A stretch of 64,000 bases of DNA from the NCBI RefSeq assembly GCF_010378095.1, contig NZ_WNJL01000040.1, positions 53,013 to 117,012 of the forward strand, written 5' to 3'. Below are positions 1-64,000 of this stretch, one piece after another. This DNA comes from Acidithiobacillus ferrianus. Lineage in GTDB: Bacteria; Pseudomonadota; Gammaproteobacteria; Acidithiobacillales; Acidithiobacillaceae. Each line of letters starts with the position of its first letter. The first letter of the stretch is position 1. The notes under the pieces were generated by a model that did not search any database, was not told the origin of the DNA, and was given only the letters and a program-made list of their open reading frames with translations. The translations under genes and the position numbers were made by a program.

Positions 1-713
1 CCGGTCAACCCCATAAAGGTCTCCGTCCTGCCTCCCAGCGCCGTCCCCAAACGATGCAGTTCCGCCATACCCCGGGTGATGAGCGCGGCACGGGCGCTGT
101 CACCATTCTCCAAACCATCGGAGATGCCGGCGGCAATGGCCAATACATTCTTAATCGCACCGCCCAGGCAAACTCCCGCCACATCATCGCTGGTGTAAAC
201 CCGCATCTGGGCGCTGCCAAAAACCTCGGCCACCCGCCGTGCGTGGGTCATATCGGTAGCGGCGGCCGTCATGGCCAGCGGTTTACCGAGCACCAGGTCA
301 TGCGCGAAGCTGGGGCCGGAGAGCACCACCAGAGGCGCTCCCGGCAAGATCTCCCGCACCACCTGATCGAGCCGCAGCGCGCTCCGCGTCTCCAAGCCTT
401 TGCTCGCGAGCACCAACAGCGCGGAAGACGGCAAACAGGGGCGCAGCCGGGTCAACAAGTCACGCAAGGCATGACTCGGCACCGCCAGCACGATGCCTGC
501 GCAACCATGCACGGCGCCGGCAAGATCGGTGGTGCAGCACAGCCCTTCCGGCCGTGCACACTGCGGGAATATGGGGAAAAGATCCGCGCGGGCGGACTGA
601 CAGGGCAGGCGCTCCGCGCATCGCCCCCAAAGTTGTACCGCACAACCCTGGCGCCGCAAATACACGGCCAAGCCGGTCCCCCAATGCCCCCCCCCCAGCA
701 CCGCCCAGCGCAT
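1..713 (-). CDS. gpsA: NAD(P)H-dependent glycerol-3-phosphate dehydrogenase, 3'-truncated by window edge
   Basis: Reduces dihydroxyacetone phosphate to sn-glycerol 3-phosphate, the backbone precursor of phospholipids, in the cytoplasm. The reverse-strand reading frame opens with ATG at 713 and stays open to base 1, so about 237 residues are visible and the C-terminus lies outside the window. The protein starts MRWAVLGGGHWGTGLA, a Rossmann dinucleotide-binding motif, and later shows the family segments LSGPSFAHDL and GGAIKNVLAIAAGI, whose lysine is the expected catalytic residue. The ATG lies three bases after the secB stop codon, so the two genes are almost certainly co-transcribed and translationally coupled. 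The secB-gpsA pairing is common in proteobacteria. Confidence 0.95.
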   Translation of the reverse strand, partial: MRWAVLGGGHWGTGLAVYLRRQGCAVQLWGRCAERLPCQSARADLFPIFPQCARPEGLCCTTDLAGAVHGCAGIVLAVPSHALRDLLTRLRPCLPSSALLVLASKGLETRSALRLDQVVREILPGAPLVVLSGPSFAHDLVLGKPLAMTAAATDMTHARRVAEVFGSAQMRVYTSDDVAGVCLGGAIKNVLAIAAGISDGLENGDSARAALITRGMAELHRLGTALGGRTETFMGLT

Positions 714-716
714 GGG

Positions 717-1166
717 CTATTGCGTCGTGTAGTTCTGCGGCTGAACCTGCGCCTGCTGATACAGCGCCTCGAAGTTGACGGGATGCAAATGCAGGGGTTG
801 GAAACCACCACGTCCCACCAAATCCGCCACCACTTCCCGCGCGTAAGGGAACAAAATGGTCGGGCAATGCACCGCCAGCAGCACCGGCATGTGCTCTTCC
901 GGAATATGTTGAATCCGGAACAGACCGGACTGCTGAACCTCCACCGCGAAATAGGTGCTCTCGCCCGCCTTGGCCTTGACCGTCACCGTCAGCGTTACCT
1001 CGGTAAGACCGTCCATGCCTTCTATTACCGTGCTGGTGGTGTTCAAGCCCACGTCCACCGTGGGTGCCTCGGTCTGCACAAAGCTGAGCGGCGCGTTGGG
1101 CGACTCAAAGGAGATGTCCTTGACGTAAATCCGCTCGATCATGAAAACTGATTCCTGTTCGTCCAT
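717..1166 (-). CDS. secB: Protein-export chaperone SecB
   Basis: A 149-residue cytosolic chaperone that keeps preproteins unfolded and hands them to SecA at the SecYEG translocon. The sequence has the SecB landmarks IYVKDISFESPNAP near the N-terminus, the beta-strand region VTLTVTVKAKAGESTYFAVEVQQSGLF, and PTILFPYAREVVADLVGRGGFQPLHLHPVNFEALY near the end (given here only as landmark blocks). The ATG at 1166 is preceded by an AAGGA ribosome-binding site six bases upstream. A second in-frame ATG eight codons later would also give a plausible N-terminus. gpsA follows after three bases. Confidence 0.95.
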   Translation of the reverse strand: MDEQESVFMIERIYVKDISFESPNAPLSFVQTEAPTVDVGLNTTSTVIEGMDGLTEVTLTVTVKAKAGESTYFAVEVQQSGLFRIQHIPEEHMPVLLAVHCPTILFPYAREVVADLVGRGGFQPLHLHPVNFEALYQQAQVQPQNYTTQ

Positions 1167-1316
1167 AAATCCTTCTTCCGTAGGTTGTGGGTACCGCTAG
1201 TCTAACCGAAGACCCCCTGCCGGGCTATGCATCGGCAACCAGACCGTCCCGCGAGGCGCGCGCGATAGCACTTGCCCTGCGCGGCAGTTCTGTGTAGCAT
1301 CCGTCGCATTGTCCAA

Positions 1317-1392
1317 GTCCCCATCGTCTAGTGGCCTAGGACACCGCCCTTTCACGGCGGCGACCGGGGTTCGAACCCCCGTGGGGACGCCA
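1317..1392 (+). tRNA. tRNA-Glu (UUC anticodon)
   Basis: A 76-base cloverleaf with the seven-base acceptor stem GTCCCCA/TGGGGAC, anticodon stem CCGCC/GGCGG around loop CTTTCAC (anticodon TTC), T arm GGGG-TTCGAAC-CCCC, discriminator G and an encoded CCA at 1390-1392. The capsule/lipid island begins immediately downstream, which makes this gene a candidate integration site. I found no repeat of its 3' end at the far side of the island. Confidence 0.97.
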
Positions 1393-1438
1393 AATGAAAA
1401 CGAGGGGTTGGGCCAGCAGGCCTTACCCAAAGGCCTGC

Positions 1439-2449
1439 ATGCCGAGTTTAGATAGCCCATCCCTGGTCACGGGTGCGACTGGTTTCATCGGCGGCCATTT
1501 GGCCGAACGGCTCCTTGCCATGGGGCAACCGCTGCGTCTCTTGGTGCGCGACCCATCCCGCTTACCTCCTCTGCTCAGGAACGGTGCTGACATCATCCAG
1601 GGGAATTTGGAGGACGCCGATTCATTACTCCCGGCGGTACAGGGCGCGCGCTGGATATTTCACTGCGCCGCCAATGTCAGGACCTGGGATCTTCCCCAAA
1701 ATTATCATGCCGTGAACGTGGCCGGCTTGGGCCATTTGCTGAGGGCCATAGAACAAGCCGGGCAACCCCCTCAGCGTTTTGTGCATCTCTCTTCAGTAGA
1801 TGTTTACGGTTTCCCCAAGACGCCCTGCGACGAGGATTGCCCGGCCAACGGTGGCGACTTTGCGTATGGTCAAAGCAAGCTCCAAGGCGAGTCACTGCTT
1901 CGTGAGCAGGCTGCCCGCATGCACCTGTCTTACAGCGTCTTGCGGCCCACCAACGTGATGGGACCACGCAGCTCTTTCATCCAGCGTATCGGCGATGAGT
2001 TGCGCCGAGGGCTGATGTTGACCATCCATGGGGGTGTGGAGGACTGTGGATTCCTGGCCGTGGACAATTTGGTGGACTGCATGCTGTGGGCCGCCCAGGC
2101 CGAGGCGGCGTCAGATCAGTGCTACAATGTGGCCGATCCGGAACCCATTTCCTGGCGTCGTTTTTTGGATGATTTCCGGACGGGTATCCAAGGCAAGGGC
2201 GTGGTTTTGGACTTGCCCTACGGGTTGGCGAATGCCGTGGCCGCGGTCATCGAGACGCCCTACCGCTGGTTGGGGAGCGCGCGAGAGCCCTTGTTGCATC
2301 GTCTATTGGTGCGGATTTTTGGTCGCACCTGCGGACACCGGGCTGACCGTATCGCGACCGCCGGCGGTCCGGTGGGACGTGTGTCCTACGCCCAGGCAAT
2401 GCGGGAATCCATCGCCTGGTATCGGGGGGAATCCGGAGCGGGCTGGTGA
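1439..2449 (+). CDS. Extended SDR, NAD-dependent epimerase/3-beta-HSD type; possible CerR-like keto-lipid reductase
   Basis: A 336-residue extended short-chain dehydrogenase. It has the nucleotide-binding motif LVTGATGFIGGHL at the N-terminus, the HCAANV strand, and a catalytic YGQSK (YxxxK) around residue 143, with SSVDVYG before it. The frame can open at 1394, two bases after the tRNA CCA, but the ATG at 1439 gives an N-terminus that starts directly at the Rossmann fold, so I use it. The stop overlaps the next gene by four bases (GTGA). The fold covers sugar epimerases and 3-beta-hydroxysteroid dehydrogenases as well as the bacterial ceramide reductase CerR. Because an alpha-oxoamine synthase and a GNAT-like acyltransferase are neighbours, reduction of a 3-keto long-chain lipid is my preferred reading, but nucleotide-sugar modification is a real alternative. 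Confidence 0.75.
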   Translation: MPSLDSPSLVTGATGFIGGHLAERLLAMGQPLRLLVRDPSRLPPLLRNGADIIQGNLEDADSLLPAVQGARWIFHCAANVRTWDLPQNYHAVNVAGLGHLLRAIEQAGQPPQRFVHLSSVDVYGFPKTPCDEDCPANGGDFAYGQSKLQGESLLREQAARMHLSYSVLRPTNVMGPRSSFIQRIGDELRRGLMLTIHGGVEDCGFLAVDNLVDCMLWAAQAEAASDQCYNVADPEPISWRRFLDDFRTGIQGKGVVLDLPYGLANAVAAVIETPYRWLGSAREPLLHRLLVRIFGRTCGHRADRIATAGGPVGRVSYAQAMRESIAWYRGESGAGW

Positions 2450-3735
2450 AGCCGCCCCCCCTTTCACAAGCCATCGAACCCACCGTCAACGCTGACGGCC
2501 GCCATCGCCACTTTGTCTTTTTGCAGGGCATGCCGTCCCCATTCTTTGCGCGTGTCGCCGACATCCTCCGCCAGCAGGGATGCCGCGTCACCCGGATCAA
2601 CCTTTGTCCTGGGGATCGCCTATTCTGGCGGAGTGCTGGGGCCATCGACTATCGCGGCAGCTACTCCCGTTGGCCGGCTTTCATCGACGCGTTTTTCGCG
2701 CGGGAAGTGGTCACCCATATAGTGCTGCTGGGAGAGCAACGGCGCTATCACCGGGAGGCCGTTCACCAGGCCAAATCACGCGGCATAGCGGTGATCGTCA
2801 CGGATTTTGGCTATTTACGTCCGGACTGGATCACGCTGGAGCGGGACGGAATGAGCGGCAATTCGCGCTTTCCCCGAGAACCCGGAGCGATCCGGCAACT
2901 GGCCGCGCGCGTGGCCGAACCCGACTGCTCCGTGCGCTTTGCCGATAGCGCCTTTCGGATGGCGCGCGCCGATCTGCTCTACAACATGGTCAACCTGCTG
3001 TTTGGGTGGCTATACCCCGGCTATCGGCGCAGCGACCTGCGACCGCCGACCCCCATCTATACCTTGGCCAGCGCTTGGCGCCTTTATGGCAATGCCCGCC
3101 TCCGCTCCCGTATGGAGCACATCGTTCGAGGGATTCTGGCTTCGGGCGTAAGATATTTCGTCTTTCCGCTGCAACTCGACTTCGACTTCCAGATCGTCGC
3201 CTATTCTCCTTATGCGACGATGGGAGATGCCATTGGCGAGGTGCTCGACTCCTTCGCGCGGGATGCGCCACCCGAGACGCGGCTCGTGCTCAAGGAACAT
3301 CCCTGGGACCCGGCCCTGAACAATTGGGAGCGTTTCACCCAAGGGCGCGCCAAAGACCTGGGCATCAAGGATCGCGTGTGTTTTTTGCGCGGGGGCGACC
3401 TGGACGCCCTGATTCAGGCCAGCGCTGGCGTCGTCACCGTCAATAGCACCACGGGGATACGCGCCCTGCAACTGGGGCGTCCGGTGAAGACCTTGGGGCA
3501 AGCCATCTACGATGTGCCTGGCTTATGTTCTACGCAAACCCTGCGCGGCTTCTGGAATCAGCCCAACCCACCCGATCCGTTGCTCACCCGGGATTTTATC
3601 AAGCTGTTGGCCGCCATGGTGCATATCCGCGGCGTATTTTTCCAAGAGCCGGGCTTGAGCCATGCGGTGCGCGAGGCGGCACGGCGTTTATTGGATGACG
3701 GCAATGCGCCTACGCCGCCACGTTCGTGGTCTTGA
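2446..3735 (+). CDS. KpsS/WcbO-like capsule polysaccharide glycosyltransferase (beta-Kdo transferase family)
   Basis: A 429-residue protein without signal peptide. The segment FVFLQGMPSPFF with INLCPGD and YRG..W after it resembles the N-terminus of KpsS/LipB-type proteins. A KEHPWDP motif (about residue 282) and VNSTTGIRALQLGRPV (about residue 329) match the C-terminal donor site of this family. KpsS and KpsC build the Kdo linker on the lipid terminus of exported capsules in group 2 systems, so this enzyme may prime glycan growth on a lipid anchor. It starts with GTG, overlapping the SDR stop by four bases, with GGAG upstream. Its last 26 bases overlap the convergent acyltransferase gene. 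No Kdo biosynthesis gene is nearby, so the sugar added is unknown. Confidence 0.75.
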   Translation: MKPPPLSQAIEPTVNADGRHRHFVFLQGMPSPFFARVADILRQQGCRVTRINLCPGDRLFWRSAGAIDYRGSYSRWPAFIDAFFAREVVTHIVLLGEQRRYHREAVHQAKSRGIAVIVTDFGYLRPDWITLERDGMSGNSRFPREPGAIRQLAARVAEPDCSVRFADSAFRMARADLLYNMVNLLFGWLYPGYRRSDLRPPTPIYTLASAWRLYGNARLRSRMEHIVRGILASGVRYFVFPLQLDFDFQIVAYSPYATMGDAIGEVLDSFARDAPPETRLVLKEHPWDPALNNWERFTQGRAKDLGIKDRVCFLRGGDLDALIQASAGVVTVNSTTGIRALQLGRPVKTLGQAIYDVPGLCSTQTLRGFWNQPNPPDPLLTRDFIKLLAAMVHIRGVFFQEPGLSHAVREAARRLLDDGNAPTPPRSWS

Positions 3736-4849
3736 ACACGGGTCGTTGATTGGGCTGCGGCACGTGGTTGAGCAAGGCATACCCCAAGCCGACGAAGGGA
3801 TTGATCCATCCACTGGCAGCACGCAGGGCCATGAAAATGGGGGTGACCTCCGCACCGAGATCTTGCTTGATGGGATAGGTGGTCAGACCCATTTCCAGGC
3901 GCTTTACCCCCAAGGCGATGGCCGTAGCCACAACCTGGTGCGCGATATAGATATAGAGACCGTCGTTTTCCGCCTCCGCGCGACCCACATACAGCCAGCG
4001 CAACATGTCACCATCGACGAGTAGCAGGGCATGGCCCACCAAGGCTTCGCCCCGATAAAAGAGTATTACCCTGGCCCGCCCCTCCAGAGTGCGGGCGAGT
4101 TCACCATAAAAAGCCGGCGTCAGGGTCTCCCGCTGAAACTCCTTCGCATGCTGGTGCACCACCATCCACTGATGATGCAGAACTTCGGCCATGCTCCCGA
4201 AGTCCTCGACGAGGCGATGGTGCACGCCTGCCTGCTGGTTGCGTTTAAGGTATTTTTTGAGTTTGCTTCGATAATAGCTGCGCATCGCGCCCCAGTACCG
4301 TTCTGGCGTGGGCCAACGGATCTCCATATAGGTGTTGGGTAAACTGGATGTCCAATGATACCCCCGTCGGCGAAAAATGGAGCGCAGGTTTTGGGCATTG
4401 GGCTCGAAATCCCGTACGACGATGAGAAAATGGCCTTCGGCGCGTGCGGTGCGGCGGAGCACTTCATCCATCGCTTCGATCACCTGCCTATCGCTGAACG
4501 CTTCGCTGCGCGCAAAAGGAGGACTGTTGATGGTCACGGGCGAGCCCCACTCCAACATCCGCAGCTTGAGAAAGTTCGGAAACCATCGCCGGAGACGATT
4601 CAAAAAGACGCGCAATCCGGGCGGGGCAAAAATGGCGATGTCGGTGGTAACGGAGTAAAAGCTGGTGATGGCCTGCGGCTCTCCATGTTCATCCAGCAAC
4701 ATGGCATGGCGGTACGCAAAATCATTGAGCCCCGACTGTTCGACCACTTGCCAAAACTCCCAAGACAAAGTCTCCGAATGGGGTCTGGCGAGCCGATTCC
4801 AGCTTTCCCGGGGAACTTTCGTGATGGAATCATAGAGTTCGATTCGCAT
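3710..4849 (-). CDS. GNAT-fold acyltransferase (FemAB-like); candidate N-acyltransferase of a sphingoid base
   Basis: A 379-residue protein. The C-terminal half has a GNAT/FemAB pattern: RSKLKKYLKRN, then VILFYRGEALVGHALLLVDGDMLRWLYVG, then EMGLTTYPIKQDLG (landmark blocks). The frame extends to a GTG at 4894 that would overlap the preceding gene, but the ATG at 4849 has a GGAG six bases upstream and is preferred. It is the last gene of the minus-strand operon, 35 bases after the oxoamine synthase. Proteins of this type occur as GNAT N-acyltransferases in capsule clusters, and the bacterial ceramide synthase bCerS is also a GNAT protein. I infer N-acylation of the amino lipid made by the upstream enzymes. 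Peptidyl or sugar amine acylation is not excluded. Confidence 0.7.
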   Translation of the reverse strand: MRIELYDSITKVPRESWNRLARPHSETLSWEFWQVVEQSGLNDFAYRHAMLLDEHGEPQAITSFYSVTTDIAIFAPPGLRVFLNRLRRWFPNFLKLRMLEWGSPVTINSPPFARSEAFSDRQVIEAMDEVLRRTARAEGHFLIVVRDFEPNAQNLRSIFRRRGYHWTSSLPNTYMEIRWPTPERYWGAMRSYYRSKLKKYLKRNQQAGVHHRLVEDFGSMAEVLHHQWMVVHQHAKEFQRETLTPAFYGELARTLEGRARVILFYRGEALVGHALLLVDGDMLRWLYVGRAEAENDGLYIYIAHQVVATAIALGVKRLEMGLTTYPIKQDLGAEVTPIFMALRAASGWINPFVGLGYALLNHVPQPNQRPVFKTTNVAA

Positions 4850-4884
4850 AACTTCTCCGCAGATTTTTCTTGTGTGACGTGGGT

Positions 4885-6210
4885 CTAGAGGCACGCGCGG
4901 AGTGCATCCAAGGTGATGTCGATATCGGCCTGGCTATGGGTGGAGCTCAGGAAAAAGCGCAAGCGGGCTTGTTTTTCGGGCACCGCCGGGTAAATGATGG
5001 GCTGCACATGGATGCCCCGCTGCAAAAGTGCGCTGGATAAGCGCACCGCATGCAGGGAACTTCCAAAAATGGCGGGCGTAATGGCGATTCCTGCGCCACT
5101 GCCGGTATCCAATCCAAGGGCCCGGATTCGATCGAAGAAGTACGCTCCCCGTGCCTGCAAGGCGGCTACCCGTTCCGGTTCCGCTTTCAAGAGCTTCAAT
5201 GCCGCCTGGGCTGCGGCCGCCACTGGCGGTGACATCCCCACGCTGTAGAGAAATCCCGGAGCAAGGTAGCGGAGGTTTTCGATCAGGGCTTTTTCTCCGG
5301 CCACGTAGCCACCACAAGCGGCGAGCGACTTGCTCAACGTGCCCATCCAGATGTCTACTTTCCGAGGGTCGATGCCAAAATGTTCGGCGATTCCCAGGCC
5401 GCGGTGACCAACAACGCCCAGCGCATGCGCCTCATCGATCAGGAGCCACGCGCCGTATCGTTTTTTCAGGTCGACCAAGACGGGTAAGTCGGGGTAATCG
5501 CCGTCCATGCTATAGATCCCTTCCACCGCAATGAGCAAGCGCTCGGCGCGATGACGGTGGTTCTGCAGCAATCGTTCGAGGTCATCCATGTCGTTGTGAC
5601 GAAAGGAGAAGCGCTGCGCGCGCGAGATCTGTATGCCCATCAGGATACTGTTATGGGCGTACTCGTCATGCAGCACCATATCCTTCGGACCCAAAAGATG
5701 TCCGATGAGACTGATGTTGGTCCCATGACCGCTGACCATCACCAGGGCGTCATCGACGCCGTAGAGTTCCGCAATGCTCTGCTCGAGGTTGCGGTGCAGG
5801 GGCCGTTCTCCCGCGACGATGCGGCTGGCGGAAACCGATGTGCCATAACGGTCAATGGCGGCCTTGGCGGCGGCATTGACCTGCGGGTGTCCGGAAAGCC
5901 CAAGATAGTTGTAGCTGCCATAATTGATCACCGGATGTCCGGCAATCTCGCTGTGGGCGGACGCCGTACCCGCATGGACATGAAAGAACGGGTTCTCCAC
6001 ACCAAAACGCTGGGCGCCCTCCTGAATCATGCGTACCTGGCGGAAACCAGGTTGTCGATCAAAACGGGTGAAGGCCTCGGGAACGGCGGTATCTTCCTGA
6101 CGCGGCCGCGCCATCGGCGTCGCACCCATCTGCTTTAGACGCTTCTCCAACCCCTTTTGAATGAGCCGTTCCTTGACTTGCGCGGCAAGGCTGCGATGAG
6201 GTTTATTCAT
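4885..6210 (-). CDS. PLP-dependent alpha-oxoamine synthase (serine palmitoyltransferase/AONS/KBL family)
   Basis: A 441-residue fold-type I PLP enzyme. The family condenses an amino acid with an acyl thioester and loses CO2, giving an alpha-amino ketone. Visible motifs are NYGSYNYLGLSGHP (near 96-109), the D259-E-A-H262 segment that contacts PLP, and the Schiff-base lysine K294 in GTLSKSLAACGG. The first 60 residues extend beyond the usual core. The gene starts one base after the PKS stop region (ATG at 6210, PKS stop at 6212), so coupling to the PKS is strong. The PKS has no thioesterase, so I infer that this enzyme off-loads the ACP-bound chain onto an amino acid. WcbT in Burkholderia capsule I clusters is a similar partner of WcbR. 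The amino acid used (Ser, Ala or Gly) cannot be read from sequence. Confidence 0.9.
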   Translation of the reverse strand: MNKPHRSLAAQVKERLIQKGLEKRLKQMGATPMARPRQEDTAVPEAFTRFDRQPGFRQVRMIQEGAQRFGVENPFFHVHAGTASAHSEIAGHPVINYGSYNYLGLSGHPQVNAAAKAAIDRYGTSVSASRIVAGERPLHRNLEQSIAELYGVDDALVMVSGHGTNISLIGHLLGPKDMVLHDEYAHNSILMGIQISRAQRFSFRHNDMDDLERLLQNHRHRAERLLIAVEGIYSMDGDYPDLPVLVDLKKRYGAWLLIDEAHALGVVGHRGLGIAEHFGIDPRKVDIWMGTLSKSLAACGGYVAGEKALIENLRYLAPGFLYSVGMSPPVAAAAQAALKLLKAEPERVAALQARGAYFFDRIRALGLDTGSGAGIAITPAIFGSSLHAVRLSSALLQRGIHVQPIIYPAVPEKQARLRFFLSSTHSQADIDITLDALRACL

Positions 6211-6211
6211 T

Positions 6212-9200
6212 TCAGTGGCCTCCCGTGCCGGTGATCAGCGCAGCATCCACCTCTTGCTGGGCGACGCCATGCGCCGCGGCCAGCCGCTGGAATTCGGCAT
6301 CGGGGGCTTGCTCCGCCAGCGCGGCATTCACCGTATCCCCTTTCCGCAAGGACTGCAGCAGCCGCTGGGCCAGTTTGCCGGGCGTCGGTCCTTCGCTGAG
6401 CAGGAAGGCGGGTAACTTGATCCCCAAGCGTTCCTCCAGCGCCAGTGCCAGTTCGACTCCCATCAGCGAATCGAGCCCGAGTTGACCGAGATTTTGGTCC
6501 GGCGGAATTTTTTCGACGGCCAGCCGCAAGATCTGTCCAACTTCGCGGCGCACCAGATCCGTCAGCAACGCCTGCGCCTCGCCCAGCGGCAGCGTTCGCA
6601 GTGTGGCGCAGAGATCCGCGTCGGTCGCGCCGGTGTCGTCCTCTACCCCCCGCGACAGTTCCGTAAAGCGCGGCGCCAGGGCGGTCGGCAAAAAGCGGCG
6701 TACCGCGCCCCAGTCCAGATCGGCCACCACCAGGGCGCTGGCATTCGTCAGCAGCATCGCCTCCAGGATATCGAGGGCCGTCGCCGCCCGTAGCGCCGCG
6801 CCGCCCAGCCGCTGCTGCAACACATCGCGCATCTGCGGATTACGGGCCAGGTAACCGGCATCCCCGATCGCTCCCCACAACACCGCGGTGGCCGGCAAGC
6901 CCTGGACCCGGCGTAGCGTGGCCAGTGCCTCCATCCAGGTATTCGCCGCCACGTAATGGGCCTGCCCGGGGTTGCCGAGCAGGGTGCTCACCGACGAGTA
7001 CAGCACGAAGAAATCCAGCGGAGCACCCTGACTACTCTGATGAAGATGCCATGCACCGGCGATTTTTGGGTACAGCACGGCGTCTATCCGCGTCGCCGTC
7101 AGGTTTTGGGCGAGCGCGTCGTCAATGACGGCTGCCGCATGGATGATGCCCCGTAGGGGTCCGATCTCCGTCGCGATCCGCGTAAACAGCGCCTGTACCT
7201 GCACCCCGTCGCCGACATCGCAGGGCAGACAGTGCAGATCGACGCCCGCCGCCGTCATCGCCGTCAACGCTTCTTGGCCGGCCGCATCGGGACGTGCGGA
7301 GCGGCTGACCAGCACCAACCGTCTCGCACCCTTGGTCACCAGCCACTGCGCCGTCTCCAGCCCGAAACCGGAGAGTCCGCCGGTGACCAGATAAACACCG
7401 TCGGCAGACAGACGAAGACTCGCCCCCCCATGGCGCGAGGGCGGCGCGGCAGGGGTGAAGGGCGGTGCCATATCGATCACGATCTTGCCAATCTGCCGCG
7501 CCTGCTGCATATGCCGGAACGCTTCCACCACCCGTGCCGCCGGGAAACGGACCATCGGCAGCGTAAAGAAACCGTCTTGCGCAAAGTGTTCCATGATCGC
7601 CGTGAGCAGCCGCTGCGTCAGCGCCGCTCGCCCCAGCAGCAATTGATCGGCATCGATCCCGAAATAACTCAGATTATTGCGGAAGGGACGCAGACCCACG
7701 GCGGTATTTTCGTAAAAATCCCGTTTCCCCAGTTCGAGGAAACGTCCAAAAGGCCGCAACACCTGTAGATTTCGGCGTATCGCCTCGCCGGAGAGGCTGT
7801 TGAGGAGCACATCGATACCGGTGCCGCCCGTATCGCGCAGAATCGCCTCGGCAAAGTCGAGGGAGCGGGAATCATAGACCCGATCCACCCCCAACAGGCG
7901 CAGAAAATCTCGCTTTTCCGGAGAACCCGCCGTCGCAAAGATTTCGGCGCCGAGCTGCTGCGCGATCTGGATCGCCGCGATACCCACGCCGCCGGCGCCG
8001 CCATGGATCAATACGCGTTCACCGGCTTCCAGCCGCGCCAGTTCGCGTAACGCGTACCAGGCGGTGAAGAACACCGTAGGAATCGTCGCCACCGCCGCCA
8101 TGTCCATGCCCGGTGGCAATGCGGCGATGGCCATTTCCGATGTCTGCACATGGGTACTGAAACTGGCGGGGGCAAAGCCGAGTATCGCATCCCCCGGTGC
8201 CCAGCGGGTCACCCGCCGCCCCACTGCGACGACCCGCCCGGCGAACTCGAGCCCCAGACCGGGGCCGGAGAAACCGTTTTCGAGGGCTTCATCGGAAAGC
8301 ATGCCCAAGGCGTACATCACATCGCGGAAATTGAGCCCCGCCGCGGCCACGGCCACCTCTACGGCATCGTCAGCAAGGACCGGGCGTGGAGGATCAGCCC
8401 ATTGCAAATTGCGTAGCTGGCCAGGCAGCGAAAAACCCAATTGCCGGCGGGAAGATGCCTGCATCGGGTCTGCCACCGCTGGCGAGGTCAGTTCTTGTAC
8501 CCGTGGGGCATACCGCCGGCCCTCGGTATCAAAGACCAGTTCAGTCTCCGCGCCGGGATCGAGCAGCGCACCGACGACGGCCGCCACCGTCGCCGCCGTG
8601 GGTGTCGCCATCCCCCAGTCGATCAGGCGCAGTGCCCATTCCGGCCACTCGTTCTGCAGGCTGCGGGCAAAGCCGCAGAGCCCCGCCGCATCCAGCGCCG
8701 ACAAATCGGCCGATGGTTCATCGACCAGCGGACAAGTCGCGCGGACACCACCCGCCGTCAGCACAAAGACGGGCGCCACATCCGCCTGACTCACGCCCCA
8801 CAAGCCCAAAGTGCGGAGCATCTGACAGGATCGCGACAGCATCGCCGGCGAGAAAGGAGTCGTCAGCGCAGACCGCTCCAGATAGATCACCCCCGCCCAA
8901 TGCTTGTCCCCCGCTTTTTCGGTCAGAACAGCCGTCAGTGCGGCTTCAGAGCCGGCGGCAATGAAATGGCACTCAGCGCCAGCCGCCGTCAGCGCCGTCC
9001 GCAGCATCGCCACCCCCGGCACGTGCTCCGTTCCCGGCGTGCCCACCAGCAACCAGCGTCCGGCCGCGGAACGGCTTTCCGGCACCGCCTCCACCGATGC
9101 CGTTTTACGCAGCAACAAGGCGTATGCACCCGGACCGTCCCCTTCCGCACCCAAGACCATGCATCCGGCGAAACCACGGTCCTCCAGCCACTGTCGGCAC

Positions 9201-12200
9201 TCCGTCATACCCATCAGAGGCGGACCGGACGCGTCCACCGTCCGCCACCAGGGTTCCGGATGCACCCCCTGTACCAGCAAGACACCCTCCGCGGCCACAC
9301 AGTCCACGGCGCACTCCAGCATTTGCAACTGCACCTCCTTATCGGCCACATCCAGACGCAACCATGCCAGATGCACCACAGGCCGGTTTTCATCCCGCAG
9401 ATGGAGGGTCGTCCACGGCGCCGTCGACGATGCCTCGGCATCATTCAACCCTGCCTGATAGAGCGCGCAGCGGACATCTCCCCCCACGTCCGCCGCGAGC
9501 GCCGGCAACCACTCCACCGCCGAATGGCTGATCTCCAGTAGCCCCAGGCGCTGGCCAGCGGATAACGCCACCCGCAACGCGGCGACCATCGCACGCAGTC
9601 CGGCCAGCATCGACGGGGTCAGGGTCTGGAGAATGGCCGGATAAGCGGCCGTCGCGATCCGGGGCCATGTGCCCGACTCTCCGCCACCGGACTGATGCAA
9701 GCCCCAGCGCCCGACCTGCAGGGTGATCGGGAAAAACTCCGGGTAATCCTGCAGCAGGGTCTGCCAGATATCCGCCGCCGCAACCTCCTCGTCCCCCTCT
9801 GTCGAGGATTTCGCCCCATAGGCTTGCAGCAGCCCCTCCACCAGCGGCGAAAACTCCTCGACATAACGCCTGGCCGCGGCGCTATCCGCCAGCGCATCGG
9901 TCAATAGCGTGTGTAGAGCCGCCAGATCGAGCGGAATTCGCGCGTCGGCACCCCCCGCCAACGGTACCGGCGTCAGCCTGCTGTGCAAATAGCGCAGACG
10001 CTCGGCGTCGCTGCGCCGCAGGCGCACCCGGCGCAGGCGCACCCCCTCACATCGTACCACCACCCTGCCTCGCCCATCGGTCAGGGCCGCATCCGCCAAC
10101 AGGGACTGTGGCGAGCGGCGCAGCAGCCGTACGGACGCCCAGAGTATTTCCTCCGCCGCCGCCCGCAGGCTCAGCCGCTCGATACGCACCGGCACAAAAC
10201 CCCAGCCAGCCTCTGCGCCCTCGGCAGCCAGCAGATTCACAAAAAGCTGCAATGCCCCATCGAGCAATGCGGGATGCAACAAATAATCCGCGGCATCCGC
10301 CGGCGCCGGCAGCGCCAATCGCGCCAGCACGCCGTCCTCTTGCAGCCATCCCGCCTGTACCGACTGAAATCCCGGACCATAGTGGAGACCGGCGATATCC
10401 GCCAGGCGATAGTGCTGCGCCGCGTCAAAATCCGGGAGCCGGGAGGGTGGCACCGGGAGTTCCTGAAGCGTATCCATTTCTGCGCCGGCACTGCCCTGGC
10501 GAATCCGCCCTTTGCCGTGGAGCGTCCAGCCCTCCTGCAACAACGGACGCGCTTGAATCGTCGCCCCCCCCTCCTCGTCCACGCTGACGCGCAGCACCTT
10601 GCTGTCATCGCCATCGATGAGCAGCGGCGCCACGATTTCCAGATCCTCGATGACGAGATGCGCGGAACTCGCAAAGCGCTCGCGCGCCGCCGCCAGCAGC
10701 AACTCCACGTAACCCGCTCCGGGAAAGACTACGCCGTCTCCCACCCGATGATCCGCCAGAAAAGGCCATCGCGCCGTATCGATCTGCTGCTCCCATTCTC
10801 CGGCATGGCCAGCAACCGGATGTCCCAGCAACGGATGCACCGAATAAGCAGTGAGCGTCCGCGCCGACTCGCTGGTGACCGTATGCCAGTGATGTTCCCG
10901 CTCCCACGGATAACGGGGCAAATCGACCGCCGGGGCCGCTACCGGGTAATACCGCTGCCAATCCGTCGGCACCCCGGCCACCCAGAGCGCAGCCGCCGCC
11001 TGCGCCAACACCTGGGCATTCTCCTCGCCACGGCGCAGCGTGGTGATGATTCGCCCATCCCGCTCTGCCACATTCAGCGCGTCCTGCACATAAGCGCGCA
11101 GCACCGGATGCCCGCCCAGTTCGATAAAGATATTCCATGACTGCAGCAACCCGTCGATCGCCTGCTGAAAACGCACTGGCTCGCGGATATTCCGCCACCA
11201 GTACGTCGCGTCCAGCGTCTCTTCGGCAAGCACCGCGCCGGTCACCGTCGACAGCAGCGGGATACGCGCCGCCATCGGGTGCAGTTCCGCCAGACTGTCC
11301 AGCAGCGCCGCGCGGAAACCATCCATCTGCGGACCATGAAAGGGATAATCCACATCCAGGCGCTTATGGCCCACGCCCAGATTGCGCAATCGCCGCTCCA
11401 GCGCCGTCAATGCATCCTGGGCGCCCACCACCGTCGACCCGCGCGAGCTGTTCCATGCGGCAATGGAGACCCTGTCCGCCAGAGCCCAGTCCCGCAACCA
11501 CCCCATGACCGTATCCGCGTCAGCCGCCACTGCCGTCATCTGCCCCAGTCCCCGCGACTGGCTCTGCAAACGACTACGCTCATAGATCACCCGGACGGCA
11601 TCCGCGAGATTCAAACCGCCACAGGCCCATGCCGCCGCCACTTCACCAACGCTGTGCCCGGCCACCGCCACCGGTTCGACTCCCAGCGCGCGCAAGCACT
11701 CCGTGGCCCCCACCTGGAGCGCAAAAAGCGCCGGCTGGGCGAATTCCGTCAGCGCATAGCGTCCCTCACCGAGCAAGCCCGCCAACTCATCCCGCAAAGC
11801 ATAACCCGCCAGTGGCAGGAAGATCGCGTCTATCGCCGCCAGCGTTTGTGTAAACACCGGCTCATTCAGCAGGGCCCGGCCCATGCCCGCCCACTGGCAG
11901 CCATTTCCGGAATAGAGGAATACCGGGCCGCGCGGCGCTTCCAGTCCGCGTCCCAGCGCGGCCGGAGACGCATCCTCACCGGCGGCAAAAGCGCGCACAT
12001 CCGCTGCCAGATCGGAGCCGTCACCCCCCCAGAACAGGGCGCGCTGACCCAAGCGCTCGCTCCGGAAGTTCGCCTGATAGCGGCAGGCGTAATCCTGCTC
12101 CGCCACCCCCGTCAGCACCCCGGCGAAATCCGCCGCCACCTGTCGCAAAGCGGTCGGCGTCGCCGCCGACAGCAACAGCGGCCAACGCCGCGCACGGCGC

Positions 12201-13516
12201 ATCTTTCCGGGTAAACGCACCCGCCGCCGGGGCTCCGCCGCCCGCTCCAGTACCACATGGGCATTGGCGCCGCCGAAACCGAAGGAATTCACCCCGATCG
12301 TCAGCGGCCCTGCGGCGCGCAAGGGGCGCGCCGCAGTCACCACCTCCAGGCCGAAATCCGCCAGCGGCAGACGCGGATTCAGTCGCGTCACACCGATCGT
12401 CGCCGGTACGGTCCGCTGCCGCAGGCAGTGAATGGCCTTCAACAACCCAGGCACCCCCGATGCCGTCTCCATATGCCCCAGATTGCTCTTTACCGAGCCC
12501 AGCGGCAGCGGGTTGCCGGCGCGCCGCCGGGCGCCCAGTGCGCGACCAATGGCCTCCACTTCCAGGGGATCGCCAACCGCCGTGCCGGTACCATGCGCCT
12601 CGATATAATCCACCGCATCGGGATCGATGCCCGCCGCCGCATAAGCCGCGGTGAGCAAGGCCGCCTGCGCCTCCACCCGTGGTATGGTCAACCCCGCCTT
12701 GTGTCCATCCGTATTGATGGCGGTATGGGCCACCACCGCCAGGATGCGATCCCCGTCGCGCAGCGCCGCCGCATACTCCTTGAGCACGAAGACTCCACCA
12801 CCCTCCGCGCGCACATAGCCATCCGCCGCCGCGTCAAAGGGGCGTGAGCGGCCATTGGCAGAAAGCATGGACGCTTTGGAAAAAATCAGAAAACCAAAAG
12901 GATGCAGATGCAGATTGATGGCCCCGGTCAGCGCCAGATCGCTCTCACCGTGCAACAGCGACTGGCAAGCCTGATGAAAAGCGACCAGTGCCGAAGAGCA
13001 GGCCGTATCCACCACCATGCTCGGCCCCCGCAGATCATAAAAATAGGACAGGCGATTCGCCGCAATGCTCGCCGTCGAACCCGTCGCCGAGTTCGCGCCG
13101 ATGACCGCCAAGTCATCGGCCATCCGGTAGGCGTAATCGGTACTGGCGAGACCGATGAAGACGCCGCAACGGCTCCCGCGCAAGCGGGAAACCGGGAAAC
13201 CGGCATGGGCGAAAGCCTCCCAGCTCATCTCCAGCAGCAGGCGCTGCTGTGGGTCCATGGCCGCCGCTTCGCGCGGGGAAATGTGAAAAAACCCCGCATC
13301 GAAGCCGGCCACATCCCCCAGTGAACCCGCCGCAAAGGTCACCGAGCTCCCCGGATGGGCGCGTGACGGATGCTCGAGACCGTACTGCGCCCAGCGGTCC
13401 TCCGCCACCCGCGTCACCAGATTTCGGCCCGCCAGCAAGTCTTCCCAGAAGGCGGCATCCGATGTTTGCGGCAAGCGCGACGCATAGCCAACGATCGCGA
13501 TTTTTTTATTTTTCAT
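6212..13516 (-). CDS. Highly reducing type I polyketide synthase (KS-AT-DH-degenerate MT-ER-KR-ACP), WcbR-like
   Basis: A single-module 2434-residue megasynthase. KS about 1-425 with Cys173 (DTACSS), His308 (EAHGTGT) and His348 (KSNLGH). AT about 530-830 with Ser622 in GHSVGE and a PFH selectivity motif near 725-727, closer to malonyl than methylmalonyl types. DH about 890-1165 with His923 (ADHRVGDGVVFPG) and Asp1086 (HPALLDG). Residues 1180-1690 hold a region where a methyltransferase and structural KR would sit, but no intact SAM motif. ER about 1695-2015 with the NADPH loop HGGAGGVG. KR about 2035-2270 with TGGLSGFG, Ser2174/2175, Tyr2188 and an IDD signature of B-type stereochemistry. ACP about 2315-2390 with Ser2350 in LGLDSL. 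There is no thioesterase. A full reducing set suggests a saturated fatty-acid-like chain built iteratively. The start overlaps the upstream glycosyltransferase stop by ATGA. Confidence 0.95.
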   Translation of the reverse strand: MKNKKIAIVGYASRLPQTSDAAFWEDLLAGRNLVTRVAEDRWAQYGLEHPSRAHPGSSVTFAAGSLGDVAGFDAGFFHISPREAAAMDPQQRLLLEMSWEAFAHAGFPVSRLRGSRCGVFIGLASTDYAYRMADDLAVIGANSATGSTASIAANRLSYFYDLRGPSMVVDTACSSALVAFHQACQSLLHGESDLALTGAINLHLHPFGFLIFSKASMLSANGRSRPFDAAADGYVRAEGGGVFVLKEYAAALRDGDRILAVVAHTAINTDGHKAGLTIPRVEAQAALLTAAYAAAGIDPDAVDYIEAHGTGTAVGDPLEVEAIGRALGARRRAGNPLPLGSVKSNLGHMETASGVPGLLKAIHCLRQRTVPATIGVTRLNPRLPLADFGLEVVTAARPLRAAGPLTIGVNSFGFGGANAHVVLERAAEPRRRVRLPGKMRRARRWPLLLSAATPTALRQVAADFAGVLTGVAEQDYACRYQANFRSERLGQRALFWGGDGSDLAADVRAFAAGEDASPAALGRGLEAPRGPVFLYSGNGCQWAGMGRALLNEPVFTQTLAAIDAIFLPLAGYALRDELAGLLGEGRYALTEFAQPALFALQVGATECLRALGVEPVAVAGHSVGEVAAAWACGGLNLADAVRVIYERSRLQSQSRGLGQMTAVAADADTVMGWLRDWALADRVSIAAWNSSRGSTVVGAQDALTALERRLRNLGVGHKRLDVDYPFHGPQMDGFRAALLDSLAELHPMAARIPLLSTVTGAVLAEETLDATYWWRNIREPVRFQQAIDGLLQSWNIFIELGGHPVLRAYVQDALNVAERDGRIITTLRRGEENAQVLAQAAAALWVAGVPTDWQRYYPVAAPAVDLPRYPWEREHHWHTVTSESARTLTAYSVHPLLGHPVAGHAGEWEQQIDTARWPFLADHRVGDGVVFPGAGYVELLLAAARERFASSAHLVIEDLEIVAPLLIDGDDSKVLRVSVDEEGGATIQARPLLQEGWTLHGKGRIRQGSAGAEMDTLQELPVPPSRLPDFDAAQHYRLADIAGLHYGPGFQSVQAGWLQEDGVLARLALPAPADAADYLLHPALLDGALQLFVNLLAAEGAEAGWGFVPVRIERLSLRAAAEEILWASVRLLRRSPQSLLADAALTDGRGRVVVRCEGVRLRRVRLRRSDAERLRYLHSRLTPVPLAGGADARIPLDLAALHTLLTDALADSAAARRYVEEFSPLVEGLLQAYGAKSSTEGDEEVAAADIWQTLLQDYPEFFPITLQVGRWGLHQSGGGESGTWPRIATAAYPAILQTLTPSMLAGLRAMVAALRVALSAGQRLGLLEISHSAVEWLPALAADVGGDVRCALYQAGLNDAEASSTAPWTTLHLRDENRPVVHLAWLRLDVADKEVQLQMLECAVDCVAAEGVLLVQGVHPEPWWRTVDASGPPLMGMTECRQWLEDRGFAGCMVLGAEGDGPGAYALLLRKTASVEAVPESRSAAGRWLLVGTPGTEHVPGVAMLRTALTAAGAECHFIAAGSEAALTAVLTEKAGDKHWAGVIYLERSALTTPFSPAMLSRSCQMLRTLGLWGVSQADVAPVFVLTAGGVRATCPLVDEPSADLSALDAAGLCGFARSLQNEWPEWALRLIDWGMATPTAATVAAVVGALLDPGAETELVFDTEGRRYAPRVQELTSPAVADPMQASSRRQLGFSLPGQLRNLQWADPPRPVLADDAVEVAVAAAGLNFRDVMYALGMLSDEALENGFSGPGLGLEFAGRVVAVGRRVTRWAPGDAILGFAPASFSTHVQTSEMAIAALPPGMDMAAVATIPTVFFTAWYALRELARLEAGERVLIHGGAGGVGIAAIQIAQQLGAEIFATAGSPEKRDFLRLLGVDRVYDSRSLDFAEAILRDTGGTGIDVLLNSLSGEAIRRNLQVLRPFGRFLELGKRDFYENTAVGLRPFRNNLSYFGIDADQLLLGRAALTQRLLTAIMEHFAQDGFFTLPMVRFPAARVVEAFRHMQQARQIGKIVIDMAPPFTPAAPPSRHGGASLRLSADGVYLVTGGLSGFGLETAQWLVTKGARRLVLVSRSARPDAAGQEALTAMTAAGVDLHCLPCDVGDGVQVQALFTRIATEIGPLRGIIHAAAVIDDALAQNLTATRIDAVLYPKIAGAWHLHQSSQGAPLDFFVLYSSVSTLLGNPGQAHYVAANTWMEALATLRRVQGLPATAVLWGAIGDAGYLARNPQMRDVLQQRLGGAALRAATALDILEAMLLTNASALVVADLDWGAVRRFLPTALAPRFTELSRGVEDDTGATDADLCATLRTLPLGEAQALLTDLVRREVGQILRLAVEKIPPDQNLGQLGLDSLMGVELALALEERLGIKLPAFLLSEGPTPGKLAQRLLQSLRKGDTVNAALAEQAPDAEFQRLAAAHGVAQQEVDAALITGTGGH

Positions 13517-14688
13517 AAACGGCTCACGAAGTTTTCGAATTCAGAAAAGTGATCAGACCAGCTGGGTACCGAAAATCCTCGCAAACGATGCAATTGCGCC
13601 TCTCGTCGCGCATTCGCGGGTTGCGCATAATCCTGAATCGCCCCCAGCCACGCGTCCTCATCGCCCAGATCGAGATAATCCGGCACCAAGCCCGCCATCT
13701 CACGAAACACCGGCAACGGGCTCGCCAGCACCGGCACGCCCAAATCCATCGCCTCCAGCAGCGGTAATCCGTAACCCTCCGCATGAGAAGGAAAGAGCAT
13801 GGCGCGGGCATGGCGCAAATAATGCCCGAGCCGGGCATCGTCACAATCCGTCATCAGATGCACACGCTGTTTCAGTCGCTCGTCGGTCATCAACCGATGG
13901 ACCACCCCACCGCACATCCAGCCGATTTGCCCGATGACCAAGAGGTGCGGAATTTCCGCAGCGCTCCATTCGTCCAGCATGCGTTGCCACAGATGCAGCA
14001 CGAACGCATGGTTTTTACGGGGCTCCAGCGTCCCCACCATCACGAAATACGGCTCCGCCACCGCGCCCGGCTCCGCCTCGCAGGCCGTCCAGTACTTTTT
14101 GGCGCCCAGCGGGATGACCGCCACCGGCGGCACCGCTGCCCCCACCTGCCGGGCATGGTCGTCGAGCATCTCCGCCGTATGCCGGGAATTGCTCACGATC
14201 CCCTCTGCCGCCCCCAGAATCAAGTCCATTCGCCGCACATGACGTTCCGCCGCGCCCGCCTGACAAAATTGCGCGTGGGTAATGGGAATCAGGTCATGGA
14301 CCATCACCAGCAAGCGTATGTTCTTACGGCGTAGCCAGCCAAGATAACTCCGCCGGTCCAGCCCGCTGTGCCCCATATTGAGCACCCAGCTCCCGGCAGG
14401 CACCGCGCGCAGCGGCCATTTGAGCAGGCCCCCCAGGATACCCTCCAAACTGGCAACACGCTGGCCATCTTCCCAGCCCGCCAGCCCGTCGAAAAGCGCC
14501 ACGGAAGCCGGTGGAGACAAGCCCACCGCGACACCACCCCAGATCACCATGGCCTGCGCCCGATGATGAAAATGCCGCACGTAGGCGAGACACACGCGGT
14601 CCACTCCGGTCGGCATTCGCCTTCGCGTCAGGCGGTGCAGCAACCGAGTCACATCCAGAAAAACCGGTGCATCACCAAATCCACTCAT
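13513..14688 (-). CDS. GT4-type glycosyltransferase of the capsule cluster
   Basis: A 391-residue GT-B glycosyltransferase. The C-terminal donor domain carries VMVGTLEPRKNH and the EX7E-type motif in PSHAEGYGLPLLEAM (about residue 296), as in retaining GT4 enzymes. The N-terminal FLDVTRLLHR...GVDRVCLAYV pattern resembles WcbB-like and mannosyltransferase-like capsule enzymes and recurs in the second half of the large transferase at 20825-23407. It is cytoplasmic by sequence, with no transmembrane segment seen. It lies between the export lipoprotein gene (nine-base gap) and the PKS (four-base overlap). Donor and acceptor sugars cannot be assigned. Confidence 0.88.
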   Translation of the reverse strand: MSGFGDAPVFLDVTRLLHRLTRRRMPTGVDRVCLAYVRHFHHRAQAMVIWGGVAVGLSPPASVALFDGLAGWEDGQRVASLEGILGGLLKWPLRAVPAGSWVLNMGHSGLDRRSYLGWLRRKNIRLLVMVHDLIPITHAQFCQAGAAERHVRRMDLILGAAEGIVSNSRHTAEMLDDHARQVGAAVPPVAVIPLGAKKYWTACEAEPGAVAEPYFVMVGTLEPRKNHAFVLHLWQRMLDEWSAAEIPHLLVIGQIGWMCGGVVHRLMTDERLKQRVHLMTDCDDARLGHYLRHARAMLFPSHAEGYGLPLLEAMDLGVPVLASPLPVFREMAGLVPDYLDLGDEDAWLGAIQDYAQPANARREAQLHRLRGFSVPSWSDHFSEFENFVSRL

Positions 14689-14697
14689 GCGCGATTC

Positions 14698-15882
14698 CTA
14701 AGGGACCACACCCGCCGTCGTCAGACCCTGAATCGGATAGACCATCTCCACGATCAGCCCCAGGAACTTCTGCAGATCGGTGATCGGCGCCGAAGCCACA
14801 TAAATCAGATCATGATTTTGAATCGGAAACGTCTGTGCCGCGAAGAGGGTGGCCGGATTGCTGAAATCAAAACGGAATACCACCGGCACTTCGCCATTGG
14901 CAAGGGTCTGCACGGGTTTCGGCCAGTGTGGCAGCAAAGACGGCTTCTCCAGGCGGAACACGAAGACCGCCTTGGCATCGGCCTGATTGCCATTGAGCCC
15001 CCCCGCCTGCGCCAAGGCCTGGGCCAGGCTGATGCCCGAGGCCTGAAAGTCCACTTCCTTGGTCTCTTTGGTGGCGCCCATCACGGTCACCTGCAAGGGT
15101 TTATACAGTGCCGTCAGCACATCGCCACCGCGCAAAGAAACATCCTCACGGGGATTGCGGATGACTTCCTCCAGGGGCAATTGCAGCACTTTGCCGCCGC
15201 GGGACAACTGTATGGTCACCTTGTTGACCGGCTTGACCACGCCACCCGCCGCCGCTATGGCCTGCAGTACGCTGACCCCGCCCGGAATCATGGGCACCAT
15301 GGTGCTCTTTTTCACGTTGCCCACCACCGTAATGCTCTGGGCATGATTCTTCACCAACCGCACCACCACCTGCGGATCGTGGGCCATGTGAATCAGCCGT
15401 TCACGGATCTCGGCACCAATCTCATTCAGCGTTTTGCCGGTACAAGGAATCTTGCCCGCGAAGGGCATCGTGATATCCCCGTCGCTCCCCACCATCTGCG
15501 CAGGGATGGACGTCATCATGGACCCCGAGAGCTTGCTCATGGAAGAAACTCCCGTGGCAAACAGCATGGCGGGCGGCGCTTCCCAAATGTACACCTGCAG
15601 CGTATCGCCGGGCCCGACGGTGTAACGGAGGGGATTGGGGTTGGTGAAATCCTTCAATGCACCCAGATTCGACTGATCCATCTCGTCTTTCATGTAACGA
15701 GACATGGCGTAATTCACATCCACCAGTTGAATCCCCGCCAGGATCTTGTTGTGTGCCACATCATCCACATTGCCCGCGCGAGGGCCGGAATACGGCATGT
15801 AAGCAGCGCAGCCGGAAAGACCGGCGGCCAGGAGGCCCAGCGCAAACACTTTGGTCCCCATGCTCTTTAACACTTTTTTCAA
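14698..15882 (-). CDS. Outer-membrane polysaccharide export lipoprotein (Wza/KpsD/WcbC family)
   Basis: A 394-residue export protein. The N-terminus MKKVLKSMGTKVFALGLL is followed by the lipobox LSGC, so it is probably acylated and periplasmic/outer-membrane located. YTVGPGDTLQVYIWE opens the poly-export domain, and SLBB-like repeats follow, including GDITMPFAGKIP and VTVMGATK. I choose TTG at 15882 as the start because GGAGGA lies just upstream and the resulting protein has a classic short signal peptide. A longer frame to 15930 has no ribosome-binding site. It is the first gene of the minus-strand operon and works with the KpsE-like and KpsM-like proteins encoded divergently. Confidence 0.9.
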   Translation of the reverse strand: MKKVLKSMGTKVFALGLLAAGLSGCAAYMPYSGPRAGNVDDVAHNKILAGIQLVDVNYAMSRYMKDEMDQSNLGALKDFTNPNPLRYTVGPGDTLQVYIWEAPPAMLFATGVSSMSKLSGSMMTSIPAQMVGSDGDITMPFAGKIPCTGKTLNEIGAEIRERLIHMAHDPQVVVRLVKNHAQSITVVGNVKKSTMVPMIPGGVSVLQAIAAAGGVVKPVNKVTIQLSRGGKVLQLPLEEVIRNPREDVSLRGGDVLTALYKPLQVTVMGATKETKEVDFQASGISLAQALAQAGGLNGNQADAKAVFVFRLEKPSLLPHWPKPVQTLANGEVPVVFRFDFSNPATLFAAQTFPIQNHDLIYVASAPITDLQKFLGLIVEMVYPIQGLTTAGVVP

Positions 15883-15934
15883 CGATCCTCCGATGGAGAT
15901 TGAGATGCGCGTGATGCTCAACCAATTCATTCGT

Positions 15935-15964
15935 TTTATAAGCGTACAGAAATTTACTGATCAA
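15935..15964 (-). promoter_or_regulatory. Predicted sigma70-type promoter for the capsule/PKS operon
   Basis: On the minus strand TTGATC (15964-15959) is followed by an 18-base spacer and TATAAA (15940-15935). The expected transcript start is about 45 bases upstream of the TTG start at 15882. It would drive the export lipoprotein, glycosyltransferase, PKS, oxoamine synthase and acyltransferase genes as one unit. Confidence 0.5.
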
Positions 15965-16113
15965 GTCAGCACCCAATGTGCAATGGCGCCATAAAGGCTA
16001 CCAAAGCCGTCATGATAACGGCAACCGGGCAACCCCCCTGAATTCTTTACACCGGATCGTCATGATCCAGGCCGCTGCCGTACCCGTAAGCACCGCCCTC
16101 CTGCGGCATCCAA

Positions 16114-16142
16114 TTGACATGGCCGCCGCTCTTGGGGATCAT
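16114..16142 (+). promoter_or_regulatory. Possible promoter for the divergent kpsE-like operon
   Basis: A consensus TTGACA at 16114-16119 is followed after 17 bases by GATCAT at 16137-16142, which matches four of six positions of the -10 consensus. It sits about 30 bases before the GTG start at 16170. The rest of the 15931-16169 spacer holds no gene that I can support. Confidence 0.35.
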
Positions 16143-16169
16143 GGATGGGGCTTGTCATAAGGAATTTCT

Positions 16170-17288
16170 GTGCTGCAATCCGCCTGGAACCGGGTCAAGA
16201 ACCTCAACAAACTGTTTATCTATGTGGTGCTGCTGCCGACGGGTTTATCCATCCTGTACTTCGGTCTCATCGCCTCGCCGGTGTACATCAGCGAATCCGC
16301 CTTCGTGGTCTACAGCCCCAGCCAGCGGATCAGCAGTTCCGGCCTCGCCAGCCTGCTGAGCGGGCTGGGTGGCAGCAACTCCACCAGCGCGGCGGAAACC
16401 ATCCATGCCTATGTGGCTTCCTGGGATGCCATGATGGCCCTCAACAACGCCTATAATCTCAAAAAAGTCTACGGCAACGACAACATCGACATCTTCGACC
16501 GCTTCGGCGGCGTCTTCTTTCCCCATAGCAGCTATGTCAAGCTCTTGCGCTATTACCAGTCCATGGTCACCGACAACCTGGACAGCACCAACGGTATCAC
16601 CAAGCTCAAAGTGCGCGCTTACGGCGCGGAAGATGCGCGCAAGATCAACGCCTTCCTGCTGCAAAAAAGTCAGGATATCGTCAATCGGCTCAACAAAAGG
16701 GCAAGAGTTGAAGGGGTTTACTACGCGCAGAAAGACGTCACCACCGCCGAGCGAAAGCTGCGGGATACCACCATAGCGCTCGCCAACTACCGCAACCAGC
16801 ACGGCGTTTTCAACCCTCCCGCCCAATCGGCTTTGCAACTGGGCATGGTTTCCAAACTCCAGGATCACCTCATCACCCAAAAAACCCAGCTCGATGCCAT
16901 CCTCACGCACGCCCCCGGTAACCCGCAGATACCGGTGCTACAAAGCTCCATCAAGGCGCTGCAAGGCGAGATACGGGCGGAAAACGCCAAGGTCACCGGT
17001 TCCAAACAATCGCTGGCCAGCAAAGACACCGAGTACGAGCGCCTGAGCGTCAACCAGCTTCTCGCGCAGAAACTGCTGGAAGCGGCGGTGACCTCTCTGG
17101 AGCAGGCGCGCCTTACGGCGCAGAAGCAGGAACTGTATCTGGAGACCATCAGCAGGCCGAATCTGCCCGATGCACCGCAGGAGCCGAAGCGCTTTGAAGA
17201 TGTTCTGGCCGTATTGCTGGTGTCGCTGATGTTCTGGGGCGTGCTCAGCATCTTGTTTGCGGGTATACGGGAGCATCATGAACGCTGA
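16170..17288 (+). CDS. KpsE/WcbD-like inner-membrane capsule export protein
   Basis: A 372-residue polysaccharide co-polymerase/export protein. One transmembrane segment lies near residues 15-37 (LFIYVVLLPTGLSILYFGLI) and a second near the C-terminus (VLAVLLVSLMFWGVLSILF), with a large periplasmic coiled-coil-rich domain between, as in KpsE. The family bridges the inner-membrane ABC transporter to the outer-membrane channel. The start is GTG with AAGGA six bases upstream. Its last 11 bases overlap the next gene, the transporter permease, which points to coupled translation. Confidence 0.9.
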   Translation: MLQSAWNRVKNLNKLFIYVVLLPTGLSILYFGLIASPVYISESAFVVYSPSQRISSSGLASLLSGLGGSNSTSAAETIHAYVASWDAMMALNNAYNLKKVYGNDNIDIFDRFGGVFFPHSSYVKLLRYYQSMVTDNLDSTNGITKLKVRAYGAEDARKINAFLLQKSQDIVNRLNKRARVEGVYYAQKDVTTAERKLRDTTIALANYRNQHGVFNPPAQSALQLGMVSKLQDHLITQKTQLDAILTHAPGNPQIPVLQSSIKALQGEIRAENAKVTGSKQSLASKDTEYERLSVNQLLAQKLLEAAVTSLEQARLTAQKQELYLETISRPNLPDAPQEPKRFEDVLAVLLVSLMFWGVLSILFAGIREHHER

Positions 17289-18075
17289 TCACCGTCTGAC
17301 CTTCCGGGATCAGTTGCGGCTGCAGGGGCGGGTGATTTGGGCGCTCACCCTGCGAGAGACCGTTACGCGTTTCGGGCGCGAGGGACTCGGCATGCTATGG
17401 ATGATTGGCGAACCGGCGCTGTTTGTGGTCGGGGTGATGATCATCTTCTCATTTATTGATTCCGGTTATCCTTACGGTATTAGTCCTGCAGAATATCTGG
17501 CAGTGAGCTACCCCACCCTGCTGTTCTGGAGAAATGGTACCGGCAGGGTGACCGGAGCCATAGAGCAAAACCGATCCTTGCTACATCATCAGCCCATCCG
17601 GCCCATGGACATCCTCTATGCGCGAATACTGCTGGAGTTCGCCAGCGGGATGGCGGTGTTCCTGTTTCTCTTTCCGATCTTCATCGTCGTGGGCATATGT
17701 CATTTACCGAGCAATCTCCTGATCATGGCGGTCGGTTATCTACTGATCATCTGGTTTTCCTTTGGTTTCGTGCTCATCATGGCGGGTCTTGCCGAACTCA
17801 GTGAAACTATCGAAAAAACCTCTCATATCATCTTGTATTTGATGCTACCGTTTTGCGGCGTTTTTTTTCCCACATTTCTGGTGCCGGAACCCTATCGGAG
17901 TTATTTGCTCTACTTTCCATTGATCGATGCGGTGGATTATTTTCATCATGGTTACTTTGGCCCGACAGTGCCCAGTTATTATCATCTGGGATATACCGTG
18001 CTTGCGTTGTTGGGAATGACCTTGTTTGGCTTCGCTATTTCAGGGGTGGCCATCCGTCGGGTAAAGGTGACGTGA
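17278..18075 (+). CDS. KpsM/Wzm-like ABC-2 type capsule exporter permease
   Basis: A 265-residue membrane protein of the ABC-2 permease family with about six hydrophobic segments, beginning around ALFVVGVMIIFSF. The N-terminal amphipathic stretch VIWALTLRETVTRFGREGLGMLW is typical of KpsM and Wzm. It should form the transmembrane channel half of the exporter for lipid-linked polysaccharide. The start ATG at 17278 overlaps the KpsE-like gene by 11 bases. The partner ATPase (KpsT/Wzt) normally sits beside it but is absent here, so it must be encoded elsewhere or has been lost. Confidence 0.9.
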   Translation: MNADHRLTFRDQLRLQGRVIWALTLRETVTRFGREGLGMLWMIGEPALFVVGVMIIFSFIDSGYPYGISPAEYLAVSYPTLLFWRNGTGRVTGAIEQNRSLLHHQPIRPMDILYARILLEFASGMAVFLFLFPIFIVVGICHLPSNLLIMAVGYLLIIWFSFGFVLIMAGLAELSETIEKTSHIILYLMLPFCGVFFPTFLVPEPYRSYLLYFPLIDAVDYFHHGYFGPTVPSYYHLGYTVLALLGMTLFGFAISGVAIRRVKVT

Positions 18076-18091
18076 GCGCGGCGATGTCGCA

Positions 18092-18152
18092 GTTTCATGG
18101 TTCCTCGAAAAATATGAATTGGGCAATAGCCACCTACGAGGAACCATGAAAC
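18092..18152 (+). repeat. Perfect 16-bp inverted repeat enclosing the ribosome-binding site and start of the sulfotransferase-like gene
   Basis: GTTTCATGGTTCCTCG at 18092-18107 is the exact reverse complement of the segment at 18137-18152, with a 29-base loop. The right arm contains the GAGGAA ribosome-binding site and the ATG at 18146. In mRNA the stem would hide both, so it may gate translation. No U tract follows, so it is unlikely to be an intrinsic terminator. Confidence 0.9.
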
Positions 18153-20824
18153 AAGAGTTCAGCGCGCCAATTTTCATCCACTCGATGTTTCGCACGGGTA
18201 GCACATGGCTTTTCGACCGTTTTCGTCGAGCACAAGACCAAAATTACTGGTGTTACCAAGAACCTTTCCATGAAATGCTCATCCATTTGAAAGATCAACC
18301 GGAGTTGGTTCTTGGTATTCATGACGATATGAGCACATCGTTGCGACACCCGGCACTGAATAAGCCCTACTTTTACGAATGTTACGCCATTCGCGAGCAC
18401 ATAAGCGATAGTTTTCAAAAGTGTATCAGCTTTGATAGTTTTTTTGACTCTACTGTCTGTCCGGCATTTGATGAATACACCGCCAAACTCATTCGTCATG
18501 CGCCTGGCCGTCCGGTGCTCCAATGTTGCCGATCTTATGGCAGACTTGCTCACCTCAAGCAACAGTATGGTGGCGTTCATATTTACTTATGGCGCAATCC
18601 TTGGGACCAATGGTGGTCCTATCAAATCAACGATTACTTTGACACGGCCTCCATTGCCATTACCAATGCACACAATCCACCCCAGGTTATTGCCCTATTA
18701 CGTGAAGAATTGGGCTTCCCCCAAGTACGGGAAGCCAGCTTTTCAGATGAATACAAACAATTGTTACAGATTCCAGTCAGCGCACAAAACCGTTATCTGA
18801 TCTTCTACACGCTCTGGCTTTATAGTTTGATAGAAAATCGTTCTCTTGCTGATTGCGAAATAAACGTGGATAGTCTTAGCAATGACCCTGCCGCGCTTGC
18901 AAAAACCAAGGAACGTCTTGAAGAGTTGAATGTTACCGATATTGATTTATCATCCTGTAACATTCCGCAATTCTATTTTGGCGACGAGGACAAGAAATTC
19001 TTTACTGCTGCTGAACAGCGAGCGCATAAATTGTTCGCCTCGGCAGGATACGCTATTAGCGTCCTGCATGATGCGATACAGCTACAACATACGTCTCAGC
19101 CGGTTGTCCGCCGCCGCTATCCAGAGATAGGACAGGGTGGCGAGCGTGCACGTGTTGCCGCATTGCGTTTTGCGAATGGCAAAGCCGAGGCTCAGCTTGC
19201 TCGGGCGCATGCCGAGCGCGTGGCTGTCGAACTGCAGCATGCACATGAACAGGCTGAAGGGCTCTTACGTACTGAAGTTGAAGAGACACGCAGCCAGCTT
19301 GATAAGACGGTGGCAGACGCGCAAACCCGAGAGCGTGCGCTGCGGGAAGATAGCGAGCGGAACCTTGCGATAATACGTGGCGAGGCTCAGCGCGATATGG
19401 AACAATTAAGCGCTGAACATCAAGCGGTCCGACAGGTGCTTCTCGAGCGTGAGCGCGAGTACGCCGCACAACTGGCTGATCAGCAAGCGAAGAGCCAACA
19501 AGCACTAGAAGATGCGCAACAATTGCACGAACGACGCGAAGCACGTTTAGTCGGTGAGATAGAGGCAGCGCGCGCTCAAAGCCAGGCCCGCGAAATTGCG
19601 TTGCGTGAAGATGAGCAGGCGCGTGAGGCCGAACTGCAGCAGGAAATCGCCACTGTGCGCCAGATGCTGGATCATGCTCGCGCCGAGGCCCAGGCTCGGG
19701 AAACGGATCTCCACACCCGCAGCGAAGCGTACATCGCCCAGGTCCGGGCAGATGCAGCAGCGCACATACAAATCTTCGAAGGCCGCGTTGCCCATCTGCA
19801 CGCACAGGAAAGCGCTTTGCGTGCGGAGATGGCTCAGCACACCGCCTATGCTCAGGCACTGCTCGCCCGCATCGGCGCCATGCAATCCACTTGGTGGTGG
19901 CGGCTGTCGATGTTGTGGCGGCGTCCTTCACTCTGGTCTGCCGTCTCATGCCCTGCACCGTTACCGCGCGGGTTTCACGCCCGCATGGGCGAACTCGCCC
20001 ATGCGGCGACGGTGTCACCGCAAAGTGTGCAAGCCGCTTGCATATCCACCGGCAGTGGCGAACATCTTAACCTTGCTCTACCAGAACAAAAAGGACTCGC
20101 CATGCCGATCCAGAACATCACCGAACTTTTCTCCCTCGACGGGCGTGCATTCATCACCGAAGCCTATCGCAACCTGCTCCAACGCGAACCCGACCTCAAC
20201 GGCATGGCCTATTATCTTGGCCGTTTATCCATGGGGTATGGTAAAGCCCGCGTCATTGTGCAATTGGCCAAATCGACTGAATGCCGCCCGCATGAACAAA
20301 TCCATGGGCTCAAACGACTCATCCAGGAACACAACAACGCCAGCCATTGGTTGTGGGGCTGGTTCGGTCGACATACCCGCATGCATATGGCACTGCAAAG
20401 CAGTGTCACGGCGCTTGCCCGCATCGAGCAGCGCATGGAAGGAGTCCACCACGCCATCAATGCCCAGAGCCAGCAAATGGAAACCCTGGCACGGCAGCAC
20501 ACCGAATCCCTGTGTGATATCAAGTCACTGATGCAGCAGACCATAGGCGGCCGGGCTGCCAAAAACGAACAGCCGCGCCTGCCGACAGAAACCGTTCGGC
20601 AGGTTTTTCGTGAAATTCTCGGCCGAGAACCGGAAAGTAGTGACGTGGTTGATGAGCACGCCCAACTGGGCACGATCGAGGCACTGTGTCAGGTACTGAT
20701 GAATTCCAAGGAATTTATGTCGCGTGAATCTGAGAATATAAATGAGAATATAAAGAAGTTAGACTTAGAAAAAAAATGGATGCTTTCGGTGTTAGTTTCT
20801 GAACTTATAATGCGAGAAATTTAG
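18146..20824 (+). CDS. Multidomain protein: sulfotransferase-like domain, long coiled coil, DUF4214-like domains
   Basis: An 892-residue fusion. The N-terminal 300 residues look like a PAPS-dependent sulfotransferase: FIHSMFRTGSTWLFDRF (10-26) matches the 5'-phosphosulfate loop, and YLWRNPWDQWWSY may be the 3'-phosphate region. Residues about 320-590 are a charged, heptad-like coiled coil rich in Glu, Gln, Arg and Ala. Residues about 652-735 match DUF4214 (AFITEAYRNLLQREPDLNG.AYYLGRL), and a second weaker copy lies near 813-858 (VRQVFREILGREPES). DUF4214 domains are common in surface glycan and matrix proteins. The ATG at 18146 has GAGGAA at ideal spacing. It may sulfate the exported glycan or act as a scaffold, and this is inference. 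The last 100 bases are markedly AT-rich. Confidence 0.75.
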   Translation: MKQEFSAPIFIHSMFRTGSTWLFDRFRRAQDQNYWCYQEPFHEMLIHLKDQPELVLGIHDDMSTSLRHPALNKPYFYECYAIREHISDSFQKCISFDSFFDSTVCPAFDEYTAKLIRHAPGRPVLQCCRSYGRLAHLKQQYGGVHIYLWRNPWDQWWSYQINDYFDTASIAITNAHNPPQVIALLREELGFPQVREASFSDEYKQLLQIPVSAQNRYLIFYTLWLYSLIENRSLADCEINVDSLSNDPAALAKTKERLEELNVTDIDLSSCNIPQFYFGDEDKKFFTAAEQRAHKLFASAGYAISVLHDAIQLQHTSQPVVRRRYPEIGQGGERARVAALRFANGKAEAQLARAHAERVAVELQHAHEQAEGLLRTEVEETRSQLDKTVADAQTRERALREDSERNLAIIRGEAQRDMEQLSAEHQAVRQVLLEREREYAAQLADQQAKSQQALEDAQQLHERREARLVGEIEAARAQSQAREIALREDEQAREAELQQEIATVRQMLDHARAEAQARETDLHTRSEAYIAQVRADAAAHIQIFEGRVAHLHAQESALRAEMAQHTAYAQALLARIGAMQSTWWWRLSMLWRRPSLWSAVSCPAPLPRGFHARMGELAHAATVSPQSVQAACISTGSGEHLNLALPEQKGLAMPIQNITELFSLDGRAFITEAYRNLLQREPDLNGMAYYLGRLSMGYGKARVIVQLAKSTECRPHEQIHGLKRLIQEHNNASHWLWGWFGRHTRMHMALQSSVTALARIEQRMEGVHHAINAQSQQMETLARQHTESLCDIKSLMQQTIGGRAAKNEQPRLPTETVRQVFREILGREPESSDVVDEHAQLGTIEALCQVLMNSKEFMSRESENINENIKKLDLEKKWMLSVLVSELIMREI

Positions 20825-23407
20825 ATGAAAGATAAGATTCTAATTGATATCCAGGGACTCCAAAGTATGGATTCCTCGCATAGAGGTGTAGGGCGCTACA
20901 CGAAAGAAGTCGTTAAACGTATTATAGAGATGTCATCTGAACAATATGACTATCATCTACTTTTTAATTCTAGGATGAAGAACGATAGGAAATATATCGA
21001 ATCAACTTTTGGCAACACGATAGCACAAAACAAACTGCATGCCATGTGTTGGTTGCCTCCCTCAGACTTCACAAATAACAGGAAAAATTATATTGCTGCA
21101 AGGATTTTTAGAGAAGCTATAATAGCCTTAATTAATCCGAGCATCGTGTTTTCAACAAATATGCAAGAGGGTTTTATTGATGGATTGGCAATAACAGGAA
21201 TAAGCAACGCAGATAGCCGAAAATATGTAACGGTATTGCATGACCTAGTCCCGCTCTATTTTTACAAGGAATATCTTGGCGATAGAGCGCAAAGAGATTG
21301 GTATTTTGAAAAAATTACAGAATCTATGAAAAGTGACAGATTGGTGACTGTGTCAAAAGAAGCGTTTGAAGATATCTCATCAATTCTGGGTTGCGAGACC
21401 GATAGAAGACTTTCTTGGATCTATAATGGCTGCAATGAATCTTTTTCTTTGATAGGCAGAAAGAACCCAAAGGTAGGCGAGTTAACCAGATTTATATATT
21501 ATGGCGGAACTGATAAACACAAAAATATAGAAATAATATTTGATGCAATAAACCTGCTGGCAGGTAGCGTAAAGGGAAAATCTGAGTTTTTGTTTGTTGG
21601 AAAAGATTTTGAGCCAGAGCGATCACTGTACTTCAAGGAAAAAATAACCCTGGGCAGTAAAATAAAATTTATTGGTTATCTTAGTGACGACGACTTGAGC
21701 GCGCTTCTTAAAGAATCCGATTGTCTTATTTTCCCGGCAATCAAAGAAGGCTTTGGTCTGCCAATAGTTGAAGCAATGGCGTCAGGACTGGCAGTGCTAG
21801 CATCTAACACAACAACTGGAAGAGAATTATTGGTCAATGATGATCTCTTATTTAACCCATATGATCCCAAAGATCTGGCACAAAAAATTACACGTATGGT
21901 TGAGTCCTCTTCTGCTTTGTATGATGCAAAACTGTATTGCAGGAATCAGTTTTCTTTGAATGGGTTTTCATGGGATGCTGTTTCAACTCATTTGATTTCA
22001 ATTTTTGAATCCCTTTGTGGTGAGCCTGGAAAAAAGGTCGTTAGACATGTTTGCAGAAGCGATATATTTACTGACTTTGTTGCTCTATGCAAAGAGAAGG
22101 GGATAACTTTTACCTTTGATGAATGCAGGGCCATAGTGGATTCCTTCACTTTATCTACTCCAGGAAGTCCTGACACTATCAAGCAAAGGTTGTTTGTTGA
22201 TCTATCTGTGATCCATAGTCACGATCACAAAACTGGAATTCAACGCGTGTCTCGCGCATTGTATTATAATTTACAGCTCGTTTACGATGGAGAGGTTATT
22301 CCTATATACTCTAATGACTTAGGAAAAAGTTTTTTTGTTTTTGATTCGCTTGATGATAACTATCGTGCGCCTATTGACGTGGTACCCGTCAGTTTCAATC
22401 CCGGTGATATCCTGATTTTAGTCGATCTGCATCCTGGTCTGACAATTAATTTATACGATTCTTCGGCGGCTAAATATATTAAAAACTTAGGGACAAGAAT
22501 ATATCATGTAGTTTATGATCTGTTGCCAGCTCTCCAGCCAGATAAATTCTGGCCTGAATTGATTTCTGAGTTCAGGGCATGGTTGAGTTCGATTCATAAC
22601 TCGAGCGGTGTTCTATGTATTTCTAAATCAGTTGCCGACGAGCTTTATGAATACTATTGTGTTACCAAATCAAAAGAAAATGTGGAGTTACCTATCCACT
22701 GGTTCCACCTCGGTTCGGATATAAACAACAGTGCCCCAACGCGCGGTCTGCCTGCCGATACGGCTGAAGTGTTTACTCGTCTGCGGGCTTGCCCGAGTTT
22801 TTTGATGGTGGGCACGATCGAACCGCGAAAGGCATACTCACAGACGCTAGCCGGCTTCGACGAGTTGTGGGCTAAGGGCTCAGAAGTAAATCTCGTGATC
22901 GTCGGCAAGGAGGGCTGGAATTCCGAAGTGCTGCTTAATCGTTTGCGTAACCATCCTGAGCGTGGCAGGCACCTTTTCTGGCTAGAGCAAACTAGCGACG
23001 AATATCTTGAAAAAGTATATAACGCATCGACCTGTCTGATCGCCGCAAGTTACGGCGAAGGCTTTGGGCTACCGCTCATCGAAGCCGCTCGCCACGGCCT
23101 ACCCTTGTTAGTGCGCGACATTCCGGTGTTCCGTGAGGTGACGGCAGGACACGCCCACTTCTTCGCTGACCAGCCAGAACCGCTGACGATTAGCGAAGCG
23201 GTGGAAACCTGGCTCGAGCAATACCGGCAGGGCAAACACCAGCGCAGTGATGCCATGCCGCACCAGACATGGAAAGAGAGCGCTCACCAAGTCCTCAACG
23301 CTATTCTGGGTACAACCGCTCCCTACAAAACCTGGCTACCCGACGGCGTGCGCCACTACCCGGATTCCGACCCGCGCTTACACACCGATGTTGGTAAACG
23401 GGGTTGA
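20825..23407 (+). CDS. Tandem GT4-type glycosyltransferase with two catalytic halves
   Basis: An 860-residue protein with two complete GT-B modules. Module one, about 1-410, has GVGRYTKEVVKRI, IYYGGTDKHKN and the donor motif IKEGFGLPIVEAMASG near 307. Module two, about 453-860, starts LFVDLSVIHSHDHKTGIQRV and has FLMVGTIEPRKAY and GEGFGLPLIEAARHG near 740. Bifunctional transferases of this design often make repeating disaccharides or alternating linkages in exported polysaccharides. The start ATG directly follows the preceding stop codon with a weak ribosome-binding site. Codon use is AT-rich from the start to about 22690 and GC-rich after that, so the gene is a mosaic. Sugars are not predictable. 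Confidence 0.85.
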   Translation: MKDKILIDIQGLQSMDSSHRGVGRYTKEVVKRIIEMSSEQYDYHLLFNSRMKNDRKYIESTFGNTIAQNKLHAMCWLPPSDFTNNRKNYIAARIFREAIIALINPSIVFSTNMQEGFIDGLAITGISNADSRKYVTVLHDLVPLYFYKEYLGDRAQRDWYFEKITESMKSDRLVTVSKEAFEDISSILGCETDRRLSWIYNGCNESFSLIGRKNPKVGELTRFIYYGGTDKHKNIEIIFDAINLLAGSVKGKSEFLFVGKDFEPERSLYFKEKITLGSKIKFIGYLSDDDLSALLKESDCLIFPAIKEGFGLPIVEAMASGLAVLASNTTTGRELLVNDDLLFNPYDPKDLAQKITRMVESSSALYDAKLYCRNQFSLNGFSWDAVSTHLISIFESLCGEPGKKVVRHVCRSDIFTDFVALCKEKGITFTFDECRAIVDSFTLSTPGSPDTIKQRLFVDLSVIHSHDHKTGIQRVSRALYYNLQLVYDGEVIPIYSNDLGKSFFVFDSLDDNYRAPIDVVPVSFNPGDILILVDLHPGLTINLYDSSAAKYIKNLGTRIYHVVYDLLPALQPDKFWPELISEFRAWLSSIHNSSGVLCISKSVADELYEYYCVTKSKENVELPIHWFHLGSDINNSAPTRGLPADTAEVFTRLRACPSFLMVGTIEPRKAYSQTLAGFDELWAKGSEVNLVIVGKEGWNSEVLLNRLRNHPERGRHLFWLEQTSDEYLEKVYNASTCLIAASYGEGFGLPLIEAARHGLPLLVRDIPVFREVTAGHAHFFADQPEPLTISEAVETWLEQYRQGKHQRSDAMPHQTWKESAHQVLNAILGTTAPYKTWLPDGVRHYPDSDPRLHTDVGKRG

Positions 23408-23550
23408 ACCTCCGATGCTTTTTCGAACAACGTTTGGAAGAGGCTGTACCGGATCGCGAGGAGACCAAGGCGTAACCGTCTAACCGACCCACCTTCCCAA
23501 ATTTTGTGACCTTACCGATCCTGAATTGCATTCAGCGAGGAGGGATGGCT

Positions 23551-23673
23551 ATGACGAAGGACGAGAAGGCCGCTTATTGGCGGCAACAGGTAGACGGGTT
23601 TCAGGCGAGCGGCCTTTCCGTCAAGAATGACTGTGCGCAGGAAGGGATCGCCGTAGCCACCCTTATGTCTTGG
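23551..23673 (+). pseudogene. IS66-type accessory gene (tnpA/orfA) remnant
   Basis: The frame beginning ATG at 23551 (GGAGG upstream) encodes MTKDEKAAYWRQQVDGFQASGLSVKNDCAQEGIAVATLMSW in outline. The pattern YWRxxVxxFQxSGLSxxxxCxxxGIxxxTLxxW matches the helix-turn-helix protein of IS66-family elements. After the conserved tryptophan the frame runs on into unrelated sequence, where the IS110 element appears to begin. The rest of the IS66 element, including tnpB and tnpC, is absent. Confidence 0.6.
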
Positions 23674-23896
23674 AACCAGTCCCTGTGGATTGGTACCCTT
23701 CGGCTGATCCCCGGAGCGAGGCGGGCAAGACTGGTTGTCACCCAAGGAATCAATCCTGTAATGCAGATTAATCGCTCGTCTCACCTTTGCCACCCGTTCG
23801 GACGGTATCCAAGGCCTGCCCTGGGCAAGAGCCTGCACAGATAAGGTTGAACCGGCATGGTCCGTAGATCGCCGTTATCTTTTCAAGGAGGTTGGC
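23674..23896 (+). ncRNA. Candidate bridge RNA region of the IS110 element
   Basis: This stretch is non-coding and structured. AACCAGTC at 23674-23681 pairs with GACTGGTT at 23729-23736, and TGCCC-T-GGGCA lies near 23818. IS110 elements are known to transcribe a bispecific bridge RNA from the leader between the left end and the transposase gene. Position and length fit, but the RNA itself is inferred. Confidence 0.35.
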
Positions 23897-24865
23897 ATGA
23901 CTCATCCTACCCTATTCGTTGGCATCGACGTGGCCAAGACCAAATTCGATGTGGCTCTCTTGAACGCTGAGGGCAAGTATCGCAGTAAGGTCTTCCCCAA
24001 CACACCCGTTGGACATCAGCAGTTCCTGGAGTGGCTGACCAGGCACGACGCCCAGGAAGCCCATCTTTGCATGGAGACCACGGGCGTCTACGGGCGGGAC
24101 CTGGCACGCTTTCTGGCGCAACAGCAGATCCTCATCAGCGTGGTCAACCCGGCCCAGATCCATGCCTTCGGCAAGACAGAACTGACCCGGGCCAAGATGG
24201 ACAAGGCCGATGCCCGGCTCATTGCCCGGTATTGCCGGATGCACCGTCCTGCGCCCTGGGTGCCGCCGGCTGAGGAGATCGCCACCCTCCAGGCCCTGGT
24301 TCAACGTCTGGAGGACCTCCTGGCACTGCAAACGATGGAGAACAACCGACTGGAAGCCGCTACAGGGCCAGCGCGGGAGTCCGTGGAGGCCGTCCTGCAA
24401 TTTGTTCATCAGCAGATCGAGATGCTACGCCTGCAGATCGAGATCCATATCGATAAACACCCCGATCTCAAAAACCAACAGGAGTTGCTGTCCAGTATCC
24501 CTGGTATTGGGGACAACACGGCCGCCACCTTGCTGGCCTTTCTTAGCCCCTTGGAGCGGTTCCACTCTGCCAAACAGGTGGTTGCCTATGCCGGCCTCAA
24601 TCCCCGCATTCGCCAGTCGGGTCAATGGGCAGGAAAGACCCCTATCGCCAAGGCGGGGAATGCTTTGTTGCGCAAATCCCTCTACCTGCCGGCAGTGGTC
24701 GCCAAGCGGCACAACCCCATCATCGCATCCTTTTGCGACCGGCTATTGGCCCGAGGCAAACGCCCCATGCAAGTGGTGGTCGCCGCCATGCGCAAGCTCC
24801 TGCATCTGGCTTTCGGCGTCCTCAAGTCGGGGAAACCGTTTAACCCCAAATTGGGAGTTGCATAA
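23897..24865 (+). CDS. IS110-family transposase (DEDD/RuvC-like recombinase)
   Basis: A 322-residue transposase. The N-terminal RuvC-like domain begins LFVGIDVAKTKFDVALL (first acidic residue D10), followed by METTGVYG and the segment KMDKADARLIARYC that carries further acidic residues. The C-terminal IS116/IS110/IS902 domain contains LLSSIPGIGDNTAATLLAFL and AYAGLNPRIRQSG (region of the essential serine). Length and motif order are those of intact family members, so the element may be active. A strong AAGGAGG precedes the ATG. The enzyme is known to act with a bridge RNA to recombine at short target cores. Confidence 0.95.
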   Translation: MTHPTLFVGIDVAKTKFDVALLNAEGKYRSKVFPNTPVGHQQFLEWLTRHDAQEAHLCMETTGVYGRDLARFLAQQQILISVVNPAQIHAFGKTELTRAKMDKADARLIARYCRMHRPAPWVPPAEEIATLQALVQRLEDLLALQTMENNRLEAATGPARESVEAVLQFVHQQIEMLRLQIEIHIDKHPDLKNQQELLSSIPGIGDNTAATLLAFLSPLERFHSAKQVVAYAGLNPRIRQSGQWAGKTPIAKAGNALLRKSLYLPAVVAKRHNPIIASFCDRLLARGKRPMQVVVAAMRKLLHLAFGVLKSGKPFNPKLGVA

Positions 24866-24991
24866 CGCCGTCCAAGACGGTATCTGCTTTTTGTCGCGCT
24901 GGTGATGGTTATTTTTTTCTGGGGACTCTACTGGGCGGTGTTTCGGCCGGAGCGTTTGCGCCATATCCTTGTGGCCGTGGATGAACCGTAA
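24866..24991 (+). pseudogene. C-terminal fragment of an unidentified membrane protein, cut by the IS110 element
   Basis: A frame right after the transposase reads YLLFVALVMVIFFWGLYWAV, one clear transmembrane helix, then FRPERLRHILVAVDEP and a stop at 24989-24991. A 28-residue reading from ATG at 24905 is possible but has no ribosome-binding site. I take it as the tail of a gene truncated by insertions. I do not recognise the family. Confidence 0.4.
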
Positions 24992-25051
24992 ACCTGACTC
25001 GCCAGTGCCCATCCCATCCCGGAATCTGTGGAGCCTCCTGGCGCCCGCTAG

Positions 25052-25079
25052 GCAACATACCGACCATATGGTATCTTGC
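25052..25079 (+). promoter_or_regulatory. 28-bp dyad upstream of the Old Yellow Enzyme gene, possible repressor operator
   Basis: GCAACATACC (25052-25061) and GGTATCTTGC (25070-25079) form ten-base arms with one mismatch around an eight-base spacer. The centre also contains the perfect palindrome ACCATATGGT at 25063-25072. It lies 60 bases before the start codon, a usual place for a TetR- or MarR-type operator. No regulator gene is adjacent. Confidence 0.4.
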
Positions 25080-25138
25080 TCACACCATCGTTCTGCCCGC
25101 CCGCACTGGGCGACGGGCAACATCTAAGGAGTGCGCGG

Positions 25139-26215
25139 ATGTCCCCAACCAGCAAGGATCTTTTTTCCCCCCTCAAAATGGGTGTCTATACCCTGAAAAA
25201 CCGCATCGGACTGGCGCCGATGACCCGCATGTCCTCGGAAAAAGACAGCATCCCCCGTCAGGACGTGTTGGATTTCCTGGTCCGGCGCGCCGAAAACGAT
25301 GTCGCGCTCATCACCACGGAAGCCATCGTCAGCGATTATGAAAGCGCCCAGGGCTATCCCGGCCAGGCGCGCTTAACCACGCAGCGGCAAATTGACGCCT
25401 GGGCGCGGGTCAACGCCGGAATCCGTGCTGCGGGCAGCGTATCGGTACTGCAAATTTTTCATTGCGGCAGAATAGCCTGGAACGAGGTGAATCCCGCCCA
25501 GCGCACCATCGCACCCAGCGCATTGATCCCCAAACAGAACAACCCGCTGACCGGCGCGCCCTACCCCATGCCCGACATGATGTCATCCTTTGATATTGCG
25601 CATGTCATTCAGGGTTTTGTCGAAACGGTTAAAGGCGGCATTGCGGCCGGATTCGATGGTATAGAAATTCATGGCGCACACGGTTACCTGATTAACGCGT
25701 TTCTGTCCGCCTACAGCAACCAGCGTGCGGATCACTATGGCGGCAGCATCGAAAACCGCTTCCGCTTTGCCCGTGAAATCGTAGAGGCCGTGCGTCCGCA
25801 TGTGCCTGCCGACAAATTGCTCTTTTTCCGGATATCCAACTGGGGGGTTGCGGATATGGAAGTTTCCCTGTTCGCCGATGCCGACGAATGGACAGAGGTG
25901 ATTCGACTCCTGGATCAACTCCCCATCGACGCCATTTCGGTATCCACCTATCGCTTTAGCGACGAAGCCTTCGGGACCGGCAAGAATATGGCACAGTTGA
26001 CCCGCAGCGCCACCCGGAAACCATTGCTGATCTGCGGCGGTATTCATGATCGGGACAGCGCCGAGGCAGCACTGGCGGATGCCGATATGATCCTCTCGGG
26101 CAAATCCCTGTTACTCAACCCCTACTGGGTGAATGATCTGCGCGCCAACAAACCGATGGATGCCTACTCCTCCGAGCAGGCCAATATCGCCTACACCAAA
26201 GAGCCTTTACCCTGA
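25139..26215 (+). CDS. Old Yellow Enzyme family NADH:flavin oxidoreductase
   Basis: A 358-residue FMN-dependent TIM-barrel ene-reductase. It has IGLAPMTR near the N-terminus, the HGAHGYLINAFLS block with NQRADHYGGSIENR-type signature following, and the C-terminal phosphate-binding GGIHDRDSAEAAL. The family reduces activated alkenes, quinones or nitro compounds with NAD(P)H; the true substrate is unknown. The ATG at 25139 is preceded by TAAGGAG, and a longer frame upstream lacks such a site. A dyad lies upstream, and the gene ends six bases before the convergent dcd gene with no visible terminator. Confidence 0.9.
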   Translation: MSPTSKDLFSPLKMGVYTLKNRIGLAPMTRMSSEKDSIPRQDVLDFLVRRAENDVALITTEAIVSDYESAQGYPGQARLTTQRQIDAWARVNAGIRAAGSVSVLQIFHCGRIAWNEVNPAQRTIAPSALIPKQNNPLTGAPYPMPDMMSSFDIAHVIQGFVETVKGGIAAGFDGIEIHGAHGYLINAFLSAYSNQRADHYGGSIENRFRFAREIVEAVRPHVPADKLLFFRISNWGVADMEVSLFADADEWTEVIRLLDQLPIDAISVSTYRFSDEAFGTGKNMAQLTRSATRKPLLICGGIHDRDSAEAALADADMILSGKSLLLNPYWVNDLRANKPMDAYSSEQANIAYTKEPLP

Positions 26216-26221
26216 TCCGGG

Positions 26222-26788
26222 TTAAGCCTTCGGCAGGGTTACGCCACGCTGGCCCTGATACTTGCCGCCGCGGTCGGCATAAGACACTTCGCAGACCTCG
26301 TCTGACTCCAAAAACAGCACCTGCGCCACGCCCTCATTCGCATAGATTTTCGCGGGTAAGGGCGTCGTATTCGAGAATTCCAGGGTCACATAGCCTTCCC
26401 ACTCCGGCTCAAAAGGCGTGACGTTGACGATGATGCCGCAACGGGCATAGGTGGATTTACCCAGGCAAATGGTCAGCACATTACGCGGGATGCGGAAGTA
26501 TTCCACCGTGCGCGCCAAGGCGAAGGAATTCGGCGGGATAACGCAGGTATCACCGGTAAAATCGACAAAAGAGTCCTCACTGAAACTCTTCGGATCGACA
26601 ATCACGCTACGGACATTGGTAAAGACCTTGAACTCACCCGCGCAACGAATATCGTAGCCATAGGAAGACAAACCATAAGAGATAATGGGGTTTCCCTCGA
26701 TCTGCCGCACCTGACGCGACGAAAAAGGCTCGATCATCCCGTGTTCTTCCGCCATGTGGCGGATCCAGCGATCGGATTTGATGCTCAT
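26222..26788 (-). CDS. dcd: dCTP deaminase
   Basis: A 188-residue enzyme that converts dCTP to dUTP for thymidylate synthesis. The segments [22 protein letters not shown] and [18 protein letters not shown] match the family, with the catalytic glutamate in the last block (the E preceding the conserved LEFSN stretch region). The length equals that of the homotrimeric bacterial enzyme. It is the last gene of the run from apbC, 29 bases downstream, and converges on the Old Yellow Enzyme gene. Confidence 0.96.
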
Positions 26789-26817
26789 GGCGGAGACTTC
26801 CTGTAAGCGGTTGCGAA

Positions 26818-27894
26818 TCAGCGGTTCTGGACGACGATGTTGGGGAACTTGTGGCTGTGATCGACCGCCTGAAGCGCCAGCCGCCCGGCCACATGACGCG
26901 CGAGCTCCAGATAAATTTTGGCGAGACGGGAATCCGGCTGCGCCACCACTGTCGGCGCGCCATTATCGGCTTCGTTGCGGATGCTGCGATCCAGCGGTAT
27001 CGCGCCCAAAAATTCCACCCCATCCTGTTCGGCCATGGCCGCTCCGCCGCCGTGACCGAAAATGTCGTCCTCATTGCCGCATTTCGGACAGATATAAAAA
27101 CTCATGTTCTCGATGATACCGAGAATGGGAACACCCACTTTCTCGAACATCTTCAAACCCTTGCGGGCATCCAGCAAGGCGATGTCCTGCGGTGTCGTGA
27201 CAATCACCGCCCCGGAGACCGGCACCTTCTGGGCCAGGGTCAACTGGGTATCGCCGGTACCCGGCGGCAAATCCACCACCAGATAATCCAGCGCACCCCA
27301 GCGGGTATCCGAGAGCAACTGCTCCAGCGCCTGCATGACCATGGGTCCGCGCCAGACCATGGGGGTTTCCTCGTCAATGAGGAAACCGATGGACATCGCC
27401 TTGATGCCATGCCCTTCCATGGGCTCCATTTTTTTCCCGTCCTTGCTGGTGGGCTTACCGGAGATGCCCAGCATGCGTGGCTGGCTGGGCCCGTAGATGT
27501 CCGCGTCAAGTATACCTACCGCGGCACCTTCTCTGGCCAGCGCCAGCGCGAGATTCACGGCCGTGGTGGACTTGCCCACCCCACCCTTGCCCGAGGCAAT
27601 GGCAATGACATTTTTAATGCCTTCCATCAGCTTGACACCACGCTGCACCTGATGCGAAAGAATGCGGTGCCCGACGGTGACCTGTGCACTGAGGCCATGA
27701 TCATTCCGGATTTGTCGGGCCACCTCCTCGCTCAAACTGGTGGCCACCCCCAGGCTGGGGTAAGGCAATTCCAGTGTAACGGCAGCGCCATCAACGCCCT
27801 TGAGAACCCCCGCTGCTGCCAAATCTTTGCCCAGATAAGGGTCCTGCACTGCGCGTAGCGACTGCTCGACCTGTTCCCGCATCAATTCCGTCAT
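26818..27894 (-). CDS. apbC: Mrp/ApbC-type iron-sulfur cluster carrier ATPase
   Basis: A 358-residue P-loop ATPase that binds and transfers [4Fe-4S] clusters to apoproteins. An N-terminal MIP18/FeS-assembly domain (about 1-90) is followed by [20 protein letters not shown], a deviant Walker A, then [15 protein letters not shown] and [11 protein letters not shown]. The CPKC pair around residue 275 is the cluster ligand of the dimer. The frame can extend to 27921, but the ATG at 27894 gives [11 protein letters not shown], the normal family N-terminus. It lies next to dcd and downstream of the heat-shock run. Confidence 0.95.
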
Positions 27895-27975
27895 TATCCA
27901 TCCCCATCCGTGCCACGGCACGGCCAGCCATTTCTGCGCAAAAGCCCACCCAATCAGCGGGCAAGAAGCTCTTCC

Positions 27976-28290
27976 TTAGTGCGGCGCTTCAGCGCTGATG
28001 ATCACTTCATGACGCTCTATGCCGCCTCCTTCACCAAAGGCATCTTTGGGCAGCGGGTTGGTGTGCGCCACCTTGAAATCCGCGCTGTTCATCCACGCCT
28101 CGAAGGCCGCCTGATTCGCCCAGTGGGTCAGCACCACATATACCCCGTTATCGCCTACGGGACGCAGGATTTCCATACGCACGAAACCCGGCTGCTTATC
28201 CACCTCGCCCGCCCGTCGCCGGAAGCGCTCCTCAAACTCCGCACGATACTCCGCCTTGACGGGAACCCGGTTCGCTACGACGTATTGCAT
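27976..28290 (-). CDS. ABM-fold monooxygenase with IsdG-type heme-degrading residues
   Basis: A 104-residue antibiotic-biosynthesis-monooxygenase (ABM) domain protein. Asn7, Trp66 and His76 are all present and occupy almost the same positions as the catalytic triad of IsdG/IsdI heme oxygenases (Asn6/7, Trp66/67, His76/77). This supports heme degradation and iron release, although many ABM proteins have other or unknown roles. It is encoded 29 bases after dapB and before apbC, so it may share their transcript. Confidence 0.75.
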   Translation of the reverse strand: MQYVVANRVPVKAEYRAEFEERFRRRAGEVDKQPGFVRMEILRPVGDNGVYVVLTHWANQAAFEAWMNSADFKVAHTNPLPKDAFGEGGGIERHEVIISAEAPH

Positions 28291-28319
28291 GATGATGCTC
28301 CTCGTATATCAGATGGCAT

Positions 28320-29150
28320 TCATTGTAGGGCAGACAAATCCTTCAAACCAAGAACATCCTGCATATCATACAGGCCCGGTGCTCTGTCCCGCAGCCAGTT
28401 GGCGGCACGCAAGGCGCCTTCGGCAAAATTCAGCCGGCTGGCGGCGCGATGGGTCAACTCCAGACGCTCTCCGGCCCCCGCCATCCATACCGTATGCTCA
28501 CCGACCACATCCGCACCGCGCAGCGTCGCAAAGCCGATACTGCCAGCCACCCGGGGACCGGCAATGCCATTGCGATCCAGGCACTGGATGTCCTCCAGGC
28601 ACTGGCCGCGCCCCGCCGCCACCGCCCGTCCCAAAGCCAGCGCGGTACCCGAAGGCGCATCCTGCTTATGCCGATGATGGGCTTCCACAATCTCCACATC
28701 ATAACCCTCGCCGAGGGCTACGGTAATAGCGGGCAAAAAGGCCAGCAACACGTTGACACCAACGCTCATATTCGGTGCCAGCACCAACGGAATATGCCGG
28801 CTGGCGCTTTCCAGTTTCGCGCGCTGGGTCACGGAAAATCCCGTCGTACCCACCACGACCGGTTTCGCTGCGGCCACACAGGCCGCGACATGGGCCAGAG
28901 CCGCCTCTACCGGACCAAATTCGATGACCACATCCAGACCGGGCAGGGCCGCCGCCAAATCGGCGCTGACCGGCAGACCCAAGGCATGAATCCCCGCCAA
29001 ACAGCCGGCATCCTCACCCAGATAGGCGGCCCCGCCGCGCCCCACAGCCGCGGCCAATTTCAGTTCCGGATGGTCGACAATGCCTTGCACCAGGGCACGG
29101 CCCATGCGTCCCGCTACAGCCGTCACACCCACCCGCCACACCCCGTTCAT
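28320..29150 (-). CDS. dapB: 4-hydroxy-tetrahydrodipicolinate reductase
   Basis: A 276-residue NAD(P)H-dependent enzyme of the diaminopimelate/lysine pathway. It shows the nucleotide-binding GVTAVAGRMGRALVQ, the central VVGTTGFS, and the catalytic/substrate loop EAHHRHKQDAPSGTAL. The ATG at 29150 shares one base with the dnaJ stop codon (TGATG), so it is translationally coupled to the chaperone operon. A longer frame inside dnaJ is not needed. Confidence 0.95.
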   Translation of the reverse strand: MNGVWRVGVTAVAGRMGRALVQGIVDHPELKLAAAVGRGGAAYLGEDAGCLAGIHALGLPVSADLAAALPGLDVVIEFGPVEAALAHVAACVAAAKPVVVGTTGFSVTQRAKLESASRHIPLVLAPNMSVGVNVLLAFLPAITVALGEGYDVEIVEAHHRHKQDAPSGTALALGRAVAAGRGQCLEDIQCLDRNGIAGPRVAGSIGFATLRGADVVGEHTVWMAGAGERLELTHRAASRLNFAEGALRAANWLRDRAPGLYDMQDVLGLKDLSALQ

Positions 29151-30271
29151 CAGAGCCCCATCTTGTCGAAGAAGTCTTTGGCCTTGTTCCACCAACTTTC
29201 CTGCTGGGGATGCTGGGTGTTATCGCCACCTTCCCGACCGAACTCCTCCAGCAATTCCTTCTGCCGCGCAGAGAGGTGTACCGGCACCTCCACCTGCACC
29301 CGGCAATGGAGATCTCCATTCAGTTTGCTGCGCACTCCCTTAATCCCTTTCCCACGCAGGCGAAAAACAGTGCCAGACTGAGTGCCGGGGGCAATCTGCA
29401 CCTTGGCACGGCCCGTCAAGGTGGGGACTTCCAGTTCTCCACCCATGGCCATCGTCGTAAAGCTTACCGGGACGGCACAATGCAGGTCATCGCCATCGCG
29501 CTCAAAGAGTGCGTGCGGCTGCACCCGGACCTGAATGTAGAGATCGCCCGAGGGTGCGCCACGCTCCCCCGCCTCGCCCTCGCCACTCAGGCGAATACGG
29601 TCCCCCGTATCCACGCCAGCGGGAATCTTTACCTGCAAATCCCGGTTCTTGCGTACCCGGCCATGGCCATGGCAACTCACACAGGGATCGCGGATGACTT
29701 TGCCACTGCCACTACACTGCGGGCAAGGGCGGGTCACCGAGAAAAAGCCCTGGACCATCCGCACTTGACCCCGCCCACCGCAAGTCTTGCAATCTTCCAC
29801 CGCGCTCCCCGGTTTGGCCCCGGTACCGTGACAGACCTCGCAGGTCGCCGAACTGGGAATCTGAATGGTGACCTCTTTTCCAAGAGCGGCCTCTTCCAGG
29901 CTCAGTTCGAGTTCATAACGCAGATCGGCGCCGCGTCCCGGGTCCTGACCACGAACACCGCCGCCAAAGGCTTGCTCAAAGAGGTCACTGAAGACATCAC
30001 CAAAACCGCCACCGCCAAAGCCGGCACTCTGCCCGCCTCCACCCCCATTGACACCCGCATGCCCATAGTGATCATAGAGTTGCCGTTTCTGCGGGTCGGA
30101 AAGCACTTCATAGGCTTCACTGATTTCTTTGAAGCGATTTTCCGCGTTCGCATCGTCCGGATTACGATCCGGATGATAACGCATGGCCAAACGACGGTAA
30201 GATTTTTTGATCTCACCGTCGTCCGCCGTGCGGGTGACTTCCAGTGTTTCGTAATAATCCCGTTTGGCCAT
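29150..30271 (-). CDS. dnaJ: Chaperone DnaJ (Hsp40)
   Basis: A 373-residue co-chaperone that stimulates DnaK ATPase activity and delivers substrates. The J domain spans 1-70 with the HPD motif (RYHPDRN), followed by a Gly/Phe-rich linker. Four zinc-binding CxxCxGxG repeats follow: CEVCHGTG, CKTCGGRG, CPQCSGSG and CVSCHGHG. The C-terminal substrate-binding domain is complete. It follows dnaK after a 65-base gap containing a strong hairpin, and overlaps dapB by one base. Confidence 0.97.
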   Translation of the reverse strand: MAKRDYYETLEVTRTADDGEIKKSYRRLAMRYHPDRNPDDANAENRFKEISEAYEVLSDPQKRQLYDHYGHAGVNGGGGGQSAGFGGGGFGDVFSDLFEQAFGGGVRGQDPGRGADLRYELELSLEEAALGKEVTIQIPSSATCEVCHGTGAKPGSAVEDCKTCGGRGQVRMVQGFFSVTRPCPQCSGSGKVIRDPCVSCHGHGRVRKNRDLQVKIPAGVDTGDRIRLSGEGEAGERGAPSGDLYIQVRVQPHALFERDGDDLHCAVPVSFTTMAMGGELEVPTLTGRAKVQIAPGTQSGTVFRLRGKGIKGVRSKLNGDLHCRVQVEVPVHLSARQKELLEEFGREGGDNTQHPQQESWWNKAKDFFDKMGL

Positions 30272-30288
30272 CTTCTTTCCTAAAACAG

Positions 30289-30322
30289 GCGAGGGGCAGG
30301 GTCAGCGACCCTGTCCCCTCGC
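30289..30322 (-). terminator. Strong hairpin in the dnaK-dnaJ spacer (attenuator or processing site)
   Basis: On the minus strand GCGAGGGGACAGGGTC pairs with GACCCTGCCCCTCGC, a 15-bp stem with one bulged A and a three-base loop region, then a short T run (CTGTTTTAGG). It could partly terminate transcription after dnaK or protect the dnaK mRNA end, which would lower DnaJ relative to DnaK. Confidence 0.6.
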
Positions 30323-30336
30323 GACCGATGCCTATT

Positions 30337-32241
30337 TTACTTCTTGTCCACTTCCTCGAACTCCGCCTCCACCACGTCGTCCGGCTTGGCTTGGCCCTGC
30401 GCACCCGCGCCAGGTTCCGCTTCCGCCTGGCTGGCGGCAGCACTCTGCAGCAACGCCGACATAGCGGCCATCAGGGTGGCGACAGCCCCCTTGATCGCTT
30501 CCACGTCCTCACCCTTAGCGGCTTCTTCCACCGCAGTGATCGCTTCCGTCACCTTGGTCTTGTCGTGTTCAGGCGCCGCGGCATGTTCCTCCACCGCCTT
30601 GCGCGCGCCATGCACGCTGGCATCCGCCTCGTTGCGCGCCTCGATCAGCGCGCGCGCCTTCTTGTCGTCGGCCGCATGCGCCTCGGCCTCCTGAATCATC
30701 CGCTTGATTTCTTCCTCGGACAGGCCGGAACTCGCGGTGATCTTGATGGACTGTTCCTTGCCGGTTTGGTTGTCCTTGGCCGACACGTGGAGGATACCAT
30801 TGGCATCGATGTCGAAGGTCACTTCGATCTGCGGCACCCCCCGCGGGGCGTTGGCAATATCCGTCAAGTCGAAACGCGCCAGGGATTTGTTGTCCCGGGC
30901 CAGCTCACGCTCGCCCTGCAGCACATGCACCGTCACCGCCGACTGGTTGTCCTCCGCCGTCGAGAAGATCTGCGACTTGCGGGTCGGGATGGTCGTGTTC
31001 TTTTCGATCAGTTTGGTCATCACACCGCCCAAGGTTTCAATACCGAGGGATAGAGGCGTCACATCCATCAACAGCACATCTTTCTTGTCCCCGGACAAGA
31101 CCGCGCCCTGAATGGCCGCACCAATGGCCACCGCCTCGTCGGGGTTCACATCCTTGCGCGGTTCCTGGCCGAAGAAACCCTTGACCTTCTCCTGCACCTT
31201 GGGCATACGGCTCTGACCACCCACCAGGATGACATCGGTGATCTGGCTGGTCGCGAGGTTCGCGTCCTTCATGGCTACCCGGCAAGGCGCCATGCTGCGG
31301 TCGATCAGGTCTTCCACCAGCGACTCCAGCTTGGCACGGCTCACCTTCATGTTGAGGTGTTTCGGCCCACTCTGGTCCGCAGTGATGAAGGGCAAATTGA
31401 CGTCCGTCTGCTGCGCCGAAGACAACTCGATCTTCGCCTTTTCCGCGGCCTCCTTCAGACGCTGCATGGCCAGACGGTCGCCGCGCAGATCAATGCCCGC
31501 TTCTGCCTTGAAGGAATCGGCCAGGTAGTTGATCACCCGGCTGTCAAAGTCGCCGCCGCCGAGGAAGGTGTCGCCGTTGGTGGAGAGCACCTCAAACTGA
31601 TGCTCGCCCTCCATCTCGGCAATTTCGATGATGGAAATGTCGAAGGTGCCGCCACCCAGATCGTACACCGCAATTTTGCTGTCGCCCGGCTTTTTGTCCT
31701 CGCCGAAAGCCAGCGCCGCCGCCGTGGGTTCGTTGATGATCCGCTTGACCTCCAGACCGGCGATGCGTCCGGCATCCTTGGTTGCCTGTCGCTGCGCATC
31801 GTTGAAGTAGGCGGGTACGGTAATGACCGCTTCGCTGACGGTTTCGCCGAGATAATCTTCCGCCGTTTTCTTCATCTTCTGCAAGATGAAAGCGGAAATC
31901 TGCTGCGCGGAGTATTTCTTGTTGCGCACTTCCACCCAGGCATCGCCGTTGTCGGCCTTGATGATCTTGTAAGGCACATGCTTGAGGTCCTTTTGTACCT
32001 CCGCGTCGTCAAACTTGCGGCCGATCAGACGTTTTACCTCGTAAATGGTGTTTTCCGGATTCGTGACCGCCTGACGCTTGGCCGCTTCGCCGACCAGTAC
32101 CTCCCCCTCCTCGGTGATTGCGACGATAGAAGGCGTGGTGCGTTTGCCCTCACTGTTTTCAATCACCTTGACCTTGTCGCCTTCCATCACCGCGACACAG
32201 GAGTTGGTGGTTCCCAAATCAATTCCAATCACTTTAGCCAT
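30337..32241 (-). CDS. dnaK: Chaperone DnaK (Hsp70)
   Basis: A 634-residue Hsp70. The N-terminal ATPase domain starts [21 protein letters not shown] in outline, with [14 protein letters not shown] and [14 protein letters not shown], followed by the [18 protein letters not shown] linker region and the substrate-binding domain. The tail ends in an acidic EFEEVDKK. The ATG at 32241 has AGGAG upstream; a longer frame continues upstream into the grpE region but is not a real extension. Third gene of the CIRCE-controlled hrcA-grpE-dnaK-dnaJ operon. Confidence 0.98.
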
Positions 32242-32287
32242 TCTATCATCTCCTGAATATACAAAATCTGTCTGCCGTTCGTGGTGT

Positions 32288-32812
32288 TTACTCTGCCGCT
32301 TTGGATGCCTTGGATACGGACACCATGGACGGCCGCAACAGCCGGTCATGCATGATATAACCCTTCTGGTGTACCGCCAGAATCCGGTTCGCATCCCCTT
32401 CCGCTTCCACCATGGCAATCGCTTGATGCAAGTGGGGATCAAAACGCCCCTCGCTCATGTCTATGGGGACGATGCCCGCCTTTCCCAAGGCTTGCGCAAA
32501 CAGCGTCAGCGTATTCTCCAATCCCTGTCGGAGTTGCGCGATGCCCTCGGCACCTTCCACGGGGCTGGCCAGCGCCAGTTCGAGGCTGTCCACCACCGGC
32601 AGCAATTCCCGGGCAAAGCGGTCCACCGCGTAATTGCGGGCATCCTCGACCTGTTTCTCATGACGTTTGCGTTGATTCTCCGCATCCGCCAAAGCACGCA
32701 GATAGTCGTTACGGTAGCCTTCCGCCTTTTCTTCCCAGTTCACTACCGCTTCGGGGGCCGATTCCACGGCGTTGGTCGGCGACTCCTGCTTCTCTTCTTC
32801 ATTTTCATTCAT
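32288..32812 (-). CDS. grpE: Nucleotide exchange factor GrpE
   Basis: A 174-residue protein that releases ADP from DnaK and acts as a thermosensor. The N-terminus is Glu-rich and disordered, followed by the long dimerisation helix ([20 protein letters not shown] region) and the C-terminal beta domain with [15 protein letters not shown] and [20 protein letters not shown]. It sits between hrcA and dnaK. A small hairpin lies in the 75-base gap after hrcA. Confidence 0.96.
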
Positions 32813-32838
32813 CTGTGATCAACCTCGGACAGTTTGCG

Positions 32839-32856
32839 TCCCCAACGATATGGGGA
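32839..32856 (-). other. Small stem-loop in the hrcA-grpE spacer
   Basis: TCCCCA at 32839-32844 pairs with TGGGGA at 32851-32856 around a six-base loop, in the 75-base gap between hrcA and grpE. It has no T run and is best read as an mRNA processing or stability element, if functional. Confidence 0.3.
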
Positions 32857-32887
32857 AGAGGCCGGGGCTTTTCAAGGCCGGCCGGCA

Positions 32888-33913
32888 TCAGGGTTGCGAG
32901 AGGGCACGGCCCAGCAATTGCGCCGTTCCATCCACCAATGGAATGATCTGCTGGTAAGGCATCCGCATCGGCCCGATCACTCCCAGCACCCCCACGACCT
33001 CGCCATCGACACTGTAGGGCGCGGACACGACACTGCAATCCGTGAGCGGCGCATAACCCGATTCCTCGCCGATAAAAATACGCACATCGCTCCCGCGCAT
33101 ACTCTCATCCAACAGGTGCACCAAGTCACGCTTCTGCCGCACCGCCACGAGAAGTTCGCGCAGGCGTTCGCTCCCCGCCAGTTCCGGCTGATCCAGCCAT
33201 TGAAACTCGCCCTCGATAAGCATCCGCTGCTGATCTTCCTCCAGCATCTCCTCACCCAGCTCCATGGCGCTGCGCAGAACACGGTCCATTTCGTGGCGGG
33301 ACTGTTGCAGATCCCGCTGCAGGTTATGGATGACCTCCTGAAGCGGTCGGCCACCATAAGTGGCATTGAAGAAGTTGGCGGCCTGCGCCAGATCCGCCGC
33401 ACCCAGGGGATGCTCCGTGCGAATCAGCCGATTCTCCACATCCCCCTTGTCGGTGACAAAGATGGCCAGCACCTCGCGCTCGCGCAACGCGATAAAGTCC
33501 ACATGCCGCAAAATCCTCGTCGCGCGCCGTGGCACCCGCACAAAACCGGCCATGTGCGTCAGTTCAGAAAGAATACCCGTGGCGGCATGCAGCACCTGCT
33601 CCGCATCCGGAGCGCGAAAACCGATACGGTGCACCAGCAAGCGGTTGGACTCTGCCGACAGCGGCACCACGCGCAACAACGCATCGACAAAAAAACGATA
33701 ACCGACATGGGTGGGGATACGTCCAGCAGAGGTGTGTGGCGAGATCAGGTAGCCCTCGTCCTCCAGATCGGCCATGACATTACGCACAGTGGCCGGGCTG
33801 ATATTGAGACCCGCGTCACGCGCCAGTTGGCGACTGCCGACCGGCACCCCCTTCGCGATGTGCTGTTCCACGAGAGATTTAAGCAGGTGACGGGCGCGCG
33901 CGTCCATGGCCAT
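32888..33913 (-). CDS. hrcA: Heat-inducible transcriptional repressor HrcA
   Basis: A 341-residue repressor that binds CIRCE operators and is kept active by GroEL. The N-terminal winged helix includes VGSRQLARDAGLNISPATVRN and MADLEDEGYLISPHTSAGRIP, the family hallmark. A GAF-like central domain follows. ATG at 33913 is chosen because GAGG lies five bases upstream; the frame also allows 33952 and 33907. The CIRCE at 34020-34046 lies about 107 bases upstream, giving autoregulation of the whole operon. Confidence 0.96.
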   Translation of the reverse strand: MAMDARARHLLKSLVEQHIAKGVPVGSRQLARDAGLNISPATVRNVMADLEDEGYLISPHTSAGRIPTHVGYRFFVDALLRVVPLSAESNRLLVHRIGFRAPDAEQVLHAATGILSELTHMAGFVRVPRRATRILRHVDFIALREREVLAIFVTDKGDVENRLIRTEHPLGAADLAQAANFFNATYGGRPLQEVIHNLQRDLQQSRHEMDRVLRSAMELGEEMLEEDQQRMLIEGEFQWLDQPELAGSERLRELLVAVRQKRDLVHLLDESMRGSDVRIFIGEESGYAPLTDCSVVSAPYSVDGEVVGVLGVIGPMRMPYQQIIPLVDGTAQLLGRALSQP

Positions 33914-34019
33914 CAGCGCCTCGGCCCCAAGACACCCGTTCGCCTGCCCCACACATCGAGCAAAGCGAACCGCTGCAAAGAACGGCTAAACTTCACTGGC
34001 TTCACTGAAGGAATCATCC

Positions 34020-34046
34020 TTGGCACTCTACCATCACGAGTGCCAA
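34020..34046 (-). promoter_or_regulatory. CIRCE operator (HrcA-binding site)
   Basis: TTGGCACTC at 34020-34028 and GAGTGCCAA at 34038-34046 are perfect nine-base inverted arms with a nine-base spacer. The canonical CIRCE has arms TTAGCACTC and GAGTGCTAA, so each arm differs at one matched position. It lies upstream of hrcA and overlaps the expected transcript start. Confidence 0.95.
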
Positions 34047-34047
34047 T

Positions 34048-34075
34048 AATTTAGCAAAAAATGATGGCGGCGCAA
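34048..34075 (-). promoter_or_regulatory. Possible promoter for the hrcA-grpE-dnaK-dnaJ operon
   Basis: On the minus strand TTGCGC (34075-34070), a 16-base spacer and TAAATT (34053-34048) directly precede the CIRCE, so a bound repressor would cover the start point. Both hexamers are weak matches. Confidence 0.35.
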
Positions 34076-34138
34076 AGAATATCCCGAGGAATCCCCGCTG
34101 ACCCGGGACAGGCCGTGGAAGGCGGGCCGGAAGCGGAT

Positions 34139-34294
34139 CTATTTGATCTTGTCTTCCCGGTATATCACATGCTTCCGGGCCTTGGGATCGAACTTCTTCA
34201 TCTCCAGCTTGTCCGGCTTGGTTTTCTTATTCTTGGTGGTGGTGTAGAAATGACCGGTACCGGCTGTGGATACGAGCTTGATCTTGTCACGCAT
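34139..34294 (-). CDS. rpmG: 50S ribosomal protein L33
   Basis: A 51-residue protein, [20 protein letters not shown] through to a YREDKIK end. It lacks the two CxxC pairs, so it is the zinc-free form. The ATG at 34294 follows rpmB after nine bases, which is the usual rpmB-rpmG pair. The stop is TAG at 34141-34139. Confidence 0.95.
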
Positions 34295-34303
34295 GATAGT
34301 TCC

Positions 34304-34540
34304 TCAGATCCTTTCGCCGGCGGCGCGCAATTCAGCCAGAACGGCGTCAATACCTTTCTTGTCGATGGTACGAATGGCCTTGGTGCTTATCCGCATACGC
34401 ACCCAGCGGTTTTCACTCTCCACCCAGAAACGGTGATACTGCAAATTGGGCAGAAAACGGCGTCGGGTCTTGTTGTGGGCGTGAGAGACATTGTTCCCCG
34501 CCATGGGCTTCTTGCCCGTCACCTTGCATACTCTGGACAT
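34304..34540 (-). CDS. rpmB: 50S ribosomal protein L28
   Basis: A 78-residue protein starting [20 protein letters not shown] with the typical [13 protein letters not shown]. Only one cysteine is present, so it does not bind zinc. It is the first gene of the rpmB-rpmG pair, with AGGGGGA upstream, and is divergent from metG. Confidence 0.96.
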
Positions 34541-34650
34541 TGGAAAATCCCCCTGAAAAAAGGCACCTTTTATACCATAGATAAACGCCGTCTGCCAGCA
34601 CGCCGCGCGCCATTGCCTGCAAACGTCATCCCCTGTAATTTATCCCCACC

Positions 34651-36684
34651 ATGAAAAGACGCCTACTGATCACCAGCGGTTTGCCCTATGCCAACGGACC
34701 CATCCATCTGGGGCATTTGGTGGAATATACACAGACCGACATCTGGGCCCGTTACCAGCGCCTGCGCGGCCACGACTGCGTCTACGTCTGCGCTGACGAC
34801 GCGCACGGAACCGCCATCATGCTGCGTGCCCAGAGTGAGGGCATCGCCCCCGAAACGCTCATCGACAGGATGCATGGCGAACACCTGCACGATTTCACCG
34901 ACTTCGGTATCCGGTTCGATCTCTATTACAGCACGCACTCTCCGGAAAATGTCGAAATTTCCCAAGGCATATACAACGCCCTGCGGGCTGGTGGTCACAT
35001 CAATGTTCGAGAAATTGCCCAAGCTTACGATCCGGCAGCGGGCATCTTCCTGGCAGACCGCCTCATTCGCGGAATTTGTCCACGCTGTGGCGCGGCCGAT
35101 CAGTACGGAGACAGTTGCGAGGTCTGTGGCGCGACCTATAGCCCTACCGACCTCATCAACCCCGTTTCGGCCGTCTCCGGCGCGACACCCGAGCATCGCC
35201 GCTCTGAACATTACTATTTTCAACTCGGTGACTTCAGCGACTTCCTCCAAAAATGGATCCACAGCGGCACGCTGCAAGAAGAAGTCGCCCGCAAACTGGA
35301 TGAATGGTTCAGCATTGGACTCAGTGACTGGGACATCAGCCGCGACGCCCCCTACTTTGGCATCCCCATCCCCGATGCCCCCGGCAAGTTTTTTTATGTC
35401 TGGCTGGACGCACTTCCAGGTTACATAGCCGCCACTAGACATTGGTGCACAACCCATAACCGGAATTGGGCGGATTACTGGGGTCCGGAATCCACCGCCG
35501 AAGTCTACCACTTCATCGGCAAAGACATCATTTACTTCCACGGCCTGTTCTGGCCCGCCATGCTCAAGGGCTCCGGACACCGCCTGCCAACGCGCATTTT
35601 TGCCCATGGCATGTTGACGGTGAACGGCGCCAAAATGAGCAAATCACGCGGCACGTCCATCACTGCCAGGCAATATCTCCAGCATCTCAATCCCGAGTTC
35701 CTGCGCTATTACATTGCCACCAAGCTCAATAGCCACGTGGAAGATATCGACCTCAACCTCGAAGACTTCCTCCTCAGAGGCAATGGCGATCTGGTCGGCA
35801 AGGTAGTCAACCTGGCCTCCAGGGCGGCGGGTTTCATTCACCGTAACTTTGCAGGACGGCTGGCGGCTTCACTGGGCGGCGATCAGACTTTTTACGATGG
35901 CCTGGTGAAGGTTCGGGAGGATATCGGCACGGCTTATGCCGAACGGGAATACAGCAAGGCCATGCGCGAAATCATGGTGCTGGCCGATCAGATCAACGCC
36001 TATGTCGACCGGAACACACCCTGGACCCTCGCCAAAGACCCCGCCCAACACGAAGCCCTGCATCGCGTCGCCACCGTCACCCTCAACGGCTTTCGGATAT
36101 TGATCACCTTGTTGAGCCCCGTGCTCCCGGAACTGTCCCGCAAATCACTGGAATTCCTGCGGTGCGAACTGGATTGGGCAGCGTTGGCGCAACCGCTCCT
36201 TCAGCATCAGATTCTGCCTTATACCCATCTCTTACAACGCATGGAAAAAACCCAGGTGGACGCCTTGATTCAAGATCCGACAGAGCATGCCGCCGTGCCA
36301 GCCAGCACGGCACGGTCCGCCTCCGCTCAACTACCTGCCGAGGCAGAAGAAAAACACCGTTTCCTCCAGATCGAGGATTTCAGCAAGGTAGACCTGCGCA
36401 TTGCGCGCATTGTCGCCGCGGAGGGGGTGGAAGGAGCGGACAAGTTACTGCACCTTACCCTGGATGTCGGCAACGGCACCCGTTCCGTTTTTGCGGGCAT
36501 CAAGAACACCTACGATCCCGCCAGCCTAGTCGGCCGTCTGACGGTCATGGTCGCCAATCTTGCGCCCAAAAAGATGCGCTTTGGCCTTTCCGAGGGCATG
36601 GTGCTGGCCGCCAGTGGTCCCGAGGGCGGTCCCTTCTTGTTATCGCCCGACAGCGGCGCGCAACCAGGGATGCGGGTGAAATAG
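34651..36684 (+). CDS. metG: Methionyl-tRNA synthetase
   Basis: A 677-residue class I aminoacyl-tRNA synthetase. The HIGH-type motif lies in [15 protein letters not shown] near the N-terminus. The zinc-binding knuckle is [19 protein letters not shown] around residues 145-163. KMSKS is at 328-332. After the anticodon-binding domain there is a C-terminal EMAP-II-like tRNA-binding domain ([17 protein letters not shown] onwards, about 570-677). The ATG is at 34651. It is divergent from rpmB and convergent with the DAHP synthase gene. Confidence 0.98.
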
Positions 36685-36751
36685 AAACAGCCTTCCAGCC
36701 GCCAGGGATGTTCTCCTGGGGGCCGGCATCTTTCAACCGCATACGGCCCGA

Positions 36752-37885
36752 TCAAGAATCAGACTCCACCATATCAGCCTGCGCCGTAGCCAACAGCCTG
36801 CGCTCTTCATAGACCTCGCGGGCCAGACGCACATCTTCCAGAAACCATGGGAGTTCTTTGAGCAGCAACGCCTGCGGGCCATCCACCAGCGCCGTCATCG
36901 GGTCGGGGTGAAAGTCCACCAGAACCATGTTGGCGCCTGCCACCACCCCCTGAGCGGCCACATGGAATATATCCATGATGCCATCGGGACCCGCATCACG
37001 GCTGCCCACTGAATGGGACGGATCGATGCAGACGGGCATCCGGGTCAGACGCTTGACAACCGGCACTTGTGCGAAGTCCACAAAATTGCGGTGCGGGTCA
37101 CCCAGATTGCTCTTCATGCCGCGCAGGCCGAAGATCACTTTGGTGTTCCCCTCCGAAGCCAGATACTCGGCCGCATTGAGGGATTCTTCCAGGGTAATCC
37201 CGAAGCCGCGCTTGAGCAGCACGGGAAGCGCCTGCTGCCGTCCCACCGCCTTCAGCAACGCGAAATTCTGGGTATTGCGGGTGCCGATCTGCAGCATGAC
37301 GCCGGTAGGATGCCCGGTCATTTCCAGCGCCTCACGAATTTCGTCCATATGGGACTCGTGGAGGATCTCCATGGCAATGACACGGATACCGTACTTACCC
37401 GCCAGATCAAAAACCCAGGGCAAACAAGCCTTGCCATGCCCCTGAAAAGCATAGGGACTGGTGCGCGGCTTGTAAGCGCCCATACGGGCGCACACCTGAC
37501 CATTGTCCTGTAACGCGCGCAGCATTTGCTCGACATGCTCCGGCGTATCCACGGCGCACAACCCCGCAAAAACATGTAGATTATCCTGGCTGAAACGCAC
37601 TCCGTTGTACTCAAAACCGTGGGTGCGCTGGTCACCGGTGTGGCGGCCCAGCATCCGGTATTCCCGGGAGACGCGAATCGCCTTCTCGACACCGGGCAAG
37701 GCCTCCATATCCTCCACCCTGAGCTGTTTGGTGTCGCCGATCAGGTAAATTTCGTTGAGCACCTGCTCCGCGCCCTGTTCCCGATGCACCCGAAACTGAA
37801 TGCCAGCGAGCCCGCGCAAATGGGTGAGCAATTGCCGAAAGATTGGCGACTGCTCACCAAGGTCAGCCTCTAAAATCAAAATCAT
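36752..37885 (-). CDS. 3-deoxy-7-phosphoheptulonate (DAHP) synthase, type I-beta
   Basis: A 377-residue enzyme for the first step of the shikimate pathway: phosphoenolpyruvate plus erythrose 4-phosphate to DAHP. An N-terminal ferredoxin-like domain of about 80 residues, typical of regulated I-beta enzymes, precedes the TIM barrel. Landmarks are CARMGAYKPRTSPYAFQG, LQIGTRNTQNFALLKAVG, LLKRGFG and CIDPSHSVG. The frame runs upstream to 38266 but ATG at 37885 has GAGAGGA and fits the family N-terminus. About 210 bases between it and fumC hold no gene; a 6-bp GC hairpin lies at 38002-38016. Confidence 0.93.
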   Translation of the reverse strand: MILILEADLGEQSPIFRQLLTHLRGLAGIQFRVHREQGAEQVLNEIYLIGDTKQLRVEDMEALPGVEKAIRVSREYRMLGRHTGDQRTHGFEYNGVRFSQDNLHVFAGLCAVDTPEHVEQMLRALQDNGQVCARMGAYKPRTSPYAFQGHGKACLPWVFDLAGKYGIRVIAMEILHESHMDEIREALEMTGHPTGVMLQIGTRNTQNFALLKAVGRQQALPVLLKRGFGITLEESLNAAEYLASEGNTKVIFGLRGMKSNLGDPHRNFVDFAQVPVVKRLTRMPVCIDPSHSVGSRDAGPDGIMDIFHVAAQGVVAGANMVLVDFHPDPMTALVDGPQALLLKELPWFLEDVRLAREVYEERRLLATAQADMVESDS

Positions 37886-38096
37886 GAATCCTCTCCCTGG
37901 GGTACTCCGGATCTTCGAGTCAATATTCCGCCGGGGATCAGGCGCGATGCCCGAAATGGACGAGACACAACCTGGCAGCCCCGGCCCCACAAGAATAGCA
38001 TGCCCCCGAGGGGGGCTCCACGCCGGCCTGAGGAAGAATACGGCACCATCATGGCACCTCGGCGTCCGACTCCCCGGAGACCGGGCCCTGAACCAT

Positions 38097-39536
38097 TCAG
38101 AGGGCGGTGTCATCATCCCGGTCGCGCGGATTGGTCGTCCCCGCACCCGCGCGTTCCGAGGGCTGCAGCATCCTTTCCGGCCGCACGCGGGCGTCGAACT
38201 CGTTGCCCGACAAATATCCCAACCGCAGTGCCGCCTCACGCAAACTGCAGCCCTGCTGATGGGCATGCTGCGCTACGGTGGCGGCGCGCTCGTAGCCGAT
38301 GATCGGGGTAAGGGCGGTAACCAGCATCAGGGAGTGCTGCAGATGCTGCACCAGCTGCGCCTCCCGCGGCTGCAGATCACGCAGGCAATGATCACTGAAA
38401 GAACGCGCGGCATCGGCAAGAAGTGTGACCGACTGGAGGATATTGTAAGCGATCAGCGGCTTGTAGACGTTGAGTTCGAAATTGCCCTGTGAAGCCGCGA
38501 AGGCAATGGCGGCATCGTTACCATAGATCTGCACGCAGACCATGGTGAGTGCCTCCGCCTGCGTGGGGTTCACCTTGCCGGGCATGATGGAAGACCCCGG
38601 TTCATTCTCCGGGATCTGCAACTCGCCAAGACCGGCGCGAGGGCCGGAGGCCATCCAGCGGATGTCGTTGGCGATCTTCAGCAGGGACATGGCCAATCCG
38701 CGCAGCGCGCCACTCAATTGCCCTAAGGCCTCGTGACCGGCGAGAGCGGCAAAAGGGTTTGCCGCGGGGCGAAAAGGCAGGCCCAATTCGGCGTGTAACC
38801 GTTTACAAACGCCACTCGCAAAGTCGGGGTGCGTGTTGAGGCCGGTGCCCACCGCCGTGGCACCGAGAGCCAGCGCGTAAAGGCCGGGCAAGGCCTGCTC
38901 CAGTACCTGCACTCCCTGGCGGAGCTGCGCCAGATAGCCAGAGAATTCCTGGCCGAGGGTCAGCGGTACCGCGTCCATGAGATGGGTACGCCCCACCTTG
39001 ATGATATCGGCGAAGTCTTCGGTCTTACGGGTAAGCTCTGTCTCCAGATGCGCCAGCGCCGGCAGCAGATGCTGGTGAGCGGCGACCGCGACCGCCATGT
39101 GCATGGCCGCCGGGAAGGTGTCGTTGGAAGACTGACCGAGATTGACGTGATCGTTCGGGTGCACCGGCGCCTTGCTGCCCCGCGCGGTCCCGGCGATCTC
39201 GTTGGCCCGGTTGGCGATCACCTCATTGACATTCATGTTGCTCTGGGTACCGCTGCCCGTCTGCCAGACGCGCAGCGGAAATTGCGCGTCCCAGCGACCG
39301 CTGACGACCTCCGCCGCCGCCGCACGGATTTTTTCGGCCAGGGCGGCATCCAGCAGGCCCAACTCGGCGTTGACCGAGGCGGCCGCCCACTTGATCCGCG
39401 CCAAGGCATGGATGATCGGCAAGGGCATTCGTTCACTGCCGATGGCGAAATAACGCAGCGAGCGCTGAGTCTGGGCCCCCCAGAGGGCGGTATCCTCCAC
39501 GTCGATGCCACCCATGCTGTCCTTTTCCCGACGCAT
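38097..39536 (-). CDS. fumC: Fumarate hydratase, class II
   Basis: A 479-residue oxygen-stable fumarase of the citric acid cycle. [26 protein letters not shown] matches the FumC N-terminus, [18 protein letters not shown] and [10 protein letters not shown] line the active site, and the signature [13 protein letters not shown] is present. A GTG at 39545 or the ATG at 39536 could start it, and both overlap the pepF stop or lie just after it. I use the ATG. Confidence 0.97.
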
Positions 39537-39538
39537 CG

Positions 39539-41335
39539 TCAGCACATTCCGGCCAGGCGCTCGGCTTCGTCCACCATATCAACCATGTAATCCAGTGCCC
39601 GCGACCAGATTTCCGGATCTTCCAGGTCAACACCGGTAGTGGCTACCACCGCCGCTGGGGCCTTGGCACCACCCAATTTCAACATGGCGATGTAGCGAGG
39701 CACGAAAGCCACTGGATCAGCGCGATAACGCTGGATCAATGCCAACGTCAACAGCTCGCCGAAGACGTAGGCATAGACGTAACCGGGTGAACCGATGAAG
39801 TGGGGGATATAGCTCCACCACCAGCGATAGCCAGGGCTGAATTGGATGCTGTCGGCAAATTGCTCTGCCTGGGTCTGCATCCAGAGATCGCCCAGGCGCT
39901 CTTTGCTCAGTTCACCTTCGGCACGACGCGCGCCATGCATGGTCACCTCGAAGCGGTGCATGGCCATCTGCCGGAAGACTGTCGCAAAAGTGTCTTCGAT
40001 TTTACCGCAAAGCAGCGCCAGCCGCCGTTGGGGATCCGACTCTTCGCGCATCAGCCGCTCGAAGGTCAACATCTCTCCGAAGACCGAAGCGGTTTCCGCC
40101 GTGGTCAGGGGGGTATCCGAATTCATATAACCCTGTTCCCGGGCCAGGTACTGATGGATACCATGCCCCAACTCGTGGGCAACGGTCATCACATCGCGCA
40201 CCGTGCCCGTGTAGTTGACCATGAGATAGGGATGCACGTCGGGCGTCACCGGATGCGCAAAGGCACCGCCGCGCTTGCCCGGCGCCAGCGCGGCGTCGAT
40301 CCAGCCCGCATCGAAAAAACGCTGGCTGATGACCCCCAGTTCCGGAGAAAAGTCCGTGACCGCCGCCAGCACAATGCGCCGGCACTCCGCCCAGTCATAG
40401 CGCCGCTCCCCCCCCGGCAAAGGGGCATAGCGGTCATAATCCATCAGGGGAGACACCTTGAGCAACCCGGCTTTAAGCCGATAGTAGCGAGCCACCAGCG
40501 TATAGCGCCCCACCACCGCATGTTCCAGCGCCTCCACCATCTGATCGGAAATCTCGTTGCTGAGATTGCGTTCACTCAGCCAGTGAGGATAACGGCGCAG
40601 ACGATCGTCCAGGGCCTTGTCGGCGAGCGTCGCATTGAAGCAGGCGGTGAGGGTATGCAGCCGGCCTTCCAGCCCCTTGCTCAAGGCTTCGGCGGCATCC
40701 TGGCGAAGCGTCCGGTCGGGATGGGACAACAACGTCATCACCTCTTGCTCGGTCATCTCCCGGCCGCGCAAAGGAAAACGCATTTCTGTCAGCGTCTCGT
40801 CAAAGAGACGCTCCCAAAGGGCGCGCCCGGTCACCCGCTTTTCGGAGAGAATCTGTTCCTCGCTCTCACTGCGCAGGTGATCCCGATACACGCGCCAATG
40901 GCGCAGCAGATGCGCCCAGCGGACCAAAACAGGCTCCATCAACAGGCGTTCCGCCTGGGCGTCGTCCACCGCATTCCAGGCGATATCAAAAAAGATCAAT
41001 TGGTTCTGAATACCCGTGGCCGCCTCTTCGTAGGCCTGCAAGGCGGCACCATACACGGGTTGATCGGCATGGGTCACATAGCTGAGGTAACGAAAACTGC
41101 CGACCCGGGCAATCCGTTGGCGGATGCCCTCCAGGTGCGCCATGGCCGCTGCCAACTGCGCCGCATCCAGTCCTCCGAGACCGGAGCGATAGGTTTCGGC
41201 GAAGCGCACCGCCTCCGCATTCGCCCAGCGCATATCTTCCTCCAAGCGAGGATCATCCACCCCCGCGTAGAGATCTTCCAGGCGCCAATGTATCCGTTCC
41301 GCCCCCGTCGCTTCCTGATTTACGCCCTGCTCCAT
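39539..41335 (-). CDS. pepF: Oligoendopeptidase F (M3B metallopeptidase)
   Basis: A 598-residue zinc oligopeptidase. The HExxH motif is in [14 protein letters not shown] (about residue 388) with a downstream glutamate in ETASVFGE. The N-terminal helical half is typical of PepF. It degrades short peptides in the cytoplasm. The ATG at 41335 is five bases after the DUF1841 gene stop, with GGAG upstream; the frame continues further but overlaps that gene. fumC follows with coupling. Confidence 0.93.
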
Positions 41336-41340
41336 GCGCT

Positions 41341-41817
41341 CTATTCTCCATCCCAGTGTTTTTGATCGCCGCAGCCCGCCGTCTCTGGCACGCCCAGGCC
41401 ATGACGCACGCAGGCCAGCAACGCCACCATATCGGGTGCGCGACCCGCCCTTTGCGCCTGCCACATCATCTCCCCCAGGCAGTCCACGAAGAGATGCTCG
41501 GCCGCATTCTCACCCAGCCTGCGGCGTGCCTCGTCGAAGAGGTCCACGATACCCGCCGGCTGTCCTAATGCCAACAGTTCCACCAACCCCACATGCAAGG
41601 ACATGTGCATGTAGGGGTTACTCCTCCCCTGCTCCGGCGGGAAATCCTGTTCGAGCCCACGCTCCGCGTCGGCGAGCAAGCCGTGATACTCGGGGTGGCG
41701 CAGGATCACCGCGACGAGACGCGCCCGCACGCCTTCCAGCGGACGTCCTTCCCGATAGGCCCGCCAACTCTCCAGGAAGACCTGACGATATGTTTCTCGT
41801 TTACTGCCATAAAGCAT
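41341..41817 (-). CDS. DUF1841-family protein
   Basis: A 158-residue protein of unknown function. The conserved PYMHMSLHVGLVELLALGQPAGI segment identifies DUF1841, and a C-terminal LGEMMWQAQRAG helix is also shared. No signal peptide or membrane segment is seen. It is the first gene of the run to pepF and fumC. The name reflects only domain resemblance. Confidence 0.75.
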   Translation of the reverse strand: MLYGSKRETYRQVFLESWRAYREGRPLEGVRARLVAVILRHPEYHGLLADAERGLEQDFPPEQGRSNPYMHMSLHVGLVELLALGQPAGIVDLFDEARRRLGENAAEHLFVDCLGEMMWQAQRAGRAPDMVALLACVRHGLGVPETAGCGDQKHWDGE

Positions 41818-41830
41818 AATGATTAGCCTG

Positions 41831-41912
41831 TCGGAACATATCCGAAGATCATAGGATAGACCGGACCCGATGGGAAAGGGATCCTTATTGTGGTAGATTG
41901 GACCCGGTCCGG
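41831..41912. promoter_or_regulatory. Dyads in the divergent 41.8-42.0 kb intergenic region
   Basis: TCGGA-ACATA-TCCGA lies at 41831-41845, and CCGGACC at 41861-41867 pairs with GGTCCGG at 41906-41912. The right copy is also part of GGACCCGGTCC. The spacer separates the DUF1841 and the four-repeat DUF1641-like genes and could hold shared operators. No clear promoter was identified. Confidence 0.3.
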
Positions 41913-41977
41913 AAAGCGCAAGAGATTATTTAACAGCACGTATCGCAACATATATTTCAGCGGGAGATCAGCGCATC

Positions 41978-43678
41978 ATGGCGAATGCAGTATCCTCAGC
42001 GTCCGTAACCACCCTCAATGATCGTCAATGGGAGGGTCTCGGCAAAGTCGGCGACGCCGCCCTGCAGATGCAGAATCTGCTGCAGATACTCCGCGATCTC
42101 CTGAATGAGCTACCGCAAGTGGTCGACACCGACAAGCTCATGGAAACCCTGAAACCACGGTTAGAGCGTTTGCAGGGTATCGCTGAATCGCTACAAGGCT
42201 TCATCAAGGGGAATACCAACGAAGAGTCGCTGGACCGCTGGCGCAACATGTTCACTGAAGTCCAGAACGCGGAGTTGGACAAGATCCTGGGCGAAGTCCT
42301 CCAGCTACTCGGTAACCTGCAGCGCGCCGGTTTCTTCAGCTCGATCTCGGCGCTCAGCGCCGAGTTGAAAAGCCCCTTCCTCGGCGAGGACCCTGCGGAT
42401 TTGGTGCAGAAAATCCATAGCGCCACCGACAGTCTCCGATACTGGATGAACGGCGCCAAACAAGGCGTCAGCGTCATCGGCGACATGGTCGGCCAACTCG
42501 ATCTGCCCGACCGTCTCGACGAAATTCAGGAAATGGCCGATCAGTGGATACAAATGGCCAAGCGCACGCAACACCTGATTCAGGGCGACGCGCCCAATCT
42601 GCAGGCGCGTCTCAGTGGTATGCTCGATTTGGCGGAAACCCTCGGCGGCCAGATGAACATGGCCATCGGTGCCCTGCGCGATAGCGCACCGGAAACGCTG
42701 GAAAGCGCCGACATGCGTGGTACGCTCGCCACCATCGGTGCCGCTAGCAGCCGCTGGATACGCATCGCGCTACGGATCAAAACCCTGGCTCAGGGCCACT
42801 CCGACAGTCTCGCCCAGCGTGTCGAAGGGTTACTGGATCAGCTGGAGTCTCTAGCCAGTCACACCGCGACGGCGGGTTTTTTCATCCAAGCCGGCAAGGA
42901 TGGCCTGGGGGTGGTTCGCAACATGCTTACCGACATGGACCTGCCGGACAAGCTGGATACCCTCTCCGAGGCGGCCGACCAGTGGTTGAAAATCGCGATG
43001 CGGGCGAAGACCCTGGCCCAGGGCGATGCCGGAAGCCTGGCCGACCGCGTTGGCAACCTGTTGAGTATGGCCGAAACCGTCAGCGCTTCCCTGCGGTCCG
43101 CCGCTCAAGCGCTCGAGGACAAAGGCATCCACCTGGAAACACTGATGACCCCGCACGGCGACCTCTCTATCGCCCTGGGTACCGCCGCAGATATGGTCGG
43201 TGAATTCTGGCAGGACGGCACCATACGCCACATCGGCAGCACCATCAGCCAAGGCGTCATGGCGTGGCTGGAGATTGCCCAGATCGGTGCCAAGGCCGTA
43301 CGAGGCGACGCGGAGAGCCTCAATGTGCGCATCAAGGAGATCGTTCAGGGCCTTCACGACGCCCACCTGGTGGACATGCTGCCCGACGTCTTCGCGCTGG
43401 TCGGCACCCTGCGGAAAACAGGTCTGCTCAGCAAGGTGAACATGGTAATGACCCAGGTCGCCCCCATGATCCCCTCGGACGAAATCTTCGCCAACGGCGT
43501 TCACAAGGCAGTAAAGGCCTTGGAGCAGACCAACCTCGAGATGAAGGGGTCGGGCAACAAGGGCGGCGGCATTTTTGGTCTGATAAAAATCTTCTTCGCG
43601 AAAGACACTCAATTCGTGCTGCGTTTCGCGGTACGCTTCGCCTCCATCTTTTTGAGGGCATTGAAGCAGCAAGGTTGA
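41978..43678 (+). CDS. DUF1641-containing alpha-helical repeat protein
   Basis: A 566-residue helical protein. The C-terminal DUF1641-like part includes LVGTLRKTGLL...VNMVMTQV with a hydrophobic end FVLRFAVRFASIFLRALKQQG. Four internal repeats share W-[IL]-x-x-A, then L-x-x-G-[DH]-x-x-[SN]-L-x-x-R, beginning near residues 190, 260, 336 and 430. DUF1641 proteins often occur beside oxidoreductases and sulfur-metabolism genes, but none is adjacent here. Functions offered are guesses: a membrane-associated scaffold or a regulator of a respiratory complex. Start ATG with GGAGA ten bases upstream. Confidence 0.7.
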   Translation: MANAVSSASVTTLNDRQWEGLGKVGDAALQMQNLLQILRDLLNELPQVVDTDKLMETLKPRLERLQGIAESLQGFIKGNTNEESLDRWRNMFTEVQNAELDKILGEVLQLLGNLQRAGFFSSISALSAELKSPFLGEDPADLVQKIHSATDSLRYWMNGAKQGVSVIGDMVGQLDLPDRLDEIQEMADQWIQMAKRTQHLIQGDAPNLQARLSGMLDLAETLGGQMNMAIGALRDSAPETLESADMRGTLATIGAASSRWIRIALRIKTLAQGHSDSLAQRVEGLLDQLESLASHTATAGFFIQAGKDGLGVVRNMLTDMDLPDKLDTLSEAADQWLKIAMRAKTLAQGDAGSLADRVGNLLSMAETVSASLRSAAQALEDKGIHLETLMTPHGDLSIALGTAADMVGEFWQDGTIRHIGSTISQGVMAWLEIAQIGAKAVRGDAESLNVRIKEIVQGLHDAHLVDMLPDVFALVGTLRKTGLLSKVNMVMTQVAPMIPSDEIFANGVHKAVKALEQTNLEMKGSGNKGGGIFGLIKIFFAKDTQFVLRFAVRFASIFLRALKQQG

Positions 43679-43800
43679 TTTCTGCGCCTCGCAGACCACG
43701 CTCCGAACCGGATGGGGTTCGGGGCACCTATCCAGGCGTACCTGGACGCTCGCGGCGGGGCAGTGGCGATAGCGCCTTTCCGGGCTCCCCATATGTGCAC

Positions 43801-44373
43801 CTAATCCCCGCCATGCTGCGCCCACCACATCCTCGCCTGCCTCGCCGAGGCTTTTGCCGCAACCGGATCATCCAACCAGACCTTGGCCAAGTCGACGATC
43901 TCGGCGATGCTCTGCGCCCAAACCGCGCCGCCCGCGGCCAACAAGCCACGACGCGCTGCATTATCCGGCATTTTTGGGCCAAGGATGAGAGGGCAGCCGT
44001 CAGCGATGGGCTGGGCGAGATCCACCGCACCACCCACCAGCGTACCCCCGGGCACGCAGAGGTCCGCGCAGCCGTAAAAGGCGTCACGTGCCGCCGCAGT
44101 CTCGACAAAATACACGCGGGTCTTGATCGGCACATGACTAGTGAACAAACGACTGTGGCGAATGGTCTGCAGATGGTATTTCTGCGCATCCCGGTAGACG
44201 GGTTCATAGCGTTCTTCCCGGTCCGGCGCCAACACCATGATGCCCATCCGCACCCGTATCAACGAAAGGAAAATAGCATATGCTTCCGTGGCTTCCCCCT
44301 CATGCACGTTGGGGAAGTACACCACACAGCGTTGCCGCTCCCGAAACTCCTTGAAACGTTCGCACCATTCCAT
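43801..44373 (-). CDS. Truncated KdtA/WaaA-like glycosyltransferase, C-terminal domain only
   Basis: A 190-residue protein with the pattern of the C-terminal donor-binding half of Kdo transferase: VYFVETAAARDAFYGCADLCVPGGTLV and QPIADGCPLILGP correspond to the Kdo transferase glycine-rich region. The N-terminal acceptor domain is missing. The ATG at 44373 has GGAGGG six bases upstream, so it may be expressed as a single-domain protein rather than being a decayed gene. Its role is unclear. A catalytic residue usually in the N-terminal half would be absent. Confidence 0.55.
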   Translation of the reverse strand: MEWCERFKEFRERQRCVVYFPNVHEGEATEAYAIFLSLIRVRMGIMVLAPDREERYEPVYRDAQKYHLQTIRHSRLFTSHVPIKTRVYFVETAAARDAFYGCADLCVPGGTLVGGAVDLAQPIADGCPLILGPKMPDNAARRGLLAAGGAVWAQSIAEIVDLAKVWLDDPVAAKASARQARMWWAQHGGD

Positions 44374-44490
44374 GCGCATCCCTCCGGACTGTGATTATTG
44401 GCTTTTCCACCCGGTGATCATAGGCGACATCCAGGGAGCATACAAAGTTTGCGCGCCCAGATGGTTATGAATCGTCCGACGCTTTTGTGT

Positions 44491-44496
44491 TATATT
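44491..44496 (+). promoter_or_regulatory. Possible -10 element before glgA
   Basis: TATATT matches five of six -10 positions and lies 36 bases before the glgA ATG. No good -35 was found at the usual distance, so this is weak. Confidence 0.25.
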
Positions 44497-44532
44497 CGCA
44501 ACAACACTCGCCTAGAGAAGAATTAGCGTCTT

Positions 44533-45996
44533 ATGTTGCGAACACTTTTCATATTCTCGGAGATAGTTCCCTACTCCAAAACAGGGGGTCTTGCCGACGT
44601 CGGTGGCGCTCTGCCCCTGGCATTGGCCCAAATCGGCGTCGATGTCCGTGTACTGGTACCCTACTACGGGCAACCCACCCTGGGCGACCTCCGCTGGCGG
44701 TGTGCCGTCACCACCCCCTATACCGGCGAGGCAGCCGAACTCTGGTCCCTCGCGGAGCAGCCACAGATCCTTTTCCTCCGCTACCCTCACTATTATGAGC
44801 GCGACGGGAGTCCCTATCAGGATGGCGAAGGAGGAGACTGGCCCGACAATGACCGGCGCTTCGCCCTGCTCAACCGCGTGGCGGTGGAAATCGCGCAAGG
44901 GCGCGTACCCGGCTTCGATTGGCGCCCGGATATCCTCCACGCCAACGACTGGCAGACCGGATTGATCCCCTATCTGCTCGACCTGGAAACCCGGGTTGGC
45001 GCGATACGGCCCGCAACCCTCTTCACCATTCACAACTTGGCCTATCAGGGTCGTTTCGCGCCCAGCGCCATGGCCTCGCTACACTTGCCGGACAGCGATT
45101 TTCACTGGCTGGGGACAGAACTCCACGGCGATTTTTCGTTCATGAAGGCCGGCCTCGCCTATAGCGATCAACTAACTACCGTCAGCCCCACCTATGCACA
45201 GGAAATTCAAACGAATGCTTTCGGGATGGGACTGGATGGCCTGTTGCGGACCCGCAACCGACAACTGTCGGGCATCCTCAATGGCATCGATACGCGTCAG
45301 TGGAATCCGGCCACCGACCCCCATCTGCCCGCCCACTATTCGGCGCAGGACCGACAGGGCAAGGCGGAATGCAAATCACAGCTACAAAGCAGCTTGGGCC
45401 TCTATCCCGATCCCGGGATGTTCCTCCTCGGCATGATCAGTCGGCTGGTGGAGCAGAAGGGAACGGATATGGTACTGGACATTTTGCCTGACCTGTTACG
45501 CCGTGGAATGCAGGTGGTGATACTCGGCAGCGGCGACAAGTCTTTTGAGCAGCGCCTGCTGGAAATGGCAGCGGCACACCCTGCACAAATGGCGGCACGA
45601 ATCACCTTCGACGAAGGCTTGTCACACCGCATTGAAGCGGGTACGGACGCCTTTCTGATGCCCTCGCGGTTCGAGCCCTGCGGCCTCAACCAGATGTATA
45701 GCTTGCATTATGGTACCCTACCCATCGTCCATCGTACGGGCGGTCTGGCCGATACGGTCACCGATGCCGAGGATTTCAACCATCTGGAACAGCGCAATGG
45801 TTTCGTCTTCACCAACCCGAACAGTGACGCCCTGCACGACACGGTTCTGCGTGCGGAAGCGCTGTTCCGCCAGCCGATACTGTGGTCACAACTGCAAGAC
45901 CAGGCCATGACCGGGGACTATAGCTGGCAACACTCGGCACACGCCTATCTCCGACTCTATCATGAGGTGTTGGCACGGCGGACCGGAGGCCGCTGA
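44533..45996 (+). CDS. glgA: Glycogen synthase (ADP-glucose type, GT5)
   Basis: A 487-residue GT-B enzyme that extends alpha-1,4-glucan from ADP-glucose. The KTGGLADVGGALP signature is at residues 16-28, with LHANDWQTGLIPYL in the first half and LMPSRFEPCGLNQMYSLHYGTLPIV in the donor domain. Length is normal. There is no other glycogen gene nearby, so branching enzyme and pyrophosphorylase must lie elsewhere. It is followed after 79 bases by the beta-CASP hydrolase gene. Confidence 0.97.
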   Translation: MLRTLFIFSEIVPYSKTGGLADVGGALPLALAQIGVDVRVLVPYYGQPTLGDLRWRCAVTTPYTGEAAELWSLAEQPQILFLRYPHYYERDGSPYQDGEGGDWPDNDRRFALLNRVAVEIAQGRVPGFDWRPDILHANDWQTGLIPYLLDLETRVGAIRPATLFTIHNLAYQGRFAPSAMASLHLPDSDFHWLGTELHGDFSFMKAGLAYSDQLTTVSPTYAQEIQTNAFGMGLDGLLRTRNRQLSGILNGIDTRQWNPATDPHLPAHYSAQDRQGKAECKSQLQSSLGLYPDPGMFLLGMISRLVEQKGTDMVLDILPDLLRRGMQVVILGSGDKSFEQRLLEMAAAHPAQMAARITFDEGLSHRIEAGTDAFLMPSRFEPCGLNQMYSLHYGTLPIVHRTGGLADTVTDAEDFNHLEQRNGFVFTNPNSDALHDTVLRAEALFRQPILWSQLQDQAMTGDYSWQHSAHAYLRLYHEVLARRTGGR

Positions 45997-46075
45997 GAAG
46001 CTTTTCGTCGGCGGCGGCTGCGCGCCCTGAAGGGGCGCCGCAACGGCCATGGACCACAAACATTAGGGGAATCGT

Positions 46076-47464
46076 ATGGAAATGCAATTTTATGGCGCTG
46101 CCGGCGGCGTGACGGGTTCGTGCCATTTTCTGGGCGTCGGCAATAAAAAAATCCTGATCGACTGTGGAATGTTTCAGGGTGGACACGATCTGACGGAAGA
46201 GAATCGTTCCGAATTCGGCTTCGACGCACGGGATATCCACTACCTGCTGCTGACCCACGCTCACCTGGATCATTGCGGGCGTATCCCGCTACTCGTCAAA
46301 CGGGGCTTTCGCGGCGAGATCATCGCCACGGCCGCCACCCGCGAACTGGCGCGTCTGGTACTGATGGATGCTGCCGGCCTGGCGACAGAAGAGGCGCGAC
46401 ACTCCAGCAAACGGCGCCGACCCCAAGGGGGAATGGAATCCGAACCCCTGTACACCATTACCGATGTGCTGGACAGCATGGACCGCTTTGGGCGCACCGT
46501 GGACTATGACCAGGCCATCGAGGTTTGCCCCGGGGTCCGCGCCACGTTCGGGGATGCCGGCCACATTCTGGGTTCGGCCTGGGTGCTGATAGAAGCTAGC
46601 ACGACGGGCAAGCAGCAGCGTATTGTCTATTCCGGCGATCTCGGCAACCGGGGCGATCCCATTCTCAATCCGCCCAGCCCCGCGCCGGAAGCGGACGTCA
46701 TCGTCATGGAAACCACCTATGGCGACCGCCTGCACAAAGCCATCGGACCCTCTGTGGAAGAGCTGCGCGATGCGATTCTCGACACTCTGGAACGAGGCGG
46801 CGACATCATCATTCCCACGTTCGCGCTGGAACGCGCCCAGGGCCTGCTTTATCATCTGCGTCAGATGATGGACCACGGCAAGCTTCCCGCCAACCTGCCG
46901 GTCTTTCTCGATTCGCCCATGGCTATTTCTGCGACAGAGATTTTTCGCCGCCATCCCGAGTGTTTCAACTCCGATATCCGTGAGGGCATCCAGCATGACT
47001 CCGACCCCTTCGCCCTGCGCAACCTCCACTTCACCCGGGATACCAGCGAATCCATGGGCATCAATCAAATCAAGGGGGGTGCCCTCATTATGGCGGGGTC
47101 CGGGATGGCAACGGGGGGCCGCGTCGTCCACCACCTCAAACACCACATCTGGCGAGCGGACAGCAGCGTGATCTTTGTCGGTTATGCCGCACAGGGCACA
47201 CTCGCCCGGCGAATTATCGATGGCGCCAAAACCGTCCGCATCCTTGGGGAGGAAATGCGTGTCGCTGCCAGAATCTATACCATTGGCGGCTTCTCGGCAC
47301 ATGCCGACCACGATGATCTGCTGGCTTGGTATGGCACACAAAAGCCCGCTCATACTTTCCTGGTCCACGGGGAGGAGAGTGGCCGCGAGGGGATTGCCAA
47401 CGTGCTGCGGGCGCGGGGCTTAACCGTGGATCGCCCGGTTATTGGGGACCATTATTCCCTATAA
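46076..47464 (+). CDS. Metallo-beta-lactamase fold, beta-CASP family hydrolase (RNA-processing exonuclease type)
   Basis: A 462-residue protein. The zinc-binding H61-A-H63-L-D65-H66 lies in LLTHAHLDHCGRIP. Further ligands are in GDAGHILGSA and YSGDLGNRG, and the C-terminal GGFSAHADHDDL is the beta-CASP hallmark. Family members act as RNA exo/endonucleases related to CPSF73; the substrate is unknown. AGGGGA precedes the ATG. The upstream spacer contains a GCGCCC/GGGCGC stem (46022-46038) without a T run. Confidence 0.9.
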   Translation: MEMQFYGAAGGVTGSCHFLGVGNKKILIDCGMFQGGHDLTEENRSEFGFDARDIHYLLLTHAHLDHCGRIPLLVKRGFRGEIIATAATRELARLVLMDAAGLATEEARHSSKRRRPQGGMESEPLYTITDVLDSMDRFGRTVDYDQAIEVCPGVRATFGDAGHILGSAWVLIEASTTGKQQRIVYSGDLGNRGDPILNPPSPAPEADVIVMETTYGDRLHKAIGPSVEELRDAILDTLERGGDIIIPTFALERAQGLLYHLRQMMDHGKLPANLPVFLDSPMAISATEIFRRHPECFNSDIREGIQHDSDPFALRNLHFTRDTSESMGINQIKGGALIMAGSGMATGGRVVHHLKHHIWRADSSVIFVGYAAQGTLARRIIDGAKTVRILGEEMRVAARIYTIGGFSAHADHDDLLAWYGTQKPAHTFLVHGEESGREGIANVLRARGLTVDRPVIGDHYSL

Positions 47465-47477
47465 AAATGCTTTTGCG

Positions 47478-47505
47478 TTGCACGAAGAACATAAACGGCT
47501 ACAAT
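47478..47505 (+). promoter_or_regulatory. Possible promoter of the small His-rich gene
   Basis: TTGCAC at 47478-47483, a 16-base spacer and TACAAT at 47500-47505 precede the start at 47549 by 43 bases. Confidence 0.4.
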
Positions 47506-47548
47506 GCTTCGAAGGCTTTTACACATCCACATGCGGAGGACGAATACT

Positions 47549-47965
47549 ATGTCAGGTCATTTTCCTTTTTCCGGCAAGGCCAACCGTGTTTCGGTGTTTG
47601 CCTTTTTTGAGGCGCACGGCTGGAGTCTCGAAGCGCAGGACCAATACTTCGAGAAGTGGTACCAGTGGGCCAAAGACTTCGTCATGCGCGACCCCGATCT
47701 TAAAGCCGCCAAAGGAGTTCTCTTCAACAGTGATCACTTCGGCACTCACGCCGATCATGATTTTCATCTCCACGGTTATGCCATTGCCACGCGCATGCTG
47801 GATCTCGGCGAACTGATCAAAGGCAGCATCCTGCCCAAACTGGATCACGATATGCTCCACGCCCTGGAACAGGATCATGAAAAATGGATTGCCGCCGCCG
47901 ATGCGGTAGCGGCAAAGCATCCTCGGCCAGAAGCGCCCGAGATCGGTCGCTATCGTCACGTTTGA
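47549..47965 (+). CDS. Small acidic His/Asp-rich protein, family not recognised
   Basis: A 138-residue soluble protein. Aromatic and His/Asp clusters stand out: VFAFFEAHGWSLEAQDQYFEKWYQWAKDF, SDHFGTHADHDFHLHGYAIATRML and LDHDMLHALEQDHEKW. The spacing of histidines on predicted helices could bind metal, but I cannot match it to hemerythrin or ferritin patterns. Start ATG at 47549 follows GGAGGA about nine bases upstream; an ATG at 47531 is the alternative. It lies alone between the beta-CASP gene and nth, with its own likely promoter. Confidence 0.65.
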   Translation: MSGHFPFSGKANRVSVFAFFEAHGWSLEAQDQYFEKWYQWAKDFVMRDPDLKAAKGVLFNSDHFGTHADHDFHLHGYAIATRMLDLGELIKGSILPKLDHDMLHALEQDHEKWIAAADAVAAKHPRPEAPEIGRYRHV

Positions 47966-48074
47966 GCCGGTGCGGGTGGCCGGCCAAAGCCGGCACAGGC
48001 GTCACCGGACCCGTAACGATTCGTTCGTCATGATGGTACCGCATCATCTTCTCTGTATCCGTGGGTAGGTGACC

Positions 48075-48725
48075 ATGGATCCACAGGAAGTTCACCGCTG
48101 TTTCGCGGCCTTGCGCGCCGCCATACCCGAACCGAAAACCGAGTTAAACTATGGTTCCCCTTTTCAACTGCTGGTCGCCGTAGTCCTTTCCGCACAAAGC
48201 ACTGACAAAGCCGTCAATGCGTGTACCCGGAATCTTTTTGCCGTCGCACCGACGGCAGAGGCCATGGTCACGCTGGGTATGGAGGGAATCAAGGCGCATA
48301 TTCAACGCCTCGGCCTTTTCAACGCCAAAGCCCGTCACGTCCACGCGCTCGCTGCACAATTGTTGGCCCTGCATCACGGTGAGGTGCCGGCAGATCGGCA
48401 GGCACTGGAGGCCCTTCCCGGCGTCGGGCGCAAAACCGCCAATGTCGTCCTCAACACCCAGTTCGGACAACCCACCATTGCCGTGGACACCCATATCTTC
48501 CGGGTCGGTAATCGCTTGGGCATCGCACCCGGAAAAACACCGCTAGCCGTCGAAAAAGCGCTACACGCCGCCGTCCCTCCCGAATATATACAGGACGCCC
48601 ATCACTTACTCATCCTCCACGGCCGCTACACCTGCACGGCACGGCGACCCCATTGTGGCCGGTGCCCGCTCTTTTCCTGCTGCACCTGGTCGGACAAGAA
48701 TCAGTGGGCAGCACGGCGGCCCTAG
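48075..48725 (+). CDS. nth: Endonuclease III (DNA glycosylase/AP lyase)
   Basis: A 216-residue base-excision-repair enzyme for oxidised pyrimidines. The helix-hairpin-helix LPGVGRKTANVV contains Lys120, and VDTHIFRV contains Asp138, numbered from the ATG. The [4Fe-4S] ligands Cys187, Cys194, Cys197 and Cys203 keep the family spacing C-x6-C-x2-C-x5-C. All four numbers equal those of E. coli Nth, which supports ATG at 48075 over the GTG at 48069. It overlaps the start region of the next gene. Confidence 0.97.
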   Translation: MDPQEVHRCFAALRAAIPEPKTELNYGSPFQLLVAVVLSAQSTDKAVNACTRNLFAVAPTAEAMVTLGMEGIKAHIQRLGLFNAKARHVHALAAQLLALHHGEVPADRQALEALPGVGRKTANVVLNTQFGQPTIAVDTHIFRVGNRLGIAPGKTPLAVEKALHAAVPPEYIQDAHHLLILHGRYTCTARRPHCGRCPLFSCCTWSDKNQWAARRP

Positions 48726-49789
48726 CCGGCACCGGCTTCGCCGTGGGTGCCCGGCACCCTGAGCAATTGCTGACGGACGCGGTAGAGGAAGCCCTCGACA
48801 AGCTGCGAGGACAAGCGGTTACGGCGGCACTCTGCCTGTTCAGTCCCCCACTGGCACCCGTTCACCCATTAATGTTGCAGACGCAGATGAAGCGATTGGC
48901 GTGCCTGCGGATCGCTGCGGCAACTTTCCCCGGTGTTTTTACCGAAAGCGGTCAATCTCTGGGCGACACCGCTTGCGCGGTGCTGCTACTCGCTTCGCCG
49001 TTGGGCCTGAGTAGCAACGGGCAGGGGATCCTCTCAGCGCCGCGTCTGAGCTGGGCGCGTCCCGATCAGGCTATCGCTGCTCCCTGGCTCAGTGCCGCTC
49101 CCCATATCGGCAGTCTCAGCAGCCGGGCCGGAAGGTTCTGGCTCCAGACTCAGAGCCAATGTGATCCTGTGGTACTCGGTTTCAGGGGCGTCAGCACGCA
49201 GTACAGCGTCTGTTCGGCAGGATTGCGCCCTTTGAGCACACCCTTACCGGTAACAGCTCAGGAGGGCAGCCTGTTACTCCAGTTGGAGCGCTATCTGACA
49301 CTACCCATGTTAGCGCAACACATTCCCTTCCATATGCGTCAGGAATCCCGTCTGCCTTTGGAGCGCTTGCTGATCGGCGAAATTCGCGCCGATACCGATC
49401 CGGATGCGCCACCGGATTTGCTGCATATCCGTGCCACCGACCTCAATCGCAGCGGACTCTGGCTGGAGCGTCCCTTGAGCGGTGACGCGCACGCCTTCAT
49501 CACGCTCCGCGATCCAGTCAGCGCCGAACGCGATACGCGCAGCGCCCTGGAGACGCTGATGAACGCGATGCCCTCTCCCGCTTTCGCCTGGATTTCCAGT
49601 TCAGTCGGGCGGGATGCCGCCTTCTTCAGCGGCCTGGATCGCGATCTGGAGCTCTGGCGAGCACACTATCCGACGCTGCCCACATTGGGTGTTTATGGCA
49701 TGGGCGAACTCCTGCCCATGCAGAAAACCAGTTATTTTTTGCGCTACAGCAAAGTGTTTAGCGTATTTTCCGCGTTCACCGCGCAATGA
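48704..49789 (+). CDS. FIST-domain protein
   Basis: About 361 residues with FIST_N-like and FIST_C-like features, the latter including FAWISSSVGRDAAFFSGLDRDLELW and GVYGMGELLPM. FIST domains are known as small-ligand sensory domains, often fused to signalling outputs; none is fused here. I use GTG at 48704, which overlaps nth by 22 bases with a weak GGA upstream; TTG at 48653 is possible. The gene ends four bases before the convergent rplQ. Confidence 0.7.
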   Translation: MGSTAALAGTGFAVGARHPEQLLTDAVEEALDKLRGQAVTAALCLFSPPLAPVHPLMLQTQMKRLACLRIAAATFPGVFTESGQSLGDTACAVLLLASPLGLSSNGQGILSAPRLSWARPDQAIAAPWLSAAPHIGSLSSRAGRFWLQTQSQCDPVVLGFRGVSTQYSVCSAGLRPLSTPLPVTAQEGSLLLQLERYLTLPMLAQHIPFHMRQESRLPLERLLIGEIRADTDPDAPPDLLHIRATDLNRSGLWLERPLSGDAHAFITLRDPVSAERDTRSALETLMNAMPSPAFAWISSSVGRDAAFFSGLDRDLELWRAHYPTLPTLGVYGMGELLPMQKTSYFLRYSKVFSVFSAFTAQ

Positions 49790-49793
49790 TTCC

Positions 49794-50171
49794 CTAAGCG
49801 GGCTGGCTGGCGGCCTGCCGGTCGACAAGCTCCACAATGGCCAGCGGTGCATTGTCACCAGCGCGGAAGCCGTATTTCACAATACGCAAATACCCGCCTG
49901 GACGCGCCAGGTAGTGTGGACCCAAATCGTCAAAAAGCTTTACTACGGCCTGACGGTCCCGCAACCGGGCGAAGGCAAGTCGACGGCGGGCCACAGTCGC
50001 GTCCTTCGCCAAGGTAATCATGGGCTCGGCGAAACGCCGAAGCTCTTTCGCTTTAGGCAGAGTCGTGACGATCCGCTCGTGTTGAAATAAAGAAACCATC
50101 ATGTTGGCAAACATCGCCTGCCGATGACTACTGTTGCGATTTAACTGCTTACCACTTTTGCGATGACGCAT
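49794..50171 (-). CDS. rplQ: 50S ribosomal protein L17
   Basis: A 125-residue ribosomal protein beginning [20 protein letters not shown] and containing [21 protein letters not shown]. It is the last gene of the alpha operon, after rpoA, as in most bacteria. Confidence 0.97.
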
Positions 50172-50194
50172 GGCCCAATTCCTCTACAAAATCT

Positions 50195-51220
50195 CTATCG
50201 TTCGCCGCCCACCGGCTCCGCGTCGACGACCCGTCCAGGCACTGGAGGTAAATGCTCCGGTGGCCAGTTCTCGAGCCGCATCCCCAGGGCAAGACCATGC
50301 GCCACCAGAACCTCCTTTATTTCATTCAAGGATTTCCGACCGAGGTTGGGGGCTTTCAACAACTCCTGCTCGGACTTCTGAACAAGGTCTCCAATGTAAA
50401 AAATATCCTCCGCCTTGAGGCAGTTCGCGGATCGGACCGTAAGTTCCAGATCGTCCACCGGGCGAATCAATAATGGCGTCAGGTTCTCGTTGCTTTTCGA
50501 CTGGGAGGTTGCTGGCGCCTCTGCCGTTTCGGCTCCCGCCAGAACACCCAGTTGACTGCGCAGAATACGGGAAGCCTCCTGAACCGCCCAAACCGGGTCC
50601 ACGACACCGTTCGTCTCCACATCGAGCACCAGCCGATCGAGGTCGGTACGCTGTTCGACACGCGCGCTCTCCACCTGGTAACTTACCCGCAGTACCGGGC
50701 TAAAGCTCGCATCCAGGGCCATTACGCCGATTCGCTTCTCGTGACTCTGGCGCCGGGTCGCCGCAGCGTCATACCCCCGCCCTTCATCGATGCGCAGATG
50801 CATCACCAGTTCCACATCCCGGGTAAGGGTAGCGATGATCTGATCCGGGTTTGCCACTTCCAGCCCATGTTCAGAAACAATATCCGCGCCAGTCATCGCG
50901 CCCGGTCCGCGCTTGCGCAGCGTTATCACGGCACCTCCGTGCCCATGCGCCCGCACCGCGAGCATTTTGAGATTCAGCAAGATGTCAACGACATCCTCCT
51001 GAACCCCTTCAATGCTGGCGTACTCGTGCAACACCCCGTCTATTTCCACTTCGGTGACGGCGGCCCCTTTCAGCGACGACAGCAATACACGACGCAATCC
51101 ACTACCCAGGGTATGCCCGAATCCACGTTCCAGGGGACCCAAGGCGATACGCGCACGGTGTGTGGAGATCTCCTCCACTTCCACCCCATGTGGACGCAAC
51201 AATTCTCCTACCTCAGTCAT
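50195..51220 (-). CDS. rpoA: RNA polymerase alpha subunit
   Basis: A 341-residue subunit that initiates polymerase assembly and binds UP elements and activators. The N-terminal domain has [26 protein letters not shown]. The C-terminal domain shows [21 protein letters not shown] and [20 protein letters not shown]. The N-terminus is a few residues different from the E. coli protein but the fold is intact. Confidence 0.98.
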
Positions 51221-51243
51221 AAGCGATCCTCAACCCCCCGGTC

Positions 51244-51870
51244 TTACTTAGAGTACAACTCCACGACGACCTGTTCATTCAAATCCGGCGCAAAATCTTC
51301 ACGCGCCGGGACGGCCTTGATGGTGGCCTGAAGCGTCGCGGTATCCATGCTCACCCACTCGGGAAAGCCCCGCCCCGAAGCAGCCTCGACAGCAGCGATG
51401 ATCCGCGCATGCGTCCGCGCGCCTTCCGCCACGCTCACCACGTCACCCGCCCGGACCTGGTAAGACGGAATATCGACCCGCCTACCGTTCACCAACACGT
51501 GGCCGTGGCGCACCACCTGCCGCGCCTCTGCGCGCGACGCCCCGAAACCCAGTCGATAGGCCACATTATCCAAACGTAACTCCAGAAAACGCAGCAATAG
51601 TTCGCCGGTTACACCACGGGTCTGGCTCGCCCGTTCGAAGTAACGCCGGAACTGACCCTCGAGAACACCATAAATCCTGCGAATTTTCTGTTTCTCACGT
51701 AATTGTCCACAATATTCACTCACGCGCCCACGGCGTTGCCCGTGCTGACCTGGAGCATAGGCCCGAACACTCACCGGACATTTGTCTGAAAAGCATTTCT
51801 CACCTTTCAGAAATAACTTTCCACCTTCCCGTCGGCACAAACGGCAACTCGGTCCCGTATATTTAGCCAC
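51244..51870 (-). CDS. rpsD: 30S ribosomal protein S4
   Basis: A 208-residue primary rRNA-binding protein. It starts at a GTG (51870) five bases after GGAGGT, giving VAKYTGPSCRLCRREGG read as Met; the longer upstream reading has no support. The S4 RNA-binding domain is in FLELRLDNVAYRLGFGASRAEARQ. In other bacteria S4 represses the alpha operon by binding its mRNA. Confidence 0.97.
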   Translation of the reverse strand: MAKYTGPSCRLCRREGGKLFLKGEKCFSDKCPVSVRAYAPGQHGQRRGRVSEYCGQLREKQKIRRIYGVLEGQFRRYFERASQTRGVTGELLLRFLELRLDNVAYRLGFGASRAEARQVVRHGHVLVNGRRVDIPSYQVRAGDVVSVAEGARTHARIIAAVEAASGRGFPEWVSMDTATLQATIKAVPAREDFAPDLNEQVVVELYSK

Positions 51871-51890
51871 AAACAACCTCCACCAAAAAA

Positions 51891-52286
51891 TTAAACACGC
51901 CGCTTTTTGGGCGGCCGACATCCATTATGGGGAATCGGCGTTACGTCACGAATGCTCGCAATACGGAATCCGATAGAGTGCAACGCACGCACTGTACTCT
52001 CACGCCCAGGTCCAGGTCCCTTTACTTCCACGTCCAGATTCTTGACACCGTACTCTTGCGCTTTACGACCCGCGTTCTCTGCAGCGATCTGCGCCGCAAA
52101 CGGTGTGCTTTTGCGTGAACCACGGAAACCGGAGCCACCAGAACTCGCCCACGTCAGAACATTTCCCTGGCGGTCGCTGATAGTGATAATCGTGTTATTG
52201 AACGAGGCATATATATGTGCAACACCATCAAGTACGTTCTTCTTGATTTTCTTACGGACACGTGAGTTAGTTTGGGTTTTCGCCAT
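51891..52286 (-). CDS. rpsK: 30S ribosomal protein S11
   Basis: A 131-residue protein with the S11 signature [20 protein letters not shown] in its C-terminal part, and [21 protein letters not shown]. Standard place between rpsM and rpsD. Confidence 0.97.
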
Positions 52287-52303
52287 TGCCTGAATCTTCC
52301 TGC

Positions 52304-52660
52304 TTATCGCGTAATAGACTTAGCGGGACCTTTACGCGTACGCGCGTTCGTCTTGGTCCGCTGACCATGAACGGGGAGGCCTCTACGATGCCTGATACCG
52401 CGGTAGCATCCCAAGTCCATCAGCCGTTTGATATTCATGGTGACCTCACGACGCAAATCACCCTCAACCAGAAACTTCGCCACCTCAGCACGAATGCGCT
52501 CAAGCTCCGGCTCGCTGACATCCTTGACCCTCATGTCACGGGCGACCTCCGCAGCGCTCAAAATATGTTGCGAACGCGTCCTGCCGATACCATAAATATA
52601 AGTCAAAGCAATTTCTATTTGTTTATTGTTCGGGATATTGACACCAGCGATGCGGGCCAT
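52304..52660 (-). CDS. rpsM: 30S ribosomal protein S13
   Basis: A 118-residue protein starting [20 protein letters not shown], chosen at 52660 because GGAGGA lies upstream. The C-terminal [20 protein letters not shown] is typical. Confidence 0.97.
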
Positions 52661-52727
52661 CCGCAATTCCTCCAAAAGACTTGAGTGCGGAACCTACCGC
52701 ACGGACAAAATAGGTTTTCCAACCACC

Positions 52728-52841
52728 TTAACCCTGGCGCTGTTTATGACGTGGCTCAACACAGATAACACGAACCACCCCATTGCGACGAATGACCTTA
52801 CAATTACGACAAAGCTTCTTCACTGACGCACGGACCTTCAT
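52728..52841 (-). CDS. rpmJ: 50S ribosomal protein L36
   Basis: A 37-residue zinc-ribbon protein, [20 protein letters not shown] to a HKQRQG end. Cys11, Cys14, Cys27 and His32 keep the zinc-binding spacing. It lies between infA and rpsM. Confidence 0.96.
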
Positions 52842-52851
52842 GACCTTACCT

Positions 52852-53070
52852 CTATTTGGCTCGATAAATGATGCGACCCTTGGTCAAATCATAGGGCGTC
52901 ATCTCTACGGTAACCTTATCCCCCGGAAGAATACGAATATAATGCATCCGCATCTTCCCGGAAATATGCGCGTTTACCAGATAACCATTTTCCAGGCGCA
53001 CCTTAAAGGTTGCGCTGGGCAAATTTTCCACCACTTCCCCCTGCATTTCCAGGGTATCTTCCTTGGCCAT
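52852..53070 (-). CDS. infA: Translation initiation factor IF-1
   Basis: A 72-residue OB-fold protein, [20 protein letters not shown] with [19 protein letters not shown]. Immediately after adk (one-base contact). Confidence 0.98.
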
Positions 53071-53730
53071 TTAGCGCGACATCCCTATCACTTTTACTAT
53101 CTGAGAAAACACTGTCTCTGCATCTCCCTTACCACTCAACAGGTGGTAGACAGGTCTTTCACGGTAGTAGGCTATCAACGGGGCTGTCTCAGTCTGATAA
53201 ACCGCCAAGCGCTTACGAATCACCTCTGGTTGATCATCATCTCGCTGCAACAGCGCGCCACCACACCAGTCACACACCCCGACCTCCGCCGGAGGATGGT
53301 GACGCATGTGATATATCGCGCCACAGTGCGCGCACACGCGACGCCCAGACAAACGTTCGACAATTTCCTCTTCATCCAGTGTGATATGCAGTATGGCGCC
53401 AATCTCGCCATCCTGCGCAGCCAGCAACCCGTCCAGCGCCTCCGCCTGCAGAATGGTGCGCGGGAAGCCGTCAAACACCACACCAGCCTCCGCATCTTTG
53501 AGGCGAAGCCTTTCCGCCACGATGCCAACGATCAGATCGTCACCGACCAACGCGCCCGACTCCATGACCGCACCAGCACGCCGACCTATTTCGCTACCTG
53601 ACGATACAGAGGCGCGGAGCATATCACCAGTAGAGACATGAGGCAAGCCCAAACGCTGCGCCAGACGTTGCGCTTGGGTACCCTTGCCGACCCCGGGGGG
53701 GCCAAGAAAGATCATGTGGTTTTTTATCAT
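53071..53730 (-). CDS. adk: Adenylate kinase, zinc-LID type
   Basis: A 219-residue kinase balancing ATP, ADP and AMP. The P-loop is FLGPPGVGKGTQAQ, followed by STGDMLRA and FDGFPRT. The LID domain has a Cys4 zinc site, C-x2-C-x16-C-x2-C (CAHC...CDWC), common in Gram-positive enzymes. ATG at 53730 overlaps the secY stop by one base (TGATG); the GTG at 53733 is the alternative. Confidence 0.97.
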   Translation of the reverse strand: MIKNHMIFLGPPGVGKGTQAQRLAQRLGLPHVSTGDMLRASVSSGSEIGRRAGAVMESGALVGDDLIVGIVAERLRLKDAEAGVVFDGFPRTILQAEALDGLLAAQDGEIGAILHITLDEEEIVERLSGRRVCAHCGAIYHMRHHPPAEVGVCDWCGGALLQRDDDQPEVIRKRLAVYQTETAPLIAYYRERPVYHLLSGKGDAETVFSQIVKVIGMSR

Positions 53731-55061
53731 CACCGACCACCGAGGGGACTTTTGCGGATCAACCCCTCATATTGGTGGGTAAGCAAATGACTTTGAATCT
53801 GCCCCATTAAATCCATCATCACGACGACCACGATCAACAAGCTGGTTCCACCAAAATAAAACGGTACATTATAATGAACGATGAGAAACTCCGGCAACAG
53901 GCACACCACGGTCAGATAAATGGCACCCCACAGCGTAAGGCGGGTAAGGATCCGATCCATATATTTGGCGGTATGCTCTCCAGGACGTATACCCGGCACA
54001 AACGCTCCCGACTTCTTGAGGTTGTCCGCCGTATCTCGTGGATTGAACACCATGGCCGTGTAAAAGAACGCAAAAAACACGATGGCCACGGTAAAGACCA
54101 CGACGTACAACGCGGATCCAGGGCTCAACGCCTGCCCAAACCGGGCCAGCCATTCCATGCCCGGGATATTCGCAAACCACCCCGATAAGGTCGCCGGCAG
54201 CAAAATGATACTAGAGGCAAAAATCGGAGGAATGACTCCAGACATGTTTACCTTGAGCGGCATATGTGTACTTTGCCCCCCGTATATCTTCCTACCCACT
54301 TGACGCTTCGCGTACTGAATAGGTATACGCCTCTGGGCACTTTCCATAAACACCACAAAGCCGGTAACCACAAGCGCCAAGACAAACAGCAGGAGCACGA
54401 AGAGTGGCTGGAACTGTCCGGTCTTCATCAGTTCGAATGTCGTGCCGATGGCATCGGGCAGACCAGCTACAATACCCGCAAAAATAATCATGGAGATACC
54501 GTTACCAATCCCGCGCTCGGTGATCTGCTCGCCAATCCACATCAGAAACACCGTACCGCAAGCGAGAGATATTGTGGTGGTAAATAAAAACACCGGACCC
54601 GGCTGTATCACCACTGCAAGATGCCCGGCATGCATCTTCTCGATGGCCACCGCAATACCAAGACCCTGCATCAAAGCCAAACCAACGGTGGCATATCGTG
54701 TATATTCGGTGATCTTCCTGCGCCCGGCTTCACCCTCTTTTTTAAGCTCTTCGAGTTTAGGAAACACCGCGCCCGCCAGTTGAAAAATGATCGATGCGCT
54801 GATGTATGGCATGATCCCGAGCGCAAAGACCGTCAGGCGGGACAACGCACCCCCGGAAAACATGTTGAACATGCCAAGGATGGTTCCGCGCTGTTCATTG
54901 AAAAACGCCGCCATTGCCGCCGGATCTATCCCTGGGACAGGGATATGCGCGCCAATTCGAAAGACCAGCAACGCGCCAAGGAGAAATAAAATACGATTGC
55001 GCAACTCGTTTACTTTACCTACACCTTGTGTGGCACCGCTCAAGTTACGCAACCCGGCCAT
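53730..55061 (-). CDS. secY: Preprotein translocase subunit SecY
   Basis: A 443-residue inner-membrane channel with ten hydrophobic segments; [17 protein letters not shown] and [19 protein letters not shown] mark the plug and helix 2 regions. Its stop overlaps adk. With SecB elsewhere in the window, it forms the Sec export route. Confidence 0.98.
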
Positions 55062-55498
55062 TATTCTTCGACCTTCCCACCGGCCTTCTCAATGGCCGCA
55101 CGGGCTCCGGCACTGACCCGCAAGCCCCGTACAGTAAGTGCCTGCGTAATTTCACCAGACAGAATGATCTTCACGGCGTCTGGGCTCCCGCGTACGATAC
55201 GTCGCACCTTCAATCCCTCGAGATCGACCATGCCAGAGACTGCGGCCACCTCCAGTTGAGACAAAGCCACCTCGACAACACGGTTACCCAGCGAATTACG
55301 AAATCCCCGCTTTGGGATACGCCGTTGCAAAGGCATCTGCCCACCCTCAAATCCGACTTTATGGTAGCCTCCAGAGCGTGCGTGCTGCCCTTTGTGCCCA
55401 CGTCCAGCCGTCTTGCCAAGCCCGCTGCCAATTCCGCGCCCGACCCGACGGCGACTTTTCTTGGCGCCCTCCGCAGGCGCAATGGTATTCAGTTTCAT
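55061..55498 (-). CDS. rplO: 50S ribosomal protein L15
   Basis: A 145-residue protein beginning [20 protein letters not shown] with [13 protein letters not shown]. It starts by ATGA overlap with the rpmD stop. Confidence 0.97.
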
Positions 55499-55680
55499 GA
55501 TAGCTCTTCCCACCGAAGGAGATACGGTATTCTTTTCACCATTCCGCGGATTTCCGGCGTGTCCAGACGTTCCACCGAGTGGTGGGTATGACGCAGCCCG
55601 AGCCCAACAACCACCCGGCGATGCTTATCGGTCACCCCGATCAGGCTCTTAACCAAGGTTATGCGCAGTCGTTTACTCAT
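55495..55680 (-). CDS. rpmD: 50S ribosomal protein L30
   Basis: A 61-residue protein starting [20 protein letters not shown]. It overlaps the end of rpsE by eight bases and rplO by four. An ATG one codon upstream is possible, but the ribosome-binding site favours 55680. Confidence 0.95.
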
Positions 55681-56203
55681 CATGACCTCCATCACCCCGG
55701 ATTTCCTTGAGGCTTTTACCACGCTTCATGGCTATGGCCTGTGGGCTGGACAATTTATTGAACGCATCAAAGGTGGCGCGCACGACATTGATCGGGTTAT
55801 TGGAACCCAGCGACTTGGCTACCACGTTACGCAAGCCGGCAGCTTCACAAACCGCACGCATAGCGCCCCCCGCGATCACTCCACTACCTTCAGGCGCTGG
55901 ACGCAGAATAACACGAGCCGCCCCATGGCGTCCCTCCACAGGATAGGGAATCGTGCCACCGCGCATCAGCGGAACCGCGGTCATCCATCGGCGCGCCTGA
56001 TCCGTGGCCTTTTGAATGCCCGCAGGCACCTCTTTTGCCTTGCCGCGACCAAAGCCCACCTTGCCGTCACCATCGCCCACCACCATGAGCGCGGCAAAGC
56101 CAAATTGACGGCCACCCTTCACTACTTTTGAAACACGGTTAATATGGATGAGCTTTTCCTGCATCCCATCGTTCGATTGCGTATCGCGGTTTTCTCGTGC
56201 CAT
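55673..56203 (-). CDS. rpsE: 30S ribosomal protein S5
   Basis: A 176-residue protein with the S5 domain [27 protein letters not shown] in outline. It contributes to decoding fidelity. The end overlaps rpmD. Confidence 0.97.
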
Positions 56204-56215
56204 CTTAGCTCTCCA

Positions 56216-56569
56216 TCAGAACGACAGGCCGCCTTCACGGGCAGCGTCGGCCAAGGCTTGCACCCGGCCGTGATAACGATAACCGCTCCGGTCAAACGCC
56301 ACATATTTAACACCGGCGGCCAATGCCTTTTCCGCGACCCGCTGCCCAATGACCGCAGCCGCGGCGACGTTCGCGCCCAGTCCCATTTGCGCACGAATCT
56401 CCGGTTCGAGACTGGACGCCTGGGCGATAACTTTCCCCTGGGCATCATCGATCACCTGGGCGTAGATATGCCTACCAGAGCGAAATACACAGAGCCTGGG
56501 TTTCGCTTGCAATGCAATTCTAATCCGCGCTTTACGCGAACGACGCAGCCGTGCCGTATTCTTATCCAT
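56216..56569 (-). CDS. rplR: 50S ribosomal protein L18
   Basis: A 117-residue 5S-rRNA-binding protein starting [18 protein letters not shown], with [20 protein letters not shown] near the end. ATG at 56569 follows GAGG. Confidence 0.96.
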
Positions 56570-56587
56570 AGTAATAAGCCTCAAACA

Positions 56588-57112
56588 TTATTTCTTCTTC
56601 GCTTCTTTACGCCTGACATTTTCGCCCGCGTAACGCACTCCCTTACCCTTATAAGGTTCGGGTGGACGGTAGGCACGAATATCCGCGGCAACCTGGCCAA
56701 TCATCTGTTTATCGATGCCCCGGATGACTATCTCGGTCTGTGTCGGCGTATCTATCGTGATGCCGTCAGGCACCGGGTATTCCACCGGATGGGAAAAACC
56801 CAAACTCAGACTCAGGGTTTTTCCTTTCGCCTGGGCCCGGTAGCCCACCCCAATAATTTCCAATTTTTGCTCGAACCCTTGAGAAACACCACGCACCATA
56901 TTGTTTAACAAGGCGCGCATGGTTCCTGCGTAAGCGCTCTGATCCGAATCCCAAGTGAGTGACGCTACATCGGCTTCCACTTGAACACCGACTGTCGGAT
57001 GCAACGGTGTTGAAAGCTGGCCCTTTGGTCCCTTGACCACGAGAGACTGCTCCATCACGCGGACTTCCACTCCCTTGGGTAATGATACCGGTTGATTCGC
57101 TACACGAGACAT
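56588..57112 (-). CDS. rplF: 50S ribosomal protein L6
   Basis: A 174-residue protein starting [17 protein letters not shown] and ending in the signature [24 protein letters not shown] region. Confidence 0.97.
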
Positions 57113-57124
57113 AATCTGCCCCTC

Positions 57125-57520
57125 TTAGGACACGACACAGAGCACTTCTCCACCAATGCCGGCGGCACGCGCCGCCCGATCGGTCATTATTCCCTGAGAA
57201 GTGGAGATAATTGCAATACCGAAGCCATCACGCACCCGCGGCAACTCCTCCGCACCTCGGTAAACGCGCACACCCGGGCGACTGATCCGCCGCATCTCGG
57301 CGATGACACCTTGTCCTGCATAATACTTCAGATTCAAGTTAAGAACGGGATGGCCATTCGCCACATCCTCGCTCGCCTCCAGGATATAACCCTCCTCAAC
57401 CAAAACCCGCGCTATGGCGCGCTTCAGCTTGGAGGCAGGCATCTGCACTTTTGCCTTATTTACCTGTTGCGCATTACGAATGCGCGTCAACATATCAGCA
57501 ATGGGATCCGTTACGCTCAT
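57125..57520 (-). CDS. rpsH: 30S ribosomal protein S8
   Basis: A 131-residue protein starting [18 protein letters not shown], with the terminal [18 protein letters not shown]. In E. coli S8 controls the spc operon mRNA. Confidence 0.97.
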
Positions 57521-57529
57521 TGTGTTCCC

Positions 57530-57715
57530 TCACCAGCTCGCTTTAACGATACCGGGTATTGAACCGGCCGATGCATGCTTGCGCAAACACAAACGACACA
57601 ATCCAAACTTCCGATAGTAACCACGCGAGCGACCGCACAATTTGCAACGGCTATACGCACGCACCTGAAATTTCGGAGTCCTCTCGGACTTTGCGATCAA
57701 TGATTTCTTTGCCAC
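57530..57715 (-). CDS. rpsN: 30S ribosomal protein S14, zinc-binding short form
   Basis: A 61-residue S14 with CKLC and CRLC pairs, the C+ (zinc) form also called type Z. Many proteobacteria carry the longer zinc-free form instead. It follows rplE and precedes rpsH. Confidence 0.96.
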
Positions 57716-57728
57716 GGGCTGCGCTCCT

Positions 57729-58271
57729 TCAAGACCGGAAGGGCATCTTGAAGGCTTTCAAAAGCCCAAGGCCCTCTTCGTCATTCTTGGCGGTCGTGGT
57801 AAATACCACATCCAACCCACGCAAACGATCAATTTTATCGTATTCTATTTCGGGAAAAATAATTTGCTCCTTGACACCCATCGTATAGTTACCTCGGCCA
57901 TCGAAGGAACGTGGCGACAACCCCCGAAAGTCTCGGATACGCGGGATAGCCACACTAATCAGACGATCCAGAAATTCATACATGACCATGCCGCGCAAGG
58001 TTACCATGCAGCCGATCGGATAACCCTCGCGAATCTTAAAAGCCGCCACGGACTTTCGAGCGCGAGTGATCACAGGCTTCTGACCAGACACCCGCGTCAT
58101 ATCATTTACAGCAGCCTCTAGCACCTTCTTATCACCCACTGCCTCACCAACCCCCATATTCAGGGTGATTTTCCGCAGCTTTGGCACTTCCATAATGCTC
58201 TTGAAGCCGAACTCCTGCATCAGCCTAGGCACTATGGTTGTTTTATACAACGAATGTAAACGTGCTTCCAT
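57729..58271 (-). CDS. rplE: 50S ribosomal protein L5
   Basis: A 180-residue 5S-rRNA-binding protein, starting [19 protein letters not shown], with [18 protein letters not shown] and [20 protein letters not shown]. Confidence 0.97.
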
Positions 58272-58285
58272 GTCTTTTCCCTTGT

Positions 58286-58606
58286 TTAACGGCGGCCGAT
58301 TACTTCGCCGTTACCCTTGAAAACCCGCACCTTCTGGCCGTCCTCAAGCATTTTGTATCCAACTCTATCCCCGTTTCCAGTCACTGCATTGAAAATGGCC
58401 ACATTGGATATATGAATCGGCGCCTCCTTTTCGACAATGCCTCCAGGTTTGCCCATGCGATCGGGTCGAACGTGGCGTTTCACCATATTCACCTTTTCGA
58501 CCACAACCCGTGACTCCTCTCGCAGGACCTTAAGCACCTTACCGCGCTTACCCTTGTCCTTGCCAGCAAGAATTACGACCTCATCGTCCCTGCGTACCTT
58601 CACCAT
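58286..58606 (-). CDS. rplX: 50S ribosomal protein L24
   Basis: A 106-residue KOW-domain protein with [20 protein letters not shown]. The ATG at 58606 has AGGGGA five bases upstream and is preferred to the one two codons earlier. Confidence 0.95.
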
Positions 58607-58615
58607 GGTCATCCC

Positions 58616-58984
58616 CTACAGCACTTCCGGCGCCAACGAAATAATCTTCATGAAATTTGCCCCTCGCAATTCTCGAGTCACCGGACCAAAAATGCGCGTA
58701 CCAATGGGCTGCAATTGGTTATTAAGAAGCACAGCGGCATTGCTGTCGAAACGTATCAATGAACCATCTTCGCGTCGAACACCTTTACGAGTGCGCACCA
58801 CCAACGCATTATAGACATCGCCTTTTTTGACCTTCCCCCGCGGGACCGCATCTTTTATGCTTACCTTAATGACATCTCCAATATCGGCATAACGACGATG
58901 TGACCCACCAAGAACCTTGATGCACATCACCTCCTTGGCGCCACTATTATCCGCGACACTCAACCTCGTCTGCATCTGAATCAT
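58616..58984 (-). CDS. rplN: 50S ribosomal protein L14
   Basis: A 122-residue protein starting [20 protein letters not shown], with the usual [21 protein letters not shown]. The start overlaps rpsQ by four bases. Confidence 0.97.
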
Positions 58985-59256
58985 GCTCTGTCCCCTTCCA
59001 CCACGGCCTCGGCAACTATCTTGACCAAGCGCCAGCTTTTAGTTTTAGACAGAGGACGACACTCTTCGATCCTAACGGTGTCTCCGATATGACAAGCGTT
59101 TTCCGCATCATGGGCGTGAAACTTTTTTGAACGCCTAATATACTTCTTATACAGTGGATGCTGAATGCGGCGTTCAACACTGACAACGATGGTCTTATCC
59201 ATGAGATTGCTCACGACAGTGCCCACAAAACTACGTGGATTCTTAGCCTCAGTCAT
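58981..59256 (-). CDS. rpsQ: 30S ribosomal protein S17
   Basis: A 91-residue OB-fold protein with [21 protein letters not shown] and a terminal [20 protein letters not shown]. Overlaps rpmC and rplN by four bases each. Confidence 0.96.
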
Positions 59257-59450
59257 GCCTGCGCTCCCTTCTTCATAGTAATAGCCGAACGCATCCGGGC
59301 GATATCGCGCCGCACGCTACGGAGGCGTGCGGTTTTCGCCAGTTGTCCCGTTGCATGTTGCATCCGCAGCCTGAACTGCTCCTCAAGAAGCAGCATGAGC
59401 TGCGTCTGGCACCCTGCCAAATCGAGCTTTTGTATTTCCTGTGCTTTCAT
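59253..59450 (-). CDS. rpmC: 50S ribosomal protein L29
   Basis: A 65-residue helical-hairpin protein starting [18 protein letters not shown]. Overlaps rplP and rpsQ by four bases. Confidence 0.95.
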
Positions 59451-59863
59451 CCCATCACCCGCCTACTGACAAAAATGGTCTGTACAGGAAGCTTGGCCGC
59501 GCCCAATGCAAAGGCTTCACGCGCCACCTCTTCAGAGACCCCTTCCATTTCATAAAGCACTTTGCCAGGTTGAATCAACGCCACCCAGTATTCCGGATTG
59601 CCTTTCCCTTTACCCATACGTACTTCAGCTGGTTTTTTGCTGATGGGCTTGTCCGGAAAAATTCTTATCCAAATGCGACCGCCTCGCTTAACATGACGGC
59701 TGATAGCCCGGCGCGCGGCTTCAAGCTGCCGGGCGGTAATACGCCCACGCCCCACCGCCTTGAGCCCAAACTCTCCAAAACTCACCTTGTTGCCCCGAGT
59801 CGCAATACCACGATTGCGACCCTTATGTTGTTTCCGAAACTTGGTACGATTAGGCTGCAGCAT
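59447..59863 (-). CDS. rplP: 50S ribosomal protein L16
   Basis: A 138-residue protein starting [20 protein letters not shown], with the signature [19 protein letters not shown]. Confidence 0.97.
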
Positions 59864-59875
59864 CGGAGGCTCCTG

Positions 59876-60538
59876 TCACTTCTGGCGAGCCACGGCTGTT
59901 TGCGCCGTGCTCCACTCCAGAATTTCACCTTTGAAAATCCAGACCTTGACTCCGATGATCCCGTAGGTGGTATTTGCTTCCGCGAAACCATAGTCAACAT
60001 CGGCGCGTAAAGTATGCAACGGGACCCGCCCTTCCCGATACCATTCGGTGCGGGCTATCTCTGCGCCACCGAGACGTCCAGCGCAATTGATGCGCATTCC
60101 CAAAGCTCCAAAACGCATCGCATTGGTCACGGCCCGCTTCATCGCGCGGCGAAACATGATCCGACGAACGAGTTGCTGTGCGACACTTTCCGCAACCAGC
60201 TGGGCATCAAGCTCCGGTTTGCGGATCTCTTCAACATTAATATGCACAGGGACACCCATGTGCTTTTGCACATCATGCCGAAGTTTTTCGATATCCTCGC
60301 CTTTCTTCCCGATCACAATACCCGGACGCGCCGTATGCACCGTGATCCGGGCACTGCGTGCAGGCCGCTCAATGATGATCCGGGAAACCGCGCCGCCAGA
60401 AAGCCGTTCACGAATGAACTGCCGCACTTTAATGTCTTCGAGCAATTTTTCTTTGAAGTCGCCCTTACCATACCATCGGGAATTCCAATTATTAATGATT
60501 CCCAGACGCAGTCCGATTGGATTGGTTTTTTGTCCCAT
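59876..60538 (-). CDS. rpsC: 30S ribosomal protein S3
   Basis: A 220-residue KH-domain protein starting [18 protein letters not shown], with [15 protein letters not shown] as the KH loop and [11 protein letters not shown] at the end. Confidence 0.98.
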
Positions 60539-60549
60539 GCTTTCCTCAG

Positions 60550-60882
60550 TTAACTCTCTGCGACTACAATAGTGATATGGCTGGTACGTTTAAGTATCCG
60601 TGAGCCACGACCCTTCGCTCTTGCCGCGAAGCGTTTGAGGACAGACCCGCCATCAATCATGATTTGCTCGACCACCAAAGCGTCAACATCCGCGCCTTCG
60701 TTATTTTCGGCATTGGCAATAGCAGACTCCAAACACTTGCGAATCGGAAGCGCCGCCTTCTTAGTGGTGAAGCGCAGGATCTCCAGGGCTTTTCCCACTG
60801 GTTGTCCACGCACCAGGTCAGCCACGAGCCGCGCCTTTTGCGGAGACATCTGAAGCCCTTTAAGCACCGCTGACGATTTCAT
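60550..60882 (-). CDS. rplV: 50S ribosomal protein L22
   Basis: A 110-residue protein starting [20 protein letters not shown]; its extended loop [20 protein letters not shown] lines the exit tunnel. Confidence 0.97.
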
Positions 60883-60893
60883 CCCCCCTCCTC

Positions 60894-61169
60894 CTAGCGC
60901 TTGGCTTTCTTGTCGGCCACATGGCCTTTAAAAGTCCGCGTTAGCGCAAACTCGCCCAACTTATGGCCAACCATATTCTCATTGACCACCACTGGTATAT
61001 GCTGCCGCCCGTTATGAACACTGATGGTTAACCCAACAAAATCAGGGGTAATCGTCGAGCGGCGTGACCAAGTCTTGATCGGACGACGGCTGCTACTCGC
61101 TTGGGCGGTTTGCACCTTGCGATCCAGATGCTCATCAATAAACGGACCTTTTTTAATCGAACGTGGCAC
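60894..61169 (-). CDS. rpsS: 30S ribosomal protein S19
   Basis: A 91-residue protein starting [15 protein letters not shown] with signature [19 protein letters not shown]. Confidence 0.97.
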
Positions 61170-61187
61170 GTGAATTCCTCTTAACCA

Positions 61188-62012
61188 CTAACGCGAACGA
61201 CGGCGCACAATCATACTGCTCGTACGCTTGTTTTTACGGGTGCGGTATCCTTTGGTCGGCTGCCCCCAAGGCGAAACCGGATGGCGTCCTCCAGAGGTCC
61301 GGCCTTCACCGCCACCATGCGGATGATCCACCGGATTCATGGCGACGCCGCGAACCGTCGGCCGCACCCCGCGCCAACGCGTGGCGCCTGCCTTACCCAA
61401 TTGACGGGAGCCGTGCTCCTCGTTCCCTACCTCACCAAGGGTAGCGCGACAGGATACATGAATTCGACGGACCTCGCCCGAACGCAAACGTACTTGCGCA
61501 TAGTCCCCTTCGCGCGCCATAAGTTGGGCGGAGGCTCCAGCGGAGCGAGCGATCTGTCCACCCTTGCCTGGACGCATCTCGATATTGTGCACGACCGAGC
61601 CCACCGGAATTCCACGCAACGGCATGCAATTCCCCGGCTTGATAGGCGTCTGCTGCGCAGAAAGAACGGCATCACCAACCATCATCCCCTTGGCGGCAAG
61701 GATATAGCGCCGTTCTCCATCGGCGTAGCAGATCAGTGCGATGTGCGCCGACCGGTTTGGGTCATACTCCAGCCGCTCCACCTTACCCGGCACGTCCACC
61801 TTGTTACGCTTGAAATCAATCAGGCGGTAGTGGGATTTGTGACCGCCACCCTGATGACGCCGCGTGACACGTCCGAGATTGTTACGACCGCCACTATGGG
61901 ATTGGGCCTCGACCAGTCCGGTATGCGGTTCTCCCTTGTGTAAGCCGGTGTTGACCGTCTTCACGACAAAACGTCGACCCGCTGACGTCGGCTTGCTTTT
62001 CATGAGTGCCAT
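61188..62012 (-). CDS. rplB: 50S ribosomal protein L2
   Basis: A 274-residue peptidyl-transferase-centre protein with [20 protein letters not shown] and the conserved [20 protein letters not shown] with its essential histidine region. Confidence 0.98.
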
Positions 62013-62029
62013 AGTGCTATTCCTCTCCC

Positions 62030-62323
62030 TCAGGCAACGCCATAATCTATGCTGCTGCCCTCAGCCAGCCGCACATAGGCCTTCTTCCAGGAGGAGCGAC
62101 GACCCACATGACGGCCCATGCGCTTCTCCTTACCCGTGTAATTGCAGGTCTGCACGGAAAGCACCTGCACCTCGAAAAGCTTTTCAACCGCCGACTTGAT
62201 CTCCAGCTTGCTGGCATCGCGAAGCACCTTGAACACAAACTGGTTGGATTGCTGCTGCACCATCGTGCTCTTTTCGCTCACCACCGGCGCCAACAAAACG
62301 AGATACTTACGCTCTGGATTCAT
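62030..62323 (-). CDS. rplW: 50S ribosomal protein L23
   Basis: A 97-residue exit-tunnel protein. [15 protein letters not shown] and [20 protein letters not shown] are family segments. The start overlaps rplD by four bases. Confidence 0.96.
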
Positions 62324-62937
62324 CCGTACACCTCACCCAATTTGGTCGCCGCTTCGACGTCCAGCAGTACCCGACCGTACTGCAGGAGATCGGCGGGTCC
62401 AATATCCTGCCAGCCCGCGATGCCGACCCTCGGAAAGTTCCGCAAGCCGAGAAATAGATTTAGTGGAACCTCGCCCATCACCAAGAGGAAATCGTCGCCT
62501 CCGGCACGCAGCAGCCACTCCCGGGCCGTTCGGCTGCGTGGCTCGGCAATGTCTTCCGCTTGAATCACCTGGAGACGGCCCTGGCGAAGCAGTTCGGCCA
62601 GCACGGTACGCATTGCTCCCGCCCACATCTTCTTGTTGACTTTCTGGCTGTAGTTTTCGTTCCCCCCAGGGAAAGCGCGTCCACCCCCACGCCAAATGGG
62701 GCTGCGGATGCTACCCGCACGGGCTCGCCCGGTGCCCTTCTGCTTCCAAGGCTTGCGACCGCCACCACGCACCGCCGCACGATTTTTTTGGACTGCATTG
62801 GCAGATCGCCGTCCCGCCATCTGCGCAAGCACCACCTGATGCAGCAATGCCTCGTTATAAGGTACGGCAAACACCGCATCGGCGACATCGATATCACGGC
62901 TATTTCCGGTGGTCACTTCCAAGCTTTGCACTTGCAT
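62320..62937 (-). CDS. rplD: 50S ribosomal protein L4
   Basis: A 205-residue protein. ATG at 62937 ([15 protein letters not shown]) follows [31 protein letters not shown] is the tunnel loop. In E. coli L4 regulates the S10 operon. Confidence 0.97.
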
Positions 62938-62947
62938 TGTATTTCTC

Positions 62948-63580
62948 CTAGCCACGCACCGCGGGACGAATGACGACGTCCGCATCACGGGCACCGGGAA
63001 CTGCGCCTTTCACCATCAGCAGTTGCCGCTCGGTATCAATACGCACCAGTTCAAGACTCAAATTAGTGACTCGTTCGGCACCTAAATGACCCGCCATTTT
63101 TTTGCCCTTGAACACACGACCGGGTGTTTGACGACAACCTATGGAACCAGGGGCACGATGCGCACGCGAGTTACCGTGACTGGCACGGTTGCTTCGGAAG
63201 TTGTGGCGTTTGATGGCGCCGGCGAAACCTTTCCCCTTGCTGACACCACTCACATCGACACGCTGGCCCTCGGTGAAGAGATCCAAGCCGATTTCAGTCC
63301 CACAAACGTAGGATGCGCTATCCGCCACCCGAAACTCACGCAGCAGACGGCCCGGCGCCACTCCACACTTGCGAAAGTGCCCTGCCAAAGCAGAGCTTAC
63401 CCGCTGTGGACGACGTTCACCAGTAGCCAACTGCACCGCGCAATAACCATCCGTGGCGATATCTTTTACCTGCGACACCGTGTTCGGCGCCACGTGAATG
63501 ACGGTCACCGGCACCACTCGTCCGTCTTCCGAGACGATGCGCGTCATGCCTACTTTCCGCCCGATCAGCCCCATTACCAT
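62948..63580 (-). CDS. rplC: 50S ribosomal protein L3
   Basis: A 210-residue protein with [17 protein letters not shown] and [21 protein letters not shown]. Two in-frame ATGs are two codons apart; the first is nine bases after GGA. Confidence 0.96.
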
Positions 63581-63600
63581 TTTGTATCGTCCTTTCTTAA

Positions 63601-63909
63601 TTACAGCTTGATCTCGACATCCACGCCAGCCGCAAGATCAAGTTTGATCAGTGCATCCACCGTTTTGTCATTGGGATCCAAGATATCGAGAAGGCGCTTG
63701 TGCGTCCTCTGCTCAAACTGATCTCGGGCATTCTTATCCACATGGGGGGAGCGCAAGACCGTGAATCGTTCAATTTTGGTCGGTAGCGGGATCGGTCCGC
63801 ACACCCGAGCGCCGGTCCGCCGCGCGGTTTCCACGATTTCTGCAGCGGAGATGTCCAGCATGCGGTAGTCGTAAGACTTCAGGCGAATGCGTATCTTGGA
63901 ACTATCCAT
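63601..63909 (-). CDS. rpsJ: 30S ribosomal protein S10
   Basis: A 102-residue protein with [33 protein letters not shown] and the terminal [12 protein letters not shown]. Its ATG overlaps the tuf stop by one base (TAATG). Confidence 0.98.
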
Positions 63910-64000
63910 TATTCGACCACCTTTGAGACGACGCCGGCGCCGACGGTACGGCCGCCTTCACGCACCGCAAAACGCAATCCCTCTTCCATCGCAATCGGCG
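63909..64000 (-). CDS. tuf: Elongation factor Tu, C-terminal end only (cut by window edge)
   Basis: The last 29 residues read [20 protein letters not shown] and then AGVVSKVVE with a TAA stop, the invariant EF-Tu C-terminus. tuf upstream of rpsJ is the usual str-S10 junction. Confidence 0.97.

Follow-up and report, generated by a model that had tools for sequence, protein, structure and literature searches.

What a polyketide synthase (PKS) might contribute to a bacterial capsule is the question raised by a locus of Acidithiobacillus ferrianus, within a stretch of 64,000 nucleotides (nt) that we refer to as the window. Acidithiobacillus is an acid-loving mining bacterium. A preliminary description of the locus had read its PKS, alpha-oxoamine synthase (AOAS), GNAT-type transferase, and short-chain dehydrogenase/reductase (SDR) as a PKS-fed branch of sphingolipid biosynthesis, with the GNAT as a relative of the bacterial ceramide synthase bCerS. 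Our analysis confirmed the four genes and supported the PKS-AOAS route to a sphingoid base; it did not support the assignment of the GNAT to bCerS. The description had also overlooked a KpsS-like gene, the capsule context, and the prior publication of a PKS-fed sphingolipid pathway, SgaAB of Pseudomonas fluorescens, in 2025 (PMC12134224). The reading we favor, held with about as much doubt as confidence, is that the locus is dedicated to a lipid of the sphingoid type, finished by the SDR and the GNAT, which serves as the acceptor for a capsule exported by an ABC transporter. What is new, in our best reading of the sequences, would be the finishing module of GNAT, SDR, and KpsS, as a variant of the rkp/wcb/sga capsule-lipid pathway. 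Gene content, phylogeny, co-occurrence, and mutual exclusion are its directly established basis.

Gene content and the PKS-AOAS core

All four genes lie where they had been placed (Table 1), with the SDR gene convergent to the PKS, AOAS, and GNAT genes. The minus-strand genes, from the Wza-type exporter to the GNAT, are tightly packed and operon-like, with spacings of 9 nt (Wza-type/GT4), −4 nt (GT4/PKS), 1 nt (PKS to AOAS), and 35 nt (AOAS to GNAT). The SDR and KpsS-like genes form a convergent plus-strand pair, overlapping by 4 nt, and KpsE- and KpsM-like genes follow further on. The open reading frames of the SDR and the Wza-type gene open at 1394 and 15930, respectively. The KpsE-like protein has no Pfam match, and its name is inferred from size, place, and neighbors.

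Table 1. Features of the locus (positions within the window; L098 is a locus from a GNAT-carrying genome and the source of the Kps queries)
Feature	Position	Strand	Evidence
Extended SDR (NAD-dependent epimerase/dehydratase fold)	1439..2449	+	PF01370, 115 bits
KpsS-like capsule glycosyltransferase	2446..3735	+	PF05159, 231 bits; NCBIfam KpsS, 193 bits (cut-off, 600)
Tandem-GNAT, FemAB-like acyl- or aminoacyltransferase	3710..4849	−	
PLP alpha-oxoamine synthase (AOAS), PKS-linked SgaB/RkpG kind	4885..6210	−	
Mono-modular type I PKS, KS-AT-DH-ER-KR-ACP, 2434 aa	6212..13516	−	Pfam and motifs
GT4 glycosyltransferase	13513..14688	−	PF00534/PF13692
Wza/KpsD-type outer-membrane polysaccharide export protein	14698..15861	−	PF02563 and SLBB domains
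KpsE-like inner-membrane export protein	16170..17288	+	44% over 359 aa to the KpsE-like protein next to PKS-AOAS in L098
KpsM-like ABC permease	17257..18075	+	PF01061; 33% to KpsM-like protein of L098

The PKS contains the motifs DTACSS, HGTGT, KSNLGH, GHSVGE, HRVGDGVVFP, HPALLD, GGVG, and GLDSL as well as the Ser/Tyr stretch of the KR domain, and a Pfam search of it gave no thioesterase match, in agreement with the preliminary description. This is the domain set of the WcbR/RkpA/SgaA type, and the enzyme is probably used iteratively. Its best tblastn pieces match the PKSs of a Sinorhizobium meliloti locus (L142; 35%) and of a Pseudomonas plasmid locus (L143; 45%). Of the 29 AOAS loci that were fetched, 28 have a PKS gene directly upstream of the AOAS gene, and the remaining one ends at a contig edge.

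The AOAS has Lys294 (in GTLSKS), DEAHALG, and DEYAHNS. Against NCBIfam it scored 350 bits with bioF and 317 bits with Spt, all below cut-off; with the Spt models it reached 317, 287, and 216 bits against cut-offs of 640, 500, and 670. It shares a 44-row clade of the tree (support, 100/100) with PKS-linked enzymes from S. meliloti, Pseudomonas, and Caballeronia; the 10 alpha-proteobacterial Spts form a clade that excludes it, and we rejected it as a canonical Spt. The AOAS of L143, in the same clade, is 55.6% identical to it. The AOASs of the genomes carrying the GNAT are not monophyletic (6 changes in the tree). SgaB of P. fluorescens is reported to be a serine-specific serine palmitoyltransferase working with a PKS, and the cluster yields C24-C28 sphinganines and phosphoglycerol sphingolipids (PMC12134224). 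Together with the clade of PKS-linked AOASs, this published activity supports the proposal that PKS and AOAS make a sphingoid base; by analogy, the amino acid substrate is most likely serine. P. fluorescens MYb115 resembles the window in having a PKS followed by an AOAS and in the product class proposed here, and the AOAS-to-SDR distance in L143 (five locus tags) equals that from SgaB to SgaC. It differs in its KDSR-type SDR (SgaC) and phosphoglycerol sphingolipids, and the account of MYb115, as excerpted, describes no GNAT/extended-SDR module; the word "capsule" is absent from its main text (PMC12134224).

The SDR and the GNAT as candidate finishing enzymes

Bacterial ceramide synthesis of the Caulobacter type involves spt, acpR, cerR, aasR, and cerS. 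The proposed chemistry is alike (an AOAS, an extended SDR that reduces the keto group, and a tandem GNAT for N-acylation), but the window differs in that its AOAS lies outside the Spt clade, its acyl chain would come from a PKS, its locus is linked to capsule genes, and its GNAT lacks profile homology to the bCerS candidates. In hhalign, the GNAT profile matched that of six bCerS candidates with a probability of 0.4% over 26 columns; these candidates are six members of cluster c3, which occurs in 9 of 10 alpha-proteobacterial Spt loci and was assigned by gene order (near spt and lptF/G-like genes), not by name. Both proteins model as tandem GNAT folds. The nearest structures to the window GNAT are FemX and MprF, and those to the bCerS candidate, from a weaker model (pLDDT, 78.6; 6 sequences), are CoA-dependent tandem GNATs. 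The profile result does not support the GNAT as a bCerS; the two share the tandem GNAT fold, and their best structural neighbors differ.

That the nearest neighbors, FemX and MprF, are aminoacyl-tRNA dependent counts against our favored reading. It fits an alternative that we regard as unlikely but worth keeping in mind, according to which the same capsule lipid is made and the GNAT adds an amino acid, giving an aminoacyl-sphinganine rather than a ceramide.

The SDR carries the motifs GATGFIG, SS, and YGQSK, with residues S118, Y143, and K147, that is, the nucleotide motif and Ser-Tyr-Lys set that characterize CerR as an extended SDR. Its profile matches that of seven CerR candidates over the full length (99.9%), and the two families form separate clades in the tree (supports, 97/96 and 100/99). 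Nucleotide-sugar enzymes are numerous in the SDR superfamily, HpnA (a family named as a sugar epimerase) gives the best NCBIfam score at 104 of 368 bits, far below cut-off, and the Vi capsule ends in an acylated hexosamine (PMC12220298). These points, and the company of a KpsS-like gene in most GNAT loci (see below), would suit a scheme in which the product of the SDR is a nucleotide sugar and the substrate of the GNAT, for N-acylation, an amino sugar at the reducing end of the capsule, the PKS-AOAS lipid being a separate matter. We think this improbable. The SDR family forms its own clade and is not nested among ten reference extended SDRs (five from E. coli and five from its own genome), so that the grouping with nucleotide-sugar epimerases that would have spoken against a lipid role was not seen in this set. 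The distribution of the genes, described next, also argues against it.

At least 120 close relatives each of the GNAT and the SDR were found among the matches listed. The two genes are immediate neighbors in 38 of the 41 GNAT loci, and GNAT, SDR, and a KpsS-like gene occur together in 36; given the many relatives and this adjacency, the arrangement goes beyond chance. Homologues of the GT4 and Wza/KpsD-type genes are clustered with the GNAT less often (19 of 41 loci each). The KpsS of the window and those of 25 other sampled GNAT loci form one clade (100/99). An AOAS orthologue, often sited elsewhere in the genome, occurs in 31 of 38 GNAT genomes (29 at ≥51% identity and 2 contig-edge pieces) and in 11 of 368 other genomes of the class sample, from which the source genome was left out (Fisher P = 1.6e-30, a value that overstates independence, as the genomes are related). 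No orthologue was found in seven GNAT genomes of unstated completeness (G005, G009, G012, G014, G017, G034, and G038), and these count against the favored reading.

The usual finishing enzymes show the opposite distribution. An LtaS-like protein is present in 0 of 39 GNAT genomes versus 7 of the 11 other AOAS genomes, and a KDSR-like SDR scoring ≥140 bits, a cut set after the scores were seen, in 2 of 39 versus 8 of 11. Against mutual exclusion, a looser limit of 1e-30 gives a KDSR-like SDR in 12 of the 39 GNAT genomes, and G011 and G019 carry one at 170 to 190 bits. Neither a KDSR-like SDR nor an LtaS-like PF00884 protein was found in the source genome at the limits used, nor in 23 stretches from GNAT genomes. 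One of 20 PKS/AOAS loci without the GNAT gene that were compared, L164, has a 33% extended-SDR match. Because of this co-occurrence and the absence of the usual enzymes, we assign the finishing of the PKS-AOAS lipid, provisionally, to the SDR and the GNAT, as the preliminary description had done.

Capsule context and the proposed pathway

The KpsS-like gene is the sole PF05159 match in the genome at an E threshold of 0.001, and this search found no KpsC; a poly-Kdo linker is therefore not supported. With a KpsT-like ATPase (49%) on another contig (G000:C43:798-1430), the genome holds an ABC-dependent, group 2-like capsule set of KpsS-, KpsE-, KpsM-, KpsT-, and Wza-like genes. This resembles E. 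coli group 2 (KpsSC and KpsMTED), from which it differs in that no KpsC was found and in the proposed acceptor, a sphingoid lipid instead of the lyso-phosphatidylglycerol that ordinary KpsS uses. Around the AOAS genes of 12 GNAT genomes (those of the 29 with longer stretches, including L098), KpsE-, KpsM-, and KpsT-like genes were found in 11, 10, and 9, respectively. The Pseudomonas plasmid locus likewise has KpsS-like, capsular, KpsF, and kdsB genes together with its PKS-AOAS set.

The rkp-1 region of rhizobia serves capsule production (PMC4881576, PMC7902896); S. fredii rkp-1 mutants are described as deficient in the capsular polysaccharide KPS, and the rkp-1 products are said to make a specific lipid carrier (PMC4881576). 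L142, which we assigned to S. meliloti rkp-1 (rkpA, -G, -H, -I, and -J with rkpU) by gene order in a pSymB record without rkp names, unites Wza-type, PKS, AOAS, SDR, and KpsS-like genes as the window does. Where the window has an extended SDR and a GNAT, L142 carries an SDR of the classical type and an LtaS-like protein of family PF00884 (16310-17848). The Burkholderia wcb capsule cluster contains a PKS of the WcbR/RkpA kind (PMC3908369), a likeness that rests on its description; the sequences compared were those of Caballeronia and Paraburkholderia plasmid relatives (L144 and L161), which carry KDSR-like, LtaS-like, and LpxC-like genes.

It is very unlikely, in our view, that PKS and AOAS yield a free sphingolipid, secreted or in the membrane, as a secondary metabolite of the kind proposed for MYb115, with capsule genes as incidental neighbors. 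MYb115 does make free sphinganines tied to nematode host protection (PMC12134224). Among the 20 non-GNAT loci, moreover, 9 gave no capsule-gene match within the stretches retrieved and 3 no PKS match, so not every member of the AOAS clade is linked to a capsule. The KpsE-like neighbors of the AOAS, the Pseudomonas plasmid locus, and the rkp-1 phenotype speak against a free product.

According to the pathway that we favor, the PKS would build a long acyl chain on its own ACP, and the AOAS would release it by condensing it decarboxylatively with an amino acid, giving 3-keto-sphinganine if it acts like its serine-specific relative. Keto reduction would then fall to the extended SDR and acylation of the amine to the FemAB-like GNAT, in either order. 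The KpsS-like enzyme would add the first sugar to this lipid, GT4 enzymes would extend it, and the product would be exported by KpsMTE/Wza, the lipid ending as the capsule anchor. In related rkp/sga-type loci, where the same core is paired with a KDSR-like SDR of the classical type and with an LtaS-like protein, the product would be a phosphoglycerol-sphinganine with one chain, similar to lyso-phosphatidylglycerol, the acceptor that ordinary KpsS uses.

Tentatively, the rkp, wcb, and sga-type capsules, together with the one proposed for the window, may form a whole proteobacterial class that is anchored by PKS-made sphingolipids instead of phosphatidylglycerol lipids. This class would have two mutually exclusive finishing chemistries, each with a matched KpsS: KDSR and LtaS-like proteins leading to the lyso-phosphatidylglycerol mimic, or the extended SDR and FemAB-like GNAT leading to an N-substituted, ceramide-like lipid. 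The second would be a convergent route to ceramides, with a GNAT unrelated to bCerS.

Implications

The lipid carrier of the rhizobial rkp-1 capsule has been postulated, and we found no identification of it in the literature as excerpted; the MYb115 sphingolipids have so far been explained as host-active metabolites (PMC12134224). Joined, the two give one testable idea, that PKS-made sphingoid lipids are capsule anchors, and the two interchangeable finishing modules named here would yield products distinguishable by mass spectrometry. A total of 6,101 PKS-AOAS pairs, mostly from Burkholderia, have been reported in bacteria that are not known to make sphingolipids (PMC12134224), and a role in capsule anchoring, if true, would offer a reason for them. 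It would also mean an unusual capsule anchor in acidophiles such as Acidithiobacillus, with relevance to biofilm formation and mineral attachment.

Gene layout and capsule setting of the oxoamine synthase

The genes for a Wza-type export protein, a GT4 protein, the polyketide synthase (PKS), the alpha-oxoamine synthase (AOAS), and the GNAT protein follow one another on the minus strand with gaps of 9, −4, 1, and 35 nt. On the plus strand, the extended SDR and KpsS-like genes share 4 nt, and the end of the KpsS-like gene converges on the GNAT gene with a 26-nt overlap. From position 16170 on, KpsE-like and KpsM-like genes are directed away on the plus strand, and a KpsT-like ATPase (49%) sits on a separate 3.6-kb contig. 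These Kps- and Wza-type neighbors place the PKS, AOAS, GNAT, and SDR genes within a capsule locus; the preliminary description had picked out genes that are real and conserved but left this capsule locus unlisted. The window belongs to an Acidithiobacillus genome: the GNAT is 94% identical to that of A. ferriphilus, the nearest named loci being those of A. ferriphilus (L005) and A. ferrivorans (L006). Neither promoters (1 found versus 4.0 in shuffled sequences) nor terminators (12 versus 13.2) were in excess.

Several further genes were observed nearby. A 901-amino-acid protein, in which DUF4214 was the sole domain matched, has an N-terminal sulfotransferase-like GSTWL loop, judged by eye, and the capsule may therefore carry sulfate. 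An IS110-type transposase borders the capsule genes. About 4 kb ahead of window base 1, HpnA scores above its curated cutoff, which puts a hopanoid-associated gene near the capsule-lipid locus.

Positions of the genes and loci discussed (G000 is the genome of the window)
Feature	Location	Strand
Extended SDR	window 1439-2449	+
KpsS-like	window 2446-3735	+
GNAT	window 3710-4849	-
AOAS	window 4885-6210	-
PKS	window 6212-13516	-
GT4	window 13513-14688	-
Wza-type	window 14698-15861	-
KpsE-like	window 16170-17288	+
KpsM-like	window 17257-18075	+
901-amino-acid protein	window 18119-20824	
IS110-type transposase	window 23897-24865	
HpnA	G000:C35:47911-48894	
BioF/Kbl-like gene	G000:C1:114800	
PF04339 protein	L125:4106-5260	
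Pseudomonas plasmid locus	L143, NZ_CP016850.1:10959-36269	
Deacetylase, Caballeronia plasmid	L144:11030-11956	
Deacetylase, Paraburkholderia plasmid	L161:11037-11951	
AOAS/PKS-like frame, Streptomyces plasmid	L163:5311-10134	

The PKS has the domain order KS-AT-DH-ER-KR-ACP with intact motifs; no thioesterase was matched in it by Pfam, nor was any Pfam family in the ∼550 residues between DH and ER. The AOAS falls below every NCBIfam cutoff. In a tree of 62 sequences, it forms a clade (100/100) with AOASs from 28 other GNAT genomes (28 of the 29 fetched; the cut L074 was omitted), 12 of the 13 found in the class sample (an internal stop led to the omission of L085), and the S. meliloti, Pseudomonas, and Caballeronia loci. 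Outside lie 10 alphaproteobacterial Spts, the 4 ALAS included in the tree (of 5), and the Kbl and BioF sequences; some outgroup branches are long, including those of BioF, and L075, labeled BioF, grouped with Kbl. Identity as BioF was rejected: a BioF/Kbl-like gene (36%) is present elsewhere in the genome, and the window enzyme falls outside the BioF, Kbl, and ALAS sequences. The PKS lies directly upstream of the AOAS in 28 of 29 fetched loci. SgaB of P. fluorescens has been described as an SPT specific for serine, which together with a PKS yields C24 to C28 sphinganines and phosphoglycerol sphingolipids (PMC12134224); the idea central to the preliminary description, a PKS-fed sphingolipid, was thus already in print in 2025. 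On a Streptomyces plasmid, an AOAS of the window kind (53%) and a PKS-like part occupy a single reading frame.

Identity and co-occurrence of the GNAT and SDR

The proposal that the GNAT is the ceramide synthase bCerS was not borne out, being rejected at the sequence level by profile comparison with an alignment of six bCerS candidates, drawn from a cluster present in 9 of 10 Spt loci; the CerR alignment, for the SDR, comprised seven candidates, likewise from a cluster present in 9 of 10 Spt loci. No ceramide synthase appeared among the fold neighbors listed for the GNAT, which carries little weight since we know of no solved bCerS structure; a search of solved structures gave a single match, to a chain of DPY30 (E = 0.0004), which we attribute to chance. 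Reading the SDR as a nucleotide-sugar epimerase was not favored by the SDR tree. A PF04339 protein in genome G551, ∼3.5 kb from an Spt above the family cutoff, was first taken as a possible bCerS, until gene order and recurrence favored the cluster finally used (c3). Neither a bCerS-like nor a CerR-like gene was found in the fetched region of G551, and this protein may be a further FemAB-like substitute for bCerS.

Scanning GTDB genomes with the GNAT family yielded 41 loci in 39 genomes (L011 shares a genome with L007, and L045 with L037). The SDR lies beside the GNAT in 38 of these loci, KpsS in 36, and all three occur together in 36, with a PKS or AOAS within ∼10 kb in 11. An AOAS orthologue (51 to 93% identity) was present in 29 of the 38 GNAT genomes searched (all except that of L015), and contig-edge pieces occur in two more (G033, 52% over 152 residues, and the genome of L005, 39 residues); in seven, matches were ≤39% or absent. 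The AOAS lies on the GNAT's contig, 16 to 30 kb away, in at least the three genomes for which the distance was worked out (G010, G011, and G015). Among 369 genomes sampled from one class (GNAT genomes also include Alphaproteobacteria), 12 have the AOAS (E ≤ 1e−80), and the GNAT family proper occurs only in the window's own genome, besides two remote 27% matches.

Two proposed finishing modules

Twenty AOAS loci of the non-GNAT kind (including the same-genome pairs L110/L167 and L165/L166 and the same-family pair L108/L168) contained no GNAT. Twelve encode a classical KDSR-like SDR, 10 an LtaS-like PF00884 protein, and 13 either one, counts in which L104 and L143, the sources of the KDSR and LtaS queries, match themselves; an extended-SDR match occurs in one (L164, 33%). 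Conversely, no KDSR-like or LtaS-like gene was found in 23 stretches from GNAT genomes, 12 of which hold the AOAS without the GNAT and some of which are short (L033, L045, and L099, <7 kb). Genome-wide, the LtaS-like protein occurs in 0 of 39 GNAT genomes versus 7 of 11 others, and the KDSR-like SDR in 2 of 39 versus 8 of 11 at ≥140 bits (12 of 39 versus 8 of 11 at the search's own limit). The two finishing modules appear to be mutually exclusive. No capsule-gene match was found in the stretch fetched for 9 of the 20 non-GNAT loci, which counts against a universal capsule link.

On the Caballeronia and Paraburkholderia plasmids, the gene between PKS and AOAS is annotated as a UDP-3-O-acyl-GlcNAc deacetylase (PF03331 was checked for the Paraburkholderia protein), and the presence of a deacetylase in such a locus hints at an N-acyl step there.

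Relation to known capsule-lipid systems

The S. meliloti locus (L142) has the order PKS, AOAS, SDR, PF00884 protein, and KpsS-like protein. The order in the Pseudomonas locus, on a plasmid typed as mobilizable that bears the PKS-AOAS-capsule set, is PKS, AOAS, dioxygenase, capsular protein, small GNAT, LTA synthase, SDR, KpsS-like protein, and another PF05159 protein; its small GNAT belongs to a different family from that of the window. The AOAS and SDR of this plasmid locus lie five locus tags apart, just as PMC12134224 gives for SgaB and SgaC of P. fluorescens MYb115, so that MYb115 may carry the same genes at that place. Citing Kiss 1997 and Muller 2009, a review (PMC4881576) describes rkp-1 as required for poly-Kdo secretion and assigns to its products the synthesis and modification of a specific lipid carrier used in capsule export; WcbR/RkpA PKSs were placed in capsule clusters by Della Sala 2013 (PMC3908369, in the part available). 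In the available text of a 2025 review of capsule attachment (PMC12220298), the terms sphingo-, polyketide, and rkp do not appear, and among titles and abstract openings we found no literature joining PKS sphingolipids with the capsule.

In a KpsS tree comprising the window, 25 of the 36 KpsS-bearing GNAT loci, and 7 non-GNAT loci, the KpsS proteins from the GNAT loci and the window group in a single clade (100/99), which nests beside KpsS of S. meliloti and Shinella and away from the other five. The AOASs of GNAT genomes are dispersed within their clade (6 changes). With KpsS in one clade and the AOASs dispersed, the finishing enzymes and KpsS seem to be inherited as a unit, the PKS-AOAS pair apparently moving more freely. 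In the simplest reading, the SDR and GNAT would shape the acceptor seen by KpsS.

The finding is real, conserved, and partly understood: the locus is best read as a variant of the capsule-lipid system known from rkp, wcb, and sga that carries a finishing module of its own; the chemical product of the locus is inferred throughout. What is new relative to the published PKS-fed sphingolipids is this separate finishing module in a capsule-lipid system of the rkp/wcb/sga type.
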